From assembly GCF_020711235.1 (NCBI RefSeq), contig NZ_JAJFAV010000004.1, positions 186,001 to 250,000 on the forward strand: a stretch of DNA of 64,000 nt. The letters run 5' to 3'. Position 1 is the stretch's first letter. Every line of letters begins with the position of its first letter. The notes beneath the pieces are model-generated. The model was given only the letters and a program-made list of their open reading frames with translations, searched no databases and was not told the DNA's origin. Made by a program: the position numbers and the translations under genes. The stretch is from Hymenobacter sp. 15J16-1T3B. GTDB taxonomy: Bacteria; Bacteroidota; Bacteroidia; Cytophagales; Hymenobacteraceae. This document shows positions 1-64,000 of this stretch, in pieces.

Positions 1-1223
1 TCACCAACTTCGTGTGGTGGGTCGGTATCGGTCACGCCGGCACGCTGATTTCGGCGGTACTGCTGCTGTTCCGCCAAAAGTGGCGGACCTCCATCAACCG
101 CGCGGCCGAGGCCATGACCATCTTTGCCGTCATCTGCGCGGCCATGTTCCCGGTGCTGCACATGGGCCGTCCCTGGCTCGCGTTCTGGGTACTGCCGCTG
201 CAAAACACGTTCGGCTCGCTGTGGGTTAACTTCAATTCGCCGCTGCTCTGGGACGTATTCGCTATTTCGACCTACTTCTCCGTGTCGCTGGTGTTCTGGT
301 ACACGGGCCTGGTGCCCGACTTCGCTACCATCCGTGACCGCGCCAAAGGCCCCATCGCCCGCCGCGCCTACGCTCTGCTGAGCTTCGGCTGGAAGGGTGG
401 TGCCAAGCATTGGTCGCGCTACGAAACGGTGTCGCTGATTCTGGCCGGCGTGTCGACCCCGCTGGTACTTTCGGTACACACCATCGTATCGATGGACTTC
501 GCCACCTCGGTGGTGCCGGGCTGGCACACGACCATCTTCCCGCCCTACTTCGTGGCCGGCGCCATCTTCTCGGGCTTCGCCATGGTGCTCACCTTGATGC
601 TCATCACCCGCGTGGTATTCAAGCTGGAAGACTACATCACGCTCGAGCACATCGCGCTGATGAACAAAATCATGATGATTACGGGCTCCATCGTGGGCGT
701 GGCCTACATCACGGAGTTCTTCATTGCCTGGTACTCGCAGGTGGAGTTCGAGCAGTACGCCTTCATCAACCGCGCCACCGGCCCCTACTGGTGGGCGTAC
801 TGGTCGATGATGACCTGCAACGTGATTTCGCCCCAGCTGGTGTGGATCCGCCGCGTGCGCTACAGCATCCCGATGACCTTCGTGCTGTCCATCATCGTGA
901 ACATCGGCATGTGGTTCGAGCGCTTCGTGATTATCGTCACCTCGCTGCACCGCGACTACCTGCCCTCGTCCTGGGCCATGTTCTCGCCCTCCATCATCGA
1001 CATCGGCATCTACGTGGGCACGCTGGGCCTGTTCTTCACCCTGTTCCTGCTCTTCGCCAAGTTCTTCCCGGTCATCAACATGGCCGAAGTGAAGTCCATC
1101 CTGAAATACGGGGTGGACAACGGTCCGACCTACGGCGGCCCCAACACGGGTGCCCAACAGTCGACCTACCGCCCCACCGGCGCTCCTGCCTCCGCCCCCG
1201 TAAACTACAACAAGCATGACTAA
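1..1223 (+). CDS. actC: Alternative complex III membrane subunit ActC (5' end missing)
   Basis: NrfD/PsrC-family membrane subunit of the quinol:cytochrome c oxidoreductase ACIII. The gene runs off the left edge: the frame is open from base 3 and reads [17 protein letters not shown], so the GTG at 12 is an internal valine, not a start. The visible 400 or so residues hold about nine hydrophobic helices and end in a polar Pro/Ala/Asn-rich tail. In known ACIII, ActC and ActF are the two large multi-helix subunits and are linked to quinol oxidation. The stop overlaps the actD start by 8 bases, which points to translational coupling. actA and actB are expected just outside the window. Confidence 0.93.
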
Positions 1224-1740
1224 GCGTTACGCGCTCGGCATCTTCGAGGACGAAGACGTGCTCCTGCACGCCATTGAGAACGTCCGTGCTGCCGGCGTAA
1301 AAATCTACGACGTTTTCTCGCCCTACCCGGTGCACGGCATCGACGACGCCCTGGGTATCGAACGCTCCCGTCTGCCGATTGCCGCCTTCTTCTATGGGCT
1401 GTGCGGTCTGTCGTTTGCGCTGTGGATGCAGATTTACATGCTGGGTTTCGACTGGCCGATGATTATCGGTGGCAAGCCCCACATCGGTCTGCCCGCGTTC
1501 ATTCCGGTTTCCTTCGAGCTGACGGTACTCTTCTGCTGCCACGGCATGGTGATTACCTTCTACACCATCAGCGGCCTCTATCCTCGCATGAAAGTGCCGG
1601 TGATGGATGTCCGGTCAACTGACGATAAGTTCGTCATGGCCATCGAGCTGAAGGAAGACGCCGACCTGGGCAATCTGACCCAGCTGCTCCGTGCCAACGG
1701 GGCTTCCGAAGTGAACGAGAAAGAAATGACCAAAGAATAA
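1216..1740 (+). CDS. actD: Alternative complex III subunit ActD (DUF3341)
   Basis: Membrane subunit of ACIII, 174 residues. A soluble N-terminal part (1-55, with the family-like segment [17 protein letters not shown]) is followed by two transmembrane helices near 57-80 and 95-122 and a short soluble C-terminus. This is the DUF3341/ActD layout and normal length. It starts inside the end of actC and its stop shares one base with the actE start (TAATG), so the three genes are co-translated. Its exact role in the complex is structural as far as is known. Confidence 0.93.
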
Positions 1741-2462
1741 TGACGCACTCCTTTAAATACGGCGTCCAGGCTTCGGCCATTCTGTTTGCTTCGGTGCTGA
1801 CTACGGCCTGCAACGATGCCAACAACCCCGGTCTGGAATACGCGCCGCAGATGTACGAGTCGCTTCCGTACGACCCGTTGCGCCAAGTTGATGCTAACAC
1901 GGTAAACCCGATGGGCATTAACGAGCGCACCCCGGCTGTGGGCACGGTGCCCCGCGGCAAGCTCAACTACTTCGACCATATTGGTAAGGATAGTGTGGGT
2001 ATTGCCGAGCGTGTGCTGCGCAACCCCTTGCGCTACACCCAGGCCAACCTCGAAGAAGGCAAAGTTCTATACACCCGCAACTGCCAGCACTGCCACGGCG
2101 AGCAGGGCGACGGCCAAGGCCCAGTAGGGGTGAAGTTCAAAGGCGTGCCGAATTACTCGCAGGGCGCCTACGTGAACATGAACGAGGGCCACATCTACCA
2201 CGTCATCCAGTGGGGCAAAGGCCGCATGATGCCGCACGGCTCGCAGGTCAACCCCGAGGAACGGTGGAAGATTGCCATGTACGTCCGCGTGCTGCAGAAG
2301 GGCAAAGGCCCGGACGGCATGAGCGAAATGGTACAATCGGAACTCGAACCTTCGGAGAAAACCAATCCTGAAAACACCGCTCCGCTCGGTCAGGCGCAAG
2401 CCGACAAGGCTTCGGAAACTCCGGGCCAGGGCGACCAGGCTCGTAACGGCTCGGCTCAGTAA
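1740..2462 (+). CDS. actE: Alternative complex III monoheme cytochrome c lipoprotein ActE
   Basis: Monoheme cytochrome c subunit of ACIII, 240 residues. A lipoprotein signal peptide ends in the lipobox LTTAC with Cys24. The heme c site is C115-x-x-C118-H119 and the likely sixth ligand is Met163 or Met164 in GKGRMMPHG. The last 50 or so residues are polar and probably disordered. The protein would be anchored on the periplasmic face and pass electrons from ACIII towards the oxidase or a soluble cytochrome c. It begins in the last base of the actD stop and ends 2 bases before actF. Confidence 0.94.
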   Translation: MTHSFKYGVQASAILFASVLTTACNDANNPGLEYAPQMYESLPYDPLRQVDANTVNPMGINERTPAVGTVPRGKLNYFDHIGKDSVGIAERVLRNPLRYTQANLEEGKVLYTRNCQHCHGEQGDGQGPVGVKFKGVPNYSQGAYVNMNEGHIYHVIQWGKGRMMPHGSQVNPEERWKIAMYVRVLQKGKGPDGMSEMVQSELEPSEKTNPENTAPLGQAQADKASETPGQGDQARNGSAQ

Positions 2463-2464
2463 TT

Positions 2465-3796
2465 ATGGCAGCAACGCATCATCATCATGAGCCGATTTCG
2501 GCAGAGTTCCTGGAGCTACCCGCTTCGGCTCGTCGTCGGTTCATCCTGTTCATCGTCGCCGGGGTCGTTCTGATGGCCATCGGTCTGATCATGGCCGCCA
2601 TGAACATCGGCGGCCACCACGAAGTAGCCGGCGCGGCCCACGGGGCTGCTGAGCATGGCGCGGGTGCCGGGGCTTCGGCTCACGGCTCCGAGCACGCTCC
2701 GATTTGGCTGCGTCGCCTGTTTGCTTCGCTCTGGCAGAGCAACGTATTCTTCCTCGGCATCTCGGCCGTGGGCACGGTATTCGTCGCCATCCACACTGTA
2801 GCGTACGCGGGCTGGTCCATTATGGTCCGCCGCATTGCCGAAGCGTTCAGCGCTTGGATTCTGCCCGGTGGCATCATCATGCTCATCGTGTTCTTTGCCA
2901 GCGGCCACAACCTGTTTCATTGGCGCACTGAAGGCATTATGGAGCCGGGTCATCCGAACTACGACGCCATCATTGCCGGTAAAGCAGGCTTCCTGAACCT
3001 CGGGTTCTACGTAGCCCGCATGGTGGTTTTCATCGCCATCTGGTGGTTCTTCTCCAAGCGTTTGCGCGACCTGTCGCTGCAGGAAGACCAAATTGGTGGT
3101 ACCGGTTTCTGGGACAAGAGCATCAACGTATCGGCGCTGTTCCTGGTGCTCTACGCCGTGTCGTCGTCGATGTCGGCTTGGGACTGGGTGATGTCGATTG
3201 ACACGCACTGGTTCTCGACCATGTTCGGCTGGTACGTCTTCGCTTCGTGGTGGGTCTCGGGCATCGCCGGAATTCTGCTGACGGCCATTTACCTAAAGCA
3301 AGCTGGTTACCTGCGTTTCCTCAACGCCAACCACCTGCACGACCTGGGCAAGCTGATGTTCGGCTTCAGCATCTTCTGGACCTACGTGTGGTTCTCGCAG
3401 TTCATGCTGATTTGGTACGCCAACCTGCCGGAAGAAGCGGTGTATTTCAACCAGCGCCTCGGCGGCTTTGATGGTAAATACACCTGGCTGTTCTTCTTCA
3501 ACCTGATCATCAACTTTGCCTTCCCCTTCCTGGTGCTGATGACCCGCGACGCCAAGCGTCAGATCATCATGCTCAAGATTGTGGCTACGGCGGTATTGAT
3601 CGGCCACTGGCTGGACTTCTACATGATGATCATGCCCGGAACATTGCAGGGCGATAGTGGGTTTATCATTGAGATTGGCACGGGCCTCGTGTTCCTTGGT
3701 GGTTTCCTGCTGCTGATGACCAAGCGCCTCTCGCAAGCTTCGCTGGTACCGGTAAATCACCCCTTCGTAGAGGAGAGCGTGCATCACACCACGTAA
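2465..3796 (+). CDS. actF: Alternative complex III membrane subunit ActF
   Basis: Large membrane subunit of ACIII, 443 residues with about ten helices, related in fold to ActC. The helical core has motifs such as FFASGHNLFHWR and SSSMSAWDWVMSID. Two features are unusual: four consecutive histidines at residues 5-8, and a His-rich loop (His 51, 52, 59, 64, 73, 77) between the first and second helices. It is the last act gene; the oxidase genes follow after 43 bases, as in other Bacteroidota where ACIII and the oxidase form one supercomplex. Confidence 0.93.
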   Translation: MAATHHHHEPISAEFLELPASARRRFILFIVAGVVLMAIGLIMAAMNIGGHHEVAGAAHGAAEHGAGAGASAHGSEHAPIWLRRLFASLWQSNVFFLGISAVGTVFVAIHTVAYAGWSIMVRRIAEAFSAWILPGGIIMLIVFFASGHNLFHWRTEGIMEPGHPNYDAIIAGKAGFLNLGFYVARMVVFIAIWWFFSKRLRDLSLQEDQIGGTGFWDKSINVSALFLVLYAVSSSMSAWDWVMSIDTHWFSTMFGWYVFASWWVSGIAGILLTAIYLKQAGYLRFLNANHLHDLGKLMFGFSIFWTYVWFSQFMLIWYANLPEEAVYFNQRLGGFDGKYTWLFFFNLIINFAFPFLVLMTRDAKRQIIMLKIVATAVLIGHWLDFYMMIMPGTLQGDSGFIIEIGTGLVFLGGFLLLMTKRLSQASLVPVNHPFVEESVHHTT

Positions 3797-3839
3797 GCCT
3801 CGCGCTGTTCGGACGACTGACTTTCACAACGTACAACTA

Positions 3840-4913
3840 ATGATTGCTCTCGGTATCCTGCTGGCGCTGGTGCTTCTGCTGGTCGTTTTCGGCCTTCTGT
3901 TCCGGCTCCAGATTCTCACTTCCATTTTCTCGGGTAGCTACGTGCGCCAAGTTGGCCTCAGCAACCGGGTAAATGCCATTCTGATGTTGGTGTTCATGGT
4001 GGTTGGTATGGCAGCTTTTGCCTACTCCTTCATCGCCAACTTCGATAAGATGAACCCGCCAATTGCCTCGGTCCACGGCCTCCACACGGAGAAGCTGTTC
4101 TGGATTACGATGATTGTTATCGGCATCGTGTTCGTCCTGACTCAGGTAGCGCTGTTCGTGTACTCGTACAAGTATCAGTACCGCGAAGGCCGCCGCGCAT
4201 TCTTCTACTCGCACAACAACAAAATCGAGGTTATCTGGACGGTAATTCCGGCCATCGTAATGTCGGGCTTGATCTTTGGCGGCTGGAAGGAATGGACCAA
4301 CATCATGGGTCCGGCGCCGAAAGACTCGGTTGAGCTGGAAATTGTTGGCAAGCAGTTCAACTTCCTCGTGCGCTACCCTGGCCGCGACGGTAAGCTGGGC
4401 AAAACCAACTTCCGCCTGATCGACGCTACCAACGAAATCGGCTTCAACCTGAACGATCCTAACTCGCTCGACGACTTCACCGCCGGTGAGGTGCACGTTC
4501 CGAAAGGCGTGCCGGTGCTGCTGCACATCCGCTCGCGTGACGTGCTGCACGCTGTGTACTCGCCCCACTTCCGGGTGCAGATGTACGCCGTGCCGGGCAT
4601 GCCTACCAAGTTCTGGTTTATCCCGACCAAGACGACCGACGAAATGAAGGCGCAGACGGGCAACCCGAACTTTAACTACGAAATTGCCTGTAACCAAATC
4701 TGCGGCCGTGGTCACTTCGCTATGAAGTCGACCATCATCGTAGATGAGCCGGACGACTACGTAGCTTGGTACGCCCAGCAGAAGCCGTTTGCTGAACAAA
4801 ACCCCGACGTACTGGCCGCCTTCAAGAACAAGAAGACGCCGGTGATTGATGAGGTGCCAGCCGTGACCACGGCTGCGCCTGCTGCGACGGAAAAGGCTCA
4901 GGCCGCCCTCTAA
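3840..4913 (+). CDS. coxB: Cytochrome c oxidase subunit II (CuA subunit)
   Basis: Subunit II of the aa3/caa3-type oxidase, 357 residues. It carries the CuA electron-entry site in a periplasmic cupredoxin domain. Helices lie near 3-22, 46-66, 86-108 and 128-148, the last preceded by the classic HNNKIEVIWTVIPAI segment; the first helix is extra to the usual two-helix pattern. CuA ligands are visible: His237, Cys284, Cys288, His292 and Met295. Position 286 is Gln where many family members have Glu; that residue ligates through its backbone carbonyl, so the site should still form. There is no C-terminal heme c motif. The C-terminus is Ala-rich. Confidence 0.94.
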   Translation: MIALGILLALVLLLVVFGLLFRLQILTSIFSGSYVRQVGLSNRVNAILMLVFMVVGMAAFAYSFIANFDKMNPPIASVHGLHTEKLFWITMIVIGIVFVLTQVALFVYSYKYQYREGRRAFFYSHNNKIEVIWTVIPAIVMSGLIFGGWKEWTNIMGPAPKDSVELEIVGKQFNFLVRYPGRDGKLGKTNFRLIDATNEIGFNLNDPNSLDDFTAGEVHVPKGVPVLLHIRSRDVLHAVYSPHFRVQMYAVPGMPTKFWFIPTKTTDEMKAQTGNPNFNYEIACNQICGRGHFAMKSTIIVDEPDDYVAWYAQQKPFAEQNPDVLAAFKNKKTPVIDEVPAVTTAAPAATEKAQAAL

Positions 4914-4936
4914 CGTAACTAAAGCACGCTTTTCTG

Positions 4937-6796
4937 ATGGCTGCAACTAATATTCCGACTGGCGGCGCCCACGCGCAGGAGGCACCGCACGTGCAACACC
5001 ACGCCGCCGGTGACCACCACGACGAGCACGAGCACCACGACCAGCACTGGTTGTTTAAGTACGTCTTCAGCCAGGACCACAAGTGGATTGCTAAGCAGTT
5101 CCTGATTTCAGGTATCATCTGGGCTTTCATTGGTGCTACGCTCTCGACGCTGTTCCGCATTCAGCTGGGCTGGCCCGACGCTCAACTCACGTGGCTGGAG
5201 CCCCTGCTCGGCCGCTGGGTAGAGGGTGGTAAGCTCAATCCCGAGTTCTACCTCGCCCTCGTGACTATGCACGGCACCATCATGGTGTTCTTCGTGCTGA
5301 CCGCGGGCTTGTCGGGTACGTTCTCGAACTTCCTGATTCCGCTGCAAGTGGGTGCCCGCGACATGGCTTCGGGCTTCATGAACATGCTCTCGTTCTGGTT
5401 CTTCTTCCTGGCCGGGATTATCATGTTCGTCTCGCTGTTCCTCGAAACCGGCCCGGCTGCTGCCGGCTGGACGATTTACCCGCCGCTGTCGGCCCTGCCG
5501 CAAGCTATTCCGGGTTCGGGTGCTGGCCAAACGCTGTGGCTGGTATCGATGGCGCTGTTCATCGTGTCGCAGCTGCTGGGTGGTGTTAACTACATCACGA
5601 CGGTAATCAACCTGCGGACGGCTGGCATGTCGATGGCCAAGCTACCGCTGACCATCTGGTCGTTCTTCCTGACGGCCATCCTGGGTCTGCTCTCTTTCCC
5701 GGTGCTGTTCTCGGCTGCTCTGCTGCTGATCTTCGACCGTTCGTTCGGTACCTCGTTCTTCCTGTCGGATATCTACATCGGCGGTGAGGCCCTAAACCAC
5801 GTGGGTGGTTCGCCCATCCTGTTCCAGCACTTGTTCTGGTTCCTGGGTCACCCTGAGGTGTACATCGTAATCATGCCCGCCATGGGTATCGTATCCGAAG
5901 TACTGGCTACGAATGCCCGCAAGCCCATCTTCGGCTACCGCGCCATGATTGGCTCGCTGATTGGCATCTCGCTGCTCTCGTTCGTTGTGTGGGCTCACCA
6001 CATGTTCGTAACGGGTATGAACCCCTTCCTCGGATCGGTGTTCATGTTCCTGACGCTGATTATCGCCGTGCCGTCGGCTGTGAAGACCTTTAACTGGCTG
6101 GCGACGCTGTGGCGCGGTAACATCCGCTTCACCACGGCTATGATGTTTGCCATCGGCTTCGTGTCGCTGTTCGTGTCGGGTGGTCTGACGGGTATCATCC
6201 TCGGCAACGCTGCGCTGGACATTCAGATGCACAACACCTACTTCGTGGTAGCTCACTTCCACTTGGTAATGGGTTCGTCGGCCTTCTTCGGTATGTTCGC
6301 CGGGGTGTACCACTGGTTCCCCAAGATGTTCGGCCGCATGATGGACGAAAAGCTGGGCTACGTACACTTCTGGCTGACCATCCTGGCTGCATACCTGGTG
6401 TTCCTGCCGATGCACTACGTTGGTATTGCCGGTTTCCCGCGTCGTTACTACGCTTACACTGCCTACGAGACGTTCAACCAGTTCGGTGACCTGAACACGT
6501 TCATTTCGATTGCCGCCATCATGGCGTTCTTCGCGCAGTTCATCTTCCTCTTCAACTTCGTGTACAGCATCTTCCGTGGCCGCCGCGCTACGGAAAACCC
6601 CTGGAACTCGAACACGCTGGAGTGGACGACGCCGGTGGAGCCCGGTCACGGCAACTGGCCCGGCGCTATTCCCGCCGTGTACCGCTGGCCCTACGACTAC
6701 AGCAAGCCCGGCGCCCCCGAAGACTTCATTCCGCAGCACATTCCGTACTCGCAGACCGTTGCTTCGAACCTGCCGTACGAAAAGGAAATGGAATAG
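4937..6796 (+). CDS. coxA: Cytochrome c oxidase subunit I (heme-copper catalytic subunit)
   Basis: Catalytic subunit of the terminal oxidase, 619 residues, reducing O2 and pumping protons. Ligand motifs are complete: His112 (low-spin heme a), His305-Pro-Glu-Val-Tyr309 (CuB and the cross-linked Tyr), His354-His355 (CuB), and His440-x-His442 (heme a3/heme a). Lys383 in AVPSAVKTFNW fits the K channel. The N-terminus is unusual: residues 18-37 contain nine histidines interspersed with Asp and Glu. It ends just before a strong terminator, closing the ACIII-oxidase core transcript. Confidence 0.96.
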   Translation: MAATNIPTGGAHAQEAPHVQHHAAGDHHDEHEHHDQHWLFKYVFSQDHKWIAKQFLISGIIWAFIGATLSTLFRIQLGWPDAQLTWLEPLLGRWVEGGKLNPEFYLALVTMHGTIMVFFVLTAGLSGTFSNFLIPLQVGARDMASGFMNMLSFWFFFLAGIIMFVSLFLETGPAAAGWTIYPPLSALPQAIPGSGAGQTLWLVSMALFIVSQLLGGVNYITTVINLRTAGMSMAKLPLTIWSFFLTAILGLLSFPVLFSAALLLIFDRSFGTSFFLSDIYIGGEALNHVGGSPILFQHLFWFLGHPEVYIVIMPAMGIVSEVLATNARKPIFGYRAMIGSLIGISLLSFVVWAHHMFVTGMNPFLGSVFMFLTLIIAVPSAVKTFNWLATLWRGNIRFTTAMMFAIGFVSLFVSGGLTGIILGNAALDIQMHNTYFVVAHFHLVMGSSAFFGMFAGVYHWFPKMFGRMMDEKLGYVHFWLTILAAYLVFLPMHYVGIAGFPRRYYAYTAYETFNQFGDLNTFISIAAIMAFFAQFIFLFNFVYSIFRGRRATENPWNSNTLEWTTPVEPGHGNWPGAIPAVYRWPYDYSKPGAPEDFIPQHIPYSQTVASNLPYEKEME

Positions 6797-6818
6797 TCTT
6801 AGTTGACTAATCTCATGC

Positions 6819-6856
6819 AGAAGGAGACCCAAAAAAGGGTCTCCTTCTTCTTTTTC
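6819..6856 (+). terminator. Rho-independent terminator after coxA
   Basis: A 12-bp perfect stem (6819-6830 paired with 6837-6848) closes a loop of six A and is followed by a T-rich stretch (tctttttc). It lies 22 bases after the coxA stop and separates the act-cox core from ctaA. It also excludes the ctaA start that a simple longest-frame reading would give at 6803. Confidence 0.9.
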
Positions 6857-6904
6857 AACGGTTTCCGTCGGACCTTTGCGGCGCGAAACACTGTTGCTGT
6901 ACTG

Positions 6905-7987
6905 ATGGAAATTCCTGCTTTTGCCCGCCGCTTCCGCGCCACGGCGACGCTGACGGTAATGGCCGTGTACGTGCTCATCTTGGTCGGGGGCATAGTGCGC
7001 AGTACCGGTTCTGGTATGGGCTGCCCCGACTGGCCGAAATGCTTTGGGCAATGGGTACCGCCCACCGATATAAGCCAACTGCCGCCGAATTATAAGGAAG
7101 TGTACACGGCGCAGCGCGTGGCCAAGAACGAGCGGTTGGCCAAAACGCTCAGCAAGCTGGGCTTTGCAGAAGTAGCGGCTAACATTTTTGCGCACCCCAC
7201 GCAGTACATCGAAACGGATTTCAACCCGACTAAAACTTGGATTGAATATCTAAACCGCCTGACTGGGGCCCTTATTGGCGTATTCATTTTCGCCACGGTG
7301 CTAGCGGCCTGGCCCTACCGCCGCCGCGACCCGGCCATCTTCTGGGTCGCAGTGCTCAGTTTCATCACGGTGGGCGTGCAAGGCTGGCTAGGTTCGTTGG
7401 TGGTATCAACCAATCTGCTGCCGGTGATGGTGACCATTCACATGGCGTTGGCGCTGGTTTTGGTGGCTTTGTTAATCTGGGCGTTGGTTCGAGCCGATAA
7501 CCAGCCCCAGAATCTGGCGGCTGCTCAGCCGTTGGCCCCGAGCATGACGGTTGGCTTGGTTGGGTTGGTGCTGCTGACCTTCGTGCAAATTGTGGTGGGC
7601 ACGCAGGTACGCGAGGATATCGACATGATTGCCTTCGGGCTGAATTACCTGCACCGCGAGCAGTGGATAGGGGAGCTAGGGGGGATGTTCACCGTACACC
7701 GCGTCTTCTCGGCGCTGCTGCTGCTGGTTAACCTCTATGTGACGCTTAAACTGTACCAGACGAACGTGGCGACCCTAAGCCGACTGGCTACGGCTACCAT
7801 GGCTATTATCGCCTTGGAAATCTTGGCGGGGCTGCTGCTGGCTTATTTCGCCATGCCTGCCACCATGCAGCCGGTGCACCTTACGTTGGGCACGCTGCTC
7901 TTTGGAGCGCAATTTTTGCTGTTGGTGCGCTACCGGCAAGCGCTAAAAGCCAGCCGCACAGCCGCGTTTCCGGCCGTTGTTGCGTAA
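6905..7987 (+). CDS. ctaA: Heme A synthase (CtaA/COX15 family)
   Basis: Oxidises heme O to heme A for the oxidase encoded upstream. 360 residues, about eight helices. The start is placed at ATG 6905 (MEIPAFARRF) because the same frame extended back to 6803 would translate the terminator hairpin. Cys40 and Cys46 form the SGMGCPDWPKCFG motif. Conserved histidines appear in VTIHMALAL, MFTVHRVFS and MQPVHLTLG. The place where many CtaA/COX15 proteins have E-x-x-H-R reads E114-Y-L-N-R here, so one expected heme-ligand histidine is Asn. ctaB follows directly. The stop codon lies inside a possible promoter for ctaB. Confidence 0.9.
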   Translation: MEIPAFARRFRATATLTVMAVYVLILVGGIVRSTGSGMGCPDWPKCFGQWVPPTDISQLPPNYKEVYTAQRVAKNERLAKTLSKLGFAEVAANIFAHPTQYIETDFNPTKTWIEYLNRLTGALIGVFIFATVLAAWPYRRRDPAIFWVAVLSFITVGVQGWLGSLVVSTNLLPVMVTIHMALALVLVALLIWALVRADNQPQNLAAAQPLAPSMTVGLVGLVLLTFVQIVVGTQVREDIDMIAFGLNYLHREQWIGELGGMFTVHRVFSALLLLVNLYVTLKLYQTNVATLSRLATATMAIIALEILAGLLLAYFAMPATMQPVHLTLGTLLFGAQFLLLVRYRQALKASRTAAFPAVVA

Positions 7988-7992
7988 CTTTG
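7985..7992 (+). promoter_or_regulatory. Possible -7 element before ctaB
   Basis: TAACTTTG matches the Bacteroidota -7 consensus TAnnTTTG exactly and begins in the ctaA stop codon, 48 bases before the ctaB ATG. No clear -33 TTTG lies about 20 bases upstream, so this rests on the -7 match only. Confidence 0.35.
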
Positions 7993-8039
7993 CGGCCCGA
8001 TTTGGAGCCGAACGGCCGGCTTGTTTGTTTTTGCTGCTG

Positions 8040-8903
8040 ATGACCAAGGCCAGGGCCTATTTCCAACTTCTCAAGTTCCGACTCTCGCTCACCGTGGCGT
8101 TTTCGGCGGGTATCGGCTATATGCTGGGCCAGCACGAGTTTGCCTGGCGTATTCACTGGGTTGGGGCTCTTTTGGTGATGCTAGGCGGCCTGCTCGTCAC
8201 GGGCTCGGCCAATACCATCAACCAGATTTACGAAAAAGACCTGGACCGCCTGATGAAGCGCACGGCCAAGCGGCCGCTGCCGCAGGGTGTACTTTCCGTG
8301 CCGGAAGCGTGGGTGTTTGTGGTGGTAACCGGGCTAGCGGGTTTGCTGCTGCTGGGTTGGTACTTCAATCCGCTGACGGCCGCTATTTCGCTGGTGTCGC
8401 TGATTCTCTACGGCTTTATCTACACCCCGCTCAAGCGCATTTCGCCGATCTGCGTGGCCGTGGGGGCCATTCCAGGCGGACTGCCGCCCATGATTGGCTG
8501 GGTGGCCGCAACGGGGGTAATTACCCCGGAAGCTTGGATTCTGTTCGGCATCCAGTTTATGTGGCAATTCCCGCACTTCTGGGCTATTGCCTGGGTGCTC
8601 GACGAGGACTACCACAAAGCTGGCTTCAAGATGCTGCCGACTGAAGGTGGCCGGGACCTACGCACGGCATTTCAGATCATGACGTACACGCTGATTCTGA
8701 TTCCCCTGAGTTTGCTGCCCTTCTACTTCGGCATGACCAACAACATCTACCCGATGGTGGCGGCAATCTGCGGCGTTTTGTTCTTGATGCAGACCTTTTA
8801 CCTGATGCGCACTGTTAGCAAGAAAGCGGCTATGCGCATCATGTTCGGCTCTTTCCTGTACCTGCCCATCGTGCAAATAGCCCTGGTACTCGACAAAATG
8901 TAA
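8040..8903 (+). CDS. ctaB: Heme O synthase (protoheme IX farnesyltransferase)
   Basis: UbiA-family prenyltransferase that adds a farnesyl group to heme B, giving heme O for CtaA. 287 residues from ATG 8040 (MTKARAYFQLLKFRLS). A longer frame from TTG 7977 would overlap the ctaA stop and give an atypical N-terminus. The Asp-rich substrate motif is clear (NQIYEKDLDRLMKRTAKRPL), and the second conserved loop reads DEDYHKAGFKMLP. About nine helices are visible. It forms a cofactor-supply pair with ctaA. Confidence 0.94.
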   Translation: MTKARAYFQLLKFRLSLTVAFSAGIGYMLGQHEFAWRIHWVGALLVMLGGLLVTGSANTINQIYEKDLDRLMKRTAKRPLPQGVLSVPEAWVFVVVTGLAGLLLLGWYFNPLTAAISLVSLILYGFIYTPLKRISPICVAVGAIPGGLPPMIGWVAATGVITPEAWILFGIQFMWQFPHFWAIAWVLDEDYHKAGFKMLPTEGGRDLRTAFQIMTYTLILIPLSLLPFYFGMTNNIYPMVAAICGVLFLMQTFYLMRTVSKKAAMRIMFGSFLYLPIVQIALVLDKM

Positions 8904-8987
8904 ATGGTAGTTCGGGAAAGGGTAGTCGACTTCAGGACGCGGCTACTGATCCGACTGCTGGCTTCTTGTAACTGACTGCTTCAACTT

Positions 8988-9575
8988 ATGCATCCTTCTG
9001 AGTCGTTGAACAACAAGCAGGTGGCGCTGGGCGTGCACCCGCTGCGCTTCCTGCTCTGGCTGATGATCATCAGCATCACCATGATGTTTGCTGCTTTCAC
9101 CAGCGCCTACATTGTGCGCCGGGGCGAGGGCAACTGGCTGGAATTTGACTTGCCCACCGGCCTGCTCATCAATACCGTCATCATTCTGCTGAGCAGCGTT
9201 ACCATTCAGTGGGCGTGGTTCTCGGCCAAAAAAGACGAAATCGGCCGCGTGAAGACGCTGCTGATGGTAACCTTCGGCTTGGGACTCGCCTTCCTCGTGG
9301 GGCAGTACCAAGTGTGGGGCGAACTAATACAAAACAAGATTTTCTTCGGCGGGGCCGACAGCAATCCGGCGGGCTCGTTCGTATACGTGCTCACGGGTGT
9401 CCACGGCTTCCACTTGGTTACCGGCCTGATCTTCCTGACGATACTGTTGCTAAAGGCCTTCCGCTACCAAATCCACTCCCGCCAGATGATGGCCATGACC
9501 AATGGCACCATCTACTGGCACTTCCTCGGCGGGCTTTGGTTGTACTTGTATTTGTTCCTACTTTTGAACCACTGA
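8988..9575 (+). CDS. Cytochrome c oxidase subunit III-type protein, shorter copy
   Basis: Heme-copper oxidase subunit III family, 195 residues with about five helices (first near 18-40, last at the C-terminal HFLGGLWLYLYLFLLLNH). Family features include GVHGFHLVTGLIFL and the final WHFLGGLW. The seven-helix subunit III of proteobacteria is longer; this shorter form is one of two adjacent subunit III-type genes, the usual arrangement in Bacteroidota. It precedes the longer copy by 21 bases and is probably co-transcribed with it. Confidence 0.88.
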   Translation: MHPSESLNNKQVALGVHPLRFLLWLMIISITMMFAAFTSAYIVRRGEGNWLEFDLPTGLLINTVIILLSSVTIQWAWFSAKKDEIGRVKTLLMVTFGLGLAFLVGQYQVWGELIQNKIFFGGADSNPAGSFVYVLTGVHGFHLVTGLIFLTILLLKAFRYQIHSRQMMAMTNGTIYWHFLGGLWLYLYLFLLLNH

Positions 9576-9596
9576 TTTCGCCTTTTTTCCGCTCTT

Positions 9597-10364
9597 ATGG
9601 CCAACCCGACCACGACGCTGACGAACTCGGCGTCCTACGAAGCTCCGCGTAGCGGCACCTGGGACGGCGGTAACGAACCCTTCAAGGTCAGCTATGGTAA
9701 GCTGATGATGTGGTTCTTCCTGCTGTCGGATGCTTTCACGTTCGCAGCGTTCCTGACCACCTACGGCATGGTGCGTCACCGCCACCTTGCCTACACGGGC
9801 ACTGCCGCCGACTTCAAATTCAGCTCTGCCTACTGGCCTATCCCTGAGAAGGTGTTCAATGCCTTCCCCGGCCTGCACGGCATGGACATCCCGCTGGCCT
9901 TCGTGGCCTTGATGACCATGATTCTCATCGTGTCGTCGGTGACGATGGTACTGGCCGTAGAGGCCGGCCACCGCATGGACAAGGACGACGTGCAGAAGTG
10001 GCTGCTGTGGACGCTGCTGTTCGGCGCCATGTTCCTGGGTTGCCAGGCATGGGAGTGGACGCACTTTATCACCGGTTCGGAGCACGGCCTGAAAATGGCG
10101 GACGGCTCGATGGTGTACGGGGCTAACCTGCAGGTAAACGAATACGGCCCGGTGCTCTTCGCCGACCTGTTCTTCTTCATCACTGGCTTCCACGGCACCC
10201 ACGTATTCTCGGGTCTCTGCCTGCTGACGTACGCCTTCATTGCCACCACCAACGGCACCTTCCACAAGCGCGGCCACTACGAGATGATCGAGAAGATCGG
10301 TCTGTACTGGCACTTTGTAGACCTGGTGTGGGTGTTCGTTTTCACCTTCTTCTACCTGATCTAA
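9597..10364 (+). CDS. Cytochrome c oxidase subunit III, longer copy
   Basis: Subunit III of the oxidase, 255 residues, about five helices. Its motifs are GFHGTHVFSGL and the C-terminal LYWHFVDLVWVFVFTFFYLI, both classic for subunit III (His plus WHFVDxVW). A soluble stretch between helices around residues 150-180 is longer than in the neighbouring subunit III-type protein. Subunit III stabilises the catalytic subunit and has no redox cofactor. It is followed by a 19-bp inverted repeat and then by the subunit IV gene. Confidence 0.92.
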   Translation: MANPTTTLTNSASYEAPRSGTWDGGNEPFKVSYGKLMMWFFLLSDAFTFAAFLTTYGMVRHRHLAYTGTAADFKFSSAYWPIPEKVFNAFPGLHGMDIPLAFVALMTMILIVSSVTMVLAVEAGHRMDKDDVQKWLLWTLLFGAMFLGCQAWEWTHFITGSEHGLKMADGSMVYGANLQVNEYGPVLFADLFFFITGFHGTHVFSGLCLLTYAFIATTNGTFHKRGHYEMIEKIGLYWHFVDLVWVFVFTFFYLI

Positions 10365-10372
10365 TCAAAGGC

Positions 10373-10440
10373 GAAGTTGCGAGCTTGTGAAATTGTGAAT
10401 GGTCGCTTTGCTCTTCACTAATTCACAAGCTCGCAACTTC
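10373..10440. repeat. 19-bp perfect inverted repeat between coxIII and coxIV genes
   Basis: GAAGTTGCGAGCTTGTGAA at 10373-10391 is perfectly complementary to 10422-10440, with a 30-base spacer. It fills most of the 91-base gap between the subunit III and subunit IV genes. There is no T-run after it, so it is not a typical terminator. It could be an mRNA processing or attenuation structure or a small mobile repeat. No second copy was noticed in the window. Confidence 0.85.
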
Positions 10441-10455
10441 ACTAGTTCTCCGCTC

Positions 10456-10806
10456 ATGGCTCACCACGCTCCCGAACACGAGTACACCGCCGACGGCCAC
10501 GCCGTGCACGGCAAAGCCAACGTTAAGCCGATCCTGAAGGCCCTGGCCTGGATTGTGGGCATCACTGCCTTCGAATTCCTGCTGGCCTTTACCATGCCGG
10601 CCAGCACGCTGCGCAACAGCATCTTCATCGTGCTGACCATCTTCAAGGCCTTCTTCATCGTGGCCGAGTTTATGCACCTGCGTCACGAAACCAAGGGCCT
10701 GATCTGGTCGATTCTGGTGCCGATGGCCCTGCTGGTCTGGCTGTTGGTGGCCCTGATTACCGAAGGCAGCGCCGTCGGCGAGGCTATTTTCGGCGCCGCT
10801 CACTAA
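10456..10806 (+). CDS. Cytochrome c oxidase subunit IV family protein
   Basis: Small membrane subunit of the oxidase, 116 residues with three helices (about 31-50, 57-77 and 84-106), as in the COX4_pro family. The start is ATG 10456 (MAHHAPEHEYTADGH); an upstream in-frame start at 10399 would lie inside the inverted repeat. The N-terminus holds five histidines in 18 residues (His 3, 4, 8, 15, 18), echoing the His-rich ends of ActF and subunit I. The SCO gene starts 2 bases after its stop. Confidence 0.88.
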   Translation: MAHHAPEHEYTADGHAVHGKANVKPILKALAWIVGITAFEFLLAFTMPASTLRNSIFIVLTIFKAFFIVAEFMHLRHETKGLIWSILVPMALLVWLLVALITEGSAVGEAIFGAAH

Positions 10807-10808
10807 AG

Positions 10809-11483
10809 ATGAGGCCGCAACAGGTTCTGATCCTGGGCCTCCTGCTGCTTGCGCCCGTACTGGCTTTCCTATTCCTGTACGGGTTTGGTACCAACCATTT
10901 CGCGCTGCCCACTTACTATCCCGACCGTGTGGACTCCACGCAGGTAGGGGGGAAGTGGCAGCGCGATACGGTTTTTCACCGGGTAGGTGATTTTCGCCTG
11001 CAAACGCAGTCGGGCCAGTGGCTGACCCAGCGTGACCTCGACGGGGACGTGTACGTGGCCAGCTTTTTCTTCGCTACCTGCCCGCAGGTGTGCCCGCGCC
11101 TGAACACGCAGCTGCAGCGCGTGCAGGAGAAATACCGCAAGGAGCCGCGCGTGAAGCTGCTGTCCTACACCGTCGATCCGCAACACGATTCGGTGGCGGT
11201 GCTGGCGGAATACGCCAAGCAGTATGGAGCCATGCCTGATAAGTGGTTTTTCCTGACTGGGCCCAAGGACAGCATCAACCGCTTAGCTCAGCAGGAATAC
11301 AAAGTCACGGCACCCGGCCCGGCGATGATTGCCGGCACGCCCGGCCTGGTGCACAGCCAGCGGCTGCTGCTGGTCGACCGGGACAAGCGCATCCGCGGCG
11401 TCTACGACGGGCTTGACCCGAAGGAAATCGACCGGCTGATGACCGAAATCCGCATTTTGCTTTACACCTATGACCACGAATAA
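10809..11483 (+). CDS. SCO1/SenC copper chaperone
   Basis: Thioredoxin-fold copper chaperone that matures the CuA site of subunit II. 224 residues with an N-terminal membrane anchor (about 6-25). The copper site is complete: Cys91-P-Q-V-Cys95 and His182 in GLVHSQRLLLVD. It starts 2 bases after subunit IV and its last 14 bases overlap the start of the DUF420 gene, so these genes are translated together. Confidence 0.94.
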   Translation: MRPQQVLILGLLLLAPVLAFLFLYGFGTNHFALPTYYPDRVDSTQVGGKWQRDTVFHRVGDFRLQTQSGQWLTQRDLDGDVYVASFFFATCPQVCPRLNTQLQRVQEKYRKEPRVKLLSYTVDPQHDSVAVLAEYAKQYGAMPDKWFFLTGPKDSINRLAQQEYKVTAPGPAMIAGTPGLVHSQRLLLVDRDKRIRGVYDGLDPKEIDRLMTEIRILLYTYDHE

Positions 11484-12033
11484 CGCGGGTCTGACCTCCG
11501 CCCCGGCCACACCACGGGGCTACAAAATCGGGATGCTGGCCCTGGGCTTGATCATTCCCGTGGCGGTAGCGGTGCTCTACTACTTCCCCAACGTGTTCCG
11601 CATCGAGGGGGCCGACGTGAGCTTTTTGCCGGCCGTCAACGCCGGGCTGAATTCGCTGACGGCCGTGATGCTGCTGCTCGGCTACTACTTCATCCGCCAC
11701 AAGGACGTGGCCAAGCACCGCGCGGCCATGGGCACGGCCTTCGTACTGGGCGCCATCTTTCTGGTGTCGTACGTGGTGTACCACTCGCAAGCCGAAACCA
11801 CCCGTTTCGGCGGGGAAGGGCTGATTCGGGGCATTTACTACTTCCTGCTGCTGACGCACATCGTGCTGGCGGCCGTGACGGTGGGGCTGGTGCTCTTCAC
11901 GCTGTACTTCGCCCTGACCAACCAGTTTGCCCGGCACCGCCGGCTGGCGCGCTGGACGTTTCCGATCTGGCTGTACGTGTCGGTGACGGGCGTCATCGTG
12001 TACTTCATGATTGCGCCGTACTACGCGCATTGA
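11470..12033 (+). CDS. DUF420 membrane protein
   Basis: 187-residue membrane protein of the DUF420 family with about five helices. Conserved-looking histidines sit in FIRHKDVAKHRAAMG, VVYHSQAE, THIVLA and ARHRRLARWTFPIWLYVSVTG. The family is commonly found in cytochrome oxidase clusters and is thought to take part in oxidase biogenesis (some members are called CtaM), but the reaction is not established. It overlaps the SCO gene by 14 bases, which supports a joint role in copper or heme insertion. Confidence 0.85.
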   Translation: MTTNNAGLTSAPATPRGYKIGMLALGLIIPVAVAVLYYFPNVFRIEGADVSFLPAVNAGLNSLTAVMLLLGYYFIRHKDVAKHRAAMGTAFVLGAIFLVSYVVYHSQAETTRFGGEGLIRGIYYFLLLTHIVLAAVTVGLVLFTLYFALTNQFARHRRLARWTFPIWLYVSVTGVIVYFMIAPYYAH

Positions 12034-12099
12034 GTTTTCGTAGAGCGTAAAGCCGCGCGGCGGCCGGAACTCTACCCACCCGAAGCTGTTGAGAGAGGT

Positions 12100-12363
12100 A
12101 TGAAAAAGTCATTAATTGCGCTGCTGCCGTTGCTGTTTGCCCTACTGCTGGTGCTGAGCCCGCGCCCGAGCCTGGCCCAGTGCACACTCTGCAAAACCAA
12201 CGTGGAAGCCTCGCGCACCGAGCAAGACGGCTACGACATTTCGGGCCTGAACAAGGGTATTCTGTACATGATGGCTGCGCCCTACATCATGGGCGGACTG
12301 GTCGGCTTCTTCTGGTACCGCAACGTGCGCCGCAAGCGGCAACAGACGGCGGATGCTCGCTAA
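12100..12363 (+). CDS. Small exported CxxC membrane protein of the oxidase cluster
   Basis: 87 residues: a signal peptide (about 1-26, ending SLAQ), then immediately Cys-Thr-Leu-Cys, a short polar stretch, and one C-terminal helix (about 50-71) followed by a basic tail. The mature N-terminus therefore presents a CxxC pair at the outer face of the membrane. No named family was recognised. Its place after SCO and DUF420 suggests a thiol or copper role in oxidase assembly; that is inference. A purine-rich stretch (gagagagg) sits just before the ATG. The DUF983 gene overlaps its end by 11 bases. Confidence 0.75.
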   Translation: MKKSLIALLPLLFALLLVLSPRPSLAQCTLCKTNVEASRTEQDGYDISGLNKGILYMMAAPYIMGGLVGFFWYRNVRRKRQQTADAR

Positions 12364-12766
12364 GCCGGCAACCTCGTCGGCGGGGGTGGCGCTGCTGCGC
12401 CTGCGCTGCCCGCGGTGTCACCAAGGGCCGTTGTTCACGCACTCGGCACTCAGCCTGACCAAGTTCGACGAAATGCCCGAGAGCTGTCCGGTGTGCGGGC
12501 AGCACTACGAGCCCGAAACCGGCTTTTATTGGGGCGCCATGTACATCAGCTACGGCTTGGCGGTGGGCGTGGTAGTCGTAGCCGGGTTCCTAACGTATTT
12601 CCTCGGGCACGACCCGAGTACCTGGGTGTACGTGACCGTGGTGGCCGGCTGCATGGTGCTACTCACGCCACTGATGTTTCGGTATGCCCGCGCCCTGATG
12701 CTGTACCTGTTTGGCGGTATCCACTACGACCCGGCGGCTGCGGCTCGCCGTTCTGCTGCCGACTGA
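12353..12766 (+). CDS. DUF983 zinc-ribbon membrane protein
   Basis: 137 residues. The N-terminal zinc-ribbon-like part has two Cys pairs, CPRC and CPVC, about 30 residues apart. It is followed by the segment ETGFYWGAMYISYGLAVG and two helices (about 60-82 and 87-108). This is the DUF983 layout. Members often lie near cytochrome oxidase genes; the function is unknown. The gene overlaps the preceding small CxxC gene and is followed by a terminator, so it ends the respiratory cluster. Confidence 0.86.
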   Translation: MLAKPATSSAGVALLRLRCPRCHQGPLFTHSALSLTKFDEMPESCPVCGQHYEPETGFYWGAMYISYGLAVGVVVVAGFLTYFLGHDPSTWVYVTVVAGCMVLLTPLMFRYARALMLYLFGGIHYDPAAAARRSAAD

Positions 12767-12772
12767 TGATTC

Positions 12773-12798
12773 AAATGCCGCCCGCTGGCGGCATTTTT
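12773..12798 (+). terminator. Rho-independent terminator ending the respiratory cluster
   Basis: The stem formed by aaatgccgcc and ggcggcattt encloses a 4-base loop (cgct) and runs into five T. It lies 6 bases after the DUF983 stop and overlaps the longest possible upstream extension of the next gene, which helps place that gene's start further downstream. Confidence 0.88.
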
Positions 12799-12868
12799 GC
12801 TTATTGCCGGGCCTACTCCTTGCTGCAGGCCTTTGACTTCTCCACCCGTCCGACCCCGTGCCCCGTTT

Positions 12869-15800
12869 GTGACCAAGCGTTTTTTGCCGCTGGCCTTGTT
12901 GCTGCTGGCTTTGCTGTGTTTTCTGGGGGCATACCTAAGCAACCACGCAGCCGCGCCCGGCATGCTGGTGCGCGCCGACGTAGCCCGCCTGCAACAACAG
13001 TTGACGGCGGCCGAGCGCCGCGCTGAGCAGGATGCGGAGACCCTGGCCGTGCAGTTGCTGCGGGGGCAGGGAAGTTTTGCCACGTTGCAGGCTGCGGCGT
13101 ATCCGACGTTCGTGTTTCGCGACGGGCAGTTGCTATACTGGTCTGAAAACACCATGCGGCCCGACGTGGCCAACGTGAGCCAACCGTTTGGCGACAAGCT
13201 GGTGGAAATGCGCTTCGGTAGCTACTTAGCCATCCGGCGGCCGGCGGGGCCCTTCGTCATTCTGAGCTACGTGCCCCTGCGCCGGCAGTACGGCATCATC
13301 AACCGCTACCTGCGCGAGGGCGGACGCGTGCTCTTCAAGGGCCTCGACGTGAGCTTGGTGCCCAATGCGCAGCAGGATCGTAGCCTGCCGGCGCTGTTTG
13401 CGCACGACGGGCACTACCTTTTCTCGCTGCGCAGCCTGCAGCCCGACCCCATCACCGGCAAATACCTGCCGCTGGCTTTGCTGCTGCTCGGTACCGCGTG
13501 CTACGTAGCCGCTTGGCTGACGCTAGCCGGGCAGCTGTTTCGGCGGCGGCAGCCGTGGGCGGGAGCGGCCGCCGTGGTTCTCCCTCTGGCGTTTTTTCGG
13601 GCCGTGCTGCTGCACTTCAACCTGCCCTTCGCCTTTATCGAACTGCCGCTGTTCGACCCGAAGCTGTACGCCGCGTCGTGGGTGTCGCCCTCCCTGGGCG
13701 ACCTGCTCATCAACGCCCTGCTGCTGCTGATCATCGCCTGGTACGCGCTGCTGCTGTTTCGGCGCTACGGGGTGGCGCGCTACGTGCGGCGGGTGCCCGG
13801 CAGCACCGGGCAAGCAGTGGTGGCTGCCGTGGCCTGCCTGTGCTTTTTCGGCGGGCTGCTGATGCTTTATTCCTTTTACCTCAGCTCGGTTAGCAACTCC
13901 CAGCTGGTGCTCGACGTGACGCAGAGCATCCAGTTTTCGGGTTTCAAGCTGCTGCTGTGCTTGGCCGTTGTGCTGCACACGGGCAGCTACTTTATCGGGT
14001 TTTGGTTGCTGACGCAGCTGTACCTGGCCGCTGTGCCGGCCGAGCCGCAGCCTGTGCGCCTGCTCATTCTGGGCGCGGCTACGCTGTTAGTGCTGCCGGT
14101 GGGGCTGGCCTTGGGCGAAACCACCGTCGTGCTGCTCGGGCTGACGCTGCTGTTTTTCCTGGTGCTGCGCGTGGCTTCGTTGCGGCGACTGGCCGGCGTG
14201 CTGCCCTTCCGGGTGGTGGTGTTCCTGTTCCTGATGCTGGGGCTGAGCGCCAGCGTGGGCTCGTTGGCCTTGTACCAGCACTTCAAGGAGCAGTTGATTC
14301 AGAACAAGCAGCGTCTGGCCGGTAACTTGCTTGTCGACAATGACCTACAGGGTGAATTTTTGCTGGCCCAGCGCGCCCACGACATTGCCGCCGACGGCGC
14401 CGTCCGTACGCGGCTGGCCAACCGCTTTGCCAATCAGGACGTGGTGCGCCAGAAAATTGCCAAATACTACCTGCGCGGCTACTTCAATAAATACGAAGTG
14501 CGCGTGAGCCTGTTCGACGGGCAGGGCCAGCCGCTCAACGAAGCCGACGGCGTGCTGTCGTTGGCCGCCACGCGGGCGCAAGTGCTGCGCCAAGCTACGC
14601 CCACCGACCTGCCCGACCTCTACCTGGTGCACGGCAGTACCTTCTTCGATTCGCGTCGCTACGTGGCCTTCGTGCCCGTGCCGACGGTAGCCGGCACCCA
14701 GGCCACCGTGCTGCTGGAGCTGACGCTGAAAAAGCTCACGGCCAACAGCGTAGTGCCCGAGCTGCTCGTCGACCAGAATTACTTTCAGCCCGGGCTGGGC
14801 AACGAGCTGAGCTACGCCGGCTACGAAAAGGGACGCTTGGTGTACAGCGAAGGTGACTTTGACTACGTGAACGAGCTGCCCGCCACGGCCCTGCGCGACC
14901 CGCGCCTCTACGCGGACGGGCTGGTGCTCAACGGGGCGCACCACTTCGGCGTGAAGGGGCCGCAGCAGCGCACCGTGGTGGTGAGCACGCCCACCTACGC
15001 GGGGGCCGAGTGGCTGGCCAACTTCTCGTTCTGGTTTTTGCTGCACCTGATTGGCGGCGGGTTGGTGGCGCTGATTCTACTGGCCCTGCGTAACCCGCGG
15101 CGGCGCTGGTTTCGCACCACCTTCTCGGCCAAGATTCAGCTGTTCATGACGGTGGGCATCCTGGCCACGCTGCTGGTGGTGAGCCTGGCTACGGCCAGCC
15201 TTTTCACCGACAGCTACAAGCGCGACCTGCGCCGCAGCTACGAGCGGCGCGGGCAGCTGGCCCAGGCCAGCATCTTGCGCCAGCGCAGCCTGCTGGCCGA
15301 CTCCACCAGCCGCGGCCGCCTGGGCCTGCTGGCCGATAACGTGTCGGCCCTGACGGAAACCGACCTCAACATCTACGACGCCCGGGGCGAGCTGCTGGTG
15401 AGCAGTCAGCAGCTCATCTTCGAAGCCGGCCTGATCAGCACCCTGATGAACCCCGAAGCGGTGGTGGCGCTGGCCGAGCGCGGGCAGCCGCGTATCCTGC
15501 TTACCGAGCGGGCCGGCTCGCTGCTCTTCAACACGCTGTACTTGCCCATCCGGGCGCAGTCGGCCTCGCCGGGCGGCGGGGCGGTGCTCGGCTACGTGGG
15601 CATCCCCTTTCTGGACTCGCAGAAGGACCTGAACACCAAGCTCACCGAGCTGACCACGACCATCCTGAACATCTTCACGGTGATGTTCATCGGCTTTCTG
15701 CTGCTGACCTTCGTGGCCACGCGGGTGCTCACCCGCCCGCTTAAGCTCATCACCGAAAAGCTGCGCCACACCACGCTCACCGGCAACAACGAGCCCTTGG

Positions 15801-16564
15801 CCTACGAATCAAACGACGAGCTGGGGCTGCTGGTGCGCGAGTACAACACCATGCTCCACAAGCTAGAAGACAGCAAGCAGGAGCTGGCCATGCAGGAAAA
15901 AGAGGCTGCCTGGCGCGAAATGGCCCGGCAGGTGGCCCACGAAATCAAGAACCCGCTCACCCCGATGAAGCTCAGCCTGCAGTTTCTGCAACGGGCCCTG
16001 ACGGAAAAGCGCGGCAACCTGGAGGAAATGATTGGCCGCATTTCACAGACGCTCATCACGCAAATCGACGTGCTGACGGACATTGCCACTTCCTTCTCCA
16101 ACTTCACCAACCTGCCCGCCATGCGCCCCGAGCGCCTGGTTATTGCCCAGGTGCTGCGCCGCTGCGTGGCCCTGCACCAGCACGTGCAGCTAGAGGTAGG
16201 GCCCGGCGCCGAGGAAGCCAACGTCTTTGCCGACGAAAACCTGCTGGTGCGCACCTTCAACAACTTGCTGCTCAATGCGCTGCAAGCCATTCCCAAGGAC
16301 CGCCCCGCCGACGTGCACGCCCGCGTGGAGCTGCCCGCGCCCGGTACCGTGCGCATCAGCATTCAGGACAACGGCAGCGGCATCGAGGAGGACGTGCGCG
16401 ACAAGGTGTTCCGCCCCAACTTCACCACCAAGGAAACCGGCTCGGGCATCGGGCTGGCCGTGGCCAAGCGCGGCATCGAAAGCGCCGGCGGCAAGGTGTG
16501 GTTTGAGACGGTGGTAGGGGAGGGCACCACCTTCTTCATCGAGCTGCCGCAGGCGCCGGGGTAG
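12869..16564 (+). CDS. Large membrane sensor histidine kinase (HAMP, HisKA, HATPase)
   Basis: Sensor kinase of 1231 residues from GTG 12869 (VTKRFLPLALLLLALL), chosen because the frame further upstream runs through the terminator and lacks an ATG. Order: helix near 5-22; periplasmic part to about 195; a block of about seven helices (200-450); a second periplasmic part (about 455-720); two helices; a third sensor-like region; a helix leading into HAMP (about 920-990); HisKA with phospho-acceptor His1024 in QVAHEIKNPLTPMKL; HATPase with N box (N1132, N1136) and G boxes DNGSG and GSGIGLAV. The kinase core resembles NtrY-type kinases. No response regulator gene is adjacent, and the stimulus is unknown. 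Confidence 0.88.
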   Translation: MTKRFLPLALLLLALLCFLGAYLSNHAAAPGMLVRADVARLQQQLTAAERRAEQDAETLAVQLLRGQGSFATLQAAAYPTFVFRDGQLLYWSENTMRPDVANVSQPFGDKLVEMRFGSYLAIRRPAGPFVILSYVPLRRQYGIINRYLREGGRVLFKGLDVSLVPNAQQDRSLPALFAHDGHYLFSLRSLQPDPITGKYLPLALLLLGTACYVAAWLTLAGQLFRRRQPWAGAAAVVLPLAFFRAVLLHFNLPFAFIELPLFDPKLYAASWVSPSLGDLLINALLLLIIAWYALLLFRRYGVARYVRRVPGSTGQAVVAAVACLCFFGGLLMLYSFYLSSVSNSQLVLDVTQSIQFSGFKLLLCLAVVLHTGSYFIGFWLLTQLYLAAVPAEPQPVRLLILGAATLLVLPVGLALGETTVVLLGLTLLFFLVLRVASLRRLAGVLPFRVVVFLFLMLGLSASVGSLALYQHFKEQLIQNKQRLAGNLLVDNDLQGEFLLAQRAHDIAADGAVRTRLANRFANQDVVRQKIAKYYLRGYFNKYEVRVSLFDGQGQPLNEADGVLSLAATRAQVLRQATPTDLPDLYLVHGSTFFDSRRYVAFVPVPTVAGTQATVLLELTLKKLTANSVVPELLVDQNYFQPGLGNELSYAGYEKGRLVYSEGDFDYVNELPATALRDPRLYADGLVLNGAHHFGVKGPQQRTVVVSTPTYAGAEWLANFSFWFLLHLIGGGLVALILLALRNPRRRWFRTTFSAKIQLFMTVGILATLLVVSLATASLFTDSYKRDLRRSYERRGQLAQASILRQRSLLADSTSRGRLGLLADNVSALTETDLNIYDARGELLVSSQQLIFEAGLISTLMNPEAVVALAERGQPRILLTERAGSLLFNTLYLPIRAQSASPGGGAVLGYVGIPFLDSQKDLNTKLTELTTTILNIFTVMFIGFLLLTFVATRVLTRPLKLITEKLRHTTLTGNNEPLAYESNDELGLLVREYNTMLHKLEDSKQELAMQEKEAAWREMARQVAHEIKNPLTPMKLSLQFLQRALTEKRGNLEEMIGRISQTLITQIDVLTDIATSFSNFTNLPAMRPERLVIAQVLRRCVALHQHVQLEVGPGAEEANVFADENLLVRTFNNLLLNALQAIPKDRPADVHARVELPAPGTVRISIQDNGSGIEEDVRDKVFRPNFTTKETGSGIGLAVAKRGIESAGGKVWFETVVGEGTTFFIELPQAPG

Positions 16565-16657
16565 CAGAGTAAGCCTATCTTCGGGCTCCACCGGTTTGGC
16601 GCGACCCGGCAGTCGTCGGCGCTACCAGTTTCTTGCCCATCAGCCGCTAGTTGCTCT

Positions 16658-17434
16658 ATGCCAGCTCCCGTTTTGCGCCCTGCCGCGCCGCTTGTCAAGG
16701 CCTTTGCCGCCCCGTGGTTCCGCCTCGACTGGCGTACGGGCGCTTGGTTGCTGGTGGCGTTCAGCCTGCTGCGGTTTGCCCTGGTCATGCACGCCAACGT
16801 CACGCGCAGCTATCAGGTCGTCGCGCTCATCTTCGTGGCAATGGTTCTGCTGCCCTTCTTGGTACTGACGCGGGCGGGGCGGCAACAAATCGGGCTGCGG
16901 TGGCCTGCCCGGTGGCGGGGCGTGTTGCTGGGCGCGGTACTTGGAGCCCTGAGCTGCGCCGTGCTTTTCTACCTTACCACGCTCTGCTTCGGGCTGGGTG
17001 AGGGCAATAGTCTGGCGTACATCGCGCAGAGTTATAGCAACCTGCCGCCGGTGCTCACTGAGCAAAACCGCTTGATGTACTTCCTGATTTTCACCGGGCC
17101 GAGCATGATTTTCAGCCCCATTGGCGAAGAGCTGTTCTACCGAGGGCTGGTGCACGAGTGTTTTGCCAGCAGCATTGGCGACGGAAAAGCCAGTTTGGCC
17201 GACAGCGCGGCGTTTGCGCTGGTTCACCTAGCTCACTTCGGCCTGGTGTACGTGGCGGGCGGCTGGCAGCTGCTGCCCGGTCCGGCGTTGTTGTGGGCGG
17301 TTTCGCTGTTTGGGGCCTGCCTGCTGTTTTCGGTGGCATGTCGGCAGAGCAGTTCGGTGCTTGGCGCGGTGGTGGCACATGCCGCGTTTAACCTGGCCAT
17401 GAACTACTTTATTTTCTGCCACATTCTTCGGTAG
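16658..17434 (+). CDS. CPBP-family intramembrane metalloprotease
   Basis: Membrane protease of the CPBP/Abi (Rce1-like) family, 258 residues with about eight helices. The catalytic motifs are present: Glu157-Glu158-x3-Arg162 (GEELFYRGLVHE), His190 in FALVH, and His241-x3-Asn245 in AHAAFNLAMNYF. In this family these residues bind the metal and activate water within the membrane. Substrates are unknown. A TATCTTCG near 16576 could be a weak -7 element. It is not obviously linked to the kinase upstream or the beta-barrel gene downstream. Confidence 0.88.
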   Translation: MPAPVLRPAAPLVKAFAAPWFRLDWRTGAWLLVAFSLLRFALVMHANVTRSYQVVALIFVAMVLLPFLVLTRAGRQQIGLRWPARWRGVLLGAVLGALSCAVLFYLTTLCFGLGEGNSLAYIAQSYSNLPPVLTEQNRLMYFLIFTGPSMIFSPIGEELFYRGLVHECFASSIGDGKASLADSAAFALVHLAHFGLVYVAGGWQLLPGPALLWAVSLFGACLLFSVACRQSSSVLGAVVAHAAFNLAMNYFIFCHILR

Positions 17435-17579
17435 CAGCTCATCCGAAGTCAGGCAGACAACCCGGCGGCCGTACCGAGTAGCTGCAAGTGCCGCGGTACC
17501 GGGATTTTTCCGCTCGCGCACGACGTTAGGCCGGCTGGGCGTTATTTCGTCCTGTCGAGTGGCCCACCCGCCGCGTTCT

Positions 17580-20500
17580 ATGCCGCATTCCTTACGCCTG
17601 ATTGTCCGCTTGCTGCTGCTGTTGGCCTTGTTGGCGGGCGGGGCTGCGGGCGTGCGGGCGCAAGTGCGGCCGGGCGCGGTGCCCTCGTCGCGGCGCTGCG
17701 CGTGGGTGCGCGTGCCCGCCGGGCGCGACACCACCACGTTCAGCCTCGCCGATACGCTGACGGTGGTGCCCTCCTCGGTGTCGACGGACGGGCGCAGCGT
17801 GAGCTACGACGCGCGCACGGATAAGTACCGCATCATCTGGCCCAGCAGCCGGGTGGCCTCGCCCGAGCCCGGGCAGCCCGAGTTGCGCCTGCCCACCAAC
17901 CGGCCCGATTCGGTGCTCGTCTGCTACCGCGTGCTGCCGGTGCGGCTGGCCGCCCCGCGCTACCGCCGCCCGCGCAGCCTCATGGACTCGCTCAGCTTCG
18001 AGAGCCGGCCGTTTATGGGCTACGCCGACCTGGGGCGCAAGGAGCAGATTCTGGCCACGCCGGGCATCAACAAAACCGGCTCCCTGACCCGCGGCATTTC
18101 CTTTGGCAACGCCCAGAACGTGTTCGTCAACTCGGCGCTGAACCTGCAGCTGGAGGGCAAGCTCACCGACAAAATCAACCTGACGGCCGCCATTAGCGAC
18201 CAAAACGTGCCTTTTCAGCCCGAGGGCAACACCCAGCAGCTGCAGGAATTCGACCGCATCTACGTCACGCTCACGCACCCGAATTGGGCTCTGACGGCCG
18301 GCGACGTGGTGCTGCGCAACAAGCCCGACTACTTCCTGCGCTTCTACAAAAACGTGCAGGGCGCCGCCGGCGACTTGTTTCTGGGCCAGCAGCTCGGCGC
18401 TACCACGGCCGCGCCCGGCGCGCTGCTGCCCAATCCGCAAAATCCTATTCCCATCGGCAGCCCGGGCGTACCGCCGTACCCGGGCGCCCTGTCGGGTATT
18501 CCGGGCGGCTCGCCGGCCAATAACCCGGTGACGACGGTGACGGCCTCCAGCACGCCGACGCGGCTGGAAAAGGCCCTGGGCGGGGCCGTGCGCAGCTCCA
18601 CCACGGCGGCGGCGGGCGTGGCCAAGGGCAAGTTTGCCAGCGTCACCGTCGAGCCCATCGAGAACGTGCAGGGGCCTTACCGCCTGCGCGGGCCCAACGG
18701 GGAGCAGTTCATCATCATCCTGGCCAACTCCGAGCGGGTGTACCTCGACGGCCGTCTGCTGGTGCGCGGTTTCGACAACGACTACGTCATCGACTACAAC
18801 ACGGCGGAGCTGACGTTTTCGCCCCGCCACCTGATTACCCGCAACTCGCGTCTGCGCGTCGATTACGAGTATTCCGACTTCAACTACGCCCGCTCGCTTT
18901 ACCACCTGAACCACTACCAGGAGGCCGGCCGCCTGCAGGTGCACGCCAACTACTACCGCGAAGCCGACAACCCCGACAACTCGCCCAACCTCAGCCTCAC
19001 CGACGCCGACCGCAACCTGCTGCGCACCATCGGCGACAACGTGGGCCTCGCGGTGACGGCCGGAGCTGATTCGGTGGCCTACGACCGGCGCCAGATTCAG
19101 TACAACCGCGTGCGCTACACCGACGCGGCTACCGGCGCCCGGCGCTGGACGTACGCCCTGCTCACCGATTCGACCCGCGGCGTCTACAACGTGCGCTTCA
19201 CCGACGTGGGCCAGGGCGCCGCCGGGGCTGATTACGTGCTCAGTACCGACCCCACCAAAGTCAACGCCAACGGCCGCGTCTACGAGTTTGTGCCGCCGGT
19301 CGACGGCGTGTCGCAGGGGCGCTACCGGCCCGAGCGCCTGCTGCCCACGCCGCTGGAAAAGCAGGTTATTTCGGCCGGGGCCTCTTTTCGCGTCGATTCG
19401 ACCACCACGGTGTTTGTCGACCTAGCCTCCTCCAAGCTCGACCTGAACCGCTTTTCGCCCGAGGCTGAGCAGGGCCAGGCCATGCGCATCGGCTACGTGA
19501 TGGAAGGCCGGCCCCTCGGCGGGGGGCTGAGCACGTACCGGCTGGCCGACGGCCGTCCGGCCTACGCCCGCCGCGCCGGTCTGGCCGGGCAGCTGCAGGG
19601 CTACCGCCTGCGCACCGCCCTCGACTACGAGTACACTAGCCGCCGCTTCGCGCCCATCGACCGGTACCGCGACATCGAGTTTGACCGCAACTGGAGCACC
19701 ACGGCCACCCAGCAAAGCAACGCCACCGGTGGCCGCATCTCGCGCGAGGACAACATCTTCAACTTCTCGCTGGGCTTGGTGCGCGACCCGAATAACAGCA
19801 TCAACTACCGCGTGAGCCGGCGCTACCGGGCCGGCGAGGTCAGCGGCGTGCAGCACTGGCTGGATGCGGCCCAGCGCGTGGGCGACGTGGAGCTGCGCGG
19901 CTCCTTGTTTTTGCTCGGCGCCGATGCCGGCCGCAAGCGCAGCTCCTGGACGCGCGGCGAAACCGCCGTGCGCTACCTGCGCGGCCCGGTGCTGCCCGGC
20001 TACGCCTACCGCTTCGACAAAAACCGGGTGCGCCTGCCCTCCGGCGACTCGCTCAGCACCGCCAACTACTTCGACGAGCACGCCCTCTTCCTGACCAGCC
20101 AGGACAGCGCCAAGACCAAGTTTCGCCTCGACTACACTTTCCGCCGCGACCAGACGCCCGCCGCCGACCTGCGCACCCTGCAGCAGCGCGGCCGCGCCCA
20201 AACCTGGCAGGGCCAGCTCACCACCCGGCTCGGCAAAAGCCAGGACCTGAGCCTGCTGGCCACCTACCGCGACCTGGCCGCCCGCGACTCGGCCCGGCAG
20301 CGCACCGCCCTCGGCCAGCTGGGCTGGAACGTGTCGCTTCTGCAGGGCCAGGTGCGCTCCGAGCTGACCTACAACGTGGCCACCGGCCGGGAGCCCAAGC
20401 GCGACTACGTGTTCATCCCCGTGCCCGCCGGGCAGCAGGGCCAGGGCACGCACTACTACGCCGGCGACCTGAACAACAACGGCCGCCAGGACAAGGAGGA

Positions 20501-21446
20501 GTTCCTCGAAGCCGCTACGCCCGACGCCGTCTACCGCACCCACATCAAGGTCTACCTCTTCACCGATACCTACGTCACGGCCTTTACCAACCGCTTTGCC
20601 TACCGCCTCTCCCTGGGCGCCCCGCGCCAGTGGCGCGACGCCAAGGGCTGGCGCGCCACCGCGGCCCGCTTCAGCTCGGTCAGCACCGTAAACCTGGACC
20701 GCCGTACCACCGAGCGCGACCTGCTGGCCCGGTTGAACCCCTTCGCCTACCAAACCGCCGACGAGCAGCTGCTGTCGTTGAGCAAGCTGCTGCGCAGCAC
20801 CCTGTACTTCAACCGCTCCAACCCCATCTTCGGAGCCGAGCTGACTGTGCAGCAAACCCAGCAAAAGACGCTGCTGGCCCAGGGCTCCGACACCCGCAAC
20901 CTTGCCAGCCAGAGCCTGCTGCTGCGCCGCACCCTGGCCACGGCCCTCACCAGCCGCCTTTCCGGCACGCGCAGCATCCGCGAAAGCCGCAGTTCCTACC
21001 TCGCCGACCGCAACTTCCTGCTGGAGCAGTACGAGCTGCAGCCCGAGCTGAGCTACCAGCCCACCGGCATCTGGCGCTTCACCGGCGCTTACCACCGCAC
21101 CACCAAGCGCAACACCCTGCCCCTCGACCCCGACGACCCCAACGAAGTACTGGCCCGCGGCGTGTTCGACGAGTTGAGCGTGGAAACCCGCGTGAGCCAA
21201 GTGGGCAAGCGCACCCTCTCCGGCACCGCCAGCGTGGTGCGAGTGGGTTTCCGCGGCACGGAAAGCTCGGTGGTGGGCCTGGAAATTCTGCAGGCCCTGC
21301 GCCCCGGCAACAACCTGACCTGGAACCTGAACCTGGAGCAGCGCCTCAGCAACGGCCTCAACATCACCCTCAGCTACGACGGCCGCAAACCCAACGGCCT
21401 CAACGTGATTCACACCGGGCGCATGCAGGCGGCGGTGCTGTTTTAA
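17580..21446 (+). CDS. Large outer-membrane beta-barrel-like protein
   Basis: 1288 residues from ATG 17580, with a signal peptide cleaved near A27 (AGVRA-QV). The mature protein is rich in alternating hydrophobic/polar strands, Tyr and Arg, and ends LNVIHTGRMQAAVLF; a C-terminal Phe is typical of outer-membrane barrels. The segment around residues 160-230 (SLTRGISFGNAQNVFVNS, then PEGNTQQLQEFDRIYV) is of a kind I associate with conserved large Bacteroidota surface proteins of unknown function. A low-complexity Pro/Gly/Ala stretch lies near 275-345. No catalytic motif is recognised. The neighbours give no clear functional link. Confidence 0.7.
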   Translation: MPHSLRLIVRLLLLLALLAGGAAGVRAQVRPGAVPSSRRCAWVRVPAGRDTTTFSLADTLTVVPSSVSTDGRSVSYDARTDKYRIIWPSSRVASPEPGQPELRLPTNRPDSVLVCYRVLPVRLAAPRYRRPRSLMDSLSFESRPFMGYADLGRKEQILATPGINKTGSLTRGISFGNAQNVFVNSALNLQLEGKLTDKINLTAAISDQNVPFQPEGNTQQLQEFDRIYVTLTHPNWALTAGDVVLRNKPDYFLRFYKNVQGAAGDLFLGQQLGATTAAPGALLPNPQNPIPIGSPGVPPYPGALSGIPGGSPANNPVTTVTASSTPTRLEKALGGAVRSSTTAAAGVAKGKFASVTVEPIENVQGPYRLRGPNGEQFIIILANSERVYLDGRLLVRGFDNDYVIDYNTAELTFSPRHLITRNSRLRVDYEYSDFNYARSLYHLNHYQEAGRLQVHANYYREADNPDNSPNLSLTDADRNLLRTIGDNVGLAVTAGADSVAYDRRQIQYNRVRYTDAATGARRWTYALLTDSTRGVYNVRFTDVGQGAAGADYVLSTDPTKVNANGRVYEFVPPVDGVSQGRYRPERLLPTPLEKQVISAGASFRVDSTTTVFVDLASSKLDLNRFSPEAEQGQAMRIGYVMEGRPLGGGLSTYRLADGRPAYARRAGLAGQLQGYRLRTALDYEYTSRRFAPIDRYRDIEFDRNWSTTATQQSNATGGRISREDNIFNFSLGLVRDPNNSINYRVSRRYRAGEVSGVQHWLDAAQRVGDVELRGSLFLLGADAGRKRSSWTRGETAVRYLRGPVLPGYAYRFDKNRVRLPSGDSLSTANYFDEHALFLTSQDSAKTKFRLDYTFRRDQTPAADLRTLQQRGRAQTWQGQLTTRLGKSQDLSLLATYRDLAARDSARQRTALGQLGWNVSLLQGQVRSELTYNVATGREPKRDYVFIPVPAGQQGQGTHYYAGDLNNNGRQDKEEFLEAATPDAVYRTHIKVYLFTDTYVTAFTNRFAYRLSLGAPRQWRDAKGWRATAARFSSVSTVNLDRRTTERDLLARLNPFAYQTADEQLLSLSKLLRSTLYFNRSNPIFGAELTVQQTQQKTLLAQGSDTRNLASQSLLLRRTLATALTSRLSGTRSIRESRSSYLADRNFLLEQYELQPELSYQPTGIWRFTGAYHRTTKRNTLPLDPDDPNEVLARGVFDELSVETRVSQVGKRTLSGTASVVRVGFRGTESSVVGLEILQALRPGNNLTWNLNLEQRLSNGLNITLSYDGRKPNGLNVIHTGRMQAAVLF

Positions 21447-21500
21447 AAGGAATTAAGGACACCTTACCCACATTTAATCACTCTTAATTCTTTTCAACTT

Positions 21501-21815
21501 ATGCGTATGTTTTCGTTGGTGAGGTGGGTAGTGGCGTTGTGATTATTGCTCGGTACAGTGCAATCCTGTGGCGCCAATACCGGGGCGGATTTCATAGATA
21601 TGCTGCCCTCAAAACTGTTGTTGTCGCACAAAGACCAGGGGCTTTACTACTTCTGGAACGGAGGCGGCGCCCTAATGGACGGGCCCACTGAAATTCACGG
21701 CGCTGAAGAGTTTACGTTTCGGCGCGGCGTGGGCATTCTGACGGGCACCTACACCAACTTCGCCCAAGCCGAAGGCCGCGACTTCAAGGTCACGCGCATC
21801 CGGCGGCTTACGTAA
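21501..21815 (+). pseudogene. Small lipoprotein gene interrupted by an in-frame TGA
   Basis: From ATG 21501 the frame encodes MRMFSLVRWVVAL, then TGA at 21540-21542, then LLLGTVQSCGANTG and a further coherent 80 residues ending at the TAA at 21813-21815. Without the TGA this is a good lipoprotein signal peptide with lipobox TVQSC. The TGA replaces a sense codon, most simply TGG (Trp). The rest of the frame is intact, so the lesion is recent, a sequencing error, or bypassed by a downstream start (for example ATG 21600). The family was not recognised. Confidence 0.6.
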
Positions 21816-21919
21816 CCGCCATTCCCCAGCCGCGGGCTGCTCGTCTGCAAGTGTTGCCTGATTGCAACCGGCCGGCCCGGTCACGTGCCTTCACAGTGCC
21901 TGGGAGCATGAAAGCTTAT

Positions 21920-21939
21920 ATCGGATAAATTTGTCCGGT
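21920..21939 (+). promoter_or_regulatory. Operator copy 1 upstream of the Rrf2 gene
   Basis: ATCGGATAAATTTGTCCGGT differs at two positions from the perfect palindrome found before hmp. It contains the TTTG of the -33 element, so a bound repressor would block the promoter. It is the likely autoregulatory site of the Rrf2 protein. Confidence 0.82.
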
Positions 21940-21961
21940 ATAGAAACGGCGTGTAACTTTG
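21930..21961 (+). promoter_or_regulatory. Bacteroidota-type promoter of the Rrf2 gene
   Basis: TTTG at 21930-21933 (-33) and TAACTTTG at 21954-21961 (-7, exact TAnnTTTG) are separated by 20 bases, matching the known consensus of the phylum's primary sigma factor. Transcription would start near 21968, about 13 bases before the ATG. The -33 element lies inside the operator. Confidence 0.82.
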
Positions 21962-21980
21962 CCTGCCAATTCGGTAGGAT

Positions 21981-22418
21981 ATGTTTTCGAAAGCGTGTGA
22001 GTACGGCATCCGGGCTCTGATTTACATCGGGCAGCAATCGGCCGATTTCGGCCGCCGGGTAGGCCTGCGCGACATTGCCGCCGAAATCGACTCGCCCGAG
22101 GCTTTCACGGCCAAGGTGCTGCAGCAACTGGTACGCCAGCAGCTGCTGACCTCCGTCAAGGGCCCGGCCGGCGGCTTCGAGCTCACGCCCGAGCAGCTGC
22201 GCACCGTCACGCTGCGGCAGGTGGTGCTGGCCATCGACGGGCCGGGCATGCTGCAGGGCTGCGCCCTGGGTCTGCCGCAGTGCTCCGCCAAACAGCCTTG
22301 CCCCATGCACTACCAATTCCTGCCCATCCGCGACCAGCTGAACGAGCTGCTGCGCACCTACACCATCGGCGAGCTGGCTGGCAAGGTGCACGAGGGGCTG
22401 GGCTTTCTGAAGCAGTAA
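21981..22418 (+). CDS. Rrf2-family regulator, NsrR-like (probable NO sensor)
   Basis: 145-residue winged-helix repressor of the Rrf2 family. The N-terminal part MFSKACEYGIRALIYIG and the wing segment KGPAGGFELTPEQ are typical. Three cysteines, Cys94, Cys101 and Cys107, have the spacing expected of an Fe-S cluster loop, as in NsrR and IscR. It is followed 50 bases later by hmp, and both genes have copies of one palindromic operator. This supports an NsrR-like role: repression relieved when nitric oxide nitrosylates the cluster. Ligand and cluster type are inferred from family and context. Confidence 0.88.
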   Translation: MFSKACEYGIRALIYIGQQSADFGRRVGLRDIAAEIDSPEAFTAKVLQQLVRQQLLTSVKGPAGGFELTPEQLRTVTLRQVVLAIDGPGMLQGCALGLPQCSAKQPCPMHYQFLPIRDQLNELLRTYTIGELAGKVHEGLGFLKQ

Positions 22419-22433
22419 CTTTTTTTGCTCACA

Positions 22434-22455
22434 TACCGGACAAATTTGTCCGGTA
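22434..22455 (+). promoter_or_regulatory. Operator copy 2 between the Rrf2 gene and hmp
   Basis: A perfect 22-bp palindrome whose central 20 bases are ACCGGACAAATTTGTCCGGT. It sits 13 bases before the hmp ATG. A clear -7 element was not found between it and the start; CAAATTTG inside the palindrome is one mismatch from TAnnTTTG and could serve. Binding there would block hmp transcription. Confidence 0.87.
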
Positions 22456-22468
22456 ATAACCCATTTGC

Positions 22469-23677
22469 ATGACCCCTGACCAGCAAGCCCTCGTTTCAGC
22501 TACGGTAGGCGTATTGAAAGAACACGGCGTGGCCCTGACCACCCACTTCTACCGCCGCATGTTCGAGCACAACCCCGAGCTGAAGAATGTCTTCAACATG
22601 GGCAACCAGCAGAACGGCAAGCAGCAGATGGCCCTGGCCCTGGCCGTGCTGGCCTACGCCGAGCACATCGCCGACCCCTCGGTACTGCTGCCAGCCGTCA
22701 CCAAAATCGGCCACAAGCACGTGAGCCTCGACATCCGCCCCGAGCACTACGCCATCGTGGGCCGGCACCTGCTGGCCTCGATCGGGGAAGTTTTGGGGGC
22801 CGCCGCTACTCCCGAACTGCTCGACGCCTGGGCCGCGGCCTACGGCGAGTTGGCCGCCCTGATGAGCGGGCTGGAAAACGGCCTGTACCGCGACGCCGTG
22901 GCCCAAACCGGAGGCTGGACGGGCTGGCGCCCCTTCACCGTGAAGCGCAAGGTGATGGAGTCGGCGGAAATCACCTCGTTCTACCTGTACCCCACCGACG
23001 GCGGCGCGGTAGCTGATTTCCAGCCGGGCCAGTACGTGAGCCTGCGTTTGTTCCTGCCCGAGCTGAATCTGTTTCAGCCCCGGCAATACAGCCTTTCCTG
23101 CGCCCCGAACGGGGAATACTACCGCATTTCGGTGAAGCGCGAGGCCGGTGCCCCCCAGCACCCCGACGGCATGATCAGCAACCGCCTGCACGCGTTCGTG
23201 CAGGAAGGCGACGTGCTGGAGCTGGCCGCGCCGGCCGGCGACTTTGCCCTGGACACCCGCAAGCAGACGCCCGTGGTGCTGGTGAGCGGGGGCGTGGGCC
23301 AGACGCCGCTGCTGAGCATGCTGGAGCACCTGGTAGCCACCGGCAGCCCGCGCGAAATCGTGTGGGTGCACGGCTCGCGCAATCCGGAGGTACACGCCTT
23401 CCGCGAGCCAGTGGCCCAGTTGGCCGAGCGCCACGCCAACGTGCAGCGCCACATTTTCTACGACGCGCCGGCGCCGGAGCAACTGGGCCAGGGCCACTAC
23501 CAAGGCATTGTGGACCTGCAGAAGCTCGACGGGGGCAGCCAGCTGCCGGAAGCCGAGTACTACCTATGCGGCCCGGTGCCCTTTATTCGCAAGCAGGTGC
23601 AAGACTTGCAGGCCTTGGGCGTGCCGCGCGCAGCCATTCACTTTGAGGAGTTCGGTCCCGCCACGCTGAGCCTGTAA
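22469..23677 (+). CDS. hmp: Flavohemoglobin, nitric oxide dioxygenase
   Basis: Converts NO and O2 to nitrate using NAD(P)H. 402 residues with the complete family layout: globin domain (about 1-140) with Tyr28, Gln52 and proximal His84; FAD-binding domain with Arg205-Gln-Tyr-Ser; and NAD-binding domain with GGVGQTP at 274-280, YLCGPVPFI and the C-terminal EEFGPATLSL. Length matches E. coli Hmp. Its gene follows an NsrR-like regulator and a palindromic operator, so induction by NO is likely. It would protect the oxidases encoded at the left of the window. Confidence 0.96.
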   Translation: MTPDQQALVSATVGVLKEHGVALTTHFYRRMFEHNPELKNVFNMGNQQNGKQQMALALAVLAYAEHIADPSVLLPAVTKIGHKHVSLDIRPEHYAIVGRHLLASIGEVLGAAATPELLDAWAAAYGELAALMSGLENGLYRDAVAQTGGWTGWRPFTVKRKVMESAEITSFYLYPTDGGAVADFQPGQYVSLRLFLPELNLFQPRQYSLSCAPNGEYYRISVKREAGAPQHPDGMISNRLHAFVQEGDVLELAAPAGDFALDTRKQTPVVLVSGGVGQTPLLSMLEHLVATGSPREIVWVHGSRNPEVHAFREPVAQLAERHANVQRHIFYDAPAPEQLGQGHYQGIVDLQKLDGGSQLPEAEYYLCGPVPFIRKQVQDLQALGVPRAAIHFEEFGPATLSL

Positions 23678-23720
23678 GCGCCGCGGGCAGTAATTGACAG
23701 ACTAGCATAGCTTTGTTGCC

Positions 23721-23820
23721 GTCATCCTGAGCAAAGCGAAGGACCTTATCACCGCAGCACGAGTCGTTGTCACGATTGTCGTTCACGTGTGATAAGGTCC
23801 TTCGCGGCGCTCAGGATGAC
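23721..23820. repeat. GTCAT-ended palindromic repeat, copy A
   Basis: Arms 23721-23752 and 23789-23820 (32 bases each, 29 paired) flank a 36-base loop. The ends read GTCATCCTGAGC and GCTCAGGATGAC. It lies between the convergent hmp and exonuclease genes and could also act as a two-way terminator. It belongs to the same family as four other elements to its right. Confidence 0.88.
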
Positions 23821-23847
23821 GTTTTTCTTCCCTCATTCAAAGACGCG

Positions 23848-24465
23848 CTACCAGCGCCACGTGCGCGCCACGCGCGGCTTGTTGGCGCTGCCGATGCCCT
23901 TGGTCAGCTCGCGCTGCTTGAGGGCCCAGTTGAACGGGTGGCCGCTGCGTAGGGCGCGGATGGTCAGCTCAGCGCAGGCCACGGCGTCGGAGAGGCTGTC
24001 GTGGTGGTTCAGGGTGAGGCCAAAGTGCTCGGCCAGATTGTTGAGGCGGTAAGAGCCCAGGCCGGGGTGGCTGGCGCGCATCAGCTTCACCGAACACAGG
24101 CTGTGAAAGGCGGGCACCGGCACGGCATAGGCGCGCAGGGAGTGTTCGAGCACGCTCACGTCGAAGGGCGCGTTGTGGGCCACCACCAATTGTCCGTCGA
24201 TGAAGGGCTGCAGCACCGGCCACAGCTCGGGCAACGGCGCGGCCGTCATTACCTGCGCCAGCGAAATGCCGTGCACGCGCTGGTTCATGGAGGCCATACG
24301 CAGCTCCACCGGCCGGATCAGGTACTGGTGGGTGTCCACGATTTCGCCGCCCTGCACGCGCACCAGCCCGATGGAGCAGGCACTGTCGCGCCGCTCGGTG
24401 GCGGTTTCGAAGTCGATGGCGGTGAAGTTGACCTCGTGCAGGTCCTGGAGTATGCGCTGCTGCAT
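23848..24465 (-). CDS. DEDDh 3'-5' exonuclease (DnaQ-like)
   Basis: RNase T/DnaQ-fold exonuclease of 205 residues. All DEDDh residues are visible: Asp18 and Glu20 in AIDFETATE, Asp102 in HNAPFD, and His155 and Asp160 in NHHDSLSDAVACAE. The start is ATG 24465 (MQQRILQDLHEVNF); a longer in-frame extension is Cys-rich and atypical. A short basic tail (KPRVARTWRW) follows the domain. It resembles the stand-alone epsilon-like exonucleases common in Bacteroidota; the substrate (DNA trimming or small RNA) cannot be told. Confidence 0.88.
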   Translation of the reverse strand: MQQRILQDLHEVNFTAIDFETATERRDSACSIGLVRVQGGEIVDTHQYLIRPVELRMASMNQRVHGISLAQVMTAAPLPELWPVLQPFIDGQLVVAHNAPFDVSVLEHSLRAYAVPVPAFHSLCSVKLMRASHPGLGSYRLNNLAEHFGLTLNHHDSLSDAVACAELTIRALRSGHPFNWALKQRELTKGIGSANKPRVARTWRW

Positions 24466-24589
24466 GGCGGGCGGGGCTAAGGACCCGCAAGGTACGCAGT
24501 ATCGGCAGCCAACCGGCGCGCAGCCGGCGCACACGTGGATGCATCGGTTGGCGTCTCGGCAATGCCTATGTCCCAACGGGGCGCACGAC

Positions 24590-24609
24590 GAGACGCAACC
24601 GTGCGTCTC
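24590..24609. repeat. Small GAGACGCA hairpin repeat
   Basis: GAGACGCA and TGCGTCTC pair perfectly around a 4-base loop. It lies in the 174-base gap between the exonuclease and TPR genes (both minus strand). From memory, GAGACGC/GCGTCTC hairpins recur between genes in Bacteroidota genomes; only this copy was noticed here. Confidence 0.5.
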
Positions 24610-24639
24610 TACACGCTACGCTAGCTAGGTAGCCAACGG

Positions 24640-25917
24640 CTACTTCTTCAGCTTGTGGGTTTTCAGGTAGGCCTTGGCCTCCTTCTGGTTGGCCGATTTG
24701 CCGTCGGCAATGTCGGCCACCTCGGTGTAGTAGCGGCGGGCTTCCTTGATGTCGCCGGCCTTGTCGGCCATGCGGGCCAGGTTGAGGTTGGCGTAGAGGT
24801 AGAAGCCGCCGTGGGTGTCCTCGGTGCTTTCCGAGAAGACGATGCAGCGTTGGTAGTAATCCTTGGCCTTGGTCAGGTCCTTGTACTTGTTCTGCATCAG
24901 CCAGCCCATGAAGTAGGTGGCGTAGCGCCCGCTGATGCCCTCGTAGCCGGGCATGCCGCGGTTGATTTTGTCGAGGATTTCGCGGCTGACCCGCTCACAC
25001 TCGCGGAATTCGCCCTCGTTGAAGCTCAGCAGGGCGTAGAAACGCTGGAAATAGCCGTTGTCGGGGTACTTGGCGGCCAGTCCGCGCGAAATCGGCATGG
25101 CCTGGGTGGGGTTGCCCTCCTCGTTGTTGAGGATACGCATCAGGAATACCTTGGCCTCCGGGCCCACGTACACGCCGTTGTCGGCCACGTTGCGCAGCTG
25201 CTGCAGGCCCAGCTCCTTGTTGCCCTTCGGAAAGAGCAGCAGCACGGGCTTGAGCAGCGGGTAGTTGTCGGGAATCCAGACGGCGTAGTAGTTAAATAGT
25301 GCCTGCCCGAACAAGAACTCCGGGCTCAGGCCGTTGGCTTCCTGGCTGAGCTCCAAATATTTCAGGGCCCGTCGGGCGCTGACGGTGGCCTTGGGCCAGC
25401 TGCCGCGCTCGGCCTGCAGGCGGCCGGCAAACCCGTAAGCGGCCGAGAGGAAAAAGCAGGCTTCGTAATTCTTGCTGTCCTTCTCGTACAGGGCTTCGGC
25501 CTTGGCAATGGTCGTGTCCATGTAGGCGAAGAAGGGCTTGTCGTAGAGCTTACTCTGCACGTTGGTCGGCACGATTTTCCACCAAGTGCTCAGCCCCATC
25601 AGGAAGTAGGGCATGGGGTGGTTGGGGTAGCGCCGGCGCAGGGAGCGGAACTGCCGCTCGGCCTTGTCGTACTTGAAGTTGTAGAGGTTTTGCACGGCTC
25701 CGTCGAGCTCCAGGGCAATGTCCTGGTTGAGCAGCAGCCAGCCCTTGGTGTCCACCGCGCCGGGCTCCACGTCGATGTTGTCGAGGGTCACGTCGCGGAC
25801 GGGTTTGGGGCCGCGCGTGGTGTCGGTCGTTTGCGCCTGCGCACCGCCAGCCAGCAGCCACAAACCGAGCAGCAACCCGATGCAGTGGCCGGAGAAAAGG
25901 CGGTGGAAGCGGTTCAT
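24640..25917 (-). CDS. Exported TPR-repeat protein
   Basis: 425 residues from ATG 25917 (MNRFHRLFSGHCIGLLLG). The codon three positions upstream is only a TTG. A signal peptide ends near AQAQ. The mature protein is helical and shows repeated TPR-like units (FNYDKAERQFRSLRRRYPN-type near 80-100, then later units such as AKDYYQRCIVFSES and DIKEARRYYTEVADIAD). No enzymatic motif is seen. Such periplasmic TPR proteins usually act as scaffolds; the partner is unknown. The exonuclease gene lies downstream on the same strand but 174 bases away. Confidence 0.82.
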   Translation of the reverse strand: MNRFHRLFSGHCIGLLLGLWLLAGGAQAQTTDTTRGPKPVRDVTLDNIDVEPGAVDTKGWLLLNQDIALELDGAVQNLYNFKYDKAERQFRSLRRRYPNHPMPYFLMGLSTWWKIVPTNVQSKLYDKPFFAYMDTTIAKAEALYEKDSKNYEACFFLSAAYGFAGRLQAERGSWPKATVSARRALKYLELSQEANGLSPEFLFGQALFNYYAVWIPDNYPLLKPVLLLFPKGNKELGLQQLRNVADNGVYVGPEAKVFLMRILNNEEGNPTQAMPISRGLAAKYPDNGYFQRFYALLSFNEGEFRECERVSREILDKINRGMPGYEGISGRYATYFMGWLMQNKYKDLTKAKDYYQRCIVFSESTEDTHGGFYLYANLNLARMADKAGDIKEARRYYTEVADIADGKSANQKEAKAYLKTHKLKK

Positions 25918-26249
25918 CGGGTTCAAAATAGGATTCTGCCGGCGGGTAATGACTCTACTCGTACGTAAAGCTACGGGTTCAGATGCAGTTCGGCGCAGGC
26001 GAGGTTCCCGCAGGTCGCGCGGATGATGCTTGGTGCCGCTGCCGAACCGGACCCCAAACTACATCACTGCCAAGGCGCTAGCCGGCTGGTGTATAGCACA
26101 AGGCCCACTAGCCAGACGAGGTTCCGTAGCCGCCGGTTTTTGGGCGTCGGACGCAGGATAAGTTATTAGTAATATGTCATTTACTGACGTGTTTTTTTGT
26201 ACTTACCGCCGTTGAGCACCCTCCCCGGAATAGCGGTATTCAGTGCGGC
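25918..26249. other. 332-base gap without a gene
   Basis: This spacer lies between two minus-strand genes. On the minus strand TAGCTTTA (25973-25966) is one base from the -7 consensus and could serve the TPR gene. An AT-rich stretch at about 26160-26210 differs in composition from its surroundings and holds short imperfect palindromes. No supported coding frame, RNA gene or clear terminator was seen. Confidence 0.5.
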
Positions 26250-26801
26250 TTACGGGTGCGCCAGCCGGTCGGCGGCCAGTTCGCCCACGCGCTCCAGCGG
26301 CTTGCCCGTAAACTGTGCAATTCGTTGGGCCACGGCCAAGTCTTTGCCCTTCGCGAGGCCCTCGCCGATGACCAAGCGCCCGTGCGTGCGGGCCGCCACG
26401 TAAAGCAAGTAGCCGCAGAAGTGGTCTTCCGTGTCGTGCACGGCCTCCAGCACCACTTGGCTGATGTCGTCGAAGGAGCAGAAGGGCGCCTCGTCGTTGC
26501 GGCGCACCACCCCGCGCCCGCGGTCGAAGATGATCCGGTCGCGGGTGAGCAGTTGCCGGCGCAGGTGCCGCAGCAGCCCGGCCAGCAGCACCAGCACCAC
26601 CGCGCCCAGGCCCACGGCCCCGAGGCTGAGGTAGTCGGGCGTGGGCTCGCGCAGCAGCGTCACGAACTCGACCACGAGGCAGCCGGCGGCCAGCAGCAAG
26701 GCCAGGCCCAGCCACAGCATGTCGCGCCGCAAGGATTTCTTGGTGCGCCCGATGGCCAGCACCGTTTCCGGTCCGGCCAGTACTTTGATGCGACGAATCA
26801 T
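26250..26801 (-). CDS. Two-helix membrane protein with PH-like C-terminal domain (unknown function)
   Basis: 183 residues. A short basic N-terminus, two adjacent helices (about 28-50 and 57-79), then a roughly 100-residue soluble domain beginning RHLRRQLLTRDRIIFDRGRG. The domain alternates short strands with turns (VRRNDEAPFCSFDDISQV), a pattern like bacterial PH-like or YdbT-type domains, but no family was confirmed. A palindromic repeat lies just upstream of its start. Neighbours do not suggest a role. Confidence 0.7.
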   Translation of the reverse strand: MIRRIKVLAGPETVLAIGRTKKSLRRDMLWLGLALLLAAGCLVVEFVTLLREPTPDYLSLGAVGLGAVVLVLLAGLLRHLRRQLLTRDRIIFDRGRGVVRRNDEAPFCSFDDISQVVLEAVHDTEDHFCGYLLYVAARTHGRLVIGEGLAKGKDLAVAQRIAQFTGKPLERVGELAADRLAHP

Positions 26802-26830
26802 GGCGAGGGGTCAGTGAATACAGGTAAGAA

Positions 26831-26941
26831 CGTCATGCCGGGCGCAGCCGAGGCCTCTCGCGAGCTGGCGCTTGACAGTCACCTTCGTTCAACGAAGAAT
26901 TTACTGCTGAGCGAGAGGCCTCGGCCGCGCCCGGCATGACG
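26831..26941. repeat. GTCAT-ended palindromic repeat, copy B
   Basis: Arms 26831-26861 and 26911-26941 pair at 30 of 31 positions with a 49-base spacer. The ends read GTCATGCCGGGC and GCCCGGCATGAC. Compared with copy A the inner arm bases differ, but both arms changed together so that pairing is kept. Confidence 0.88.
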
Positions 26942-26963
26942 AATAGAAAACCTACGGCGTGTT

Positions 26964-28400
26964 CTACGCCGGCTGCTGGCGGCGGCCCTGCAGGATGCGG
27001 TAGAACGAGCGGGACTGGATTTCTTCGGTAGTCAGGCCGGTAGCCAGCACTTCTTCCTCGGTGATGGCGCCGCAGTTCAGGGCGCGCAGGAAGAAGTTGA
27101 GCAGGCCCTGCCCGGTGGCCGCGTCGTCGAAAATATCGCCGGTGAGGGTGCTGATGGCAGCCCGCTCCACGAAGGTCTTGAGGCGGTGCAGCGCGTCGGA
27201 GTAGGAGCTCAGGAAGAAGGTGTAGGTGGCCGCGTAGCGCATGGGCAGCTGGGCCGGGTTCAGGTCCCAGCCTTGGTAGAGGCCGTTGATGAGCGAGTGG
27301 GTGGTGTGGTGGAAGCCCTGCCGCCACGCATTGTGCACCGATTCGCGGTTTTCGCGCAGCTGCTCGTAGCTCAGCTTGTCGCCGCGGTGCGGCCCGATGG
27401 GCATCACGTTGGTAGCGCCGTCGGAGAGGAAAATGCCGGTGCCGCCCAGCGCCACCTTGGTCATGTGATGGGCAAAGTCGCAGACGGGATGGGCCATGGT
27501 CTGGTAGCGCGCCGTGATGCCGGCCGAGGCGGTGTAGTCGTAGGTACCGAAGTGCGCGGCAATGCAGCGGCCCTCGCTGGCGCGGATGATGCGCATCAAG
27601 GGGTTGCGGCCCTCGTCGTCCATGATGATCTGGGTGGCCTCCACCATCGTTTCCATGCGCAAGGTGCCGGCGGGCAGACCGTTGGCCTGTTCCAGCAGCT
27701 CAAACAGGCGCACCATCGTGGCCATCTGCTCGGGGATGGTCACCTTGGGCAGCATCACCACGAAGTTGTCGGGCAGCCGGCCGCCGGTTTCCTGCAGCAA
27801 CGTGGTCAGGAAGATGTCGAGCGTGCGCACGCCGCGGGCTTTCAAGTCTTCGGTGAAGGGCTTGATGCGGATGCCGATAAAGGGCGAGATGGTGCCCTGC
27901 TGCATGCCGCGGGCCAGCTCCTTGGCCGCTTGCACGGCGGTGGCGTCTTCCTCCTCGTCGGGGCGGTTGCCGAAGCCGTCCTCGAAGTCGATGCGGAAGT
28001 CTTCCACGGCCTCGGTCTGCAGCTTGCGCACGACTTTGTTGTAGACCGAATACGCCAGCCAGGCGTGCTCCTTTTTGCGCTCCTCCTCGCTCATCGCGTC
28101 GAGGCGGGCGGTAAGGTCGGCCACGTCGGCGGCGAGGGTGGGCAGGTGCTCGTGGCCGTCGAGGCGCAGCACCCGGGCCAGCTCGGCGAAGTTGGGCGCG
28201 TAGGTCTGCAGGCTATTGAGGGCAATGTCGCCCATGCGCTGGCAGGTGTCGGCCTTGAAGAGGTTGGCCCCGCCGTAGACGGTGTGCACCGGCTGCCGGT
28301 CGGGCCGGTCGCCGGGGTAGGTGCGCTGAAACTTCAGGTTGGCGGTGCCTAGCTGCTCCAGCAGCTGGTGTTTATCGGATTCGGAAAGGCTGAGGTGCAT
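26964..28400 (-). CDS. DUF6986 protein, CitE/malate-synthase-like, in the urate island
   Basis: 478 residues of a family annotated only as DUF6986 (sometimes as a phosphoenolpyruvate kinase-like protein). The sequence reads as a TIM-barrel of the HpcH/HpaI-CitE-malate synthase group: RIDFEDGFG with Glu140-Asp141, RIK at 178-180, VMLPKV at 215-220, LRMETMVEAT with Glu250, and HFGTYDYTAS at 283-292, which matches the metal-binding and substrate loops of CitE-like lyases in order. It is the last gene of the minus-strand island that converts urate to ureidoglycolate. A reaction that consumes the glyoxylate released by this pathway would fit fold and place; this is a hypothesis. Confidence 0.75.
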   Translation of the reverse strand: MHLSLSESDKHQLLEQLGTANLKFQRTYPGDRPDRQPVHTVYGGANLFKADTCQRMGDIALNSLQTYAPNFAELARVLRLDGHEHLPTLAADVADLTARLDAMSEEERKKEHAWLAYSVYNKVVRKLQTEAVEDFRIDFEDGFGNRPDEEEDATAVQAAKELARGMQQGTISPFIGIRIKPFTEDLKARGVRTLDIFLTTLLQETGGRLPDNFVVMLPKVTIPEQMATMVRLFELLEQANGLPAGTLRMETMVEATQIIMDDEGRNPLMRIIRASEGRCIAAHFGTYDYTASAGITARYQTMAHPVCDFAHHMTKVALGGTGIFLSDGATNVMPIGPHRGDKLSYEQLRENRESVHNAWRQGFHHTTHSLINGLYQGWDLNPAQLPMRYAATYTFFLSSYSDALHRLKTFVERAAISTLTGDIFDDAATGQGLLNFFLRALNCGAITEEEVLATGLTTEEIQSRSFYRILQGRRQQPA

Positions 28401-28490
28401 GTGTGGGAAGGAGCTGGAAGCTGCTAGAAGTTAGGAACAGGAAGGGCCGAAGCGGACGTCATATCGGGCTGAGTTGGACAACTCCGGAAC

Positions 28491-28518
28491 GTCATGTCTC
28501 GACTGCGCTCGACATGAC
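28491..28518. repeat. GTCAT palindromic repeat, short copy C
   Basis: GTCATGTC (28491-28498) pairs with GACATGAC (28511-28518) around a 12-base loop. The right half (CTGCGCTCGACATGAC) is identical to the right end of copy D, so this looks like a collapsed or internally deleted element. Confidence 0.7.
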
Positions 28519-28548
28519 GGGCTGATGGCTTCGGTCAGCGCTGCCGAA

Positions 28549-28890
28549 TCAACTACCGCGGTAAGTGCTGTAACCGTAGGCGTTCAGCAGCAGCGGCACG
28601 TGGTAGTGGGAGGCATCGGAGACGGTGAAGACGATTTCGACGTAGGGGTAAAAGGTGGTGGCGTTGGTGCGCTCGAAGTACTCCTGGGTGAAGAATTTCA
28701 GCTTGTAGGGGCCCACGGGCAGGCGCAGGGTGGGGGAGAGCAGGTCCGGGATGCGGCCGTCGTGGTTGGTCACGCCGCGGGTCATTTCCAGCCACCCGTC
28801 GCCGGGCAACGGGGTGTAGAGCACCACCGTTACGTCGGCGGCGGGGCGGCCCTTGGTGGTGTCGAGGATGTGGGTAGTGAGCTGACTCAT
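28549..28890 (-). CDS. uraH: 5-hydroxyisourate hydrolase
   Basis: Transthyretin-like enzyme that opens 5-hydroxyisourate to OHCU, the second step of urate breakdown. 113 residues, normal length. Diagnostic motifs are THILDTTKGRPA at the N-terminus and the C-terminal YRGS. The active-site His and Arg expected in LTTHILDTT and in the strand before VTNHDGRIPDLL are present. It lies in the minus-strand island between uraD and the DUF6986 gene, 84 bases after uraD. It acts on the product of PuuD. Confidence 0.95.
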   Translation of the reverse strand: MSQLTTHILDTTKGRPAADVTVVLYTPLPGDGWLEMTRGVTNHDGRIPDLLSPTLRLPVGPYKLKFFTQEYFERTNATTFYPYVEIVFTVSDASHYHVPLLLNAYGYSTYRGS

Positions 28891-28974
28891 AGTCGTGCTT
28901 GGTGCTTGGTACGTAATGCCTGGTGGTAGTTTTTAGGCTGTTCTTGAACGAACCTAAGCACTACGCCCCAAGCA

Positions 28975-29481
28975 TTAGGCACTGAGAAGCTTTTCCAGCC
29001 GCAGCCGGGTGATTTTACGCTGCTCGCCGGCGGCAACCCGCAGCTCCACCTCGGCCGGGTTGGGCAGGCGGGCCTGCAGCAGATGCAGCATCTCGTCGGC
29101 TGATTTGCCGGTGGCGCAGACGATGAAAATGTAGCCGAATTTCTGCTCGTAGGCATCGTTGCCGGCGGCCAGGGCCCGCAGTGTGTCGTCGGAGGCTTGC
29201 GCGACGGCGCCTTGCTCGCCGGCGGCCCAGGCGCTGGTGCTGGCGAATTTCTCCTTGAGCGCGTTCAGGTCACCGATTTTGGGGTGGTGGGTGAAAGCTT
29301 CGCGCCAGTCGGCTGCGGTGAGTTCGTCCCAGATGGTATCGGCTTGGCCAAATAAGGTGTCACGGTCGGCCACGGGAAAGACGTCGAGCATCTGCTCCAC
29401 CCAGCGCGTGGCGCCGCAGCATTTGCGCAGCGCCTCGGCCCGGGCCGGCCGGTCAAGGTAATTGAGTTCGTCGAGGGTCAT
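28975..29481 (-). CDS. uraD: OHCU decarboxylase
   Basis: Decarboxylates 2-oxo-4-hydroxy-4-carboxy-5-ureidoimidazoline to S-allantoin. 168 residues from ATG 29481 (MTLDELNYLDRPARAE). An earlier in-frame ATG would translate part of repeat copy D, so it was rejected. Family motifs: FTHHPKIGD with catalytic His66, and YEQKFGYIFIVCATGKSADEML. It forms the UraH-UraD pair usual next to urate oxidising enzymes. Confidence 0.94.
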   Translation of the reverse strand: MTLDELNYLDRPARAEALRKCCGATRWVEQMLDVFPVADRDTLFGQADTIWDELTAADWREAFTHHPKIGDLNALKEKFASTSAWAAGEQGAVAQASDDTLRALAAGNDAYEQKFGYIFIVCATGKSADEMLHLLQARLPNPAEVELRVAAGEQRKITRLRLEKLLSA

Positions 29482-29510
29482 GGGCGGGATAGTTGAACGT
29501 CGTATCTGAA

Positions 29511-29624
29511 CGTCATGTCGAGCTTGTCGAGACATCTCGCGTGCTGACGCTAAATAGTACCTGACGATTGGAATTACTATTATACATCAGCACGCAAGAT
29601 GTCTCGGCTGCGCTCGACATGACG
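29511..29624. repeat. GTCAT-ended palindromic repeat, copy D
   Basis: Left arm 29511-29547 and right arm 29587-29624 are complementary apart from a few mismatches and a 1-base indel, with a 39-base AT-rich loop. The ends read GTCATGTCGAGC and GCTCGACATGAC. It sits in the 155-base gap between allE and uraD on the minus strand, so it is transcribed if these genes form one operon. Confidence 0.87.
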
Positions 29625-29636
29625 GGCGAGAGGCCG

Positions 29637-30383
29637 TCAGATTACCGTCGGGAAGCGGTTCACGTTTTTGTAGTAGATGTACACCGAGGGCTCCTGGCCC
29701 ATGGCGGTGGCCCATTGCTGGCAGTATGGCGCCATCCAGATGGAGTCGCCCTTTTTCACCGGGTACCACTGCTGGTCGAGCATATAAATGGCCTGGCCCT
29801 GCAGGTACATCAGCCCGTGCTCCATGATGTGGGTTTCGACCATGGGCAGGTGGCCGCCGGTGCCGTAGGTGAAGATGTTCACGGCCATGTCGAAGCCCAG
29901 CTCGTTGGGCAGCAGCTCCTGGATGCGCAGGGCCTCGTCGTTCATGTAGATGGGCGCCTTGCTCAGGTCCCGCTCGCCGAAGTACACGCCCGGCGCGTCG
30001 TAGCCTTCCAGCGGCTCGTAGACTTTGTGAAAAGTCAATACCTGCGTGCCCTCGGCGGGCTGCTCGAAGCGGTAATCCTGCCCGGTCGGCACGTACACGT
30101 ACTGCCCTTCGGCCAAGGTGCGCGTCTGCCCGTCCACGCTCACCTGCACCTGCCCGCCCACGATGTAGAAGAAAATCTGGCTGGCTTCGGTGCGGCCCAG
30201 GAGCTGGCCGCCTTCGCGTAGGGTGATGAGCGTCTGACAGAGGCGGGCGCCCATCTGCTCGTTGATGATGACGTTGACGGTGCAGTTGGTCCAGCCCGGC
30301 ACGTTGCTGTTGATGTAGCCATCGGGGGCAATGATGGCGTGGTTGCGCTTGACGACGGACCGGGTAAGGGCGGAAATTTCCAT
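29637..30383 (-). CDS. allE: (S)-ureidoglycine aminohydrolase, double cupin
   Basis: Mn-dependent bicupin that converts S-ureidoglycine to S-ureidoglycolate and ammonia. 248 residues from ATG 30383 (MEISALTRSVVKRNHAI). The frame upstream is GC-rich and unlike the family. Metal and substrate residues are in place in the second cupin: Glu183, His185, His189 and Gln223 (YGTGGHLPMVETHIMEHG and CQQW). The first cupin (about 55-110) lacks a full metal set, as in the family. It follows allC after 132 bases and precedes repeat copy D. Confidence 0.92.
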   Translation of the reverse strand: MEISALTRSVVKRNHAIIAPDGYINSNVPGWTNCTVNVIINEQMGARLCQTLITLREGGQLLGRTEASQIFFYIVGGQVQVSVDGQTRTLAEGQYVYVPTGQDYRFEQPAEGTQVLTFHKVYEPLEGYDAPGVYFGERDLSKAPIYMNDEALRIQELLPNELGFDMAVNIFTYGTGGHLPMVETHIMEHGLMYLQGQAIYMLDQQWYPVKKGDSIWMAPYCQQWATAMGQEPSVYIYYKNVNRFPTVI

Positions 30384-30515
30384 GGAAGGCGTGAGGTGGG
30401 AAAGGGGCAAACGGCCGGCGCAACGCCCGGCCGCGGGTTCGGAATAAGGAAAAAAACAGCCCGCTTGCCGTGGCGGAAGCGCCCGAGCAGCGGGGAGGTA
30501 TGACAAGTAAGCGGT

Positions 30516-31757
30516 TTAGCCGGCAGAAATCAGCCCGGCCAAAAATTGCTCAGCCACTTGCAGGGCGGCGGCCAGGTCGGCGGGCTCCACGTTTTCCAGC
30601 GGGTTGTGGCTGATGCCGCGGTAGCAACGCACGAACAGCATCGTAGCCGGTGCCACCTGCGACACCGGCACCGCGTCGTGCCCGGCGCCGCTGACCAGCT
30701 CGATTAGCTCGTGGCCGGCGCTGCGCACGGCCTGCCGCAGCGCCGCGTTCAGGCCCGCGTCGCAGGCGATGGGCGCGGTTTGCTGCACCAGCTGCCAGTC
30801 GAGGGTGAGGCCGCGGCGGGCGGCCTGGGCTTGGGCCTGCTGGCGCAGGTGCTCGTAGGCGGCGGCCAGCTCGGCTTCGTCGGGGCTGCGCAGGTCGAGG
30901 CTGCAGACGACCTCGCCGGGAATCACGTTGCTGGCCGCGTGGGGCACCTGCAGCTTGCCCACCGTGGCCACGAGGCTGCGGCCGTGGGCCGTGGCAAACT
31001 GCTCGGCCAGGAGCACAAACTCGGCGGCGCCGGCCAGCGCGTCCTGGCGCATAGTCATCGGCACGGTACCGGCGTGGCCGGCCATGCCGCGGAAGGTCAG
31101 CTCCACCCGGCGCTGCCCGGCAATGGCCGTAACCACGGCCACCGGCACCTGCCGCTCCCAGAGCACCGGCCCCTGCTCGATGTGCACCTCGAAGTAGCCT
31201 TGCCACTCCGCGGCCGGCAGCGCGTCGGCGGCCAGCCGGGCGGGGTTGCCGCCCAGCGTGGTAATGGCCTCGGCCAGTGAAACGCCGGCGGCATCGGTGC
31301 GGCCGAGCAGCTCGGGTTCGAAGGCGCCGGTCAGCACTTTCGAGCCCAGGTAGGTGGTGTGAAAGCGCACGCCTTCCTCGTCGCTGAAGGCCAGCAGCTC
31401 CAAGTGAAACGGCAAGTCGGCGTGCTGAGCGGCCACCTGCTCCAGCAGGTCCAGCCCGAGCAGCACGCCCAGCGGCCCGTCGAAGCGGCCGGCATTCACC
31501 ACCGTGTCGATGTGCGAACCGATGACGAAGTTTTTGGCGCCCGGCCGCGTACTCGCCAGCCGGCCGCGCAGGTTGCCGATGTTGTCGACGTGCACCTGCA
31601 GACCGGCCTGCTGCATCCACTGCTGCACCAAGTCGCGCCCCTGCCGGAAAGCTGGGGTGCCGAAGGTGCGCGTGACCACGCCGGGCTCCTCGCTAATGGC
31701 GGCCAATTGCTCGATGCGGCGCATGATCTGCGCCGCGCGTTCTGAATAGCTGGGCAT
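30516..31757 (-). CDS. allC: Allantoate amidohydrolase
   Basis: M20-family dimetal hydrolase that cuts allantoate to S-ureidoglycine, CO2 and ammonia. 413 residues from ATG 31757 (MPSYSERAAQIMRRI), 5 bases after the allantoinase stop. The long frame upstream overlaps allB and is not real. Metal ligands: His82 in IGSHIDTV, Asp93 in FDGPLG, Glu127-Glu128 in FSDEEGVRF, His in VHIEQGP, and His in GISHNPLE near the C-terminus. Pairing with AllE strongly favours allantoate over N-carbamoyl amino acids as substrate. Confidence 0.92.
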   Translation of the reverse strand: MPSYSERAAQIMRRIEQLAAISEEPGVVTRTFGTPAFRQGRDLVQQWMQQAGLQVHVDNIGNLRGRLASTRPGAKNFVIGSHIDTVVNAGRFDGPLGVLLGLDLLEQVAAQHADLPFHLELLAFSDEEGVRFHTTYLGSKVLTGAFEPELLGRTDAAGVSLAEAITTLGGNPARLAADALPAAEWQGYFEVHIEQGPVLWERQVPVAVVTAIAGQRRVELTFRGMAGHAGTVPMTMRQDALAGAAEFVLLAEQFATAHGRSLVATVGKLQVPHAASNVIPGEVVCSLDLRSPDEAELAAAYEHLRQQAQAQAARRGLTLDWQLVQQTAPIACDAGLNAALRQAVRSAGHELIELVSGAGHDAVPVSQVAPATMLFVRCYRGISHNPLENVEPADLAAALQVAEQFLAGLISAG

Positions 31758-31762
31758 GGGGG

Positions 31763-33097
31763 CTAGCGGGTAAGAATCTGGCCTTGGTTGAGCCGCACAA
31801 CATCGGGCCGCTGGTAGGCCAGCGCGCCGGCCAGATATGTCTGCTCCACCACGCCGCGCAGTGTCTCGCCCACGTAGGGCGACACTTTGTGGCGGTGCTG
31901 CAGCCCGGCCTCGGTCACGGTAAACGTGGCGTCGGCGTCGAGCACCAGCAGGTCGGCGGCGTAGCCGGGCTCGATGCGGCCGCGGTGGTGGGCTTGCCCG
32001 ATGAGCTTGGCCGGGTTGGCACTCAGCCAACGGGCCAGGTCCAGCAGCGTGGCACCGCGGGGCTGGGCGGCCGTCCAGAGCGCGGGCAGGGCGAGCTGCA
32101 GCGAGGCAATGCCGCCCCAGGCCGTGGTGAAGTCGCCCGCGTCAATCTGCTTGAGGGCGGGCGGGGCAGGGGAGTGGTCGGTGGCCACGAAGTCGATGAG
32201 GCCGGTTTGCAAGGCCTGCCAAAGCTGCTCGTTGTTGGCCCGCTCGCGGATGGGCGGGGCGCACTTGTAACGCGTCTGGCCGTCGAGCAGGTCTTCGGCG
32301 TTGAAAAACAAGTAGTGCTGCCCGGTTTCCACGGTCAGCGGCAGGCCCTCGGCCTTGGCCTGGGCCAGCTGGGCCAGCGAGTCGGCGGAGGAAAGGTGCA
32401 CGATGTGCACGGGGCAGCCCGTGTCGCGGCAGAGCCGGATCATCAGGGCTATGGCCTCGTCTTCCCAGCGTTTGGGGCGGGAGGCGAGGTAGTTTTGGTA
32501 GGAGCGTTTGTCGCCCTGCTTCCACGCGTCGTCTTCCTCGCTCAGCTCGCAGTGCACCAGCAGCGGCAGGCCGTGGCGGGCCAGCACGGGCATGACGGCG
32601 CGCAGGTCGGCTTCGGTGGCGTTCGGAAAATCATCGATGCCGGAGTGGGTTAGAAAGGCCTTGAACCCGAGCACGCCGCGGGCAATAAGCGGCTCCACCT
32701 CGGCCGCGTTGCCGGGCACGATGCCGCCCCAGAACCCGCAGTTGACGTGCAGCTGGCCCGGCGTGGCGGCCAGTTTCTGTTCAAAGTTGGCCACCGAAGT
32801 GGTTACCGGACTGGAGTTCAGCGGCATATCAACCAGCGTGGTCAGGCCGCCGGCCAGCGCGGCGCGGGTGCCCGTGTCGAAGCCCTCCCAGTCGGTGCGG
32901 CCCGGCTCGTTCAGGTGCACGTGCGGGTCGATCAGGCCCGGCAGTACTGCCCATTCGCCCGCGTCGGTGACGGGCCCATCAACGGGCGCGTCGTGGGGCA
33001 GCACGGCGGCAATGCGCCCGCCTTCAATGCGCACCACGCCCGGCCGAATACCGGTCGGGGTGACAATTTTTTTACTTTTTATTGCGAAATCTGGCAT
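31763..33097 (-). CDS. allB: Allantoinase
   Basis: Cyclic amidohydrolase that opens S-allantoin to allantoate. 444 residues, normal length. Metal motifs: D58-P-H59-V-H61-L-N-E-P-G, carbamylated Lys146 in GFKAFLTHSG, His in LVHCEL, His in VHIVHLSS, and Asp in VATDHSP. It is the first gene of the minus-strand urate island and is coupled to allC by a 5-base gap. A 355-base divergent region separates it from puuD. Confidence 0.95.
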   Translation of the reverse strand: MPDFAIKSKKIVTPTGIRPGVVRIEGGRIAAVLPHDAPVDGPVTDAGEWAVLPGLIDPHVHLNEPGRTDWEGFDTGTRAALAGGLTTLVDMPLNSSPVTTSVANFEQKLAATPGQLHVNCGFWGGIVPGNAAEVEPLIARGVLGFKAFLTHSGIDDFPNATEADLRAVMPVLARHGLPLLVHCELSEEDDAWKQGDKRSYQNYLASRPKRWEDEAIALMIRLCRDTGCPVHIVHLSSADSLAQLAQAKAEGLPLTVETGQHYLFFNAEDLLDGQTRYKCAPPIRERANNEQLWQALQTGLIDFVATDHSPAPPALKQIDAGDFTTAWGGIASLQLALPALWTAAQPRGATLLDLARWLSANPAKLIGQAHHRGRIEPGYAADLLVLDADATFTVTEAGLQHRHKVSPYVGETLRGVVEQTYLAGALAYQRPDVVRLNQGQILTR

Positions 33098-33452
33098 GAA
33101 GGCAGGGATACTGTGCTACAAAATGAGAATATTTCAAACACGAAGCACTGCCTCTCCTCAGTTCTTCGGGCGGAAAAGTTGGGAATATGCGTCGCCGCCA
33201 GCCAACGTGCTGACTGCTAGCTCATCCGCTTCTTCGGTCCCCGCCGCGCCCGACCGGTAAGCCCATCCTCGTGTGGGCGGGCCGGTCAGACGCCGTCTTC
33301 CTTGGCTACGCCCACCTTCGGCTTGCTCTGCTCAGGATGACAAATGCCCCATAACTTCCTGAACGAGTTCGTTCTGTTTCTCGCAGGCGCCCCTCCGGTG
33401 TCCGCCGTTTCTTTCAGTACCAGGTCCGGCTGCGGGCCGAGCTTACGCGTTT
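33098..33452. other. Divergent region between allB and puuD
   Basis: 355 bases without a supported gene. It must hold the promoters of allB (minus) and puuD (plus), but no exact TTTG-N20-TAnnTTTG pair was found; on the minus strand TCATTTTG (33126-33119) is one base from the -7 consensus. A half copy of the GTCAT repeat lies at 33312-33341. No regulator gene or convincing operator palindrome was seen. Confidence 0.55.
33312..33341. repeat. GTCAT repeat, solitary right arm (copy E)
   Basis: The stretch ends CTGCTCAGGATGAC, matching the right end of copy A (GCTCAGGATGAC) and its inner CCTTCGGC part with a small insertion. No left arm is found. It is probably a degraded remnant. Confidence 0.6.
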
Positions 33453-34856
33453 ATGATTTCCTTTCTCGTTTTGGTGGTTGTGCTGGCGGTATTCCTGGTA
33501 ACCATTGGCGTCAGTGCGTTTCTGCACCGGCTGGCCCGCAGCCACGGCCGCGGCGGTGCCCTCGGCGAGGGCGGCCTGACCCTGCAGGGCTTCGGCTACG
33601 CCCTGACGGTGCTGGCCGTCCTGTTTTTGCTGGCCGTGGGCTACAACTTCGCCGCCGGCACCGCCTACGAAGGCCACCTGATGGAGTGGCTCAACATTGT
33701 GGTGCGGCTCATGCACGTCACCTTCGGCATTGCTTGGATCGGGGCCTCGTTTTACTTCGTGTTCCTCGAAAACGCCCTGAACCGCACCGACAACGTGCGC
33801 GAGGAACTGGCCGGCAACCTCTGGGCCGTGCACGGCGGCGGTTTCTATTACCTGGAGAAGTACAAGCTCGCGCCCAAGGAAATCCCCAAAGCCCTGCACT
33901 GGTTTAAGTACGAGGCCTACTTCACCTGGCTGACCGGCTTCAGCCTGCTCTGCGTGGTGTACTACTTCAACCCCACGGCCATGCTCATCGACCCGCAGGT
34001 GCTCGATATCAGCCCGCTGGCTGGGGTAGGCATCGGCATCGGCTCCTTCGTGGTGGCCTGGGTGCTGTACCACCTGCTCTGCCGCACGCCGCTGGTCAAA
34101 AACAACCTGGCTATGGCCGCGCTGGGGCTGCTGATCGGCACCGGCTTCGCGTGGTTTTACTGCCAGGTGTTCAGCGCCCGGGCCGCGTACCTGCACTTCG
34201 GGGCAATGCTCGGCACGCTGATGGTGGGCAACGTGTTTTTCATCATTATCCCGGCCCAGAAAGCCATGGTGAAAGCCGCCACCGAGGGCCTGCCGCTCAA
34301 CCCCGAGCTGGGCAAACACGCCGGGCTACGCTCCCTGCACAACAACTACTTCACCCTGCCGGTGCTCTTCGTGATGGTCAGCAACCACTTTCCGAGCACC
34401 TTCGGCCACAGCTACCCCTGGCTGGTGCTGGCCGCCATTGCCCTGGGCACAGCCGGTATCAAGCATTGGCTGAACCTGCGCGAGAAGCACCAACCCAGCG
34501 GCTTGGTCTTTCCGCTGGCTGCGGGCCTGCTGCTGGCCGTGGCCTTCGTGACGGCGCCCAAAACCGACAGCAGCGCCGCCGCCGGCTGCACCCCGAACGT
34601 GTCGATGGCGCAGGTGCAGGGCATCGTGCAGCAGCGCTGCCTCCGCTGCCACTCCGCCACGCCCACCGACGACGTGTTCAAGTCGCCGCCGAACGGGGTG
34701 GTCTACGACTCGCCCCAAGACATTATTCGCCTCAAGGACAAGATCATGCAGCGCGTGGTCGTCACCAAGACCATGCCCCAGAACAACAAAACCGGCATGA
34801 CCCAGGAAGAGCGGGATTTGATTCGCTGCTGGATCGAGCAGGGCGCCAAAGAGTAA
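33453..34856 (+). CDS. puuD: Membrane urate hydroxylase with C-terminal cytochrome c domain
   Basis: PuuD-type urate oxidising enzyme, 467 residues. The N-terminal part is a membrane domain of about nine helices with family segments (MHVTFGIAWIGASFYFVFLEN, LAGNLWAVHGGGFYYLEKYK, MLGTLMVGNVFFIIIPAQ). The C-terminal domain is a monoheme cytochrome c with Cys396-L-R-Cys399-His400 and likely Met441. In this family urate is converted to 5-hydroxyisourate and electrons leave through the cytochrome, so no H2O2 is made. It lies divergent to allB-allC-allE-uraD-uraH and replaces soluble uricase, which is absent from the window. Confidence 0.92.
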   Translation: MISFLVLVVVLAVFLVTIGVSAFLHRLARSHGRGGALGEGGLTLQGFGYALTVLAVLFLLAVGYNFAAGTAYEGHLMEWLNIVVRLMHVTFGIAWIGASFYFVFLENALNRTDNVREELAGNLWAVHGGGFYYLEKYKLAPKEIPKALHWFKYEAYFTWLTGFSLLCVVYYFNPTAMLIDPQVLDISPLAGVGIGIGSFVVAWVLYHLLCRTPLVKNNLAMAALGLLIGTGFAWFYCQVFSARAAYLHFGAMLGTLMVGNVFFIIIPAQKAMVKAATEGLPLNPELGKHAGLRSLHNNYFTLPVLFVMVSNHFPSTFGHSYPWLVLAAIALGTAGIKHWLNLREKHQPSGLVFPLAAGLLLAVAFVTAPKTDSSAAAGCTPNVSMAQVQGIVQQRCLRCHSATPTDDVFKSPPNGVVYDSPQDIIRLKDKIMQRVVVTKTMPQNNKTGMTQEERDLIRCWIEQGAKE

Positions 34857-34948
34857 GGCCCGCGTCCTTTGCACTTGAGGGGAAGCCGGCGCTTGAAATC
34901 AACGCTGGGGAGCAAACCAGCGCGTACTTGTCCCCCTTGCCCGGCCGC

Positions 34949-35830
34949 TTACCGCTGCCGCACCAGCGTGTAGTGCAGCTTGCCTTGCAGCAGCTGCGGC
35001 TCGGGCGTTTGCACGATGCGGGCGGCGTAAAGGCGCAGGGTGTCGCCGTGGAGGTGGTAGGTCATGGTGCGCGCGTGCTTGCCGGCCTGCACGCGCATGT
35101 TGTCCCGGTCGTTGGCCAGCGTCACCACGAAGTCGAGGTTGGGCTCGTAGCGGCGCAGCGGGCCGAGGCCGCGCACCTGGCCGTCGGCGGTCAGCTCGGC
35201 GGCGGCAGTGCGGCCGCTCGAGTCGGTGGCGGCGTAGCGGCCGGCGAAGAGCAGGCCGCGCACGGTGCTGAGCAGCACTTCGGGCACGTGGTCCTGCTCG
35301 GCGTTGCGGTCGTAGCGGCGGCGCACGCGTTGGTAGCGCACGGCGTCGCGCAGCGTCTGGCTGGCGCCGTAGCGGTTGAGGCGCAGGGTGGTGTCGGTGG
35401 GGCCGAGGTAGTAGGCCAGCTCGTAGGCCGAGCGTTCCTGCTGGTCGGGGTTGACGTGCGAGGTCGGCAGGGCCGTGGGAGTGCGGCCGGGCTGCAGGCG
35501 CAGGTTCAGGTCGTAGCCCTCGTGGTTGTTCAGCACCGCATCGACGGGCACGCTGCGTCCCAAGGGCGGAACCATGCTGATGCCCATGGCCACCACATCG
35601 GTGGCCTGCGCGGCGGCTTGGTAGGGCGACTGGGTGCGCGCCAACGCCGCGAGGTAGTCTTGGCGCACCCACACGCCGCGCATCACCGGCTCGAACTGCG
35701 CCGCCAGCTGCTGCGGGCTGGCCGCGGGGGCGGCCTCCGTCGTCGGGTCACGTTCGGAGTCGGGCTGCCCGCGCTGGCAGGCGCCAAGGGCAAAGAGGGC
35801 AGAAGCGGTAAGCAGCAAGGGCAGGCGCAT
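34949..35830 (-). CDS. Lipoprotein of unknown function, twin 1
   Basis: 293 residues with lipoprotein signal peptide (lipobox LGAC, Cys18). It is a paralog of the gene 17 bases upstream: both begin C-Q-x-G-Q-P-D-x-E-R-x-P-T, share GVWV-x-x-x-YL-x-A-x-ARTxSPYQ near residue 52-70 and end LHYTLxRx. The mature part is predicted mostly beta with regularly spaced Leu/Arg/Asp. No known domain was recognised. It is probably an operon with its twin and convergent with puuD. Confidence 0.75.
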   Translation of the reverse strand: MRLPLLLTASALFALGACQRGQPDSERDPTTEAAPAASPQQLAAQFEPVMRGVWVRQDYLAALARTQSPYQAAAQATDVVAMGISMVPPLGRSVPVDAVLNNHEGYDLNLRLQPGRTPTALPTSHVNPDQQERSAYELAYYLGPTDTTLRLNRYGASQTLRDAVRYQRVRRRYDRNAEQDHVPEVLLSTVRGLLFAGRYAATDSSGRTAAAELTADGQVRGLGPLRRYEPNLDFVVTLANDRDNMRVQAGKHARTMTYHLHGDTLRLYAARIVQTPEPQLLQGKLHYTLVRQR

Positions 35831-35847
35831 GGCGGAAAACGGATGCG

Positions 35848-36747
35848 TTAGCGACGAATCAACGTGTAGTGCAGGCGGGCCGGGCGCAGGTCGATGTGGT
35901 CGGCATCGGGGCGCAGCGCGTAGAGGCGCAGGGTGTCGTGGCCGAAGCGGTAGGCAAAATTTTGCCGGGCCGAAGGTCCTTCGAGCGTCAACACGTCCAG
36001 GTTGTTTTCGGGGCCGCTGCCAAAGTCGGTGGCGACGAAGTACCGTTTGGCGGCGGGAAAGCCGGTCACGGTGCCCTCGGGCTGAAAGCGCAGGCTAACC
36101 GCGCGTCCCGCCGAATCCTGGCCCGCGAAGCGCCCGGTCAGCAGCAACGCATTGACCGCGTACTGCAGGCCCAGCCCGAGGTCATCCTCCGCCAGCAAGC
36201 GGGCCGGCAGCTGCACCCGGCGGTAGCTCACCGACGAGAGCCGGCGGTGACGCCGGTCGTACTTGTCGAGGTGCAGGGTGGTGTCGGCCCCGGCGGGCTG
36301 GTAACGCAGCTCGTAGTAGTTGCCCGGCTGCTGGTAATCGGGGAAGCTAGTGGGCAGCGTCTGCGGGTGGCGGCCGGGGCGCAGGTACACCGCAAACTGC
36401 CCGCCTTCGTGGTTGCCGAGGCTGGCGCCCACCAGCAGGCTATCGGCGGAGCGAGCCGGTGGCGCCAGGTGCATTTCCGTGACTTCCGCCAGCGACTTCC
36501 ACCCTTGGTAGGGCGAGCGGGTGCGCGCCACCGCGTCGAGGTAGGCCGACTGCACCCACACGCCGCGCAGCTGCGGCACCACGCGGCGGATGGCCGCGGC
36601 GGTTTCGGCGGGCGGGGAGGAAGCCTCGGTAGCCGAAGCCGCCGAGTCGCCGACGGCTTCCAGGGTGGGGTTACGCTCGGCGTCGGGTTGGCCGGTCTGG
36701 CAGGCAGCCAGGCCCGCGACGGCCGCAATCAAGGGGAAATAGCGCAT
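35848..36747 (-). CDS. Lipoprotein of unknown function, twin 2
   Basis: 299 residues, lipoprotein signal peptide with Cys16 in LAAC. Paralog of the downstream gene over its whole length, with the same opening (CQTGQPDAERNPT), the central GVWVQSAYLDAVARTRSPYQG and the same end (LHYTLIRR). It has a longer Ala/Ser/Pro linker after the anchor. It starts 43 bases from the end of the hexosaminidase gene on the same strand, so the three may be co-transcribed. Function unknown. Confidence 0.75.
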   Translation of the reverse strand: MRYFPLIAAVAGLAACQTGQPDAERNPTLEAVGDSAASATEASSPPAETAAAIRRVVPQLRGVWVQSAYLDAVARTRSPYQGWKSLAEVTEMHLAPPARSADSLLVGASLGNHEGGQFAVYLRPGRHPQTLPTSFPDYQQPGNYYELRYQPAGADTTLHLDKYDRRHRRLSSVSYRRVQLPARLLAEDDLGLGLQYAVNALLLTGRFAGQDSAGRAVSLRFQPEGTVTGFPAAKRYFVATDFGSGPENNLDVLTLEGPSARQNFAYRFGHDTLRLYALRPDADHIDLRPARLHYTLIRR

Positions 36748-36790
36748 GAAGCAGAAACAGGAACGGCTGCAAGCTACTCAGTGGCGGCGG

Positions 36791-38854
36791 TTAGGGTTGC
36801 GCCCACAGCTCCTTGGGCAGCTTGGTGGCCAGGGCCAGTTCGGCCTGGCCGGCGGGCTTTTGGGCCGTTTCGAGTTGCTTTTGGGCCCCGGCCAGCCATT
36901 CCGCCGACGCGGGCTGGCCTTTCTCCAGTTGCTCCAGCCGCTGCAGCAGCAAGGTCGCTACCACCGTCAGTTGGGTCGAGAGCGGGGCGTACTCGCGCAG
37001 GTCGGGGTTGAGCTGCAGCAGCGGCTGCACGCGGGCGTCGTTCTGCTGCCAGGTGTTTAGCTGCTGGCGCAGGTACGCCAACTGGCGGCGCGAAGCCGGT
37101 GTTTTCGGCAACTCGGTGAGCTTGGCCCGCGGGGCCTTCAGCAGCGAGTCGAGCGTGGCGTGAAACACCCGCGCCGCCTCCGACTCCGCGGGCGCCGCGT
37201 CGACGAGGCGGTTCAGGGGCGTCTGCGGGGTGTAGGTACGGCCCTGGAAGTGGCGCTTGTATTCCTTGACCGGCTCCAATACCGCGGCCAGCGTCTGCAG
37301 CGGCGCCACCGGCTGGCCGGCGGCCATCATCGTCAGAAGCTGCTGCGGGGCGCGGCGGTGCTGCAGGCCGAGGGTTTCCAGCTCGGCCGCAACCACCTGC
37401 AGGCGGCGGTACATATCGGGTACGTCGGTGACGGTAGCCGGCGACCAAAGTCGCTCGGCCACGGCGGCGGCGCGGGGCCAGATGCGCGAGTCGACGACGA
37501 CGGAATCGGCATATTCGGCCCACATGGCCGCTTCCCCGCCCAGAACGCGCTTTTTTTCCTCGGCCGTCAGCGGGGCGTCGGCGGGCAGCGGGTCGGGGGC
37601 GTAGTGCGAGGCGGCGGTCAGGTTCAGGTCGATGTAGTACCCGCTGGAGAGCAGGGCCGGGTGGCCTTCCTTGACGGCGTTGTACAGCGACTTTTTGCCC
37701 TGCCAGCTCTGGATGACGGCGTCCGGCGGCAGGCCGGGGCCCAGGATTTCATCCCAGCCCACCATCTTTTTCTGATACTTGGTGAGCATGGCCAGCACCC
37801 GGCGGTTGAACTGCGTCTGCAGGGCGTGCTTGTCCACCGTGCCGTCGCGCTTTACCATGCCGTTGGCGCGCATGTACTGGGCAATGCGCGGGTTGCGCCG
37901 CCACTGCCGCCCGTCGTTTTCGTCGCCGCCCACGTGGAAGTAAGGGTCCGGAAACAGCGGCGTCAGCTCGGCTAGCAGGGAGTCAATAAAGGTGTAGGTG
38001 GTTTCCTTGGTCGGGTCGAAGGCAATGTTGGAGAGGCGCCAGCTCTGGTAGGGCGGGTAAATGGTGTCGAGCGAGGCCAGGCGCGGGTACGCCACCTGCC
38101 AGGCCGTGGTGTGGCCGGGCATGTCGAATTCGGGCACCACCCGGATGCCCCGGGCGGCGGCGTAGGCCAGCACGTCCTTGATCTGGGCGGCGGTGTAGAA
38201 GCCGGGCGTGGTGTTGCCGGCCCGGTGCAGGCGCGGGAACACCTTGCTTTCCACCCGAAACGCCTGGTCATCCGAAAGGTGCCAGTGCAGCACGTTCAGC
38301 TTCACCGCGGCCATGCCGTCGAGGTTGCGTTTGATGACCGACACCGGCATGAAGTGCCGGGCCGCGTCGATGAGCAGGCCGCGCCACGCGAAGCGCGGCT
38401 GGTCCTGGATGTCTACTTCGGGGAAGTAGTAGCGGCCGCGGTCGGCCGTGAACAGCTGCTCCAGCGTGGCCAGGGCCCGCAGCGCCCCCAAGCTGGTGGG
38501 CGCGTCGATGGTCACGCCGGTGGGCGTCACGCGCAGGCTGTAACGTTCCTCGTCGAAGCTTTCCATTCGGCCCGCTTTGCCGTAGCGAATCTGCAGCAGC
38601 GGGGCCTGGGCGGTGGGCTTGGTGCGGCCCGCCTGCCGACCCAGGCGCGCCAGCAGCCGTTCGGTGGCGGGGGCCACGGCTGGGTCGGCGGGGCCGTCGA
38701 GGCGCAGGCGCAGCGGTGCCTGCCAGGGCAGCCGGCTCTGTCCCCAGCTGACGGCGGCCGGAACGGGTAGCAACTGGCGGGTATCGGGGCGGGCGGCGGG
38801 CTGGGCCAGGGCGGCCAGCGGCAGGGCCAGCAGCAGGAGAAGCAAACGGAGCAT
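36791..38854 (-). CDS. Beta-N-acetylhexosaminidase, GH20
   Basis: Exported glycoside hydrolase of family 20, 687 residues. Signal peptide to about residue 18 (ALAQ). GH20b-like domain about 25-150; catalytic TIM barrel about 150-500 with HLSDDQAFRVESK, PEFDMPGHTTAW and the catalytic pair Asp311-Glu312 in HVGGDEND, which works by substrate-assisted catalysis. A helical C-terminal region (about 520-687) is Leu/Gln-rich and has coiled-coil character. It removes terminal GlcNAc or GalNAc from glycans or chitin oligomers. A role in glycan scavenging is likely. Confidence 0.93.
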   Translation of the reverse strand: MLRLLLLLLALPLAALAQPAARPDTRQLLPVPAAVSWGQSRLPWQAPLRLRLDGPADPAVAPATERLLARLGRQAGRTKPTAQAPLLQIRYGKAGRMESFDEERYSLRVTPTGVTIDAPTSLGALRALATLEQLFTADRGRYYFPEVDIQDQPRFAWRGLLIDAARHFMPVSVIKRNLDGMAAVKLNVLHWHLSDDQAFRVESKVFPRLHRAGNTTPGFYTAAQIKDVLAYAAARGIRVVPEFDMPGHTTAWQVAYPRLASLDTIYPPYQSWRLSNIAFDPTKETTYTFIDSLLAELTPLFPDPYFHVGGDENDGRQWRRNPRIAQYMRANGMVKRDGTVDKHALQTQFNRRVLAMLTKYQKKMVGWDEILGPGLPPDAVIQSWQGKKSLYNAVKEGHPALLSSGYYIDLNLTAASHYAPDPLPADAPLTAEEKKRVLGGEAAMWAEYADSVVVDSRIWPRAAAVAERLWSPATVTDVPDMYRRLQVVAAELETLGLQHRRAPQQLLTMMAAGQPVAPLQTLAAVLEPVKEYKRHFQGRTYTPQTPLNRLVDAAPAESEAARVFHATLDSLLKAPRAKLTELPKTPASRRQLAYLRQQLNTWQQNDARVQPLLQLNPDLREYAPLSTQLTVVATLLLQRLEQLEKGQPASAEWLAGAQKQLETAQKPAGQAELALATKLPKELWAQP

Positions 38855-38973
38855 GGGGCGAGTTTACGGGGAAAAGCACCAGCCCAGGCAAATTCCGGGC
38901 AAAACCCGGCCCCCGACTCCCCCGCCTCGGCCCCGCCGCACGGCGTTTCAGCGGGCGCGTTTTCCGGGTGAAC

Positions 38974-39005
38974 TTGGGCGGTAATGCCGGATTCGCCCTA
39001 ATTTG
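38974..39005 (+). promoter_or_regulatory. Possible promoter of the glycosyltransferase-like gene
   Basis: TTG at 38974-38976 and TAATTTG at 38999-39005 resemble the -33 and -7 elements with 22 bases between them; the -7 box lacks one spacer base relative to TAnnTTTG. The gene start follows 33 bases later. Confidence 0.35.
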
Positions 39006-39038
39006 CAAGGCCATTTACGGGCTTATTCTTTCTTGCTG

Positions 39039-40847
39039 ATGCCGTTGCGCAAATCTCTCTCGTTCTGGACGCTGGTATTCTGCTCCGTCGTCGTGCTGCT
39101 GACTTCCTTCGTGTATTATCCCAAGTGGGGCAAGCCCGGCTCGGAGGCCATTATCAGCTGGGACGCGTCGGGGTATTATATGTACCTGCCGGCGGCTTTT
39201 ATTTATCACGACCTGAAGCAAGTAAGTTTTCTGCCGGAAATCACCCGTAAGTACAGCCCCGACCCGTACCAGAACCAAGCGCACCTGGATTCGCTCAGCG
39301 GCAACCAAGTGCTGAAATACTCGGCCGGGCTGGCCGTGCAGGTGCTCCCGTTCTTTGCCGTGGCCCACCAAACGGCCAAGGCCCTTGACTACGAAGCCGA
39401 CGGGTTTTCGCTGCCGTACCAACTGGGCCTGCAGATAGGCTGCGAAACGATGGCCGTGCTGGGACTATTGCTGGTGTGGTTCGCGCTGCGCCGGCGCTTC
39501 GGTGAGTGGCCCACCGCCCTCACGCTGGTGGTCATCGTGCTCGGCACCAATTACTTAAACTACGCGGCCATCGATGGGGCCATGACCCACAACTGGCTGT
39601 TCACGCTCTACGCCGCGCTGATGCTGCTCACGCCGGCCTTTTACGCCCGGCCCGGGGTGGGCCGCGCTCTGGCCATCGGGGCCGTGTGCGGGCTGATGGC
39701 TCTCACGCGCCCGACGGAAATTCTGGCCGTGCTCATTCCGCTGCTGTGGGGCCTGCGGCCCGCACGCGCCGTTCTCATGGAACGGGTACAGTTCTGGCGG
39801 GCGCACCTGGGCCTGCTGCTGCTGGCGGCGGGGGCGCTGCTGGCGGTGGGCAGCCTGCAGCCCTTGTACTGGCACTACGTCACCGGCCGCTGGCTGGTGT
39901 ACAGCTACGGCGACCAAGGCTTCAATTGGCTGCAACCCAACCTGCGAGCTGGCCTGATCGGCTACAAGGGCGGCTGGTTGGTGTACACCCCGCTGATGCT
40001 CACGGCACTGCTCGGCTTCGGGGCGCTGCGCCGGCAGCAATCCAGCGCGTTCTGGGCCATTCTAGGCTACCTGCTCCTGTTTATGTACGTCACCTTCGCC
40101 TGGAACGAGTTCTACGGCGGCATCGGCGCCCGGGCCATGGTACAGAGCTACGCCGTGCTGGCGTGGCCCCTGGCCGCGGCAATGGGCTGGGTGCTGCAGC
40201 GGCGGTGGCGCGTGGCCGCGTACGCGGTGTGCCTGCTGCTGGGCATCAGCTTCAACTTGTGGCTGATGCACCAAGCGCACCGCGGCACGGTGTACATCGG
40301 CGAAATGAACCGGCCCTACTTCTGGGCGGTGCTGCTGCGCAGCGGGGTGCCTTCGAGCACGCGCTGGCTGCTCGACAATTCCGAGCAAGTGCTCGATGAC
40401 GCGAAGCGCAAGAACGTGCAGGAGCTGTGGCGCACCGATTTTGAGCAGGCGGCGCCCGAAAGCTGTTTTACGCCGGCGCTAAACGGCCGCTGTTCGCTGG
40501 CGCTTGACAATGAACACCAGACGAGCCCGCAATTCCGCATTCCCGCCAGCCCAGGCGAGGTGAAGTGGGTGCGCGCCCGGGCGCAGGCCAAGTGCGTGCA
40601 GAAGGAGTTTGATATGTGGAAAATGACGCAGATGCTCGTGCGTTTCCGCCGCGGCGACACCACCGTCAAAGAAGGCATGATTCGCTTGCAGCGGGCCGTG
40701 GAGGAAGGGTGGCCGAGCGAGGTTTACCTGGACGTGGAGGCGCCGCAAGACGAAGACTTCGACAGCATCACCGTGGAATTCTGGAACGCGGGCAGCCCGG
40801 CGCGCATCCTAATCGACGACCTGAGCGTCGAAAAGTTTGAGCGGTAA
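39039..40847 (+). CDS. Polytopic membrane protein, glycosyltransferase-like (GT-C type suspected)
   Basis: 602 residues from ATG 39039 (MPLRKSLSFWTLVFCS); upstream in-frame starts are only TTG. About 10-11 helices occupy residues 1-430. The first loop contains ISWDASGYYMYLPAAFIY, where the Asp is placed like the catalytic Asp in the first loop of GT39/ArnT-type glycosyltransferases. The C-terminal 160 residues form a soluble domain with strands such as WVRARAQAKC and RILIDDLSVEKF. No family was confirmed. It would glycosylate a lipid or protein at the membrane if the GT-C idea is right. Confidence 0.6.
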   Translation: MPLRKSLSFWTLVFCSVVVLLTSFVYYPKWGKPGSEAIISWDASGYYMYLPAAFIYHDLKQVSFLPEITRKYSPDPYQNQAHLDSLSGNQVLKYSAGLAVQVLPFFAVAHQTAKALDYEADGFSLPYQLGLQIGCETMAVLGLLLVWFALRRRFGEWPTALTLVVIVLGTNYLNYAAIDGAMTHNWLFTLYAALMLLTPAFYARPGVGRALAIGAVCGLMALTRPTEILAVLIPLLWGLRPARAVLMERVQFWRAHLGLLLLAAGALLAVGSLQPLYWHYVTGRWLVYSYGDQGFNWLQPNLRAGLIGYKGGWLVYTPLMLTALLGFGALRRQQSSAFWAILGYLLLFMYVTFAWNEFYGGIGARAMVQSYAVLAWPLAAAMGWVLQRRWRVAAYAVCLLLGISFNLWLMHQAHRGTVYIGEMNRPYFWAVLLRSGVPSSTRWLLDNSEQVLDDAKRKNVQELWRTDFEQAAPESCFTPALNGRCSLALDNEHQTSPQFRIPASPGEVKWVRARAQAKCVQKEFDMWKMTQMLVRFRRGDTTVKEGMIRLQRAVEEGWPSEVYLDVEAPQDEDFDSITVEFWNAGSPARILIDDLSVEKFER

Positions 40848-40876
40848 GTAGTGCCCGCACGCGCGAGCTAAGGCCC

Positions 40877-42232
40877 TTAGATCAGCCCGCGCGCTTTGAG
40901 TTCCAAGTAGCGGTTGATGGTGTTGGCCGTTAGGTTTTGCGGAGCGGTGAGCAGCGCCTGAATGCCGTAGCGCTGCAGTTCCAGTACCATGCGGCGCTTG
41001 TCCTGGGCAAACTTGTCGGCCACGGTCTGTTCGTACAGCTCCTCGGTCGTGGCGGCGGGCTTGTCGAGCACTTGCTGCAGCTCGGTGTTTTCGAAGAACA
41101 CCACCAGCAGCAGGTGGCGGGCCGCGAGGCGGCGCAGGTAGGGCAGCTGGCGCTGCAGCCCGTGCAAGCTCTCGAAGTTGGTGAAGAGCACCAGCAGGCT
41201 GCGCTGCTTGATCTGGCGCTGCACCAGCGCCGCCAGCCGCTCGTAATCCGATTCCAAAAAGCGCGTCTGCTGGCGGTAGAGCACCTCGAGCAGGCGCGGC
41301 AGCTGCCCGCGGCGGCGGTCGGCGGCCACCACGTCGCCGGGCTCGTGGGCGAAGGTGACCAGGCCGGCGCGGTCGTGCTTGAGCAGGGCGATGTTGCTGA
41401 GCACCAGCGCGGCGTTGATGGCGTAATCGAGCAGGGCCAGGCCGGCGAAGGGCATGCGCATCACCCGGCCCTTGTCGATGACGCAGTACACCTGCTGGGC
41501 GCGTTCGTCCTCGAAGTGGTTTACGAGCAAGGCCTCGCCCTGGCCGGGGCGGCGGGCGGTAGCTTTCCAGTTGATGGCCCGCGGGTCGTCGCCGAGGGCG
41601 TAGGGGCGGATGTGGTCGAATTCCATGCTCTGCCCGATGCGCCGGATGCGCTTCACGCCCACCTCCGTCAGCCGGTTCGAGAGGGCCAGCAGCTCGTAGC
41701 GCCGCATCTGCAGAAACGAGGGGTACACGGCCACCACCTGGTCCTGCTCGCCGAAACGGTAGCGGCGCTGCACCAGGCCCAACGGGGAGCGAACGAGCAC
41801 GTTGGTCTGCCCAAATATGTACTCGCCGCGGCGCGTGGGGCGCAACTGGTAGTGCAGCGTGGTGCTGTGCCCGGCGCCCAGCGGCACCGGAAACACCAGG
41901 TCGCGGCGCTGAAACTGCACCGGCACATCGTCGACGACGTCGAGGCGGGCGGCAAACGGGTAGCGGTTTTCGAGCACCACCTGAATGTCGTTGTCGTCGC
42001 CGTTGGAGAGGCGTTGGCCCAGCACCCGGCGCGCAAATACCCCGCCCCCGCGGCCCAGCCCGAACAGCAGCACTGCGTCGAGGGCGGTGAGGAGCACCAG
42101 CAGCAGCGCCAGCACCTGCGCCGGCACCAGCAGCGCCGGCCAGAAGTGCGCCACCACCAGCAAGGTCACCGCGGCGGCCAGGGCCACGAACAGACGCGGC
42201 GGCAGCAGCAAGGCGCGGAAAAACTCTTTCAT
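40877..42232 (-). CDS. DUF58 protein (vWA-like), partner of MoxR
   Basis: 451 residues. Two N-terminal helices (about 13-58), an Ig-like strand region (about 75-170), then the DUF58 core with the diagnostic YALGDDPRAINWKATARRPG, followed by a vWA-like fold (VYCVIDKGRVMRMPFAG, the MIDAS-like Asp-x-Gly replaced by DKGR). It is the last gene of a minus-strand cluster and follows moxR. In this widespread pairing the AAA+ MoxR acts on a vWA-type partner, but the substrate process is unknown. Confidence 0.88.
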   Translation of the reverse strand: MKEFFRALLLPPRLFVALAAAVTLLVVAHFWPALLVPAQVLALLLVLLTALDAVLLFGLGRGGGVFARRVLGQRLSNGDDNDIQVVLENRYPFAARLDVVDDVPVQFQRRDLVFPVPLGAGHSTTLHYQLRPTRRGEYIFGQTNVLVRSPLGLVQRRYRFGEQDQVVAVYPSFLQMRRYELLALSNRLTEVGVKRIRRIGQSMEFDHIRPYALGDDPRAINWKATARRPGQGEALLVNHFEDERAQQVYCVIDKGRVMRMPFAGLALLDYAINAALVLSNIALLKHDRAGLVTFAHEPGDVVAADRRRGQLPRLLEVLYRQQTRFLESDYERLAALVQRQIKQRSLLVLFTNFESLHGLQRQLPYLRRLAARHLLLVVFFENTELQQVLDKPAATTEELYEQTVADKFAQDKRRMVLELQRYGIQALLTAPQNLTANTINRYLELKARGLI

Positions 42233-42404
42233 GTTGGGGTGATTAGGTGATTAAGGGAGTAGGGGATTGGGGTAGCACGGGCCGGTTGGGCAGGCACAAG
42301 CAGGACCGGCGGAGAATAGCAGCCGTTGGTCAACACCTCCGGTGCCGTCTGCTCGACTTGTCCAAGCTGGGCACGCGTTACCTAATCCCATAAGGGCTTA
42401 ATCA

Positions 42405-43448
42405 CTAGCGCGGTACTTCCACCTGCTGGAGCAGCTGGCGCACGATGTCGTCGGGGCCGAGGCCTTCCAGCTCGCGCTCCGGGGTGAGCTGAATGCGGTG
42501 GCGCAGCACCGGGGAAGCGAGGTGCTGCACGTCTTCGGGCGTCACGAAGTCGCGCCCGCGCAGGGCGGCCAAGGCCTTGGCGCCGTTCAGCAGCGCCAGC
42601 GAAGCGCGGGGCGAAGCGCCCAGGTACAAGGACTTGTGCGTGCGGGTCAGGCCGACGAGCTTGGCCACGTACTCGAACAGGCGCGGCTCCACGTGCTGCC
42701 GTTGCACCTGGGCGCGCAGCGCGGCCAGCTGCCCGGCCGCCAGCACCGGCTTCACGTCGTCGAGCGGCAGGCCGCCGGGGCCGCTGTGGTGGCCCTGCAG
42801 AATGAGCACTTCCTCTTCCTGGGTGGGGTAGGGCACCAGCACCTTGAAGAGGAAGCGGTCCAGCTGGGCTTCGGGCAGGCGGTAGGTGCCTTCCTGTTCC
42901 ACCGGGTTTTGGGTAGCCAGCACCAAGAAGGGCGCTTCCAAGTTGTGGGTCACGCCGTCGTAGGTCACGTGGCGCTCCTCCATCACCTCAAACAGCGCCG
43001 ACTGCGTCTTGGCCGGGGCGCGGTTGATTTCGTCGATGAGCACGATGTTGGAGAAGATGGGCCCCTGGCGAAACTCGAAGGCGCCGCGGGCGGGCACGTA
43101 CACCGAGGTGCCGAGCACGTCCGATGGCATCAGGTCGGGGGTAAACTGGATGCGGCTGAACGGCACCGCCAGGGTGCGGGCCAGCAGCTTAGCGGTGAGC
43201 GTCTTGGCTACGCCCGGTACGCCTTCGAGCAGCACGTGGCCGTCGGCGAGCAGGGCCACCAGCAGCAGCTCCATCAAATCGTGCTGGCCCACGAGTACGC
43301 GGCCCACCTCGCGGCGCACGGCCTCGGTGGTGCCGGCGAGCTGGCTGAGGTCGGTGCGCTGGGCGAAGCCGAGAGTGTTCGGCGTTGCGGGAGCGGCCGG
43401 TTGGGGTTGCGGGGCGGTATCGGGCGAGTGGTTCGGAGTCGGTTCCAT
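42405..43448 (-). CDS. moxR: MoxR-family AAA+ ATPase
   Basis: 347 residues from ATG 43448 (MEPTPNHSPDTAPQP). A TTG four codons upstream is in frame but less likely. Walker A GVPGVAKT at 76-83, Walker B IVLIDE at 135-140, sensor 1 VLATQNPVEQEG, and the MoxR-typical RAPAKTQSALFEVMEE. The first 35 residues are Pro-rich and disordered. MoxR proteins are chaperone-like ATPases acting with vWA proteins, here DUF58. It is downstream of the DUF4350 gene after 147 bases. Confidence 0.93.
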   Translation of the reverse strand: MEPTPNHSPDTAPQPQPAAPATPNTLGFAQRTDLSQLAGTTEAVRREVGRVLVGQHDLMELLLVALLADGHVLLEGVPGVAKTLTAKLLARTLAVPFSRIQFTPDLMPSDVLGTSVYVPARGAFEFRQGPIFSNIVLIDEINRAPAKTQSALFEVMEERHVTYDGVTHNLEAPFLVLATQNPVEQEGTYRLPEAQLDRFLFKVLVPYPTQEEEVLILQGHHSGPGGLPLDDVKPVLAAGQLAALRAQVQRQHVEPRLFEYVAKLVGLTRTHKSLYLGASPRASLALLNGAKALAALRGRDFVTPEDVQHLASPVLRHRIQLTPERELEGLGPDDIVRQLLQQVEVPR

Positions 43449-43595
43449 GCGAAAAAGCAAAGCCTGCAGCTGCGGCGCCTAATGGCGGATAACTCAGGCG
43501 AAAAGCGTAAAAAACAGGGCTCGGTTGAAAGGAGAAGTTGGTGTGAGGGCCGGGCGCTGAGCAGCCAGTGGCGCCCCGTTGGATTGCCGGCGCGG

Positions 43596-44819
43596 TCAGC
43601 CTTCGGCGCGCTGGCGAAAGTCGGTGAGCAGCTGGTGCAGGCGGTGCAGCTCGGTTTCCGATACCTGCTCGGCGTCGAGGTAGCCGTGCAGCCGGGCCAG
43701 CAGCGCGGTGACTTCGGCTTCGGGCACGCCGGTGCGCAGGCTCAGGCGGCGCGGATAGTCCATGTCGATGCCGGCGGGCACGGGCTCCTGGAAACGGGTG
43801 CGCAGGTAGTCGAAAAACAGGCGGATGCGTAGAGCGGCCAGCGGCTGGTGGTTGCGCCCCTGGCGGTACAGGCCGGCCACGGTGCGCGCAAACTGCAGGC
43901 TGGTGTTGGGCAAGGGTCGCAGCGTGGGCACCGGGCGCTGCCGCCGCCGCGCCCCGAGCAGGGCGAAGAGTATGCCGCCGATGAGCAGCCCGTACCAGGC
44001 CCAGGCCAGCGCGGGGCTGCGGAGCACCACCCGCAGCAAGGAGTCGTCGCCGCCGCGGCCCTGCTTGTAGAACTCGTCCCAGAGCACCCGGCCCCGGGGC
44101 AGATACGACAGGGCGCCTTCGGCAAAGCGCACGTTGCGGCCGTGCAGCAGGCCGTAGTTGCTCAGCAAGGCCGGCGTGGTGCACACGTACAGCCAGCCGC
44201 GGCCCACCGGCAGGCGCACCAGCACCGGGCGCTGGCGTTGGTCGGCGGCCAGCACCGCGGCCGCGGCCCGGCGCTGCACCGAGTCCCGGCCTCCGAATAC
44301 CAAGCGGCCGAGCGAGTCGCGCTGAAAGCTGCTGCCGGCCACGCGCTGGGGCACGCCGGCCACGCGGCCGCGCAGGGCGCGAGCCGTCAGGTAGCAGCGC
44401 ACGGTGTCGCGCAGGCCGTTCAGGGCAAAGTCGTCGTCGAGCAGCGGCAGGCGCCAGAGGCTGTCGAGGCCGATGTCGTCGGCGGCCAGCCAGACGGTGC
44501 CGCCGCGCTGCAGGTAGCGGTGCAGGGCGCGGCCGTCGGCGGGGCCGGGGCGGAAGCTGCTCTGCAGGAAAAAGTACGTGGCGGGGGCCGCGGCCGAGTC
44601 CTGTAGCACCTCGTAGGGCGAGAGGCGGGTGGCCTGCACCGGGGCGCCCGTCAGCGTGGGCAGCAGGCGGTAGAGGGCGTAGGTGTCAAGCGGGTTTTTG
44701 TGGTCGTTGCGGTAGGTGGGTGTCCAGTCGAGCTGCTTGGGCGCGGCCAGCAGCACCAGCGCCCACACCAGCGTGAGCACGCCGAGCACCGTCAGGGGCC
44801 AACGAATGGAGCGGAGCAT
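43596..44819 (-). CDS. DUF4350 membrane protein
   Basis: 407 residues from ATG 44819. An N-terminal helix (about 8-26), a large exposed domain (30-250) with a flavodoxin- or GATase1-like beginning (YALYRLLPTL, then RYLQRGGTVWLAADD), a second helix (about 277-297), and a C-terminal cytoplasmic region. This is the DUF4350 pattern. The start shares one base with the DUF4129 stop (TGATG), so translation is coupled. It is part of the MoxR cluster; its role is unknown. Confidence 0.83.
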   Translation of the reverse strand: MLRSIRWPLTVLGVLTLVWALVLLAAPKQLDWTPTYRNDHKNPLDTYALYRLLPTLTGAPVQATRLSPYEVLQDSAAAPATYFFLQSSFRPGPADGRALHRYLQRGGTVWLAADDIGLDSLWRLPLLDDDFALNGLRDTVRCYLTARALRGRVAGVPQRVAGSSFQRDSLGRLVFGGRDSVQRRAAAAVLAADQRQRPVLVRLPVGRGWLYVCTTPALLSNYGLLHGRNVRFAEGALSYLPRGRVLWDEFYKQGRGGDDSLLRVVLRSPALAWAWYGLLIGGILFALLGARRRQRPVPTLRPLPNTSLQFARTVAGLYRQGRNHQPLAALRIRLFFDYLRTRFQEPVPAGIDMDYPRRLSLRTGVPEAEVTALLARLHGYLDAEQVSETELHRLHQLLTDFRQRAEG

Positions 44820-45610
44820 CAGGCGGCGTGGTTGCGGGTGGTCAGATCGGTGAGAAACGCCCGGCGTTCGGCCTGCACCTGCGCGTACTGCTCGCGGCTG
44901 AGCGCAAACTCCCCGTACCACACGTACTCAAACTCCCAGGTCAGCTTGCCGAAGGCCGGGGCCAGGGCCGGGCCGTTGCGGCGCAGCTCGGCGTCGTAGT
45001 GGTGGTTGGTTTTCTGCGGCTGCCAGTCGATGAGGGTGCGGTCGGTGAGGGCCTTGAGCACCAGCAGGTAGCCCAGGCGGGTGGCCAGGCGCCACTGCCC
45101 GGCTTCTTCGGCGGCGCGCAGGCGGTCGGGCAGAGTTTCCTCGTGCACGTCGTCGGCCTCCACGGCGTAGGGCACCGGCACGCGCCGGCCGCGGCCGCGC
45201 AACCACTCGCCGGGCTTCAGGCCCAGCAGCTGCAGCACCACCAGCACCAGGGCGCCCAGGGCCAGGCCGTAAAAGAAAATCTTCCAGTAGATGCTGCTGC
45301 CGGGGCCAAAGACCGTCCCGAAGATGCGGCGCAGCAGCTGGTAAAACCAGCGCAGGATGGGGTTATCGGGCGGCGGGGGCTGGCGGTACTGCAGGTCGTC
45401 GTCGGCGCGCAGGCGCTGCAGCTCGGCGGCGCTGAAGCGGCGCACGGCGGCGGGCGGCGGGCCCGGCGGCAGCACGGCGGGGGCCCGCTGAGCCGTTGTA
45501 GGCCCGGCTTTCTGCGCCGGGGCGGCCAAGGGCGCCCCGGCCAGGAGCAGCAGCGCCAGTAGCCCGCCAGCCGCGGGGCGGCCCGAAAAGCGGAAGCGAA
45601 GCGGGAGCAT
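44819..45610 (-). CDS. DUF4129 membrane protein
   Basis: 263 residues from ATG 45610. Signal peptide or N-terminal helix (about 10-33), Pro-rich linker, one helix (about 108-130), then the DUF4129 domain with the hallmark RLGYLLVLKALTDRTLIDWQPQKTNHHYDAEL. A longer frame upstream overlaps the next gene in another phase and is not real. Both its start and stop overlap neighbours by one base, showing tight coupling inside the MoxR cluster. Confidence 0.87.
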   Translation of the reverse strand: MLPLRFRFSGRPAAGGLLALLLLAGAPLAAPAQKAGPTTAQRAPAVLPPGPPPAAVRRFSAAELQRLRADDDLQYRQPPPPDNPILRWFYQLLRRIFGTVFGPGSSIYWKIFFYGLALGALVLVVLQLLGLKPGEWLRGRGRRVPVPYAVEADDVHEETLPDRLRAAEEAGQWRLATRLGYLLVLKALTDRTLIDWQPQKTNHHYDAELRRNGPALAPAFGKLTWEFEYVWYGEFALSREQYAQVQAERRAFLTDLTTRNHAA

Positions 45611-46584
45611 CAGAGGGCTTGGTCGCCGTAGCTGGGGCGGAACAGGTCGTCGGCGGCGGGGCCGTCCGGGCCGGTGGGGCCGCCGGGCGTCTGACCCAAC
45701 TGCTCGGCGCGCCACTGCAGGCTCACATGGTCGCGGCGTTCCACCAGGTTGAAGTATTGAAACATCAGCAGCACGTACACCGTGGGCACGAGCAGCAGGT
45801 TGATACCCAGCTGCACCGCTTGCAACACGGCCACGGCGGTAAAGGCGGCTTGCGTGTCGGCGGCCTTCAGGCTGAACCCGGCGGTGAAAATGCCCAGCAC
45901 CACGCCCACCCCGGCCGACAGCATGCCGATGGCCATGCTGGCCACCATGTACAACCCAAACGTCGACCACCATTTGCCGCGGATCAGCTGCAGGCAGCGG
46001 CTGAAGATGCTGCCCAGGTCGGCGTCTTCGAACACCACCACGCTGGGCAGCAGCAGCACCGCAATGCTGAGGTAGATGCCCGGCAGCAGAAGCAGAAAAT
46101 AACCGAGCACCACCAGCACCCCCGCCACCAACGAGTAACCGATCAACGGCAGCAGATACCGCTTGCCTTCGTCCCAGGCCTCGCCGGCGCTGATGGGCAC
46201 GGCCGGGTCGGGCTGGTACATGCGCCGTTTCACGAAGCCGTAGAGCATGGCGTATTGCACCAGCAGCGCGGCCAGCATCAGCACCACGAGGCCGAACAGG
46301 GCTGGCATCATCAGCACCGCTTGGCTGCTCGCGCCCGACGAGTTGCCGAACTGATTGAAGCGGAAACTGCGGCCGAACACCGTCATCAGCACCGCCAGCG
46401 GCACAATGGCGGCCAGCAGGGGCAGCAGCAGGATGCGGTACATGTTGCCGCCGTGCTTGCGCAGAAAGGCAATGGTGGCCTCAAACTTCTGGCCGAAGTC
46501 GCGCAGGCGGTAGTAGTCCTGCGGGGTGGCGAAGCTGCGCTGCGCCTCGGATTGGTAGACGTACGTGGGCGTAGGAGTGGCCAT
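45610..46584 (-). CDS. Polytopic membrane protein, twin 1 of the MoxR cluster
   Basis: 324 residues from ATG 46584 (MATPTPTYVYQSEAQ). About six helices after a cytoplasmic start containing RDFGQKFEATIAFLRKHG. It is a paralog of the next gene upstream: both share that opening, LLLPGIYLSIAVLLLPSVVV, a segment ending GKWWSTF, and FNLVE followed by WRAEQLG at the C-terminus. No named family was recognised beyond a general resemblance to DUF975/glycerophosphodiester-type membrane domains. It overlaps the DUF4129 gene by one base. Confidence 0.8.
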   Translation of the reverse strand: MATPTPTYVYQSEAQRSFATPQDYYRLRDFGQKFEATIAFLRKHGGNMYRILLLPLLAAIVPLAVLMTVFGRSFRFNQFGNSSGASSQAVLMMPALFGLVVLMLAALLVQYAMLYGFVKRRMYQPDPAVPISAGEAWDEGKRYLLPLIGYSLVAGVLVVLGYFLLLLPGIYLSIAVLLLPSVVVFEDADLGSIFSRCLQLIRGKWWSTFGLYMVASMAIGMLSAGVGVVLGIFTAGFSLKAADTQAAFTAVAVLQAVQLGINLLLVPTVYVLLMFQYFNLVERRDHVSLQWRAEQLGQTPGGPTGPDGPAADDLFRPSYGDQAL

Positions 46585-46613
46585 GCGCGAAAGAAATCGG
46601 GGTGAACAGGATG

Positions 46614-47489
46614 CTACAGCGGCCGCTCGTCGTCGGGCGCGTAAAACGAGTCGGGGGTGAGGGCGGGTGCCGGGGCGGCTTCGCCGAGCCGGGCGGCGCG
46701 CCACTCCAGGCCGGGGCTTTCCTTGGCCTCCACGATGCTGAAGTAGTTAAACGCCATCAGCACGTTCATTACCGGGTTCAGCAAAAACATGCCCGTGGCC
46801 GACAGCAGCGAGAAAGGCAGGCCCACCAGGTGGTTGTCGGGGTTGGTGGCCATGAAGTAGCCCAGGGCCATGGCCGGCACAATCAGCAGGCTCAGAAACA
46901 GAAAGCCGTAGACCACGGCCAGGGCAAACGTCGACCACCAGTAGCCTTTGATCAGGTCGAAGCAGCGCGAGATGCCGCCTTCCTCCTCCAGAAATACCAC
47001 CGCCGGCAGCAGCGTCAGAGCCACGGCCACGTAGATGCCGGGCAGCACCAGCAGCAGCACGGCAAAGCCCGTAATCATGCCCCCGACAATGGTTTTGCCG
47101 AAGTACGCGCCGGTGTTGCTGGTGGCTTCCCACACGTCGGCCACCGTCAGCTCGCGGCCCGGCGTCTGGTAGTGCTGAATGCGCAGGCGCAAAAAGCCGA
47201 AGGTGATGCCCGTGCCCACGATGATGGCCACGCGCTGGCAAATGCCGCCGACAAAGCCCACGGCCGTGTCGTTGCCGGTGGCGTAGCCGGCCGCTTCGAT
47301 GATAAAGCCCAGCAGCAGCCAGGGGCCGGTGTAGCGCAGCAGCGCGGCGAAAAGCACGCGGCCGTGCTGGCGCAGCAGCTGCGCGGTGGCTTCCCACTTC
47401 TGGCCGAAGTCGCGGGTCTGGTAAAAGTCAGCCGGCTGGCTGAAAGTGGTAGCAGTGGCGTCGGCCACAACGGTGGTAGAAGTGTTCAT
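46614..47489 (-). CDS. Polytopic membrane protein, twin 2 of the MoxR cluster
   Basis: 291 residues from ATG 47489 (MNTSTTVVADATATTF). The open frame continues far upstream but there it overlaps the SpoIIM gene in a different phase, so that part is excluded. About six helices. Shared with its twin: RDFGQKWEATAQLLRQHG, LPGIYVAVALTLLPAVVF, GYWWSTFALAVVYG and FNYFSIVE with WRAARLG. The pair probably arose by tandem duplication and may form a hetero-oligomer. 29 bases separate the genes. Confidence 0.8.
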   Translation of the reverse strand: MNTSTTVVADATATTFSQPADFYQTRDFGQKWEATAQLLRQHGRVLFAALLRYTGPWLLLGFIIEAAGYATGNDTAVGFVGGICQRVAIIVGTGITFGFLRLRIQHYQTPGRELTVADVWEATSNTGAYFGKTIVGGMITGFAVLLLVLPGIYVAVALTLLPAVVFLEEEGGISRCFDLIKGYWWSTFALAVVYGFLFLSLLIVPAMALGYFMATNPDNHLVGLPFSLLSATGMFLLNPVMNVLMAFNYFSIVEAKESPGLEWRAARLGEAAPAPALTPDSFYAPDDERPL

Positions 47490-47518
47490 ATAGGCAAGCA
47501 GGGTAAGAAAAACAAGGG

Positions 47519-48508
47519 TTAGGGCGCTTCCGCGTCGGCCTCGGGCAGCGCGAAGCCGCTGCGCCGGGCCCGCCGGTGCAGCCGCCAGGGATACACCACG
47601 AAATAGCCGATAATCAGCACCAGCGAGAGGGCAATAACCGGCGCGCTGATGGCCACCGGGTGGCGCGGGGCCAGGCGCGTGACGAAGCCCTCCAGGAAAG
47701 CGGCCAGCACGATGAGCGGCACCAGGCCGGCCATGAGCTTCACGGCGTCTTGGGCGCCGCGGCGCAGGGCCTCGCCCCGCGGGTAGCTGCCCGGAAACAG
47801 CAGGCTGCCGCCCAGCACCAGCCCGGCCCCGGCGGCCAGCACGATGCAGCTGATTTCGATGGTGCCGTGCAGCCAGATGGCCAGCGAAGCCCGAAGCCCC
47901 ACGCCCTGCGCGATGAAAAAGTACTGGAAGCTGCCCACCATCACCGCGTTGCGAAACAGCAGGTAGAGCGTGCCCAGCCCGGCCGTGGCGCCGAGCGCGA
48001 AGGTGGCCAGGGCCACCCGCACGTTGTTGTAGGCAATGAAGAGGAACATCTCGACCTCCGGGGCGGTGCCGTACACGTCGGTGGGGCGGCCGCGGCGGAT
48101 GTTCTCCAGGGTCATGTTCACGTACCCGTCGCTGAGCACCAGGCGCACGAAAGCATCGTCTTCGGCCGCCGACAGCGCCCCCAGGCCCGCAAACAGCAGA
48201 AACAGCCCCAGCGCGGTGAGCAGCGGCTTCCAGTGCCGGGCCACCAGAAGGGGCAGCTCCGTGAGCCAGAAGTAGCCGAAGCCGCGGCGCCGGGCCGCCG
48301 GGCGGCGGTACAGCTGCTCGTGGAAGCGGCTGGCCAGCTGGTTCAGGTGCTGCGTGACGGGCGAGGTCGGGTAGAACGTGCGGGCGTAGGCCAAATCGTC
48401 GGTGAGGGCCACGAAACGGGCGGCCAGTTCCTCGGGCGTGGCCGCCGGCTGGTGTTCGTAGGAATGCCACCGCTCTTGGTTGCGGCGGATGAATACAACT
48501 TCGCGCAT
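47519..48508 (-). CDS. Stage II sporulation protein M family membrane protein
   Basis: 329 residues from ATG 48508 (MREVVFIRRNQERWHSYE). N-terminal cytoplasmic region, then about six helices. Features of the SpoIIM/DUF95 family: NNVRVALATFALGATAGLGTLYLL and IWLHGTIEISCIVLAAGAGLVLG. The organism does not need to sporulate; the family is common in this MoxR-linked cluster in non-sporulating bacteria. It is the first gene of the cluster and is divergent from the RDD gene. Confidence 0.87.
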   Translation of the reverse strand: MREVVFIRRNQERWHSYEHQPAATPEELAARFVALTDDLAYARTFYPTSPVTQHLNQLASRFHEQLYRRPAARRRGFGYFWLTELPLLVARHWKPLLTALGLFLLFAGLGALSAAEDDAFVRLVLSDGYVNMTLENIRRGRPTDVYGTAPEVEMFLFIAYNNVRVALATFALGATAGLGTLYLLFRNAVMVGSFQYFFIAQGVGLRASLAIWLHGTIEISCIVLAAGAGLVLGGSLLFPGSYPRGEALRRGAQDAVKLMAGLVPLIVLAAFLEGFVTRLAPRHPVAISAPVIALSLVLIIGYFVVYPWRLHRRARRSGFALPEADAEAP

Positions 48509-48559
48509 AAAAAACCACCCGGCCGGCCGGACCGGGCGCAGAACATGCCCGGAAGATGG

Positions 48560-48567
48560 TAGTTTTG
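48560..48567 (+). promoter_or_regulatory. Possible -7 element of the RDD gene
   Basis: TAGTTTTG matches TAnnTTTG exactly, 32 bases before the ATG, within the short divergent region. No -33 TTTG is visible at the usual distance. Confidence 0.3.
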
Positions 48568-48598
48568 ACCGTAGCATCCAACTATTTGCCGGCGCTGT

Positions 48599-49357
48599 AT
48601 GGCTCTCTTGCGCATTCCCACGACGCAGAACGTCACCCTCGAATACGAAACCGCTTCCGTCGGGGAGCGGATTGCCGCCACCCTGCTCGATGGCGTGATT
48701 ATGGTCGGCTGGGTTATTGCCTGGATCCTCATCAGCGTGTACCTGCTCGGGCTAGACGGCGACTCGTCGCGCAACGGCGGCACGGCCTTCGTTATTTTCA
48801 TCTTTGCGCTGGTGCTGCTGCCCATGTTTCTCTACCACCTGCTGAGCGAGGCGCTGTTGCAGGGGCAAAGCATCGGCAAAAAGGCGTTGAAGATTCGCGT
48901 CATCAGCCTCAACGGCGCCCCGCCGCGCTTCACGCAGTACCTGCTGCGCTGGGTGTTGCGCCTGGTCGACGTCGACCTGATTTACGGCGTGGTGGCCATG
49001 GCCTGCATCCTCGGCAGCGGGCGCGGTCAGCGCCTCGGCGACATGGCCGCCGGCACCGCCGTGGTGCGCCTGAACCGCCGCGCCACCGCCGCCGACAACT
49101 CCCTGTTCGGCTCCGACTTTGACCCCGCCTACCAGGTTACCTTCCCCGAAGTCGCCAGCCTGGCCGACCACGACGTGCGGCTGATTCAGGAACTGGTGAC
49201 GCAGAGCGAGCAGCGCGGGGCCACCCACATCTTGGCCGACGTGGCCCAGCGGGTGCGTCAGCTCACCGGCATCCAGACGTACCTGCCCGACCACGAATTC
49301 CTGCTCATCGTGCTGCGCGACTACGCCCACCTGGCCGGCCAAACCGCCGAGCGGTAG
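48599..49357 (+). CDS. RDD-family membrane protein
   Basis: 252 residues. The RDD signature begins at VGERIAATLLDGVIMVG, with helices near 27-50, 62-82 and a third around 115-140, and the LLQGQSIGKKALKIRVIS loop typical of the family. The C-terminal 90 residues are soluble. RDD proteins may be ion exchangers, but a role is not shown for this type. It is divergent from, and likely belongs with, the MoxR-SpoIIM cluster. Confidence 0.88.
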   Translation: MALLRIPTTQNVTLEYETASVGERIAATLLDGVIMVGWVIAWILISVYLLGLDGDSSRNGGTAFVIFIFALVLLPMFLYHLLSEALLQGQSIGKKALKIRVISLNGAPPRFTQYLLRWVLRLVDVDLIYGVVAMACILGSGRGQRLGDMAAGTAVVRLNRRATAADNSLFGSDFDPAYQVTFPEVASLADHDVRLIQELVTQSEQRGATHILADVAQRVRQLTGIQTYLPDHEFLLIVLRDYAHLAGQTAER

Positions 49358-49464
49358 CGTCGGGTACGCGGCGCGGCGGCCCTTGGGACGGCGCCAACTT
49401 CCCCCGGCCGCCTGCGTACTGCCAGAAGCCGGGGCGGTAGCATTCCACCCGGCGTACCGATCCG

Positions 49465-49842
49465 ATGAACAACGAGTCCAGCTTCCGCCAAAACCCCGAC
49501 GAATTCCACGGCCTCGGTGCCGAGGACAATGCCGAAAACCTGCAGCGCGGCCGCCAGGCCGCGCACCAACGCCCCGAGGACGGCCAGACGGGCCAGCCCA
49601 CCACGGGCCATACCAATGCCCCCAACTACGGCGAGTTTGGCAAGCCCGAAGACGCGGCGGCCACCCCGGCCCAGCCCGAGGGCTTTGTGCCCCGCTACGG
49701 GCAGGAAGACCCGCCCCAGCTCGACGACACCCACCACGGCGACGACCGGTTCCGCCACAGCGGCACCCGCAACTGGAAAACCGACGAGCCCGCCAACCCC
49801 CACCAGGCCAAGCCCGGCGAGTGGTCGGACATCGACGACTAA
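49465..49842 (+). CDS. Small hydrophilic, probably disordered protein
   Basis: 125 residues with almost no hydrophobic stretch, rich in Asp, Glu, Gln, His, Pro and Gly (for example EDPPQLDDTHHGDDRF), with no Cys. No family was recognised. Codon usage has the same third-position GC bias as its neighbours, which supports it as real; the alternative frame there (49517-49981) is Arg/Pro/Ser-rich and runs through the terminator. Such proteins are sometimes stress or desiccation related, but that is a guess. Confidence 0.65.
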   Translation: MNNESSFRQNPDEFHGLGAEDNAENLQRGRQAAHQRPEDGQTGQPTTGHTNAPNYGEFGKPEDAAATPAQPEGFVPRYGQEDPPQLDDTHHGDDRFRHSGTRNWKTDEPANPHQAKPGEWSDIDD

Positions 49843-49860
49843 CTCCTGGCTACTCCCGCC

Positions 49861-49901
49861 AACAAAAAGGCCCGCTGCACTCTGCAGCGGGCCTTTTTGT
49901 T
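49861..49901. terminator. Bidirectional terminator between convergent genes
   Basis: A perfect 19-bp stem (49861-49879 with 49883-49901) closes a 3-base loop. The stem has A5 on the left and T5 on the right, so it works on both strands. It serves the small hydrophilic protein gene and the M36 protease gene. Confidence 0.93.
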
Positions 49902-49917
49902 GCGGATGCGTAGCTGG

Positions 49918-52900
49918 TTATTCCTTCACCACGCGCAGCACCGTGGCGCTGCCGTCGGGCAGTTGGGCGCGCACCAGGTAGAGGCCGGCCGGCAGCTTGG
50001 CCGCCTCGCTCCAGCTGATGGTGTTCGGGCCGGCGCTGAGGTGGTCGGCCGGGCGGCTCAGCAGCAGGCGGCCGGCCACGTCGTAGAGGCTGAACGTTAC
50101 CTCGTTGAGCGTGGCGGGCACGGTCAGCGTCAGGTGCAGGCCGGTGCTGCCGAAGGGGTTCGGCAGGGCCGCAAACTGCAGGGCCTGGGCCAGCGCGCCC
50201 TGCTGGGCCGTGGTGGTAGTGGGCAGCAGGTAGGTCATGATGCTGGCGCTGCCGGCCAGGGCGCTGCTGCCGTCGCGCAGTTCGATGAGCTGGGTGCCGC
50301 CGCAGCCGTTGGACACCTTGATGTCGTCGACGTACCAGCCCTCGAAGGCGCTGGGGCTGCCCTGGTCGGTGCGCACGCGGAAGCGCACGCGCAGAGCTTG
50401 GCCGCTAAACGAAGTCAGGTTCATTACCGAGCGGATGAAGGCGGTGCTGGTGCCCGTCACGCTGCGGCCCGTGAAGCAGGGCACGCCGCTCGTGCCGGTG
50501 GTCGAGGCGTCAAACGTGCTGTTCGGACCGTTTTCGATGAAGTACGGCGCGGCGTTGGTCCACGTCACCCCGTTGTCCGCCGACAGCTCCACCGAGCCCC
50601 CGTCGTAGGAGCCCTCGAAGTTGTAGAAGTGGTTGAAGGTCAGCGAGGAAAGCCCCGTGGGCGTAAACGGCGTCGAGGTCAGCACGTAGTCGGTCGGCGT
50701 GGTGGGCGCCGTGCCCCACCACGAGCGGGTCGGGCTGCTGGCCATGGTCGTGCTGCTGGTCCAGCCAGCGGTGCCGCTCAGGGCCGTGCTGGCGAAGCCG
50801 CCCAGGGTGTTGCCGTCCCGGTCGTCGTTGACGGGCAGCGCCGGCGTGCAGCCCGCCGAAGCCTGGGACTGGGCCCGCAGGTGGAAGGTTTTCACCTGCC
50901 CAGGCGCCGTGAACTGGATGTTGGAGAAGGTCACCGTGTTGCCGCTGACGGTGGCCGCGGGCGTGCTGCTCACGTACTGCAGGCCCGTGGGCAGCTGGTC
51001 GGTGAGGGTGTAGGCGGCGGTGGGCACGGTGCAGTTGCAGTTCAGTTGCAGGGCCACGTCAAACGTGTTACCCGCCATCAGCGCGGTGGTTTTCTGCAGC
51101 GTCACGGGCGGCGGCATATCGTAGGCCGCAATCTGGTCGGTGGCGCTGTTAGAGGAACCCTGCACGGCGCTGTAGCCCATGCCGCGGCGGGCAAACGCGC
51201 GCCAGATCGAGCAATGGTACTGCCCGCCGTAGAGCAGCGAGTCGGCCGACAAGATGGCGTCGCGCGCGTCGAGGAAGCCGGGCATGCAGGGCTGCAGCTT
51301 CATGCCCTGCATCACCAGTTGCAGGGCGGCCACGTTGCCGCCGGTGCCGGCGCTGTTGTAGAAGTTGCCGGTGAGGCTGCCCTGCTGCTGAATCACGTTC
51401 CAGGTCATGTCCCAGAGCACGGCGGTCCAGATTTCGCCGATGGCGTGCACCTCCGGGTTAGTGGCCACGTCGGCGTAGGTGAGCGGGTTCACGCTCAGCG
51501 AGGTGGAATAGGGGAAGCGGCGGATGCCGGCGCCGGTGTTGGCTTGGCCGGCGGCGTAGGTGCCCACCGTGATGGCGCGGGGGCCGTCGTTGATGGTGGC
51601 CGCGGTCCAGTCGGTGTTGAGCATCAGCGCGAGGTAGTCGCTCCAGCCTTCGCCGCCCTGCTCGGCGTTGCCGAGGCAGCTGGCGTTGGAGGGGCCGCCG
51701 GTCAGGCGGTTCGACACGCCGTGGCCGTACTCGTGCACCATGATGCCGCTGTCGAAGTCGCCGTCGAGCTGCGGGCCGGGGCGGTTGAGCGTCACCTGCA
51801 CGCCGTCGCTGGCGCGGGCGGTGATGAGGGCCCCGTCGGCCTGCGAAATCATCACGGCCGGGATGGTGATGGTATTGTCGGTGCCGCCCATGACGATGGG
51901 CGCGCCGGCCACGTTGTTAATCACGATGGCGGCAATGGCGCCGGCCAGCTGGGCGTTTTTCACCTTGGCCGGGAAGCCGCAGGCGCCGCCGCGGGTAATC
52001 AGGGCAATTTTGCCGGTCAGCGAGGGGCCGCTGTGGGCCACGCAGGCAATGTTGGTGGCCGGGCTGCTGCCCGCGTCCACGTACAGTCCCACTTGCCCCG
52101 ATATCGGGCCGAGGTTGGCCAGCTTGTTGGCCGTGCTGAAGTTGCTCTCGCGCGACTGGTACGAGCCGGCAATAACCGAGGGCGCCGTTACCGTGATAGG
52201 GGCCGGCGCGGCGCTCCACAGATACATCTGCATGCGGCCGCTGCTGCCGTCGGGCGGGGTGTTGAAGTTGGCGTTGTTGGTGCCGTTGCCGTCCTGGGCT
52301 TCGGCCAGCACGTGGTCGTTGCCGTTGCCGCCGCGGCCGATGTTGTCCTTCTGGAAGTTGCCGGCCGCCTCCGTGAACCCGTACTGGTACAGCACGTCGT
52401 GCGTGATGTTGTTCCAGTAGAAGAGGTTGGTAACGGCCGCGTTGCGGTTGAGTACCACCGAGGGCGCCTGCGCGAAGTCGGGCGTGTAGCCGAAGGTGAG
52501 CGTGGTGCCCGTGGTGGTCGACGGGGCGTAGTTGCCCGGGGCGTTCAGGCGGGCCGCGTCGTCGTAGGCCGACACGTTGTTGCCGCGGGTGAAGGCGTAG
52601 TCGGTGGTGCCGTCGTAGTGCCAGCCGTGGGTGGTGGCGTTGTTGCCGGCGCCAGCGTTCAGCCACGGGTCGGTTACCGTTTGCAGGCCGCCGGTGCTGT
52701 TGGGGTTCAGGCGCGGGTACGGCACCACGAAGTACGAGGCCGTGGTGGTAGCGGCCGGGAGGTAAGCCGCTGCGTAGGGGTGGCGTGCGACTGCCGCGGC
52801 TACCGCCGGTACGGCCGCCGTCGGGGCCGCTGCGGCGTGATGCTGCGCGTCGTCGTGCGCTTTTTCTTCCACCGTCCAGTTGTCCTGCCCGATGATGGTG

Positions 52901-53499
52901 CCGCTGGCCGCGTCCACCTGCACGTTCCACCAGTCGGGGCTGTTCAGCACGTCCACGTTCACGTTCCAGGCCAGGTGCGGCCGGCCGGCGGGGTCGAGCA
53001 CCCAGGCCAGGCTGGCCACGATGTCGCGCTTGGCCACGCCCGTCGGGGCGAAGTATTGCCGGGCTTCGGGGCCGCCTTCGTTGCGCAGCAGCGCGGGCTC
53101 GGCGCCGCCCGCGGGCAGCAGGTGCCGCACGGCCCGGGCCACGGCCCCGGCCGCCGACACCACCGGCGTGGCCGGCAGGGCAGCCAGCGGCTTGGCCGGC
53201 ACAAAGCTGCCGGCGTGGTGGGCGAGGCGCCCGCGCACGAAGGCCAAAGACAACACGCGGTTGTACACCGGGATGCCGCGGTGCACCTGCTGCACGTACA
53301 CGTGCTCCAGGCCACTGGCTTCGGTGTAGGCGTCGGTGAGGCGGAAGTCTTCGGCCGAGAAGCCGTTGCCGGCCCACAGGGCGCGGGTGTCAGCGGCTCG
53401 CTTGTAGGCGCTTTGGGTGGGGAGGGTTTGGGCGTGCAGCGCAGCCGGCAGCAGCAGCCCCAGCGTGGCCAGGGCCAGCAGGGTAGAGGGTTTCCTCAC
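49918..53499 (-). CDS. Secreted M36 (fungalysin-type) metalloprotease with T9SS sorting domain
   Basis: Zinc protease exported by Sec and then the type IX system. The start chosen is GTG 53499, which gives a standard signal peptide (RKPSTLLALATLGLLLPAALHAQ) and 1193 residues; ATG 53556 is the alternative and adds 19 polar residues. Order: signal peptide; FTP/propeptide region (about 25-200); catalytic domain with an inserted PA domain (about 430-560); zinc site His589-Glu590-Tyr-Gly-His593 and Glu617 in EGWSDY; a DUF11-like beta domain (LPTGLQYVSSTP); a MAM/LamG-like beta domain; C-terminal sorting domain (FSLYDVAGRLLL to LRVVKE). It probably degrades extracellular protein. Confidence 0.92.
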   Translation of the reverse strand: MRKPSTLLALATLGLLLPAALHAQTLPTQSAYKRAADTRALWAGNGFSAEDFRLTDAYTEASGLEHVYVQQVHRGIPVYNRVLSLAFVRGRLAHHAGSFVPAKPLAALPATPVVSAAGAVARAVRHLLPAGGAEPALLRNEGGPEARQYFAPTGVAKRDIVASLAWVLDPAGRPHLAWNVNVDVLNSPDWWNVQVDAASGTIIGQDNWTVEEKAHDDAQHHAAAAPTAAVPAVAAAVARHPYAAAYLPAATTTASYFVVPYPRLNPNSTGGLQTVTDPWLNAGAGNNATTHGWHYDGTTDYAFTRGNNVSAYDDAARLNAPGNYAPSTTTGTTLTFGYTPDFAQAPSVVLNRNAAVTNLFYWNNITHDVLYQYGFTEAAGNFQKDNIGRGGNGNDHVLAEAQDGNGTNNANFNTPPDGSSGRMQMYLWSAAPAPITVTAPSVIAGSYQSRESNFSTANKLANLGPISGQVGLYVDAGSSPATNIACVAHSGPSLTGKIALITRGGACGFPAKVKNAQLAGAIAAIVINNVAGAPIVMGGTDNTITIPAVMISQADGALITARASDGVQVTLNRPGPQLDGDFDSGIMVHEYGHGVSNRLTGGPSNASCLGNAEQGGEGWSDYLALMLNTDWTAATINDGPRAITVGTYAAGQANTGAGIRRFPYSTSLSVNPLTYADVATNPEVHAIGEIWTAVLWDMTWNVIQQQGSLTGNFYNSAGTGGNVAALQLVMQGMKLQPCMPGFLDARDAILSADSLLYGGQYHCSIWRAFARRGMGYSAVQGSSNSATDQIAAYDMPPPVTLQKTTALMAGNTFDVALQLNCNCTVPTAAYTLTDQLPTGLQYVSSTPAATVSGNTVTFSNIQFTAPGQVKTFHLRAQSQASAGCTPALPVNDDRDGNTLGGFASTALSGTAGWTSSTTMASSPTRSWWGTAPTTPTDYVLTSTPFTPTGLSSLTFNHFYNFEGSYDGGSVELSADNGVTWTNAAPYFIENGPNSTFDASTTGTSGVPCFTGRSVTGTSTAFIRSVMNLTSFSGQALRVRFRVRTDQGSPSAFEGWYVDDIKVSNGCGGTQLIELRDGSSALAGSASIMTYLLPTTTTAQQGALAQALQFAALPNPFGSTGLHLTLTVPATLNEVTFSLYDVAGRLLLSRPADHLSAGPNTISWSEAAKLPAGLYLVRAQLPDGSATVLRVVKE

Positions 53500-53633
53500 G
53501 GGCAGAATAGTTCGGGGAATTGCGAAACTGACGCTTGGTGGAAGCGTCCACCGCATCGATTTCTAAAAATACAACGCGCCGCCGACTAAATGCTTAGGCG
53601 GCGGGCAAAATCGCGCCGCCCCGGGCGGCGTAT

Positions 53634-54317
53634 TCAGCGGCGCGCGGGGCCTTGCGCCGTGATGACGACGTGGTCGAGGTACCGGCCGGTGCCGGGCAGC
53701 TGGCGCGCGGCCAATTGCTGGTTGGAGGTCTTTAATTCGGCGGCGTTGCCGACGATGCGGAACGTTGCTAGCAGGTAGCATTTGGCCGCCACCGGCCGGC
53801 CAAGGTGCACGGCGGGTATCCAGCGGTATAACCGCTGACTCAGCGCCTGTCACACTGCCTGGTCGCAGTCGGGCGAGAGGCCCTGCCCCACCAAGAAGTC
53901 CCGGGCCTGCCCGTCGGGGCCGACCACGTACGAGATGAGCACGTCGCGCTGGCGCTGGTCGCGCAGGGAGCCGAGCGGGTAGCGTAGGGGCCGCGCCAGT
54001 TGCGCCACGTCGTGGGCGCAGCTGCCCAGCAGGCGCGGGGCCCGCGTCGGCCGCAGCAGCTGCCAGCCGGTTGGTGTTTGCAGCCAGTAGCGGGCGGTAT
54101 CGGGCCGGACGAAGACGATGCGGCTCGAATCGTGGTCGAAGGGTAGCTCGGGCTGGCCTTGCTCGTCGAAGTATTCCCACCTACCCATCGGGCGGTTGTC
54201 GCGCAGCTTGCCTCGTTCGTATTTGTTGCGGCCGGGTTTAAGAGCCTGTTAGGCGCTTGCGCGGCTGCCAACAACCAGCAGCCCTAGGGTAATCAGGATA
54301 GCAACGCGAATAAGCAT
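53634..54317 (-). pseudogene. Signal peptide-MORN-TonB C-terminal protein, broken by two nonsense codons
   Basis: From ATG 54317 one frame reads MLIRVAILITLGLLVVGSRASA (signal peptide), then TAA (54251-54249), QALKPGRNKYERGKLRDNRP, MGRWEYFDEQGQPEL (MORN-like), and a TonB_C-like domain: RDVLISYVVGPDGQARDFLV, then GLSPDCDQAV, TGA (53852-53850), QALSQRLYRWIPAVHLGRP and on to TGA 53636. The frame is otherwise intact over 228 codons. Both internal stops fit single transitions (CAA to TAA; TGG to TGA at the usual Trp position of TonB_C). The piece from 54188 to 53850 alone is open but would lack export and half the domain. Confidence 0.78.
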
Positions 54318-54398
54318 AGGCTGGCTAAAATAACAAACGGCGCGGAAGCCCGGCCCGTTGGCCCGCTCCCGCGCCGAATGCCGGCGGCCGCCCAAAAA

Positions 54399-56141
54399 TT
54401 AACCGGCCGTGTGCTGCAGCTTGTTTTTGCGGCCGGCGCGCAGGTGGCCGCGCTCCTCGCCCTGGGCCAGCAGCTCATCGTCGCGCTCGGTTTTCTTCAC
54501 CCAGCTCACCGAGTAGAGGTCCTTGCGCCGGTCGCGCAGGTTGCGCACGGCCCCGGAGGTGTTCAGGTCCTTGAGCAAGTCCAGGTCGAGGTCGGCGATG
54601 AGCGTCATCTCGGTGTTGGGCGTGGCTTCGGCCACGATGGCGTCGTGGGGGAAGGCGAAGTCGGAGGGGCTGAACACGGCCGACTGCGAGTACTGAATGT
54701 CCATGTTCTCGACGCGCGGCAGGTTGCCCACCGAGCCGGTGATGGCCACGTAGCACTCGTTTTCGATGGCCCGGGCCTGGGCGCAGAGGCGCACGCGCTG
54801 GTAGGCGTTCTTGGTGTCGGTCCAGAACGGCACGAACAGAATCTTCATGCCTTCGTCCGAGAGCATGCGCGAGAGTTCGGGGAACTCCACGTCGTAGCAG
54901 ATCAGGATGCCGATTTTGCCGAAGTCCGTATTGAAGCACTGCAGCTTGTTGCCGCCGCGCATGCCCCAGTACGAGGCCTCGTCGGGCGTCACGTGCAGTT
55001 TGTACTGCTCGTCCACGGTGCCGTCGCGGCGGCAGAGGTAGGCCACGTTGTGCAGCTTGCCGTCCTCGTAGAGCGGCATGGAGCCGGCCACGATGTTGAT
55101 GTTGTAGCTCACGGCCAGCTCCATGAACTTGGCCTTCAGCGGTTCGGTGAAGGCTGCCATGGCGCGGATGGCCACCGAGGGCGAGTCCTCGTTGGTGAGG
55201 GCCATCAGCGGGGCGTTGAAGAACTCCGGGAACAGCACGCAATCGGCCTTGTAGCCCGACACGGTGTCGACGAAGAACTCGATCTGCTGGAACAGGTCCT
55301 CCAGGCTCTTGGTGCCGCGCATCTGCCACTGCACAATGCCGATGCGCACGTTGCTCTTCTGGTTGCCGATGAGCTTCTCCGAATCCTCGTCGTAGTACAC
55401 GTTGATCCACTCCAGCAAGGTGGCGTAGGCCTTGGAGTCGCCGTCGTAGGGCAAGTACCCGCGGATCAGCTTGCGCACGTAAAAGTCGTTGGCCAGCTGG
55501 AAGGTGAGGATGGGGTCGGTCAGCTCCTTGTTGCGCACCATCTCCACGTACTTCTGCGGCGTCATTTCCTCCGCGTACTTGGCGTAGCCGGGGATGCGGC
55601 CGCCGGCCACCATGGCGCGCAGGTTCAGGTTTTCGCAGAGCTCCTTGCGCGCGTCGTAAAGACGGCGGCCCAGGCGCAGGTTGCGGTACTCCGGGTCCAC
55701 GAACACGTCCACGCCGTAGAGCGTGTCCCCGTCGGGGTTGTGGGTGTTGAACTTGCCGTTGCCGGTAATCTTGGTGTAGGTGTGCCGGTCGCCGAAGTCG
55801 GAATACTGCACGATGATGGCCAACGCCGCGGCCACCACGCGGCCGTTGTCCTCGATGCAGATCTGGCCCTCGGGGAATTTCTTGAGCAGGGCGTTGTACT
55901 CGTCCTGGGCCCAGGCGCCTTCCATGTTGGAATACACCTGGTCCATGATGTCGCGCACGGCCTTGTAGTCGGAGCGGCGCAGGGCGCGCAGCACCAGCTT
56001 GTGGGCCGCGGCGCTGGCCGAAGTGGCCGGGGTGTCTTCGCCGGTTACCGTCGCCACGGTGGTAGCGCCGGTTTTTTTGTCGGACTTATCGGCGGCCTTT
56101 TTGGCCTGGCCGTTGGATTTGGCGGAGGAAGTCGATGCCAT
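54399..56141 (-). CDS. GNAT acetyltransferase-carbon-nitrogen hydrolase (nitrilase) fusion
   Basis: 580 residues. A Lys/Ala/Thr-rich disordered N-terminus (1-45), a GNAT domain (about 48-215; VDVFVDPEYRNLRLGRRLYDARKEL holds the acetyl-CoA loop), then a nitrilase-superfamily amidohydrolase (about 263-545) with the catalytic triad Glu306 (FPEFFNAP), Lys381 (YKLHVTPDE) and Cys415 (ILICYDVEFPELSR). The basic C-terminus (GRKNKLQHTAG) is short. This two-domain architecture occurs as a family in bacteria, but substrates are not established. It is not in an operon with its neighbours. Confidence 0.93.
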   Translation of the reverse strand: MASTSSAKSNGQAKKAADKSDKKTGATTVATVTGEDTPATSASAAAHKLVLRALRRSDYKAVRDIMDQVYSNMEGAWAQDEYNALLKKFPEGQICIEDNGRVVAAALAIIVQYSDFGDRHTYTKITGNGKFNTHNPDGDTLYGVDVFVDPEYRNLRLGRRLYDARKELCENLNLRAMVAGGRIPGYAKYAEEMTPQKYVEMVRNKELTDPILTFQLANDFYVRKLIRGYLPYDGDSKAYATLLEWINVYYDEDSEKLIGNQKSNVRIGIVQWQMRGTKSLEDLFQQIEFFVDTVSGYKADCVLFPEFFNAPLMALTNEDSPSVAIRAMAAFTEPLKAKFMELAVSYNINIVAGSMPLYEDGKLHNVAYLCRRDGTVDEQYKLHVTPDEASYWGMRGGNKLQCFNTDFGKIGILICYDVEFPELSRMLSDEGMKILFVPFWTDTKNAYQRVRLCAQARAIENECYVAITGSVGNLPRVENMDIQYSQSAVFSPSDFAFPHDAIVAEATPNTEMTLIADLDLDLLKDLNTSGAVRNLRDRRKDLYSVSWVKKTERDDELLAQGEERGHLRAGRKNKLQHTAG

Positions 56142-56166
56142 GAGTGCGAAAGGTGAAACGCGCAGC

Positions 56167-56174
56167 CAAAAGTA
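56167..56174 (-). promoter_or_regulatory. -7 element of the GNAT-nitrilase gene
   Basis: On the minus strand TACTTTTG (56174 to 56167) matches TAnnTTTG exactly, 26 bases before the ATG. A -33 element at the ideal distance is not clear. Confidence 0.42.
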
Positions 56175-56207
56175 CGGGACCCGCGGCGCGCAGTTGATAG
56201 CAACGTC

Positions 56208-56239
56208 AAGCGGCCCGGCGGTGTTCCGCCGGGCCGCTT
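56208..56239. terminator. Strong hairpin, probable terminator of the T9SS cargo gene
   Basis: A 14-bp perfect GC-rich stem (56208-56221 with 56226-56239) with a 4-base loop lies 31 bases after the stop of the minus-strand T9SS gene. On the plus strand it is followed by TTTG and T-rich sequence; on the minus strand there is no T-run. Confidence 0.7.
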
Positions 56240-56270
56240 TGTTTCGTGGGCGCTGCCGCGTCGACGAGGC

Positions 56271-57389
56271 TTAGTACCGCACCACTTTGCCCACTGCTGT
56301 AGCGCCGTCGACTTGCCGCACGCGCAATAGCAGCGTGCCCTGCCAAGCCGGATTTAGCGTTAACGTCGAGGCCCCCTGCGGCTGCTGAAAACGGCCCAAA
56401 ACCCGCCCCGCGAGGTCGGTAACGGCTACTTCGGCGGCCGTGGGCAGCTGCAGCCGCACGGCTTCGCCGGCCGCCGCCGCGGTGGGCCAAGCGGTCAGCG
56501 GGGCCGCTGCCTTGCCCGCTGCGGCAGCCGTGGGCAGCTGAATGCGGCGGTAAATGTCGCGGTACTCGATGCTGGTAATGACTTCCTGCCCAGCCGTGAC
56601 GGCAGTGCTGATGGTGAGCACCGGCACGTGAATGGTCTTGGCCAGCCACTTGTACTCGCGGCGCACCGGCAGGGTCAGGCCCTGCCCGGGCGTGCCGCCC
56701 ACGGCGAGGCTGTCGTGGTCTTCGAGGCGCGTGACCACCCGCACCGTCTGAAACGTGCCGAAGGGCGTGGTGAGCGTGCCCCAGGCATCGACGCGGTTGA
56801 CGCGCTTGCGTCGTTGCGAGAGGTAGCCGGTGCTGGCAATGATGGCCGGCGTCTCAAAAAACGAGTTGCTGGAGTCGGGCGCGGAGCTGAAGCTGAGCGG
56901 GAAGCGGTAGATAACGTCCTGCAGCGCCTGGCTCTGGTAAGTCACCGGCAAGCCGAAGCCGCTAACGGTGGCGCCGAAGCCCACGGAGCGAAAATCGGCG
57001 TTCGAGAGGTTGTAGAATTCCACCGGGTCGGTGATGGGCAGGCCCGCGCCCACGGCCGGCAGCTGCTGCGGCGACACTAGGGTGGCGCGGTTCACGCCGC
57101 CCAGCGGGCCGAAGGCAAACTGCAACGTGGTGGCCGTGGTATTGATGTTGGCGTAGCGCTCCACCCGCTGGGCCGTGGGCGTGAGGGCCGCGTAATTCCA
57201 GGTCTGGTTGGCGCCGCGGCGCGTCAGGGGCGGGGCCGAGGCGGGCAGCACCGGCGCGGCCTGGCTCAGGCGCAGCGTGTCGCCGATGATGGGCATGTCG
57301 GTGCGGTCGATGCTGGGCGAGGTCTGGGCTTGGGCCAGCGGAACGGCCCCGAGCAGCAGGGCGGCAAGCGGGTAGAGAGTGGGGCGCAT
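56271..57389 (-). CDS. Exported protein with T9SS C-terminal sorting domain
   Basis: 372 residues from ATG 57389 (MRPTLYPLAALLLGAVPLAQAQ, a signal peptide). The same frame stays open far upstream but overlaps scoB in another phase, so that part was excluded. The mature part is beta-rich (LSQAAPVLPASAPPLTRRGANQTWNYAAL) with no catalytic motif recognised. The last 75 residues form a sorting domain (AEVAVTDLAGRVLGRF to GKVVRY). It is surface or secreted cargo of unknown function. Confidence 0.82.
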   Translation of the reverse strand: MRPTLYPLAALLLGAVPLAQAQTSPSIDRTDMPIIGDTLRLSQAAPVLPASAPPLTRRGANQTWNYAALTPTAQRVERYANINTTATTLQFAFGPLGGVNRATLVSPQQLPAVGAGLPITDPVEFYNLSNADFRSVGFGATVSGFGLPVTYQSQALQDVIYRFPLSFSSAPDSSNSFFETPAIIASTGYLSQRRKRVNRVDAWGTLTTPFGTFQTVRVVTRLEDHDSLAVGGTPGQGLTLPVRREYKWLAKTIHVPVLTISTAVTAGQEVITSIEYRDIYRRIQLPTAAAAGKAAAPLTAWPTAAAAGEAVRLQLPTAAEVAVTDLAGRVLGRFQQPQGASTLTLNPAWQGTLLLRVRQVDGATAVGKVVRY

Positions 57390-57442
57390 AGGCAGCAAGG
57401 GGCGGTTAGGGCTCAGCAAGATACGCAGCCGGGCGCGGCGAC

Positions 57443-57476
57443 AAAAAAGCTCCGCCCGGCCGAAGCCGGGCGGAGC
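57443..57476 (-). terminator. Rho-independent terminator after scoB
   Basis: On the minus strand a 12-bp perfect stem (57476-57465 with 57460-57449) closes a TTCG tetraloop and runs into six T. It ends the scoA-serine hydrolase-scoB operon 26 bases after the scoB stop. Confidence 0.92.
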
Positions 57477-57502
57477 CGTAGCAGCGGCGCGGGCGCCGGA
57501 CC

Positions 57503-58159
57503 TTACACGCTCATTTCGGGCACGCCGGCGTCGGGTACCACCAATCGGCCGGCGGTGGCCTGCTGAATCTGTTCCACCGTCACGCCCGGGGCCCGCTCGC
57601 GCAGCACGAAGCCGTCGGGCGTCACGTCGAGCACGGCCAGCTCGGTCACGATTTTCTTCACGCAGCGCAGCCCGGTGATGGGCAGCGTGCAGTCGGTGAG
57701 CAGCTTCGAGGAGCCGTCCTTGGCCACGTGCTGCATGGCCACGATGATGTTTTTGGCCGAGGCCACCAGGTCCATGGCGCCGCCCATGCCCTTCACCATC
57801 TTGCCCGGAATCTTCCAGTTGGCAATGTCGCCGCGCTCGGACACTTCCATGGCGCCGAGGATGGTCAGGTCCACGTGCTCCCCGCGAATCATGCCGAACG
57901 ACTCGGCCGAGGAGAAAATGCTGGAGCCCGGCAGGGTGGTGATGGTTTGCTTGCCGGCGTTGATCAGGTCCGGGTCCACCTGGTCGTCGGTGGGGAAGGG
58001 ACCCATGCCCAGCAACCCGTTTTCGGACTGCAGCACCACCTGCACGCCCTTCGGGATGTAGTTGGCCACCAGGGTGGGAATGCCGATGCCGAGGTTGACG
58101 TAGTAGCCGTCCTTTACTTCTTGCGCGATGCGCTTGGCAATGCCGTGTTTGTCTAACAT
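57503..58159 (-). CDS. scoB: 3-oxoacid CoA-transferase subunit B
   Basis: Beta subunit of a succinyl-CoA:3-ketoacid (acetoacetate) CoA-transferase, 218 residues. The catalytic Glu46 sits in the SENGLLGMG motif, which forms the enzyme-CoA thioester. Other family segments: [12 protein letters not shown] and [18 protein letters not shown]. It is separated from the alpha subunit by a serine hydrolase gene; all three are on the minus strand with gaps of 24 and 18 bases. The enzyme activates acetoacetate for use as acetyl-CoA. Confidence 0.95.
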
Positions 58160-58177
58160 GGGGTGGGAAGTAGCGGG

Positions 58178-59485
58178 TTATTTGGCCTCCGGGGCCGGGG
58201 AAGTCACCGCCTCGCGCACCTGCAGCTTGAACTTGGCCGGCAGGTCGCGGGCGGTGGTGTTGGGGTATTTCTGGGTGTAGAGCAGGGCTACCACCTTCAG
58301 CTTCGGGTCGACCCAGTACGTGGTGCCGAAGATGCCGCCCCACTCGTAGCTGCCCTCCGAGAGGCCGGATTTGGCCGCCGTAGCCGCCGTGGTGACGCTA
58401 AAGCCCAGGCCAAACTTGTTGCCGCCCTGCTCCAGCGCGCCCATCTGGTTGCTGGTCATCAGGCGCACCGTAGCGGGTTTGAGCAGGCGCCGGCCGCCGT
58501 ACTCGCCCTCGTTGAGCAGCATCTGCAAGAGCACGGCGTAATCGTCGATGGTGGACGAGAGGCCCGCCCCGCCCGAAAAGTAGGTGCCGGCCAGCTTGGG
58601 GTAGTCGGGCTGCATGTGGCCCCAGGCCTGCATGGGCGCGAGGGTTTTGCCCGGCCCTTCCTCGGTGTAGAGCCGGGCCAGCCGGGCCTGCTTGTCGGCG
58701 GGCAGGTAGAAGTAGGTGTCGCGCATGCCCAGGGGCTCAAACAGGCGCCGGCGCAGGAACTGGTCGAGCGGCTGCCCGCTCAGCACTTCGATGAGCCGGC
58801 CCACCACGTCCACGCTCAGCCCGTAGGTAAACCGTTCCCCGGGCTGGTGCAGCAGCGGCAAGGGCCCGAGCTTGTCCATGGCCGCGGCCAGGGTGCCCTC
58901 GGGCGAGCCAATGCCGCTCGGAATGCCAGCTTTGGCGTAAATGGCCCGCGCCTCCGGGCTGCCGATGACCGGGTAGCCTAGGCCGGAGGTGTGGGTGAGC
59001 AGCTGCCGGATGGTTATTTCCGCCTTGGCCGGCACCGTGGTGTAGCTGGAGTCCTGGGGGTTGAACGAGGCCAGCACCCGCGGGTGGGCAAAGGCCGGCA
59101 GGTACTTACTCACCGGGTCGTCGAGCTGAAACTTGCCCTCGTCGTAGAGCAGCATCAGCCCCACGCTGGCCACGGCCTTGGTCTGGGAGGCAATGCGGAA
59201 GATGGCCTCGGGCTGCAGCGGCGTGCGGGCCGCCACGTCGGCGTAGCCGAAGGCTTTGCGGTAGAGTACCTTGCCGTCCTGGGCCACCAGGGCAATGACG
59301 CCCGGTTCCTTGCCCGCCGCCACGTACTCCTGCAGCAGCGCGTCGAGGGCCGGGTGGGCCTGGGGCTGCGCCACGAGGGTGCGGGCCGCCAGGCGCGCGG
59401 CCTTGCGGACCGGCGCCGCGGTTTGGGCGGCGGCACCCGGCCCGAGGGCCAGCGCGAGCAGAAAAACGGAAACGACCTGTTTCAT
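58178..59485 (-). CDS. Exported serine hydrolase of the beta-lactamase/esterase family
   Basis: 435 residues from ATG 59485 (MKQVVSVFLLALALG); a TTG three codons upstream is less likely. Signal peptide to about AAAQ. Class C beta-lactamase-like fold with Ser100-Gln-Thr-Lys103 (IASQTKAVAS), Tyr in FTYGLSVDVVG in place of the usual YSN, and GGIFGTTYWVDP where HTG/KTG-type motifs lie. Related proteins are esterases, D-aminopeptidases or depolymerases. Its place between scoA and scoB hints at an exported hydrolase that releases a hydroxy- or keto-acid substrate, for example from an ester; that is inference. Confidence 0.88.
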   Translation of the reverse strand: MKQVVSVFLLALALGPGAAAQTAAPVRKAARLAARTLVAQPQAHPALDALLQEYVAAGKEPGVIALVAQDGKVLYRKAFGYADVAARTPLQPEAIFRIASQTKAVASVGLMLLYDEGKFQLDDPVSKYLPAFAHPRVLASFNPQDSSYTTVPAKAEITIRQLLTHTSGLGYPVIGSPEARAIYAKAGIPSGIGSPEGTLAAAMDKLGPLPLLHQPGERFTYGLSVDVVGRLIEVLSGQPLDQFLRRRLFEPLGMRDTYFYLPADKQARLARLYTEEGPGKTLAPMQAWGHMQPDYPKLAGTYFSGGAGLSSTIDDYAVLLQMLLNEGEYGGRRLLKPATVRLMTSNQMGALEQGGNKFGLGFSVTTAATAAKSGLSEGSYEWGGIFGTTYWVDPKLKVVALLYTQKYPNTTARDLPAKFKLQVREAVTSPAPEAK

Positions 59486-59509
59486 GGGAGCCAAGGCGCG
59501 GTCAGAAAC

Positions 59510-60211
59510 CTACTGCGCGGCGCGGACCGTGCGCTGCTCGATGCGCTTCTCGTAGTTTTTGCCCTGGAAAATGCGCTGCACGTAAATGCCCGGCGTGTGA
59601 ATCTGGTTGGGGTCCAGCTCGCCGGCGGGCACCAGCTCCTCCACCTCGGCCACCGTGATTTTGCCGGCGGCGGCCATCATTGGGTTGAAGTTGCGGGCCG
59701 TGCCCTTGTAGATGAGGTTGCCGGCGGTGTCGCCCTTCCAGGCTTTCACCAGGGCGTAGTCGGCGTGCAGGGCGGTTTCGAGCAGGTACATCTTGCCGTT
59801 GAACTCGCGGCTTTCCTTGCCCTGGCCCACCTCGGTGCCGTAGCCGGCCGGGGTGTAGAAGGCCGGGATGCCCGCCCCGCCGGCCCGGCAGCGCTCGGCC
59901 AGGGTGCCCTGCGGAATCAGCTCCACTTCCAGCTCGCCCGAGAGCAGCTGCCGTTCGAACTCGGCGTTTTCGCCCACGTAGCTGGAAATCATCTTCTTCA
60001 CCTGCCGCTGCTGCAAGAGCAGCCCGATGCCGAAGTCGTCGACGCCGGCGTTGTTGGAAATGCAGGTCAGGTTCTTCACGCCCAGGCGCAGCAGCTCCTG
60101 GATGCCGTTTTCGGGAATGCCGCACAGGCCGAAGCCGCCCAGCATCAGCGTCATGCCGTCGGCGACGCCCTGCAGCGCAGCCTGCGCGTCGGACACTACT
60201 TTGTTGATCAT
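59510..60211 (-). CDS. scoA: 3-oxoacid CoA-transferase subunit A
   Basis: Alpha subunit of the CoA-transferase, 233 residues from ATG 60211 ([16 protein letters not shown]). The frame upstream would overlap the preceding gene and is Arg/Pro-rich. Family motifs: [16 protein letters not shown] and [18 protein letters not shown], normal length. It is first in the operon, with a well-placed promoter upstream overlapping the previous stop codon. It works with ScoB. Confidence 0.95.
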
Positions 60212-60264
60212 AGGGTTGGGAATGGGGAAACGAGCGAGTCGCCAGCCACCGGGCCGGCGCGGCG

Positions 60265-60295
60265 CAAACCTACTCTTTCTTGCCCGCCCGCCCAA
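60265..60295 (-). promoter_or_regulatory. Promoter of the scoA operon
   Basis: On the minus strand TTG (60295-60293) and TAGGTTTG (60272-60265, exact TAnnTTTG) are 20 bases apart. The -7 box overlaps the stop codon of the upstream gene (TAG at 60272-60270). Transcription would start near 60258, leaving a leader of about 47 bases. Confidence 0.65.
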
Positions 60296-61523
60296 CGCCG
60301 CCGTCCGCGGGCGGCTCGTAGTCCACGGGCAGCAGCTCCCCGATTCGCTCAAAGCCCCAGTAGCCTTCCGTGAACACCGCCAGCGGGTCGAGCAGCTGGC
60401 CAGTGGGCGTAATTGCTATGGCCGGCAGCAGCAAGTGCAGCACCGACACCTGCTGCTCGGGCCGCGCGGCCGGCTCGCCCACGCGGTGGGGCAGGGCATA
60501 GGCCGGGTCGGGCGGTTCGCGCAGGTAGGTCACCTGTACTAGGTCGCGGAAGCGCAACAGCAGCGCGTGGCCGTCGGCGCTGGGGCGGCGCAGGCTGTCG
60601 GCGGGCAGGGGGCGGGTGTAGAGGTAGGCGTACTGGGGCGGCTCCCGCAGCCGCTGCAGCAGCGAGTCGGCCGGGTGCCACACCTCGCCGGCGTGGCGCT
60701 GGCGCTCCAAACTCAGCAGCGAATCGGCCCGCACCCAGCGCGGGTTGGGCACGCGGCGCAGGCGGTTGGCCACGAAGCCTTCCTCCGTTAATTGGCCGGT
60801 GCGCACGCTGCGCAGAAAGTGGGGCAAGGAGCCGCGGTACGCGGTGAGCCGGTTGGCGGCCCAGCGCGCCCGCCGCGCCGCGCTCTTGGTGGGCAACTCC
60901 TCGAACACCGGCCAGGCGTAGTACGACTGCACCTGCTCGCGGAAGTTGATTTGAAAGTGCAGGCCGTAGAACCGGATGCGGTAGCCCAGCGCCGCGTTAT
61001 CGACCTGCAGGTAGTCGTAGGCTTCGGCCGTCAGCTCCCCGCTGCCCGGGTCGAAGTCCACGCGCACGCCGTCGGGGTTGCGGATGCGGCACTGCCCGGA
61101 AAACGCGGTGGTGCCCACAAACAGCTCCACGAAGCGCTGGTAGTCCTCGGGCCGGTTGCGGTGGGGCCGCACCACCACGCCCGCCAGCTGCTGACTGAGC
61201 GGCGCCGGCCGCAGCTGCACCGTGACGGGCGCCGCGCCCACCTGCACGCCCCGCCGGGCGAGGCGGTAGCCGAGGTAAGAGCACACCACGTCGTACGAAC
61301 CCGCGGGCACGTTGGGCAGGGTGAAACGGCCTTGCGCGTCGGTGGTGGCGCCGCGGGTGGTGTTGGCCAAAAACACGCTGGCAAATGCCAGCGGCGCCTG
61401 CGTAAGGGAGTCGCGCACTTCGCCGCTGATGCTGGCCTGGGCCTGCGCGGCGCCCGGCAACGCCAGCGTGCCCAGCACTACCAGCAGCCAGCGCCACCCC
61501 AAGCGAAGCAATAGGCCGTGCAT
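60270..61523 (-). CDS. Carboxypeptidase-regulatory-domain protein, paralog 1
   Basis: 417 residues from ATG 61523. Signal peptide to about AAQAQ; CarboxypepD_reg-like beta domain (about 32-110: [20 protein letters not shown], then [20 protein letters not shown]); then a 300-residue domain beginning [20 protein letters not shown] that is shared with the gene at the right edge of the window (for example [20 protein letters not shown] and [15 protein letters not shown]). This second domain recurs in Bacteroidota proteins of unknown function. It is probably surface or periplasmic. Confidence 0.85.
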
Positions 61524-61561
61524 AAAGACTCGGGCAGGATGTGAGCCCCGCACCGGCGGCG

Positions 61562-62983
61562 TTAGCGTTTAAACAAGTGCATGCGCCCCGTCTTGCCCTG
61601 GCCGTTGGTGCCCACCAGCAAGTAGGCCCCCGGCCGCAGGCCCCGCAACGACAGCTGGGCCGTGCCGCCCGCTACCGCCGGCCAGCAAGCCACTTGGTGG
61701 CCCGACAAGTCGTAGAGGTACAGCGGGTGCGTGGTGGCGTAGGAGTTGGTGACGGTGAGCAGCTCGTCGTCGGTTACGGGGTTGGGCCAGGCGGCCAGGG
61801 CCGTCGGGGCGCCCAGCTCCAGCTCGGCAAAACTCCCGAGCCGCAGAAACAGGCCCTCGGTCACGTCGCCGGCCAGGAAGAACGAGCCGGGCGCGTCGCC
61901 GGGCAGCACGCTGGCCACGGAACCGCGGCCGGTGGCGTCGAGGTTGGTCACGGCCGGCTGGTTGGAGGCTTCCAGCTGCTGAATGGTGCCGTTCGGGTTG
62001 AGCAGGGCCAGGTAATGCGTGATGATGTGGCTGTTGCGCACCGTAAAGCCGCTCAGCAGCACTTCGCCGCTGGGCGAGGCCGCCCACTGCTCGGGGCTGA
62101 GCACATTCCCGTCGGGGGTAAACAAGTCGCGGGACCACTGCACCCCGCTCACGCCCAGCGAGAGGCGGTGCAGGTGGCCGTCGTAGGCCAGGAAGTCATT
62201 GCCGCCGAGGGCCAGCAGCTTCGTCGGGCCGATGTAGGAGCCGGGCAGCACCGTTTCGGCTCCGCGCACCCCGTCATCCGACACGAAGATGACCTTGGCC
62301 ACGGCACTCGTGGCCGACAAGGAGGTGTAGCCGCTGGCGCCCACCAGCACGCCCCCCGGCTGCGGCAGCAAGGTGTTGATGACGGAGCGCACCACCGGCA
62401 TGCCAAAATCCAGCGGCAGCAGCTGGCGCTGGGTGCCGTCGGCCTGCAGGTAGAGCAGCGAGGCCGCCATGCCGCGGTCCGAGAGGGCCACGACGAAGCC
62501 CTGGTGCGAGTCGTCGGGGGCCAGGTCGACGATGCGGCGCGAGCTGCCGCTGAAGTCGCGCGTCCAGCGAATCGGGCCGCGCGGCGTCAGCGCCACCAGC
62601 AAGTTCGGGCTGCCGAAATCCGTGGCCAGCGGCGAGTTGACCAAGCCGAGCAGCAGGTCGCCCCGGCCATTCTGGCTGGCGGCGCGCACGAAAATGTGGG
62701 GAAAGCCGGGCACGTCCAGCCGCTGCTCCCAGAGCTGGCGGCCGCGGGCGTCGGTGCGCACCAGCAGCAGGCGGCGCGGAGCCGGCTGGCTGCTGCTGGC
62801 TTGCTTGAGCAGTTCTTCGCCCACGAGCAGAAACCCGCCGTCGGGCTGGCGCAGGGCCTTGATGCACGACTGCGGTCGGGGGCCGGAATACAGCTGCTGC
62901 CAGCTCGGTTGGGCGGCGGCCGTGCGCAGCAGCAGCGCGCAGAGGGCGCTCAGCAGGATGCGAAGTGCAGAGGAGGGTAGCAT
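61562..62983 (-). CDS. Exported protein with T9SS sorting domain, probable beta-propeller
   Basis: 473 residues from ATG 62983 (MLPSSALRILLSALCALLL). Signal peptide to about AAAQ. The mature part shows repeated blocks of the type LLVRTDARGRQLWEQRL and VALTPRGPIRWTRDF, spaced as in beta-propeller blades. The C-terminal 80 residues are a sorting domain (AWPNPVTDDELLTVTNSY to GRMHLFKR). It sits between two paralogous carboxypeptidase-regulatory-domain genes on the same strand. Confidence 0.84.
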   Translation of the reverse strand: MLPSSALRILLSALCALLLRTAAAQPSWQQLYSGPRPQSCIKALRQPDGGFLLVGEELLKQASSSQPAPRRLLLVRTDARGRQLWEQRLDVPGFPHIFVRAASQNGRGDLLLGLVNSPLATDFGSPNLLVALTPRGPIRWTRDFSGSSRRIVDLAPDDSHQGFVVALSDRGMAASLLYLQADGTQRQLLPLDFGMPVVRSVINTLLPQPGGVLVGASGYTSLSATSAVAKVIFVSDDGVRGAETVLPGSYIGPTKLLALGGNDFLAYDGHLHRLSLGVSGVQWSRDLFTPDGNVLSPEQWAASPSGEVLLSGFTVRNSHIITHYLALLNPNGTIQQLEASNQPAVTNLDATGRGSVASVLPGDAPGSFFLAGDVTEGLFLRLGSFAELELGAPTALAAWPNPVTDDELLTVTNSYATTHPLYLYDLSGHQVACWPAVAGGTAQLSLRGLRPGAYLLVGTNGQGKTGRMHLFKR

Positions 62984-63083
62984 GGACTCGATAGGCAGAA
63001 TGGTAAATGCAACACGCTGGGCCCTAGGCCCGCCTAAATGTACGGCGGCCGCGAGCAGAAGGTACACGCCGGCTCGTTAACGC

Positions 63084-63120
63084 GCCGGGGCGCCCGCCGA
63101 GATGCGACGGGCGCCCCGGC
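63084..63120 (-). terminator. GC-rich hairpin, possible terminator
   Basis: A 13-bp perfect stem (63084-63096 with 63108-63120) with an 11-base loop, 16 bases after the stop of the last gene in the window on the minus strand. It lacks a T-run, so its function as a terminator is only likely. Confidence 0.6.
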
Positions 63121-63136
63121 GGCCAGTTGCGGGACG

Positions 63137-64000
63137 TTATTTGGATTTGCCGGGCGGCGCGGCGGGCGGCGTGGGCACGTAGTCGAAGGGCAGGAACTCC
63201 CCGATTTTCTCGAAGCCCCAGTACTCGCCTACCGACACGGCCAGCGGGTTGAGCAGGGAGCCGTCGGCCTGGATTTCGGCGCGGCGCCCGTTGAGCCGCA
63301 GCCGCGACACCTCGCGCAAGGCGGGGTAGGCCGTGCGCGAGGCGCCCAGCGGCGACATGGCCTGCTTGTAGCGCGGGTCGGGCGCTTCGCCGAAGTAGGC
63401 CACCTGCAGCTCGCCGGTGAAGTTCAGAAACACCCGCTTGCCGTCGGCCGACACCTGGCGGATGCTGTCGATGGGCAGGGCGGCGGGGTTGAGCGTGGCG
63501 TAGATGGGCGCCGAGCGGCTCCACAGCCGCAGCGAATCTTTCTCCGATTTGGTCAGGTCGCTGCCGTCGGGGTGGCGCTCCAGCAGCATCTGACGCAGGC
63601 TGTCGGTCTGGCCAAAGCGCTTGTTCACCGTCACCTTGATCTGCTGGGCCATGAAGTTTTCGGTGCGCAGGCGGTTGCGGTACACGCTGCGCAGAAAGTG
63701 CATAAACGAGCCGTTGTAGGCCTTCAGGCGGTTAGCGGCCCACAGCCTCTGCTGAGCCTCGTCCTTGGGCTTCATTTCCTCGAACACCGGCTGTCCGTAG
63801 TACGACACGGAGCCGTCCTCGGGGTCGTAGCTAAACTCCAGGCCGAAGTACTTCAGGCGGTAGCCCAGCGCGTCGTTGTCGACCTGCAAATACTCCTTGG
63901 CCCGGGCCCGCAGCTGTTTGTCCTCCTCGTCGAAGAAAACGCGCACGGCCTCGGGGTTGCTCACGTGGCACTGCTCCGAAAACTGCGAGCCGCCCAGAAA
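63137..64000 (-). CDS. Carboxypeptidase-regulatory-domain protein, paralog 2 (5' end missing)
   Basis: The 3' part of a paralog of the gene at 60270-61523. The frame is open to the right edge and begins FLGGSQFSEQCHVSNPEAVRV, matching [21 protein letters not shown] in the paralog. The GTG at 63964 is therefore internal. Shared segments include YLQVDNDALGYRLKYFG, RLWAANRLKAYNGSFMHFLRSV and YWGFEKIGEFLPFDY. The expected signal peptide and regulatory domain lie outside the window. The C-terminus is Pro/Ala-rich. Function unknown. Confidence 0.86.
   Translation of the reverse strand, partial: FLGGSQFSEQCHVSNPEAVRVFFDEEDKQLRARAKEYLQVDNDALGYRLKYFGLEFSYDPEDGSVSYYGQPVFEEMKPKDEAQQRLWAANRLKAYNGSFMHFLRSVYRNRLRTENFMAQQIKVTVNKRFGQTDSLRQMLLERHPDGSDLTKSEKDSLRLWSRSAPIYATLNPAALPIDSIRQVSADGKRVFLNFTGELQVAYFGEAPDPRYKQAMSPLGASRTAYPALREVSRLRLNGRRAEIQADGSLLNPLAVSVGEYWGFEKIGEFLPFDYVPTPPAAPPGKSK

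Follow-up and report, generated by a model that had tools for sequence, protein, structure and literature searches.

The closest described relatives of DUF6986 are the malyl-CoA lyases, the CitE-like proteins, and the malate synthases. In the malyl-CoA lyase of Rhodobacter, Glu44, Asp45, Glu141, and Asp168 are absolutely conserved, and the conservation of Arg76 and Asp299 spans the CitE-like superfamily as well as the malate synthases; the exception is the malyl-CoA thioesterase group, where Glu replaces Asp299 (excerpts of PMC3832036). The same excerpts place a short malate synthase, that of the haloarchaeal malate synthase/malyl-CoA lyase group (NF041315, NF041626; PMC3112382), within the CitE-like group.

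AllA (PF04115), the ureidoglycolate lyase, stands at the same point of the pathway as DUF6986 and belongs to an unrelated family. Dal7 of yeast is an ordinary malate synthase A, and DUF6986 is a different branch. As malate synthase 2, Dal7 is a second malate synthase that contributes to purine degradation beside the glyoxylate-cycle enzyme, according to the part of PMC3743077 cited here. Our literature searches found no paper on DUF6986 or its Pfam model, PF22484, and nothing on HpcH together with allantoinase, on uric acid degradation in Hymenobacter, or on ureidoglycolate lyase together with citrate lyase and purine; what turned up on citrate lyase with allantoicase seems off topic, judged by titles and the opening of the abstracts.

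The urate cluster and its DUF6986 gene

The window is the whole stretch of DNA that we analyzed, 64,000 nucleotides long (G000:C37:186001-250000). As the sequence-only reading had claimed, the neighbors of the DUF6986 gene encode the enzymes leading from 5-hydroxyisourate (HIU) to ureidoglycolate, each with a curated model that it matches above cut-off (Table 1). The true start of AllC probably lies near 31750. By family models, the cluster without DUF6986 ends at ureidoglycolate.

Table 1 Coding features of the urate cluster and predicted active-site codons of the DUF6986 gene, in window coordinates.
Feature	Position	Strand	Evidence
DUF6986 protein, 478 aa, predicted Mg-dependent glyoxylate:acyl-CoA condensing enzyme (malate synthase/malyl-CoA lyase type)	26964..28400	-	PF22484, 649.8 bits
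FDDAAT codons (residues 424-429; Asp425 = proposed catalytic base)	27114..27131	-	D425 invariant in 73/73 rows and in 9 dropped rows
RIDFEDGF codons (residues 136-143; Glu140, Asp141)	27972..27995	-	both residues invariant in 73/73 rows
HIU hydrolase	28549..28890	-	TIGR02962, 136 bits, over cut-off
OHCU decarboxylase	28975..29535 (longest ORF; match from residue 17)	-	NF010372, 181.7 bits, and TIGR03180, 172.8 bits, over cut-off
(S)-ureidoglycine aminohydrolase	29637..30506 (longest ORF; match from residue 46)	-	TIGR03214, 290.6 bits, over cut-off
Allantoate amidohydrolase AllC	30516..32030 (longest ORF; match from residue 95)	-	NF006775, 497.4 bits, over cut-off
Allantoinase AllB	31763..33097	-	TIGR03178, 546.5 bits, over cut-off
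PuuD-type membrane urate oxidase, divergent	33453..34856	+	PF06181, 408.8 bits

The open reading frame call, which begins with ATG, and the PF22484 match (E 2e-195; residues 19-469 on profile positions 3-408 of 408) bear out the 478-residue protein proposed earlier. Its five motifs also stand in the order claimed: RIDFEDGFG (136-144), RIK (178-180), VMLPKV (215-220), LRMETMVEAT (247-256), and FGTYDYTAS (284-292). An NCBIfam scan of the protein gave no match. The closest named copy among the matches listed is that of Hymenobacter edaphi, at 97% identity. With 91% G+C at codon position 3 and its presence in 13 of 13 genomes with OHCU decarboxylase (see below), the gene is real and not a chance reading frame. 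A chance frame or mis-call is ruled out in addition by the 650-bit match and by the same-strand HIU hydrolase gene upstream in 75 of 80 loci. The earlier description of DUF6986 as the gene that closes the run is correct for the window but not for genomes G183 and G356, where it sits between the genes for OHCU decarboxylase and HIU hydrolase (the latter assigned by reading in G356).

Predicted fold and active-site residues

An AlphaFold2 model built from 68 sequences (pLDDT 88.8, pTM 0.88) replaced an earlier one from 11 sequences (pLDDT 71); the model is poor at residues 35-42, where the sequence puts the first barrel strand. A Foldseek search with this model returned 77 PDB matches at E <= 0.001, and each of the 50 matches listed is either 3qqw or a malate synthase of type A, G, or H. 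The CitE-like protein 3qqw comes first (E 1.0e-6, TM-score 0.65 by target), and the haloarchaeal fold match is 5tao (E 2.7e-5). Because TM-scores by query are low among the 50 listed of 77 (0.29-0.43) and many rmsd values lie near 21 A, the model does not superpose as one rigid unit. The fold likeness to CitE and malate synthase anticipated by the sequence-only reading is thus seen in the ranking, with 3qqw and the malate synthases best among the matches listed, but not as a single rigid-unit superposition.

Profile comparisons point the same way. A 13-row DUF6986 profile found as its best PDB matches the malyl-CoA lyases 5ugr (E 4.6e-6) and 4l9y, from Rhodobacter sphaeroides (3.1e-4), and the CitE-like protein 3r4i (0.006). 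Compared with malyl-CoA lyases and CitE-like proteins, DUF6986 is longer (418-480 aa by annotated or clear starts, versus 333-339 aa) and differs in a long insert between strands 1 and 2, a helical C-terminal region, and its location in urate clusters. It shares its barrel with malate synthases A and G (PF01274, PF20659): hhalign aligns it with a profile of Bacteroidota malate synthases at E 4e-7, the Pfam malate synthase barrel model scores the copy of G356 at 28.0, over the cut-off of 26.4, and the motifs FEDG, FGTYDY, and DDAAT resemble FEDS, GRWDY, and EDAAT in the same order. The window protein has no match to the malate synthase models of Pfam and NCBIfam at E 0.001, and the MS_C domain (PF20659) was not matched in any of the seven DUF6986 proteins scanned. 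The haloarchaeal malate synthase model NF041315 matched none of the three DUF6986 proteins scanned with NCBIfam; NF041626 is the sole NCBIfam match of two DUF6986 proteins, at 19-20 bits against a model cut-off of 500. For the window protein Pfam gives DUF6986 and HpcH_HpaI only, with no match to AllA (PF04115); the HpcH/HpaI model PF03328 scores 22.1 bits, below its cut-off of 25, and reaches 33.9 bits, above it, in a copy from Nocardia.

On these profile comparisons and the predicted model, we place DUF6986 in the CitE/malyl-CoA lyase/malate synthase superfamily, with a predicted TIM barrel of that type. Judged by the family models, it is not malate synthase A, G, or the haloarchaeal form, although it may work like a malate synthase.

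The DUF6986 counterparts of Glu44, Asp45, Arg76, Glu141, Asp168, and Asp299 are Glu140, Asp141, Arg178, Glu254, Asp288, and Asp425, the last by motif only. In the Rhodobacter enzyme, Glu44 and Asp45 hold the waters of the bound Mg, Arg76 is catalytic, and Asp299 is the catalytic Asp of the C-terminal lid. In the computed alignments, Glu254 and Asp288 align with the Mg ligands Glu141 and Asp168 of the Rhodobacter enzyme, and Glu140-Asp141 with the LEDS of two CitE-like proteins and the CEDS of malate synthase. Arg178 falls on the Arg of the RIN motif in the two CitE-like rows and is shifted by two residues in a low-confidence global alignment with malate synthase. These two CitE-like proteins carry the Glu-Asp pair, the Arg, the Mg-Glu, and the Mg-Asp in motifs like those of DUF6986.

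The pairing of Asp425 with Asp299 relies on its position before a C-terminal helix and on motif likeness: FDDAAT in the window protein, DEPAT in Actinomycetota, EDAAT in malate synthase, and GKMVDFAT in a CitE-like protein. MAFFT sets Asp425 against another stretch of the CitE-like rows, and the C-terminal domains of DUF6986 and malate synthase do not align by profile (hhalign probability 0.25%).

All six residues are invariant in the 73 rows of our alignment; the metal-binding Glu/Asp pair, whose loss would have spoken against the sequence-only reading, is therefore kept. Loci from the scan of named genomes (see below) were recruited with the patterns QGWDL[NH]PA and [VI]FDDAATG, and reading frames were chosen by any one of three motifs; locus L098, missed in this way, was included in the 73 rows. 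Nine rows were left out by an N-terminal motif, as were rows more than 90% identical and rows shorter than 420 aa. A check on whether this recruitment and filtering had built the invariance in changed nothing: the same six residues are kept in the nine rows left out by the motif and in all 19 rows with loci obtained by the family model or tblastn.

Association with urate breakdown across genomes

We scanned 394 Bacteroidota genomes for PF22484 and for OHCU decarboxylase (PF09349). PF22484 scores over its cut-off in 17 of them, or 16 after removal of G287, whose 29-bit match, over the Pfam cut-off, is a PEP-utilising enzyme. OHCU decarboxylase occurs in 13 genomes (the urate genomes below), spread over five families (f1, f5, f17, f18, f28), and all 13 have a full-length DUF6986 gene on the same contig within 2 kb. 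The hypergeometric probability of this overlap is 8e-22 by genome and 1e-11 by genus, with genera counted by hand and kinship ignored. A smaller sample of 198 genomes gave 10 of 10. The enrichment near purine genes, proposed beforehand as a point on which the idea could fail, is thus present, and DUF6986 is strongly linked to urate breakdown in Bacteroidota. The three genomes with DUF6986 and no OHCU decarboxylase (G156, G240, G302) carry divergent copies (359-452 bits); five of their seven scanned neighbors could be named, as LD-carboxypeptidase, cytidine-deaminase-like, TerC, GCS2 ligase, and M29 peptidase. PF22484 had no match in 14 control genomes, Haloferax volcanii included, and tblastn found no relative in viral contigs.

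A scan of named genomes found at least 563 relatives, of which the best 80, all Bacteroidota by title, were used as loci. Among these best 80 of at least 563, tblastn detects HIU hydrolase at 75 loci, OHCU decarboxylase at 74, allantoinase at 63, PuuD at 41, and a xanthine dehydrogenase subunit at 40. The HIU hydrolase gene lies upstream of DUF6986 on the same strand in 75 of 75 cases, with a median gap of 70 bases (below 600 in 69, at most 8.1 kb), and three of the five loci without it start 3 to 251 bases before DUF6986. Within the same 80, AllC and/or ureidoglycine aminohydrolase occurs in 38 loci and allantoicase in 30, never both; the 12 with neither include several cut by contig ends. 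DUF6986 is retained with either allantoate route, which rules out a part in one route only, and since both routes deliver ureidoglycolate, it most simply acts at or after that compound. Allantoinase was found elsewhere in the genome, over cut-off, in five of seven genomes checked; it was absent at that level from G394 and G399, where the best G399 match is cut at a contig end.

Five relatives on actinobacterial plasmid records, at 33-37% identity, are all DUF6986 (371-564 bits), and four of them are linked to ureide breakdown. In Tsukamurella, the gene follows those for xanthine dehydrogenase and guanine deaminase and shares 4 bases with a gene annotated as bifunctional allantoicase/ureidoglycine aminohydrolase. 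In Nocardia, the genes for xanthine dehydrogenase and allantoicase stand on either side of it, the latter just downstream, and the stretch also holds OHCU decarboxylase and HIU hydrolase. The gene in Gordonia overlaps that of a hotdog thioesterase and precedes urease, and a malate synthase G gene lies about 9 kb away on the same plasmid. In Paenarthrobacter, the gene sits between those for a polysaccharide-deacetylase-family protein and an NCS1 nucleobase transporter. The Nonomuraea copy had no ureide or purine neighbor among the ORFs tested. A glycerate kinase gene also lies about 8 kb from the Paenarthrobacter copy.

We also searched for other enzymes that could handle ureidoglycolate or glyoxylate. 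Six of the 394 genomes have AllA (PF04115), but the 16 with DUF6986, the 13 urate genomes included, all lack it; the lyase that the sequence-only reading described as missing from the window is absent from the whole genome as well. Glyoxylate carboligase (TIGR01504, cut-off 711 bits) scored over cut-off in none of the 12 genomes or records examined, which include 10 of the 13 urate genomes (all but G385, G251, and G356). Matches below the cut-off, at most 398 bits, occur in 11 of the 12 and in all 14 controls and are presumably related thiamine-dependent enzymes. Of the 13 urate genomes, 10 have a canonical malate synthase and three (G033, G091, and G183) do not; isocitrate lyase is present in the same ten and absent from the same three. 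This pattern indicates that canonical malate synthase goes with isocitrate lyase and DUF6986 goes with urate. The genome of the window has both canonical enzymes outside the window (G000:C37:155127-157744), which rules out a host with no other sink for glyoxylate. Among seven further DUF6986 genomes, chosen for odd neighborhoods and including several incomplete metagenome bins, canonical malate synthase (>300 bits) was found in G394 and G399 and not in the other five.

Proposed reaction and alternatives

We think it probable that DUF6986 is a Mg2+-dependent enzyme whose dedicated task is to join glyoxylate from purines to acetyl-CoA, yielding malate or malyl-CoA. Yeast offers a precedent in its two malate synthases with different tasks, of which Dal7 serves purine degradation (PMC3743077). 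The gene with its neighbors, the co-occurrence, the predicted fold, and the residue conservation are observed here, whereas the metal, the two substrates (glyoxylate and acetyl-CoA), the product malate, and the part played by each residue are inferred. Glyoxylate would arise as ureidoglycolate, the last product of the urate cluster, falls apart or is cleaved. Mg2+ would be bound by Glu254 and Asp288, with Glu140 and Asp141 holding its waters, and Arg178 would polarize glyoxylate. Asp425 in the C-terminal region would then remove a proton from acetyl-CoA, and attack of the enolate on glyoxylate would yield malyl-CoA, to be hydrolyzed in place, as in malate synthase, or released, as in malyl-CoA lyase. 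The earlier suggestion that DUF6986 handles the end product of the pathway gains from the ureide link, the kept active site (the lid Asp by motif only), and the absence of AllA, but the window's genome has another possible sink for glyoxylate, as canonical malate synthase and isocitrate lyase lie about 57 kb away. A second malate synthase could indeed look redundant, given the canonical enzyme in 10 of 13 urate genomes and the malate synthase G on the Gordonia plasmid. In the part of PMC12694930 cited here, a glyoxylate-shunt route is argued against on the grounds that allantoin breakdown makes no acetyl-CoA; this argument counts against condensation of glyoxylate with acetyl-CoA by DUF6986.

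The main rival is that DUF6986 is a non-homologous ureidoglycolate lyase that replaces AllA, splitting (S)-ureidoglycolate into glyoxylate and urea with the glyoxylate half held in the Mg site. Because AllA is absent from all 16 genomes with full-length DUF6986, the protein could fill this step instead, and the cluster otherwise stops at ureidoglycolate; its close association with allantoicase genes, and with urease in Gordonia, also fits. In addition, an Arthrobacter grows on allantoin although candidate genes for allantoate conversion were not obvious in the part of PMC3534580 that we cite, and the related Paenarthrobacter has DUF6986. Breaking a hemiaminal, however, does not obviously need the Glu-Asp pair and the lid Asp, which are conserved in the acyl-CoA and acyl-ACP enzymes of the fold (excerpts of PMC3832036). 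The Gordonia DUF6986 gene overlaps one for a hotdog thioesterase, which also speaks against a lyase. Ureidoglycolate, moreover, decays spontaneously. At the level of sequence, the active site looks better suited to the condensation of glyoxylate and an acyl-CoA than to the cleavage of ureidoglycolate, and we regard the lyase as unlikely.

Two other reactions of this fold seem less likely still. A pyruvate-dependent HpcH/HpaI aldolase would join glyoxylate and pyruvate to 4-hydroxy-2-oxoglutarate without CoA, and the barrel, the metal ligands, and the PF03328 scores of the window protein (below cut-off) and the Nocardia copy (over it) are in keeping with this. HpcH aldolases, however, have Glu-His on strand 2, where DUF6986 shares Glu-Asp with malyl-CoA lyase and malate synthase; in the PDB, its profile matches malyl-CoA lyases and a CitE-like protein best, and to our knowledge HpcH has no C-terminal Asp like the invariant Asp425, so that we have little confidence in an aldolase. 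It is about equally doubtful that DUF6986 makes or breaks another CoA thioester, such as citramalyl-CoA or beta-methylmalyl-CoA, and is tied to purines through glyoxylate as one substrate. Malyl-CoA lyases are promiscuous (excerpts of PMC3832036), and three genomes without OHCU decarboxylase have divergent copies, but for the main clade, the co-occurrence in 13 of 13 genomes and the place of the gene in the operon speak for a role in purine breakdown.

Cleavage and condensation could also be coupled, with DUF6986 binding (S)-ureidoglycolate, expelling urea in the Mg site, and condensing the nascent glyoxylate with acetyl-CoA to malate, so that the toxic aldehyde is never freed. We consider this a long shot; if true, it would explain both the absence of AllA and (where tested) glyoxylate carboligase from the sampled urate-degrading Bacteroidota and the keeping of DUF6986 in genomes that also have an ordinary malate synthase.

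Neither AllA (0 of 13 urate genomes) nor glyoxylate carboligase (0 of 10 tested) accounts for the way ureide breakdown ends in these Bacteroidota. With dedicated condensation of purine-derived glyoxylate as the preferred reading, DUF6986, a family found here in two phyla and without an assigned reaction, gains a specific predicted reaction and named residues. If this is true, it would be a further form of malate synthase beside A, G, and the haloarchaeal one, serving purine-derived glyoxylate as Dal7 does in yeast, and urate would be usable as a source of carbon, beyond nitrogen.

The window's own genome

The genome also encodes a canonical malate synthase, adjoined by isocitrate lyase, and about 57 kb separates this pair from the DUF6986 (PF22484) gene. 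A flavohaemoprotein-like gene lies close to the urate cluster. The palindromes and 23-base repeat found between the cluster's genes look like dispersed intergenic repeats; the 23-base repeat occurs in two copies with at most one mismatch (chance expectation 0), and one of these elements lies immediately beyond the end of the DUF6986 gene.

Coordinates of genes and repeats around DUF6986 and related loci
Feature	Location	Details
Canonical malate synthase	G000:C37:155127-157744 (locus L100)	Outside the window; locus of the malate synthase and adjoining isocitrate lyase
Flavohaemoprotein-like gene	window 22469-23677	Globin and NAD-binding domain
Long palindromes and 23-base repeat	window 26831-26941, 28497-28519, 29528-29624	Between urate-cluster genes
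Hotdog thioesterase gene and DUF6986	L097 11540-13227, Gordonia plasmid p174	DUF6986 start overlapped by four bases
Operon-like run	L128 (genome G356) 7594-16999	Xanthine dehydrogenase to XdhC, allantoinase, allantoicase, OHCU decarboxylase, DUF6986, to HIU hydrolase

Neighbours in other genomes

In the G356 run, where HIU hydrolase, allantoinase and the xanthine dehydrogenase subunits were identified by reading, DUF6986 is internal and HIU hydrolase stands at the end. The thioesterase overlap hints that in the Gordonia lineage the DUF6986 product is a released CoA thioester; used as a tblastn query, this thioesterase was found in none of the other loci examined.

Family limits and divergent copies

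One candidate from G287 (L123) scores 28.7 bits and so passes the Pfam cut-off for PF22484 (27 bits), yet the protein is a PEP-utilising enzyme. Because the cut-off admits such a protein, low-scoring DUF6986 assignments deserve doubt. Three Bacteroidota genomes, G156 (L115), G240 (L126) and G302 (L127), carry divergent copies that keep all six active-site residues. Searches of these genomes found no OHCU decarboxylase, isocitrate lyase or canonical malate synthase over the cut-off. Their divergent DUF6986 is possibly a malate synthase that serves another source of glyoxylate.
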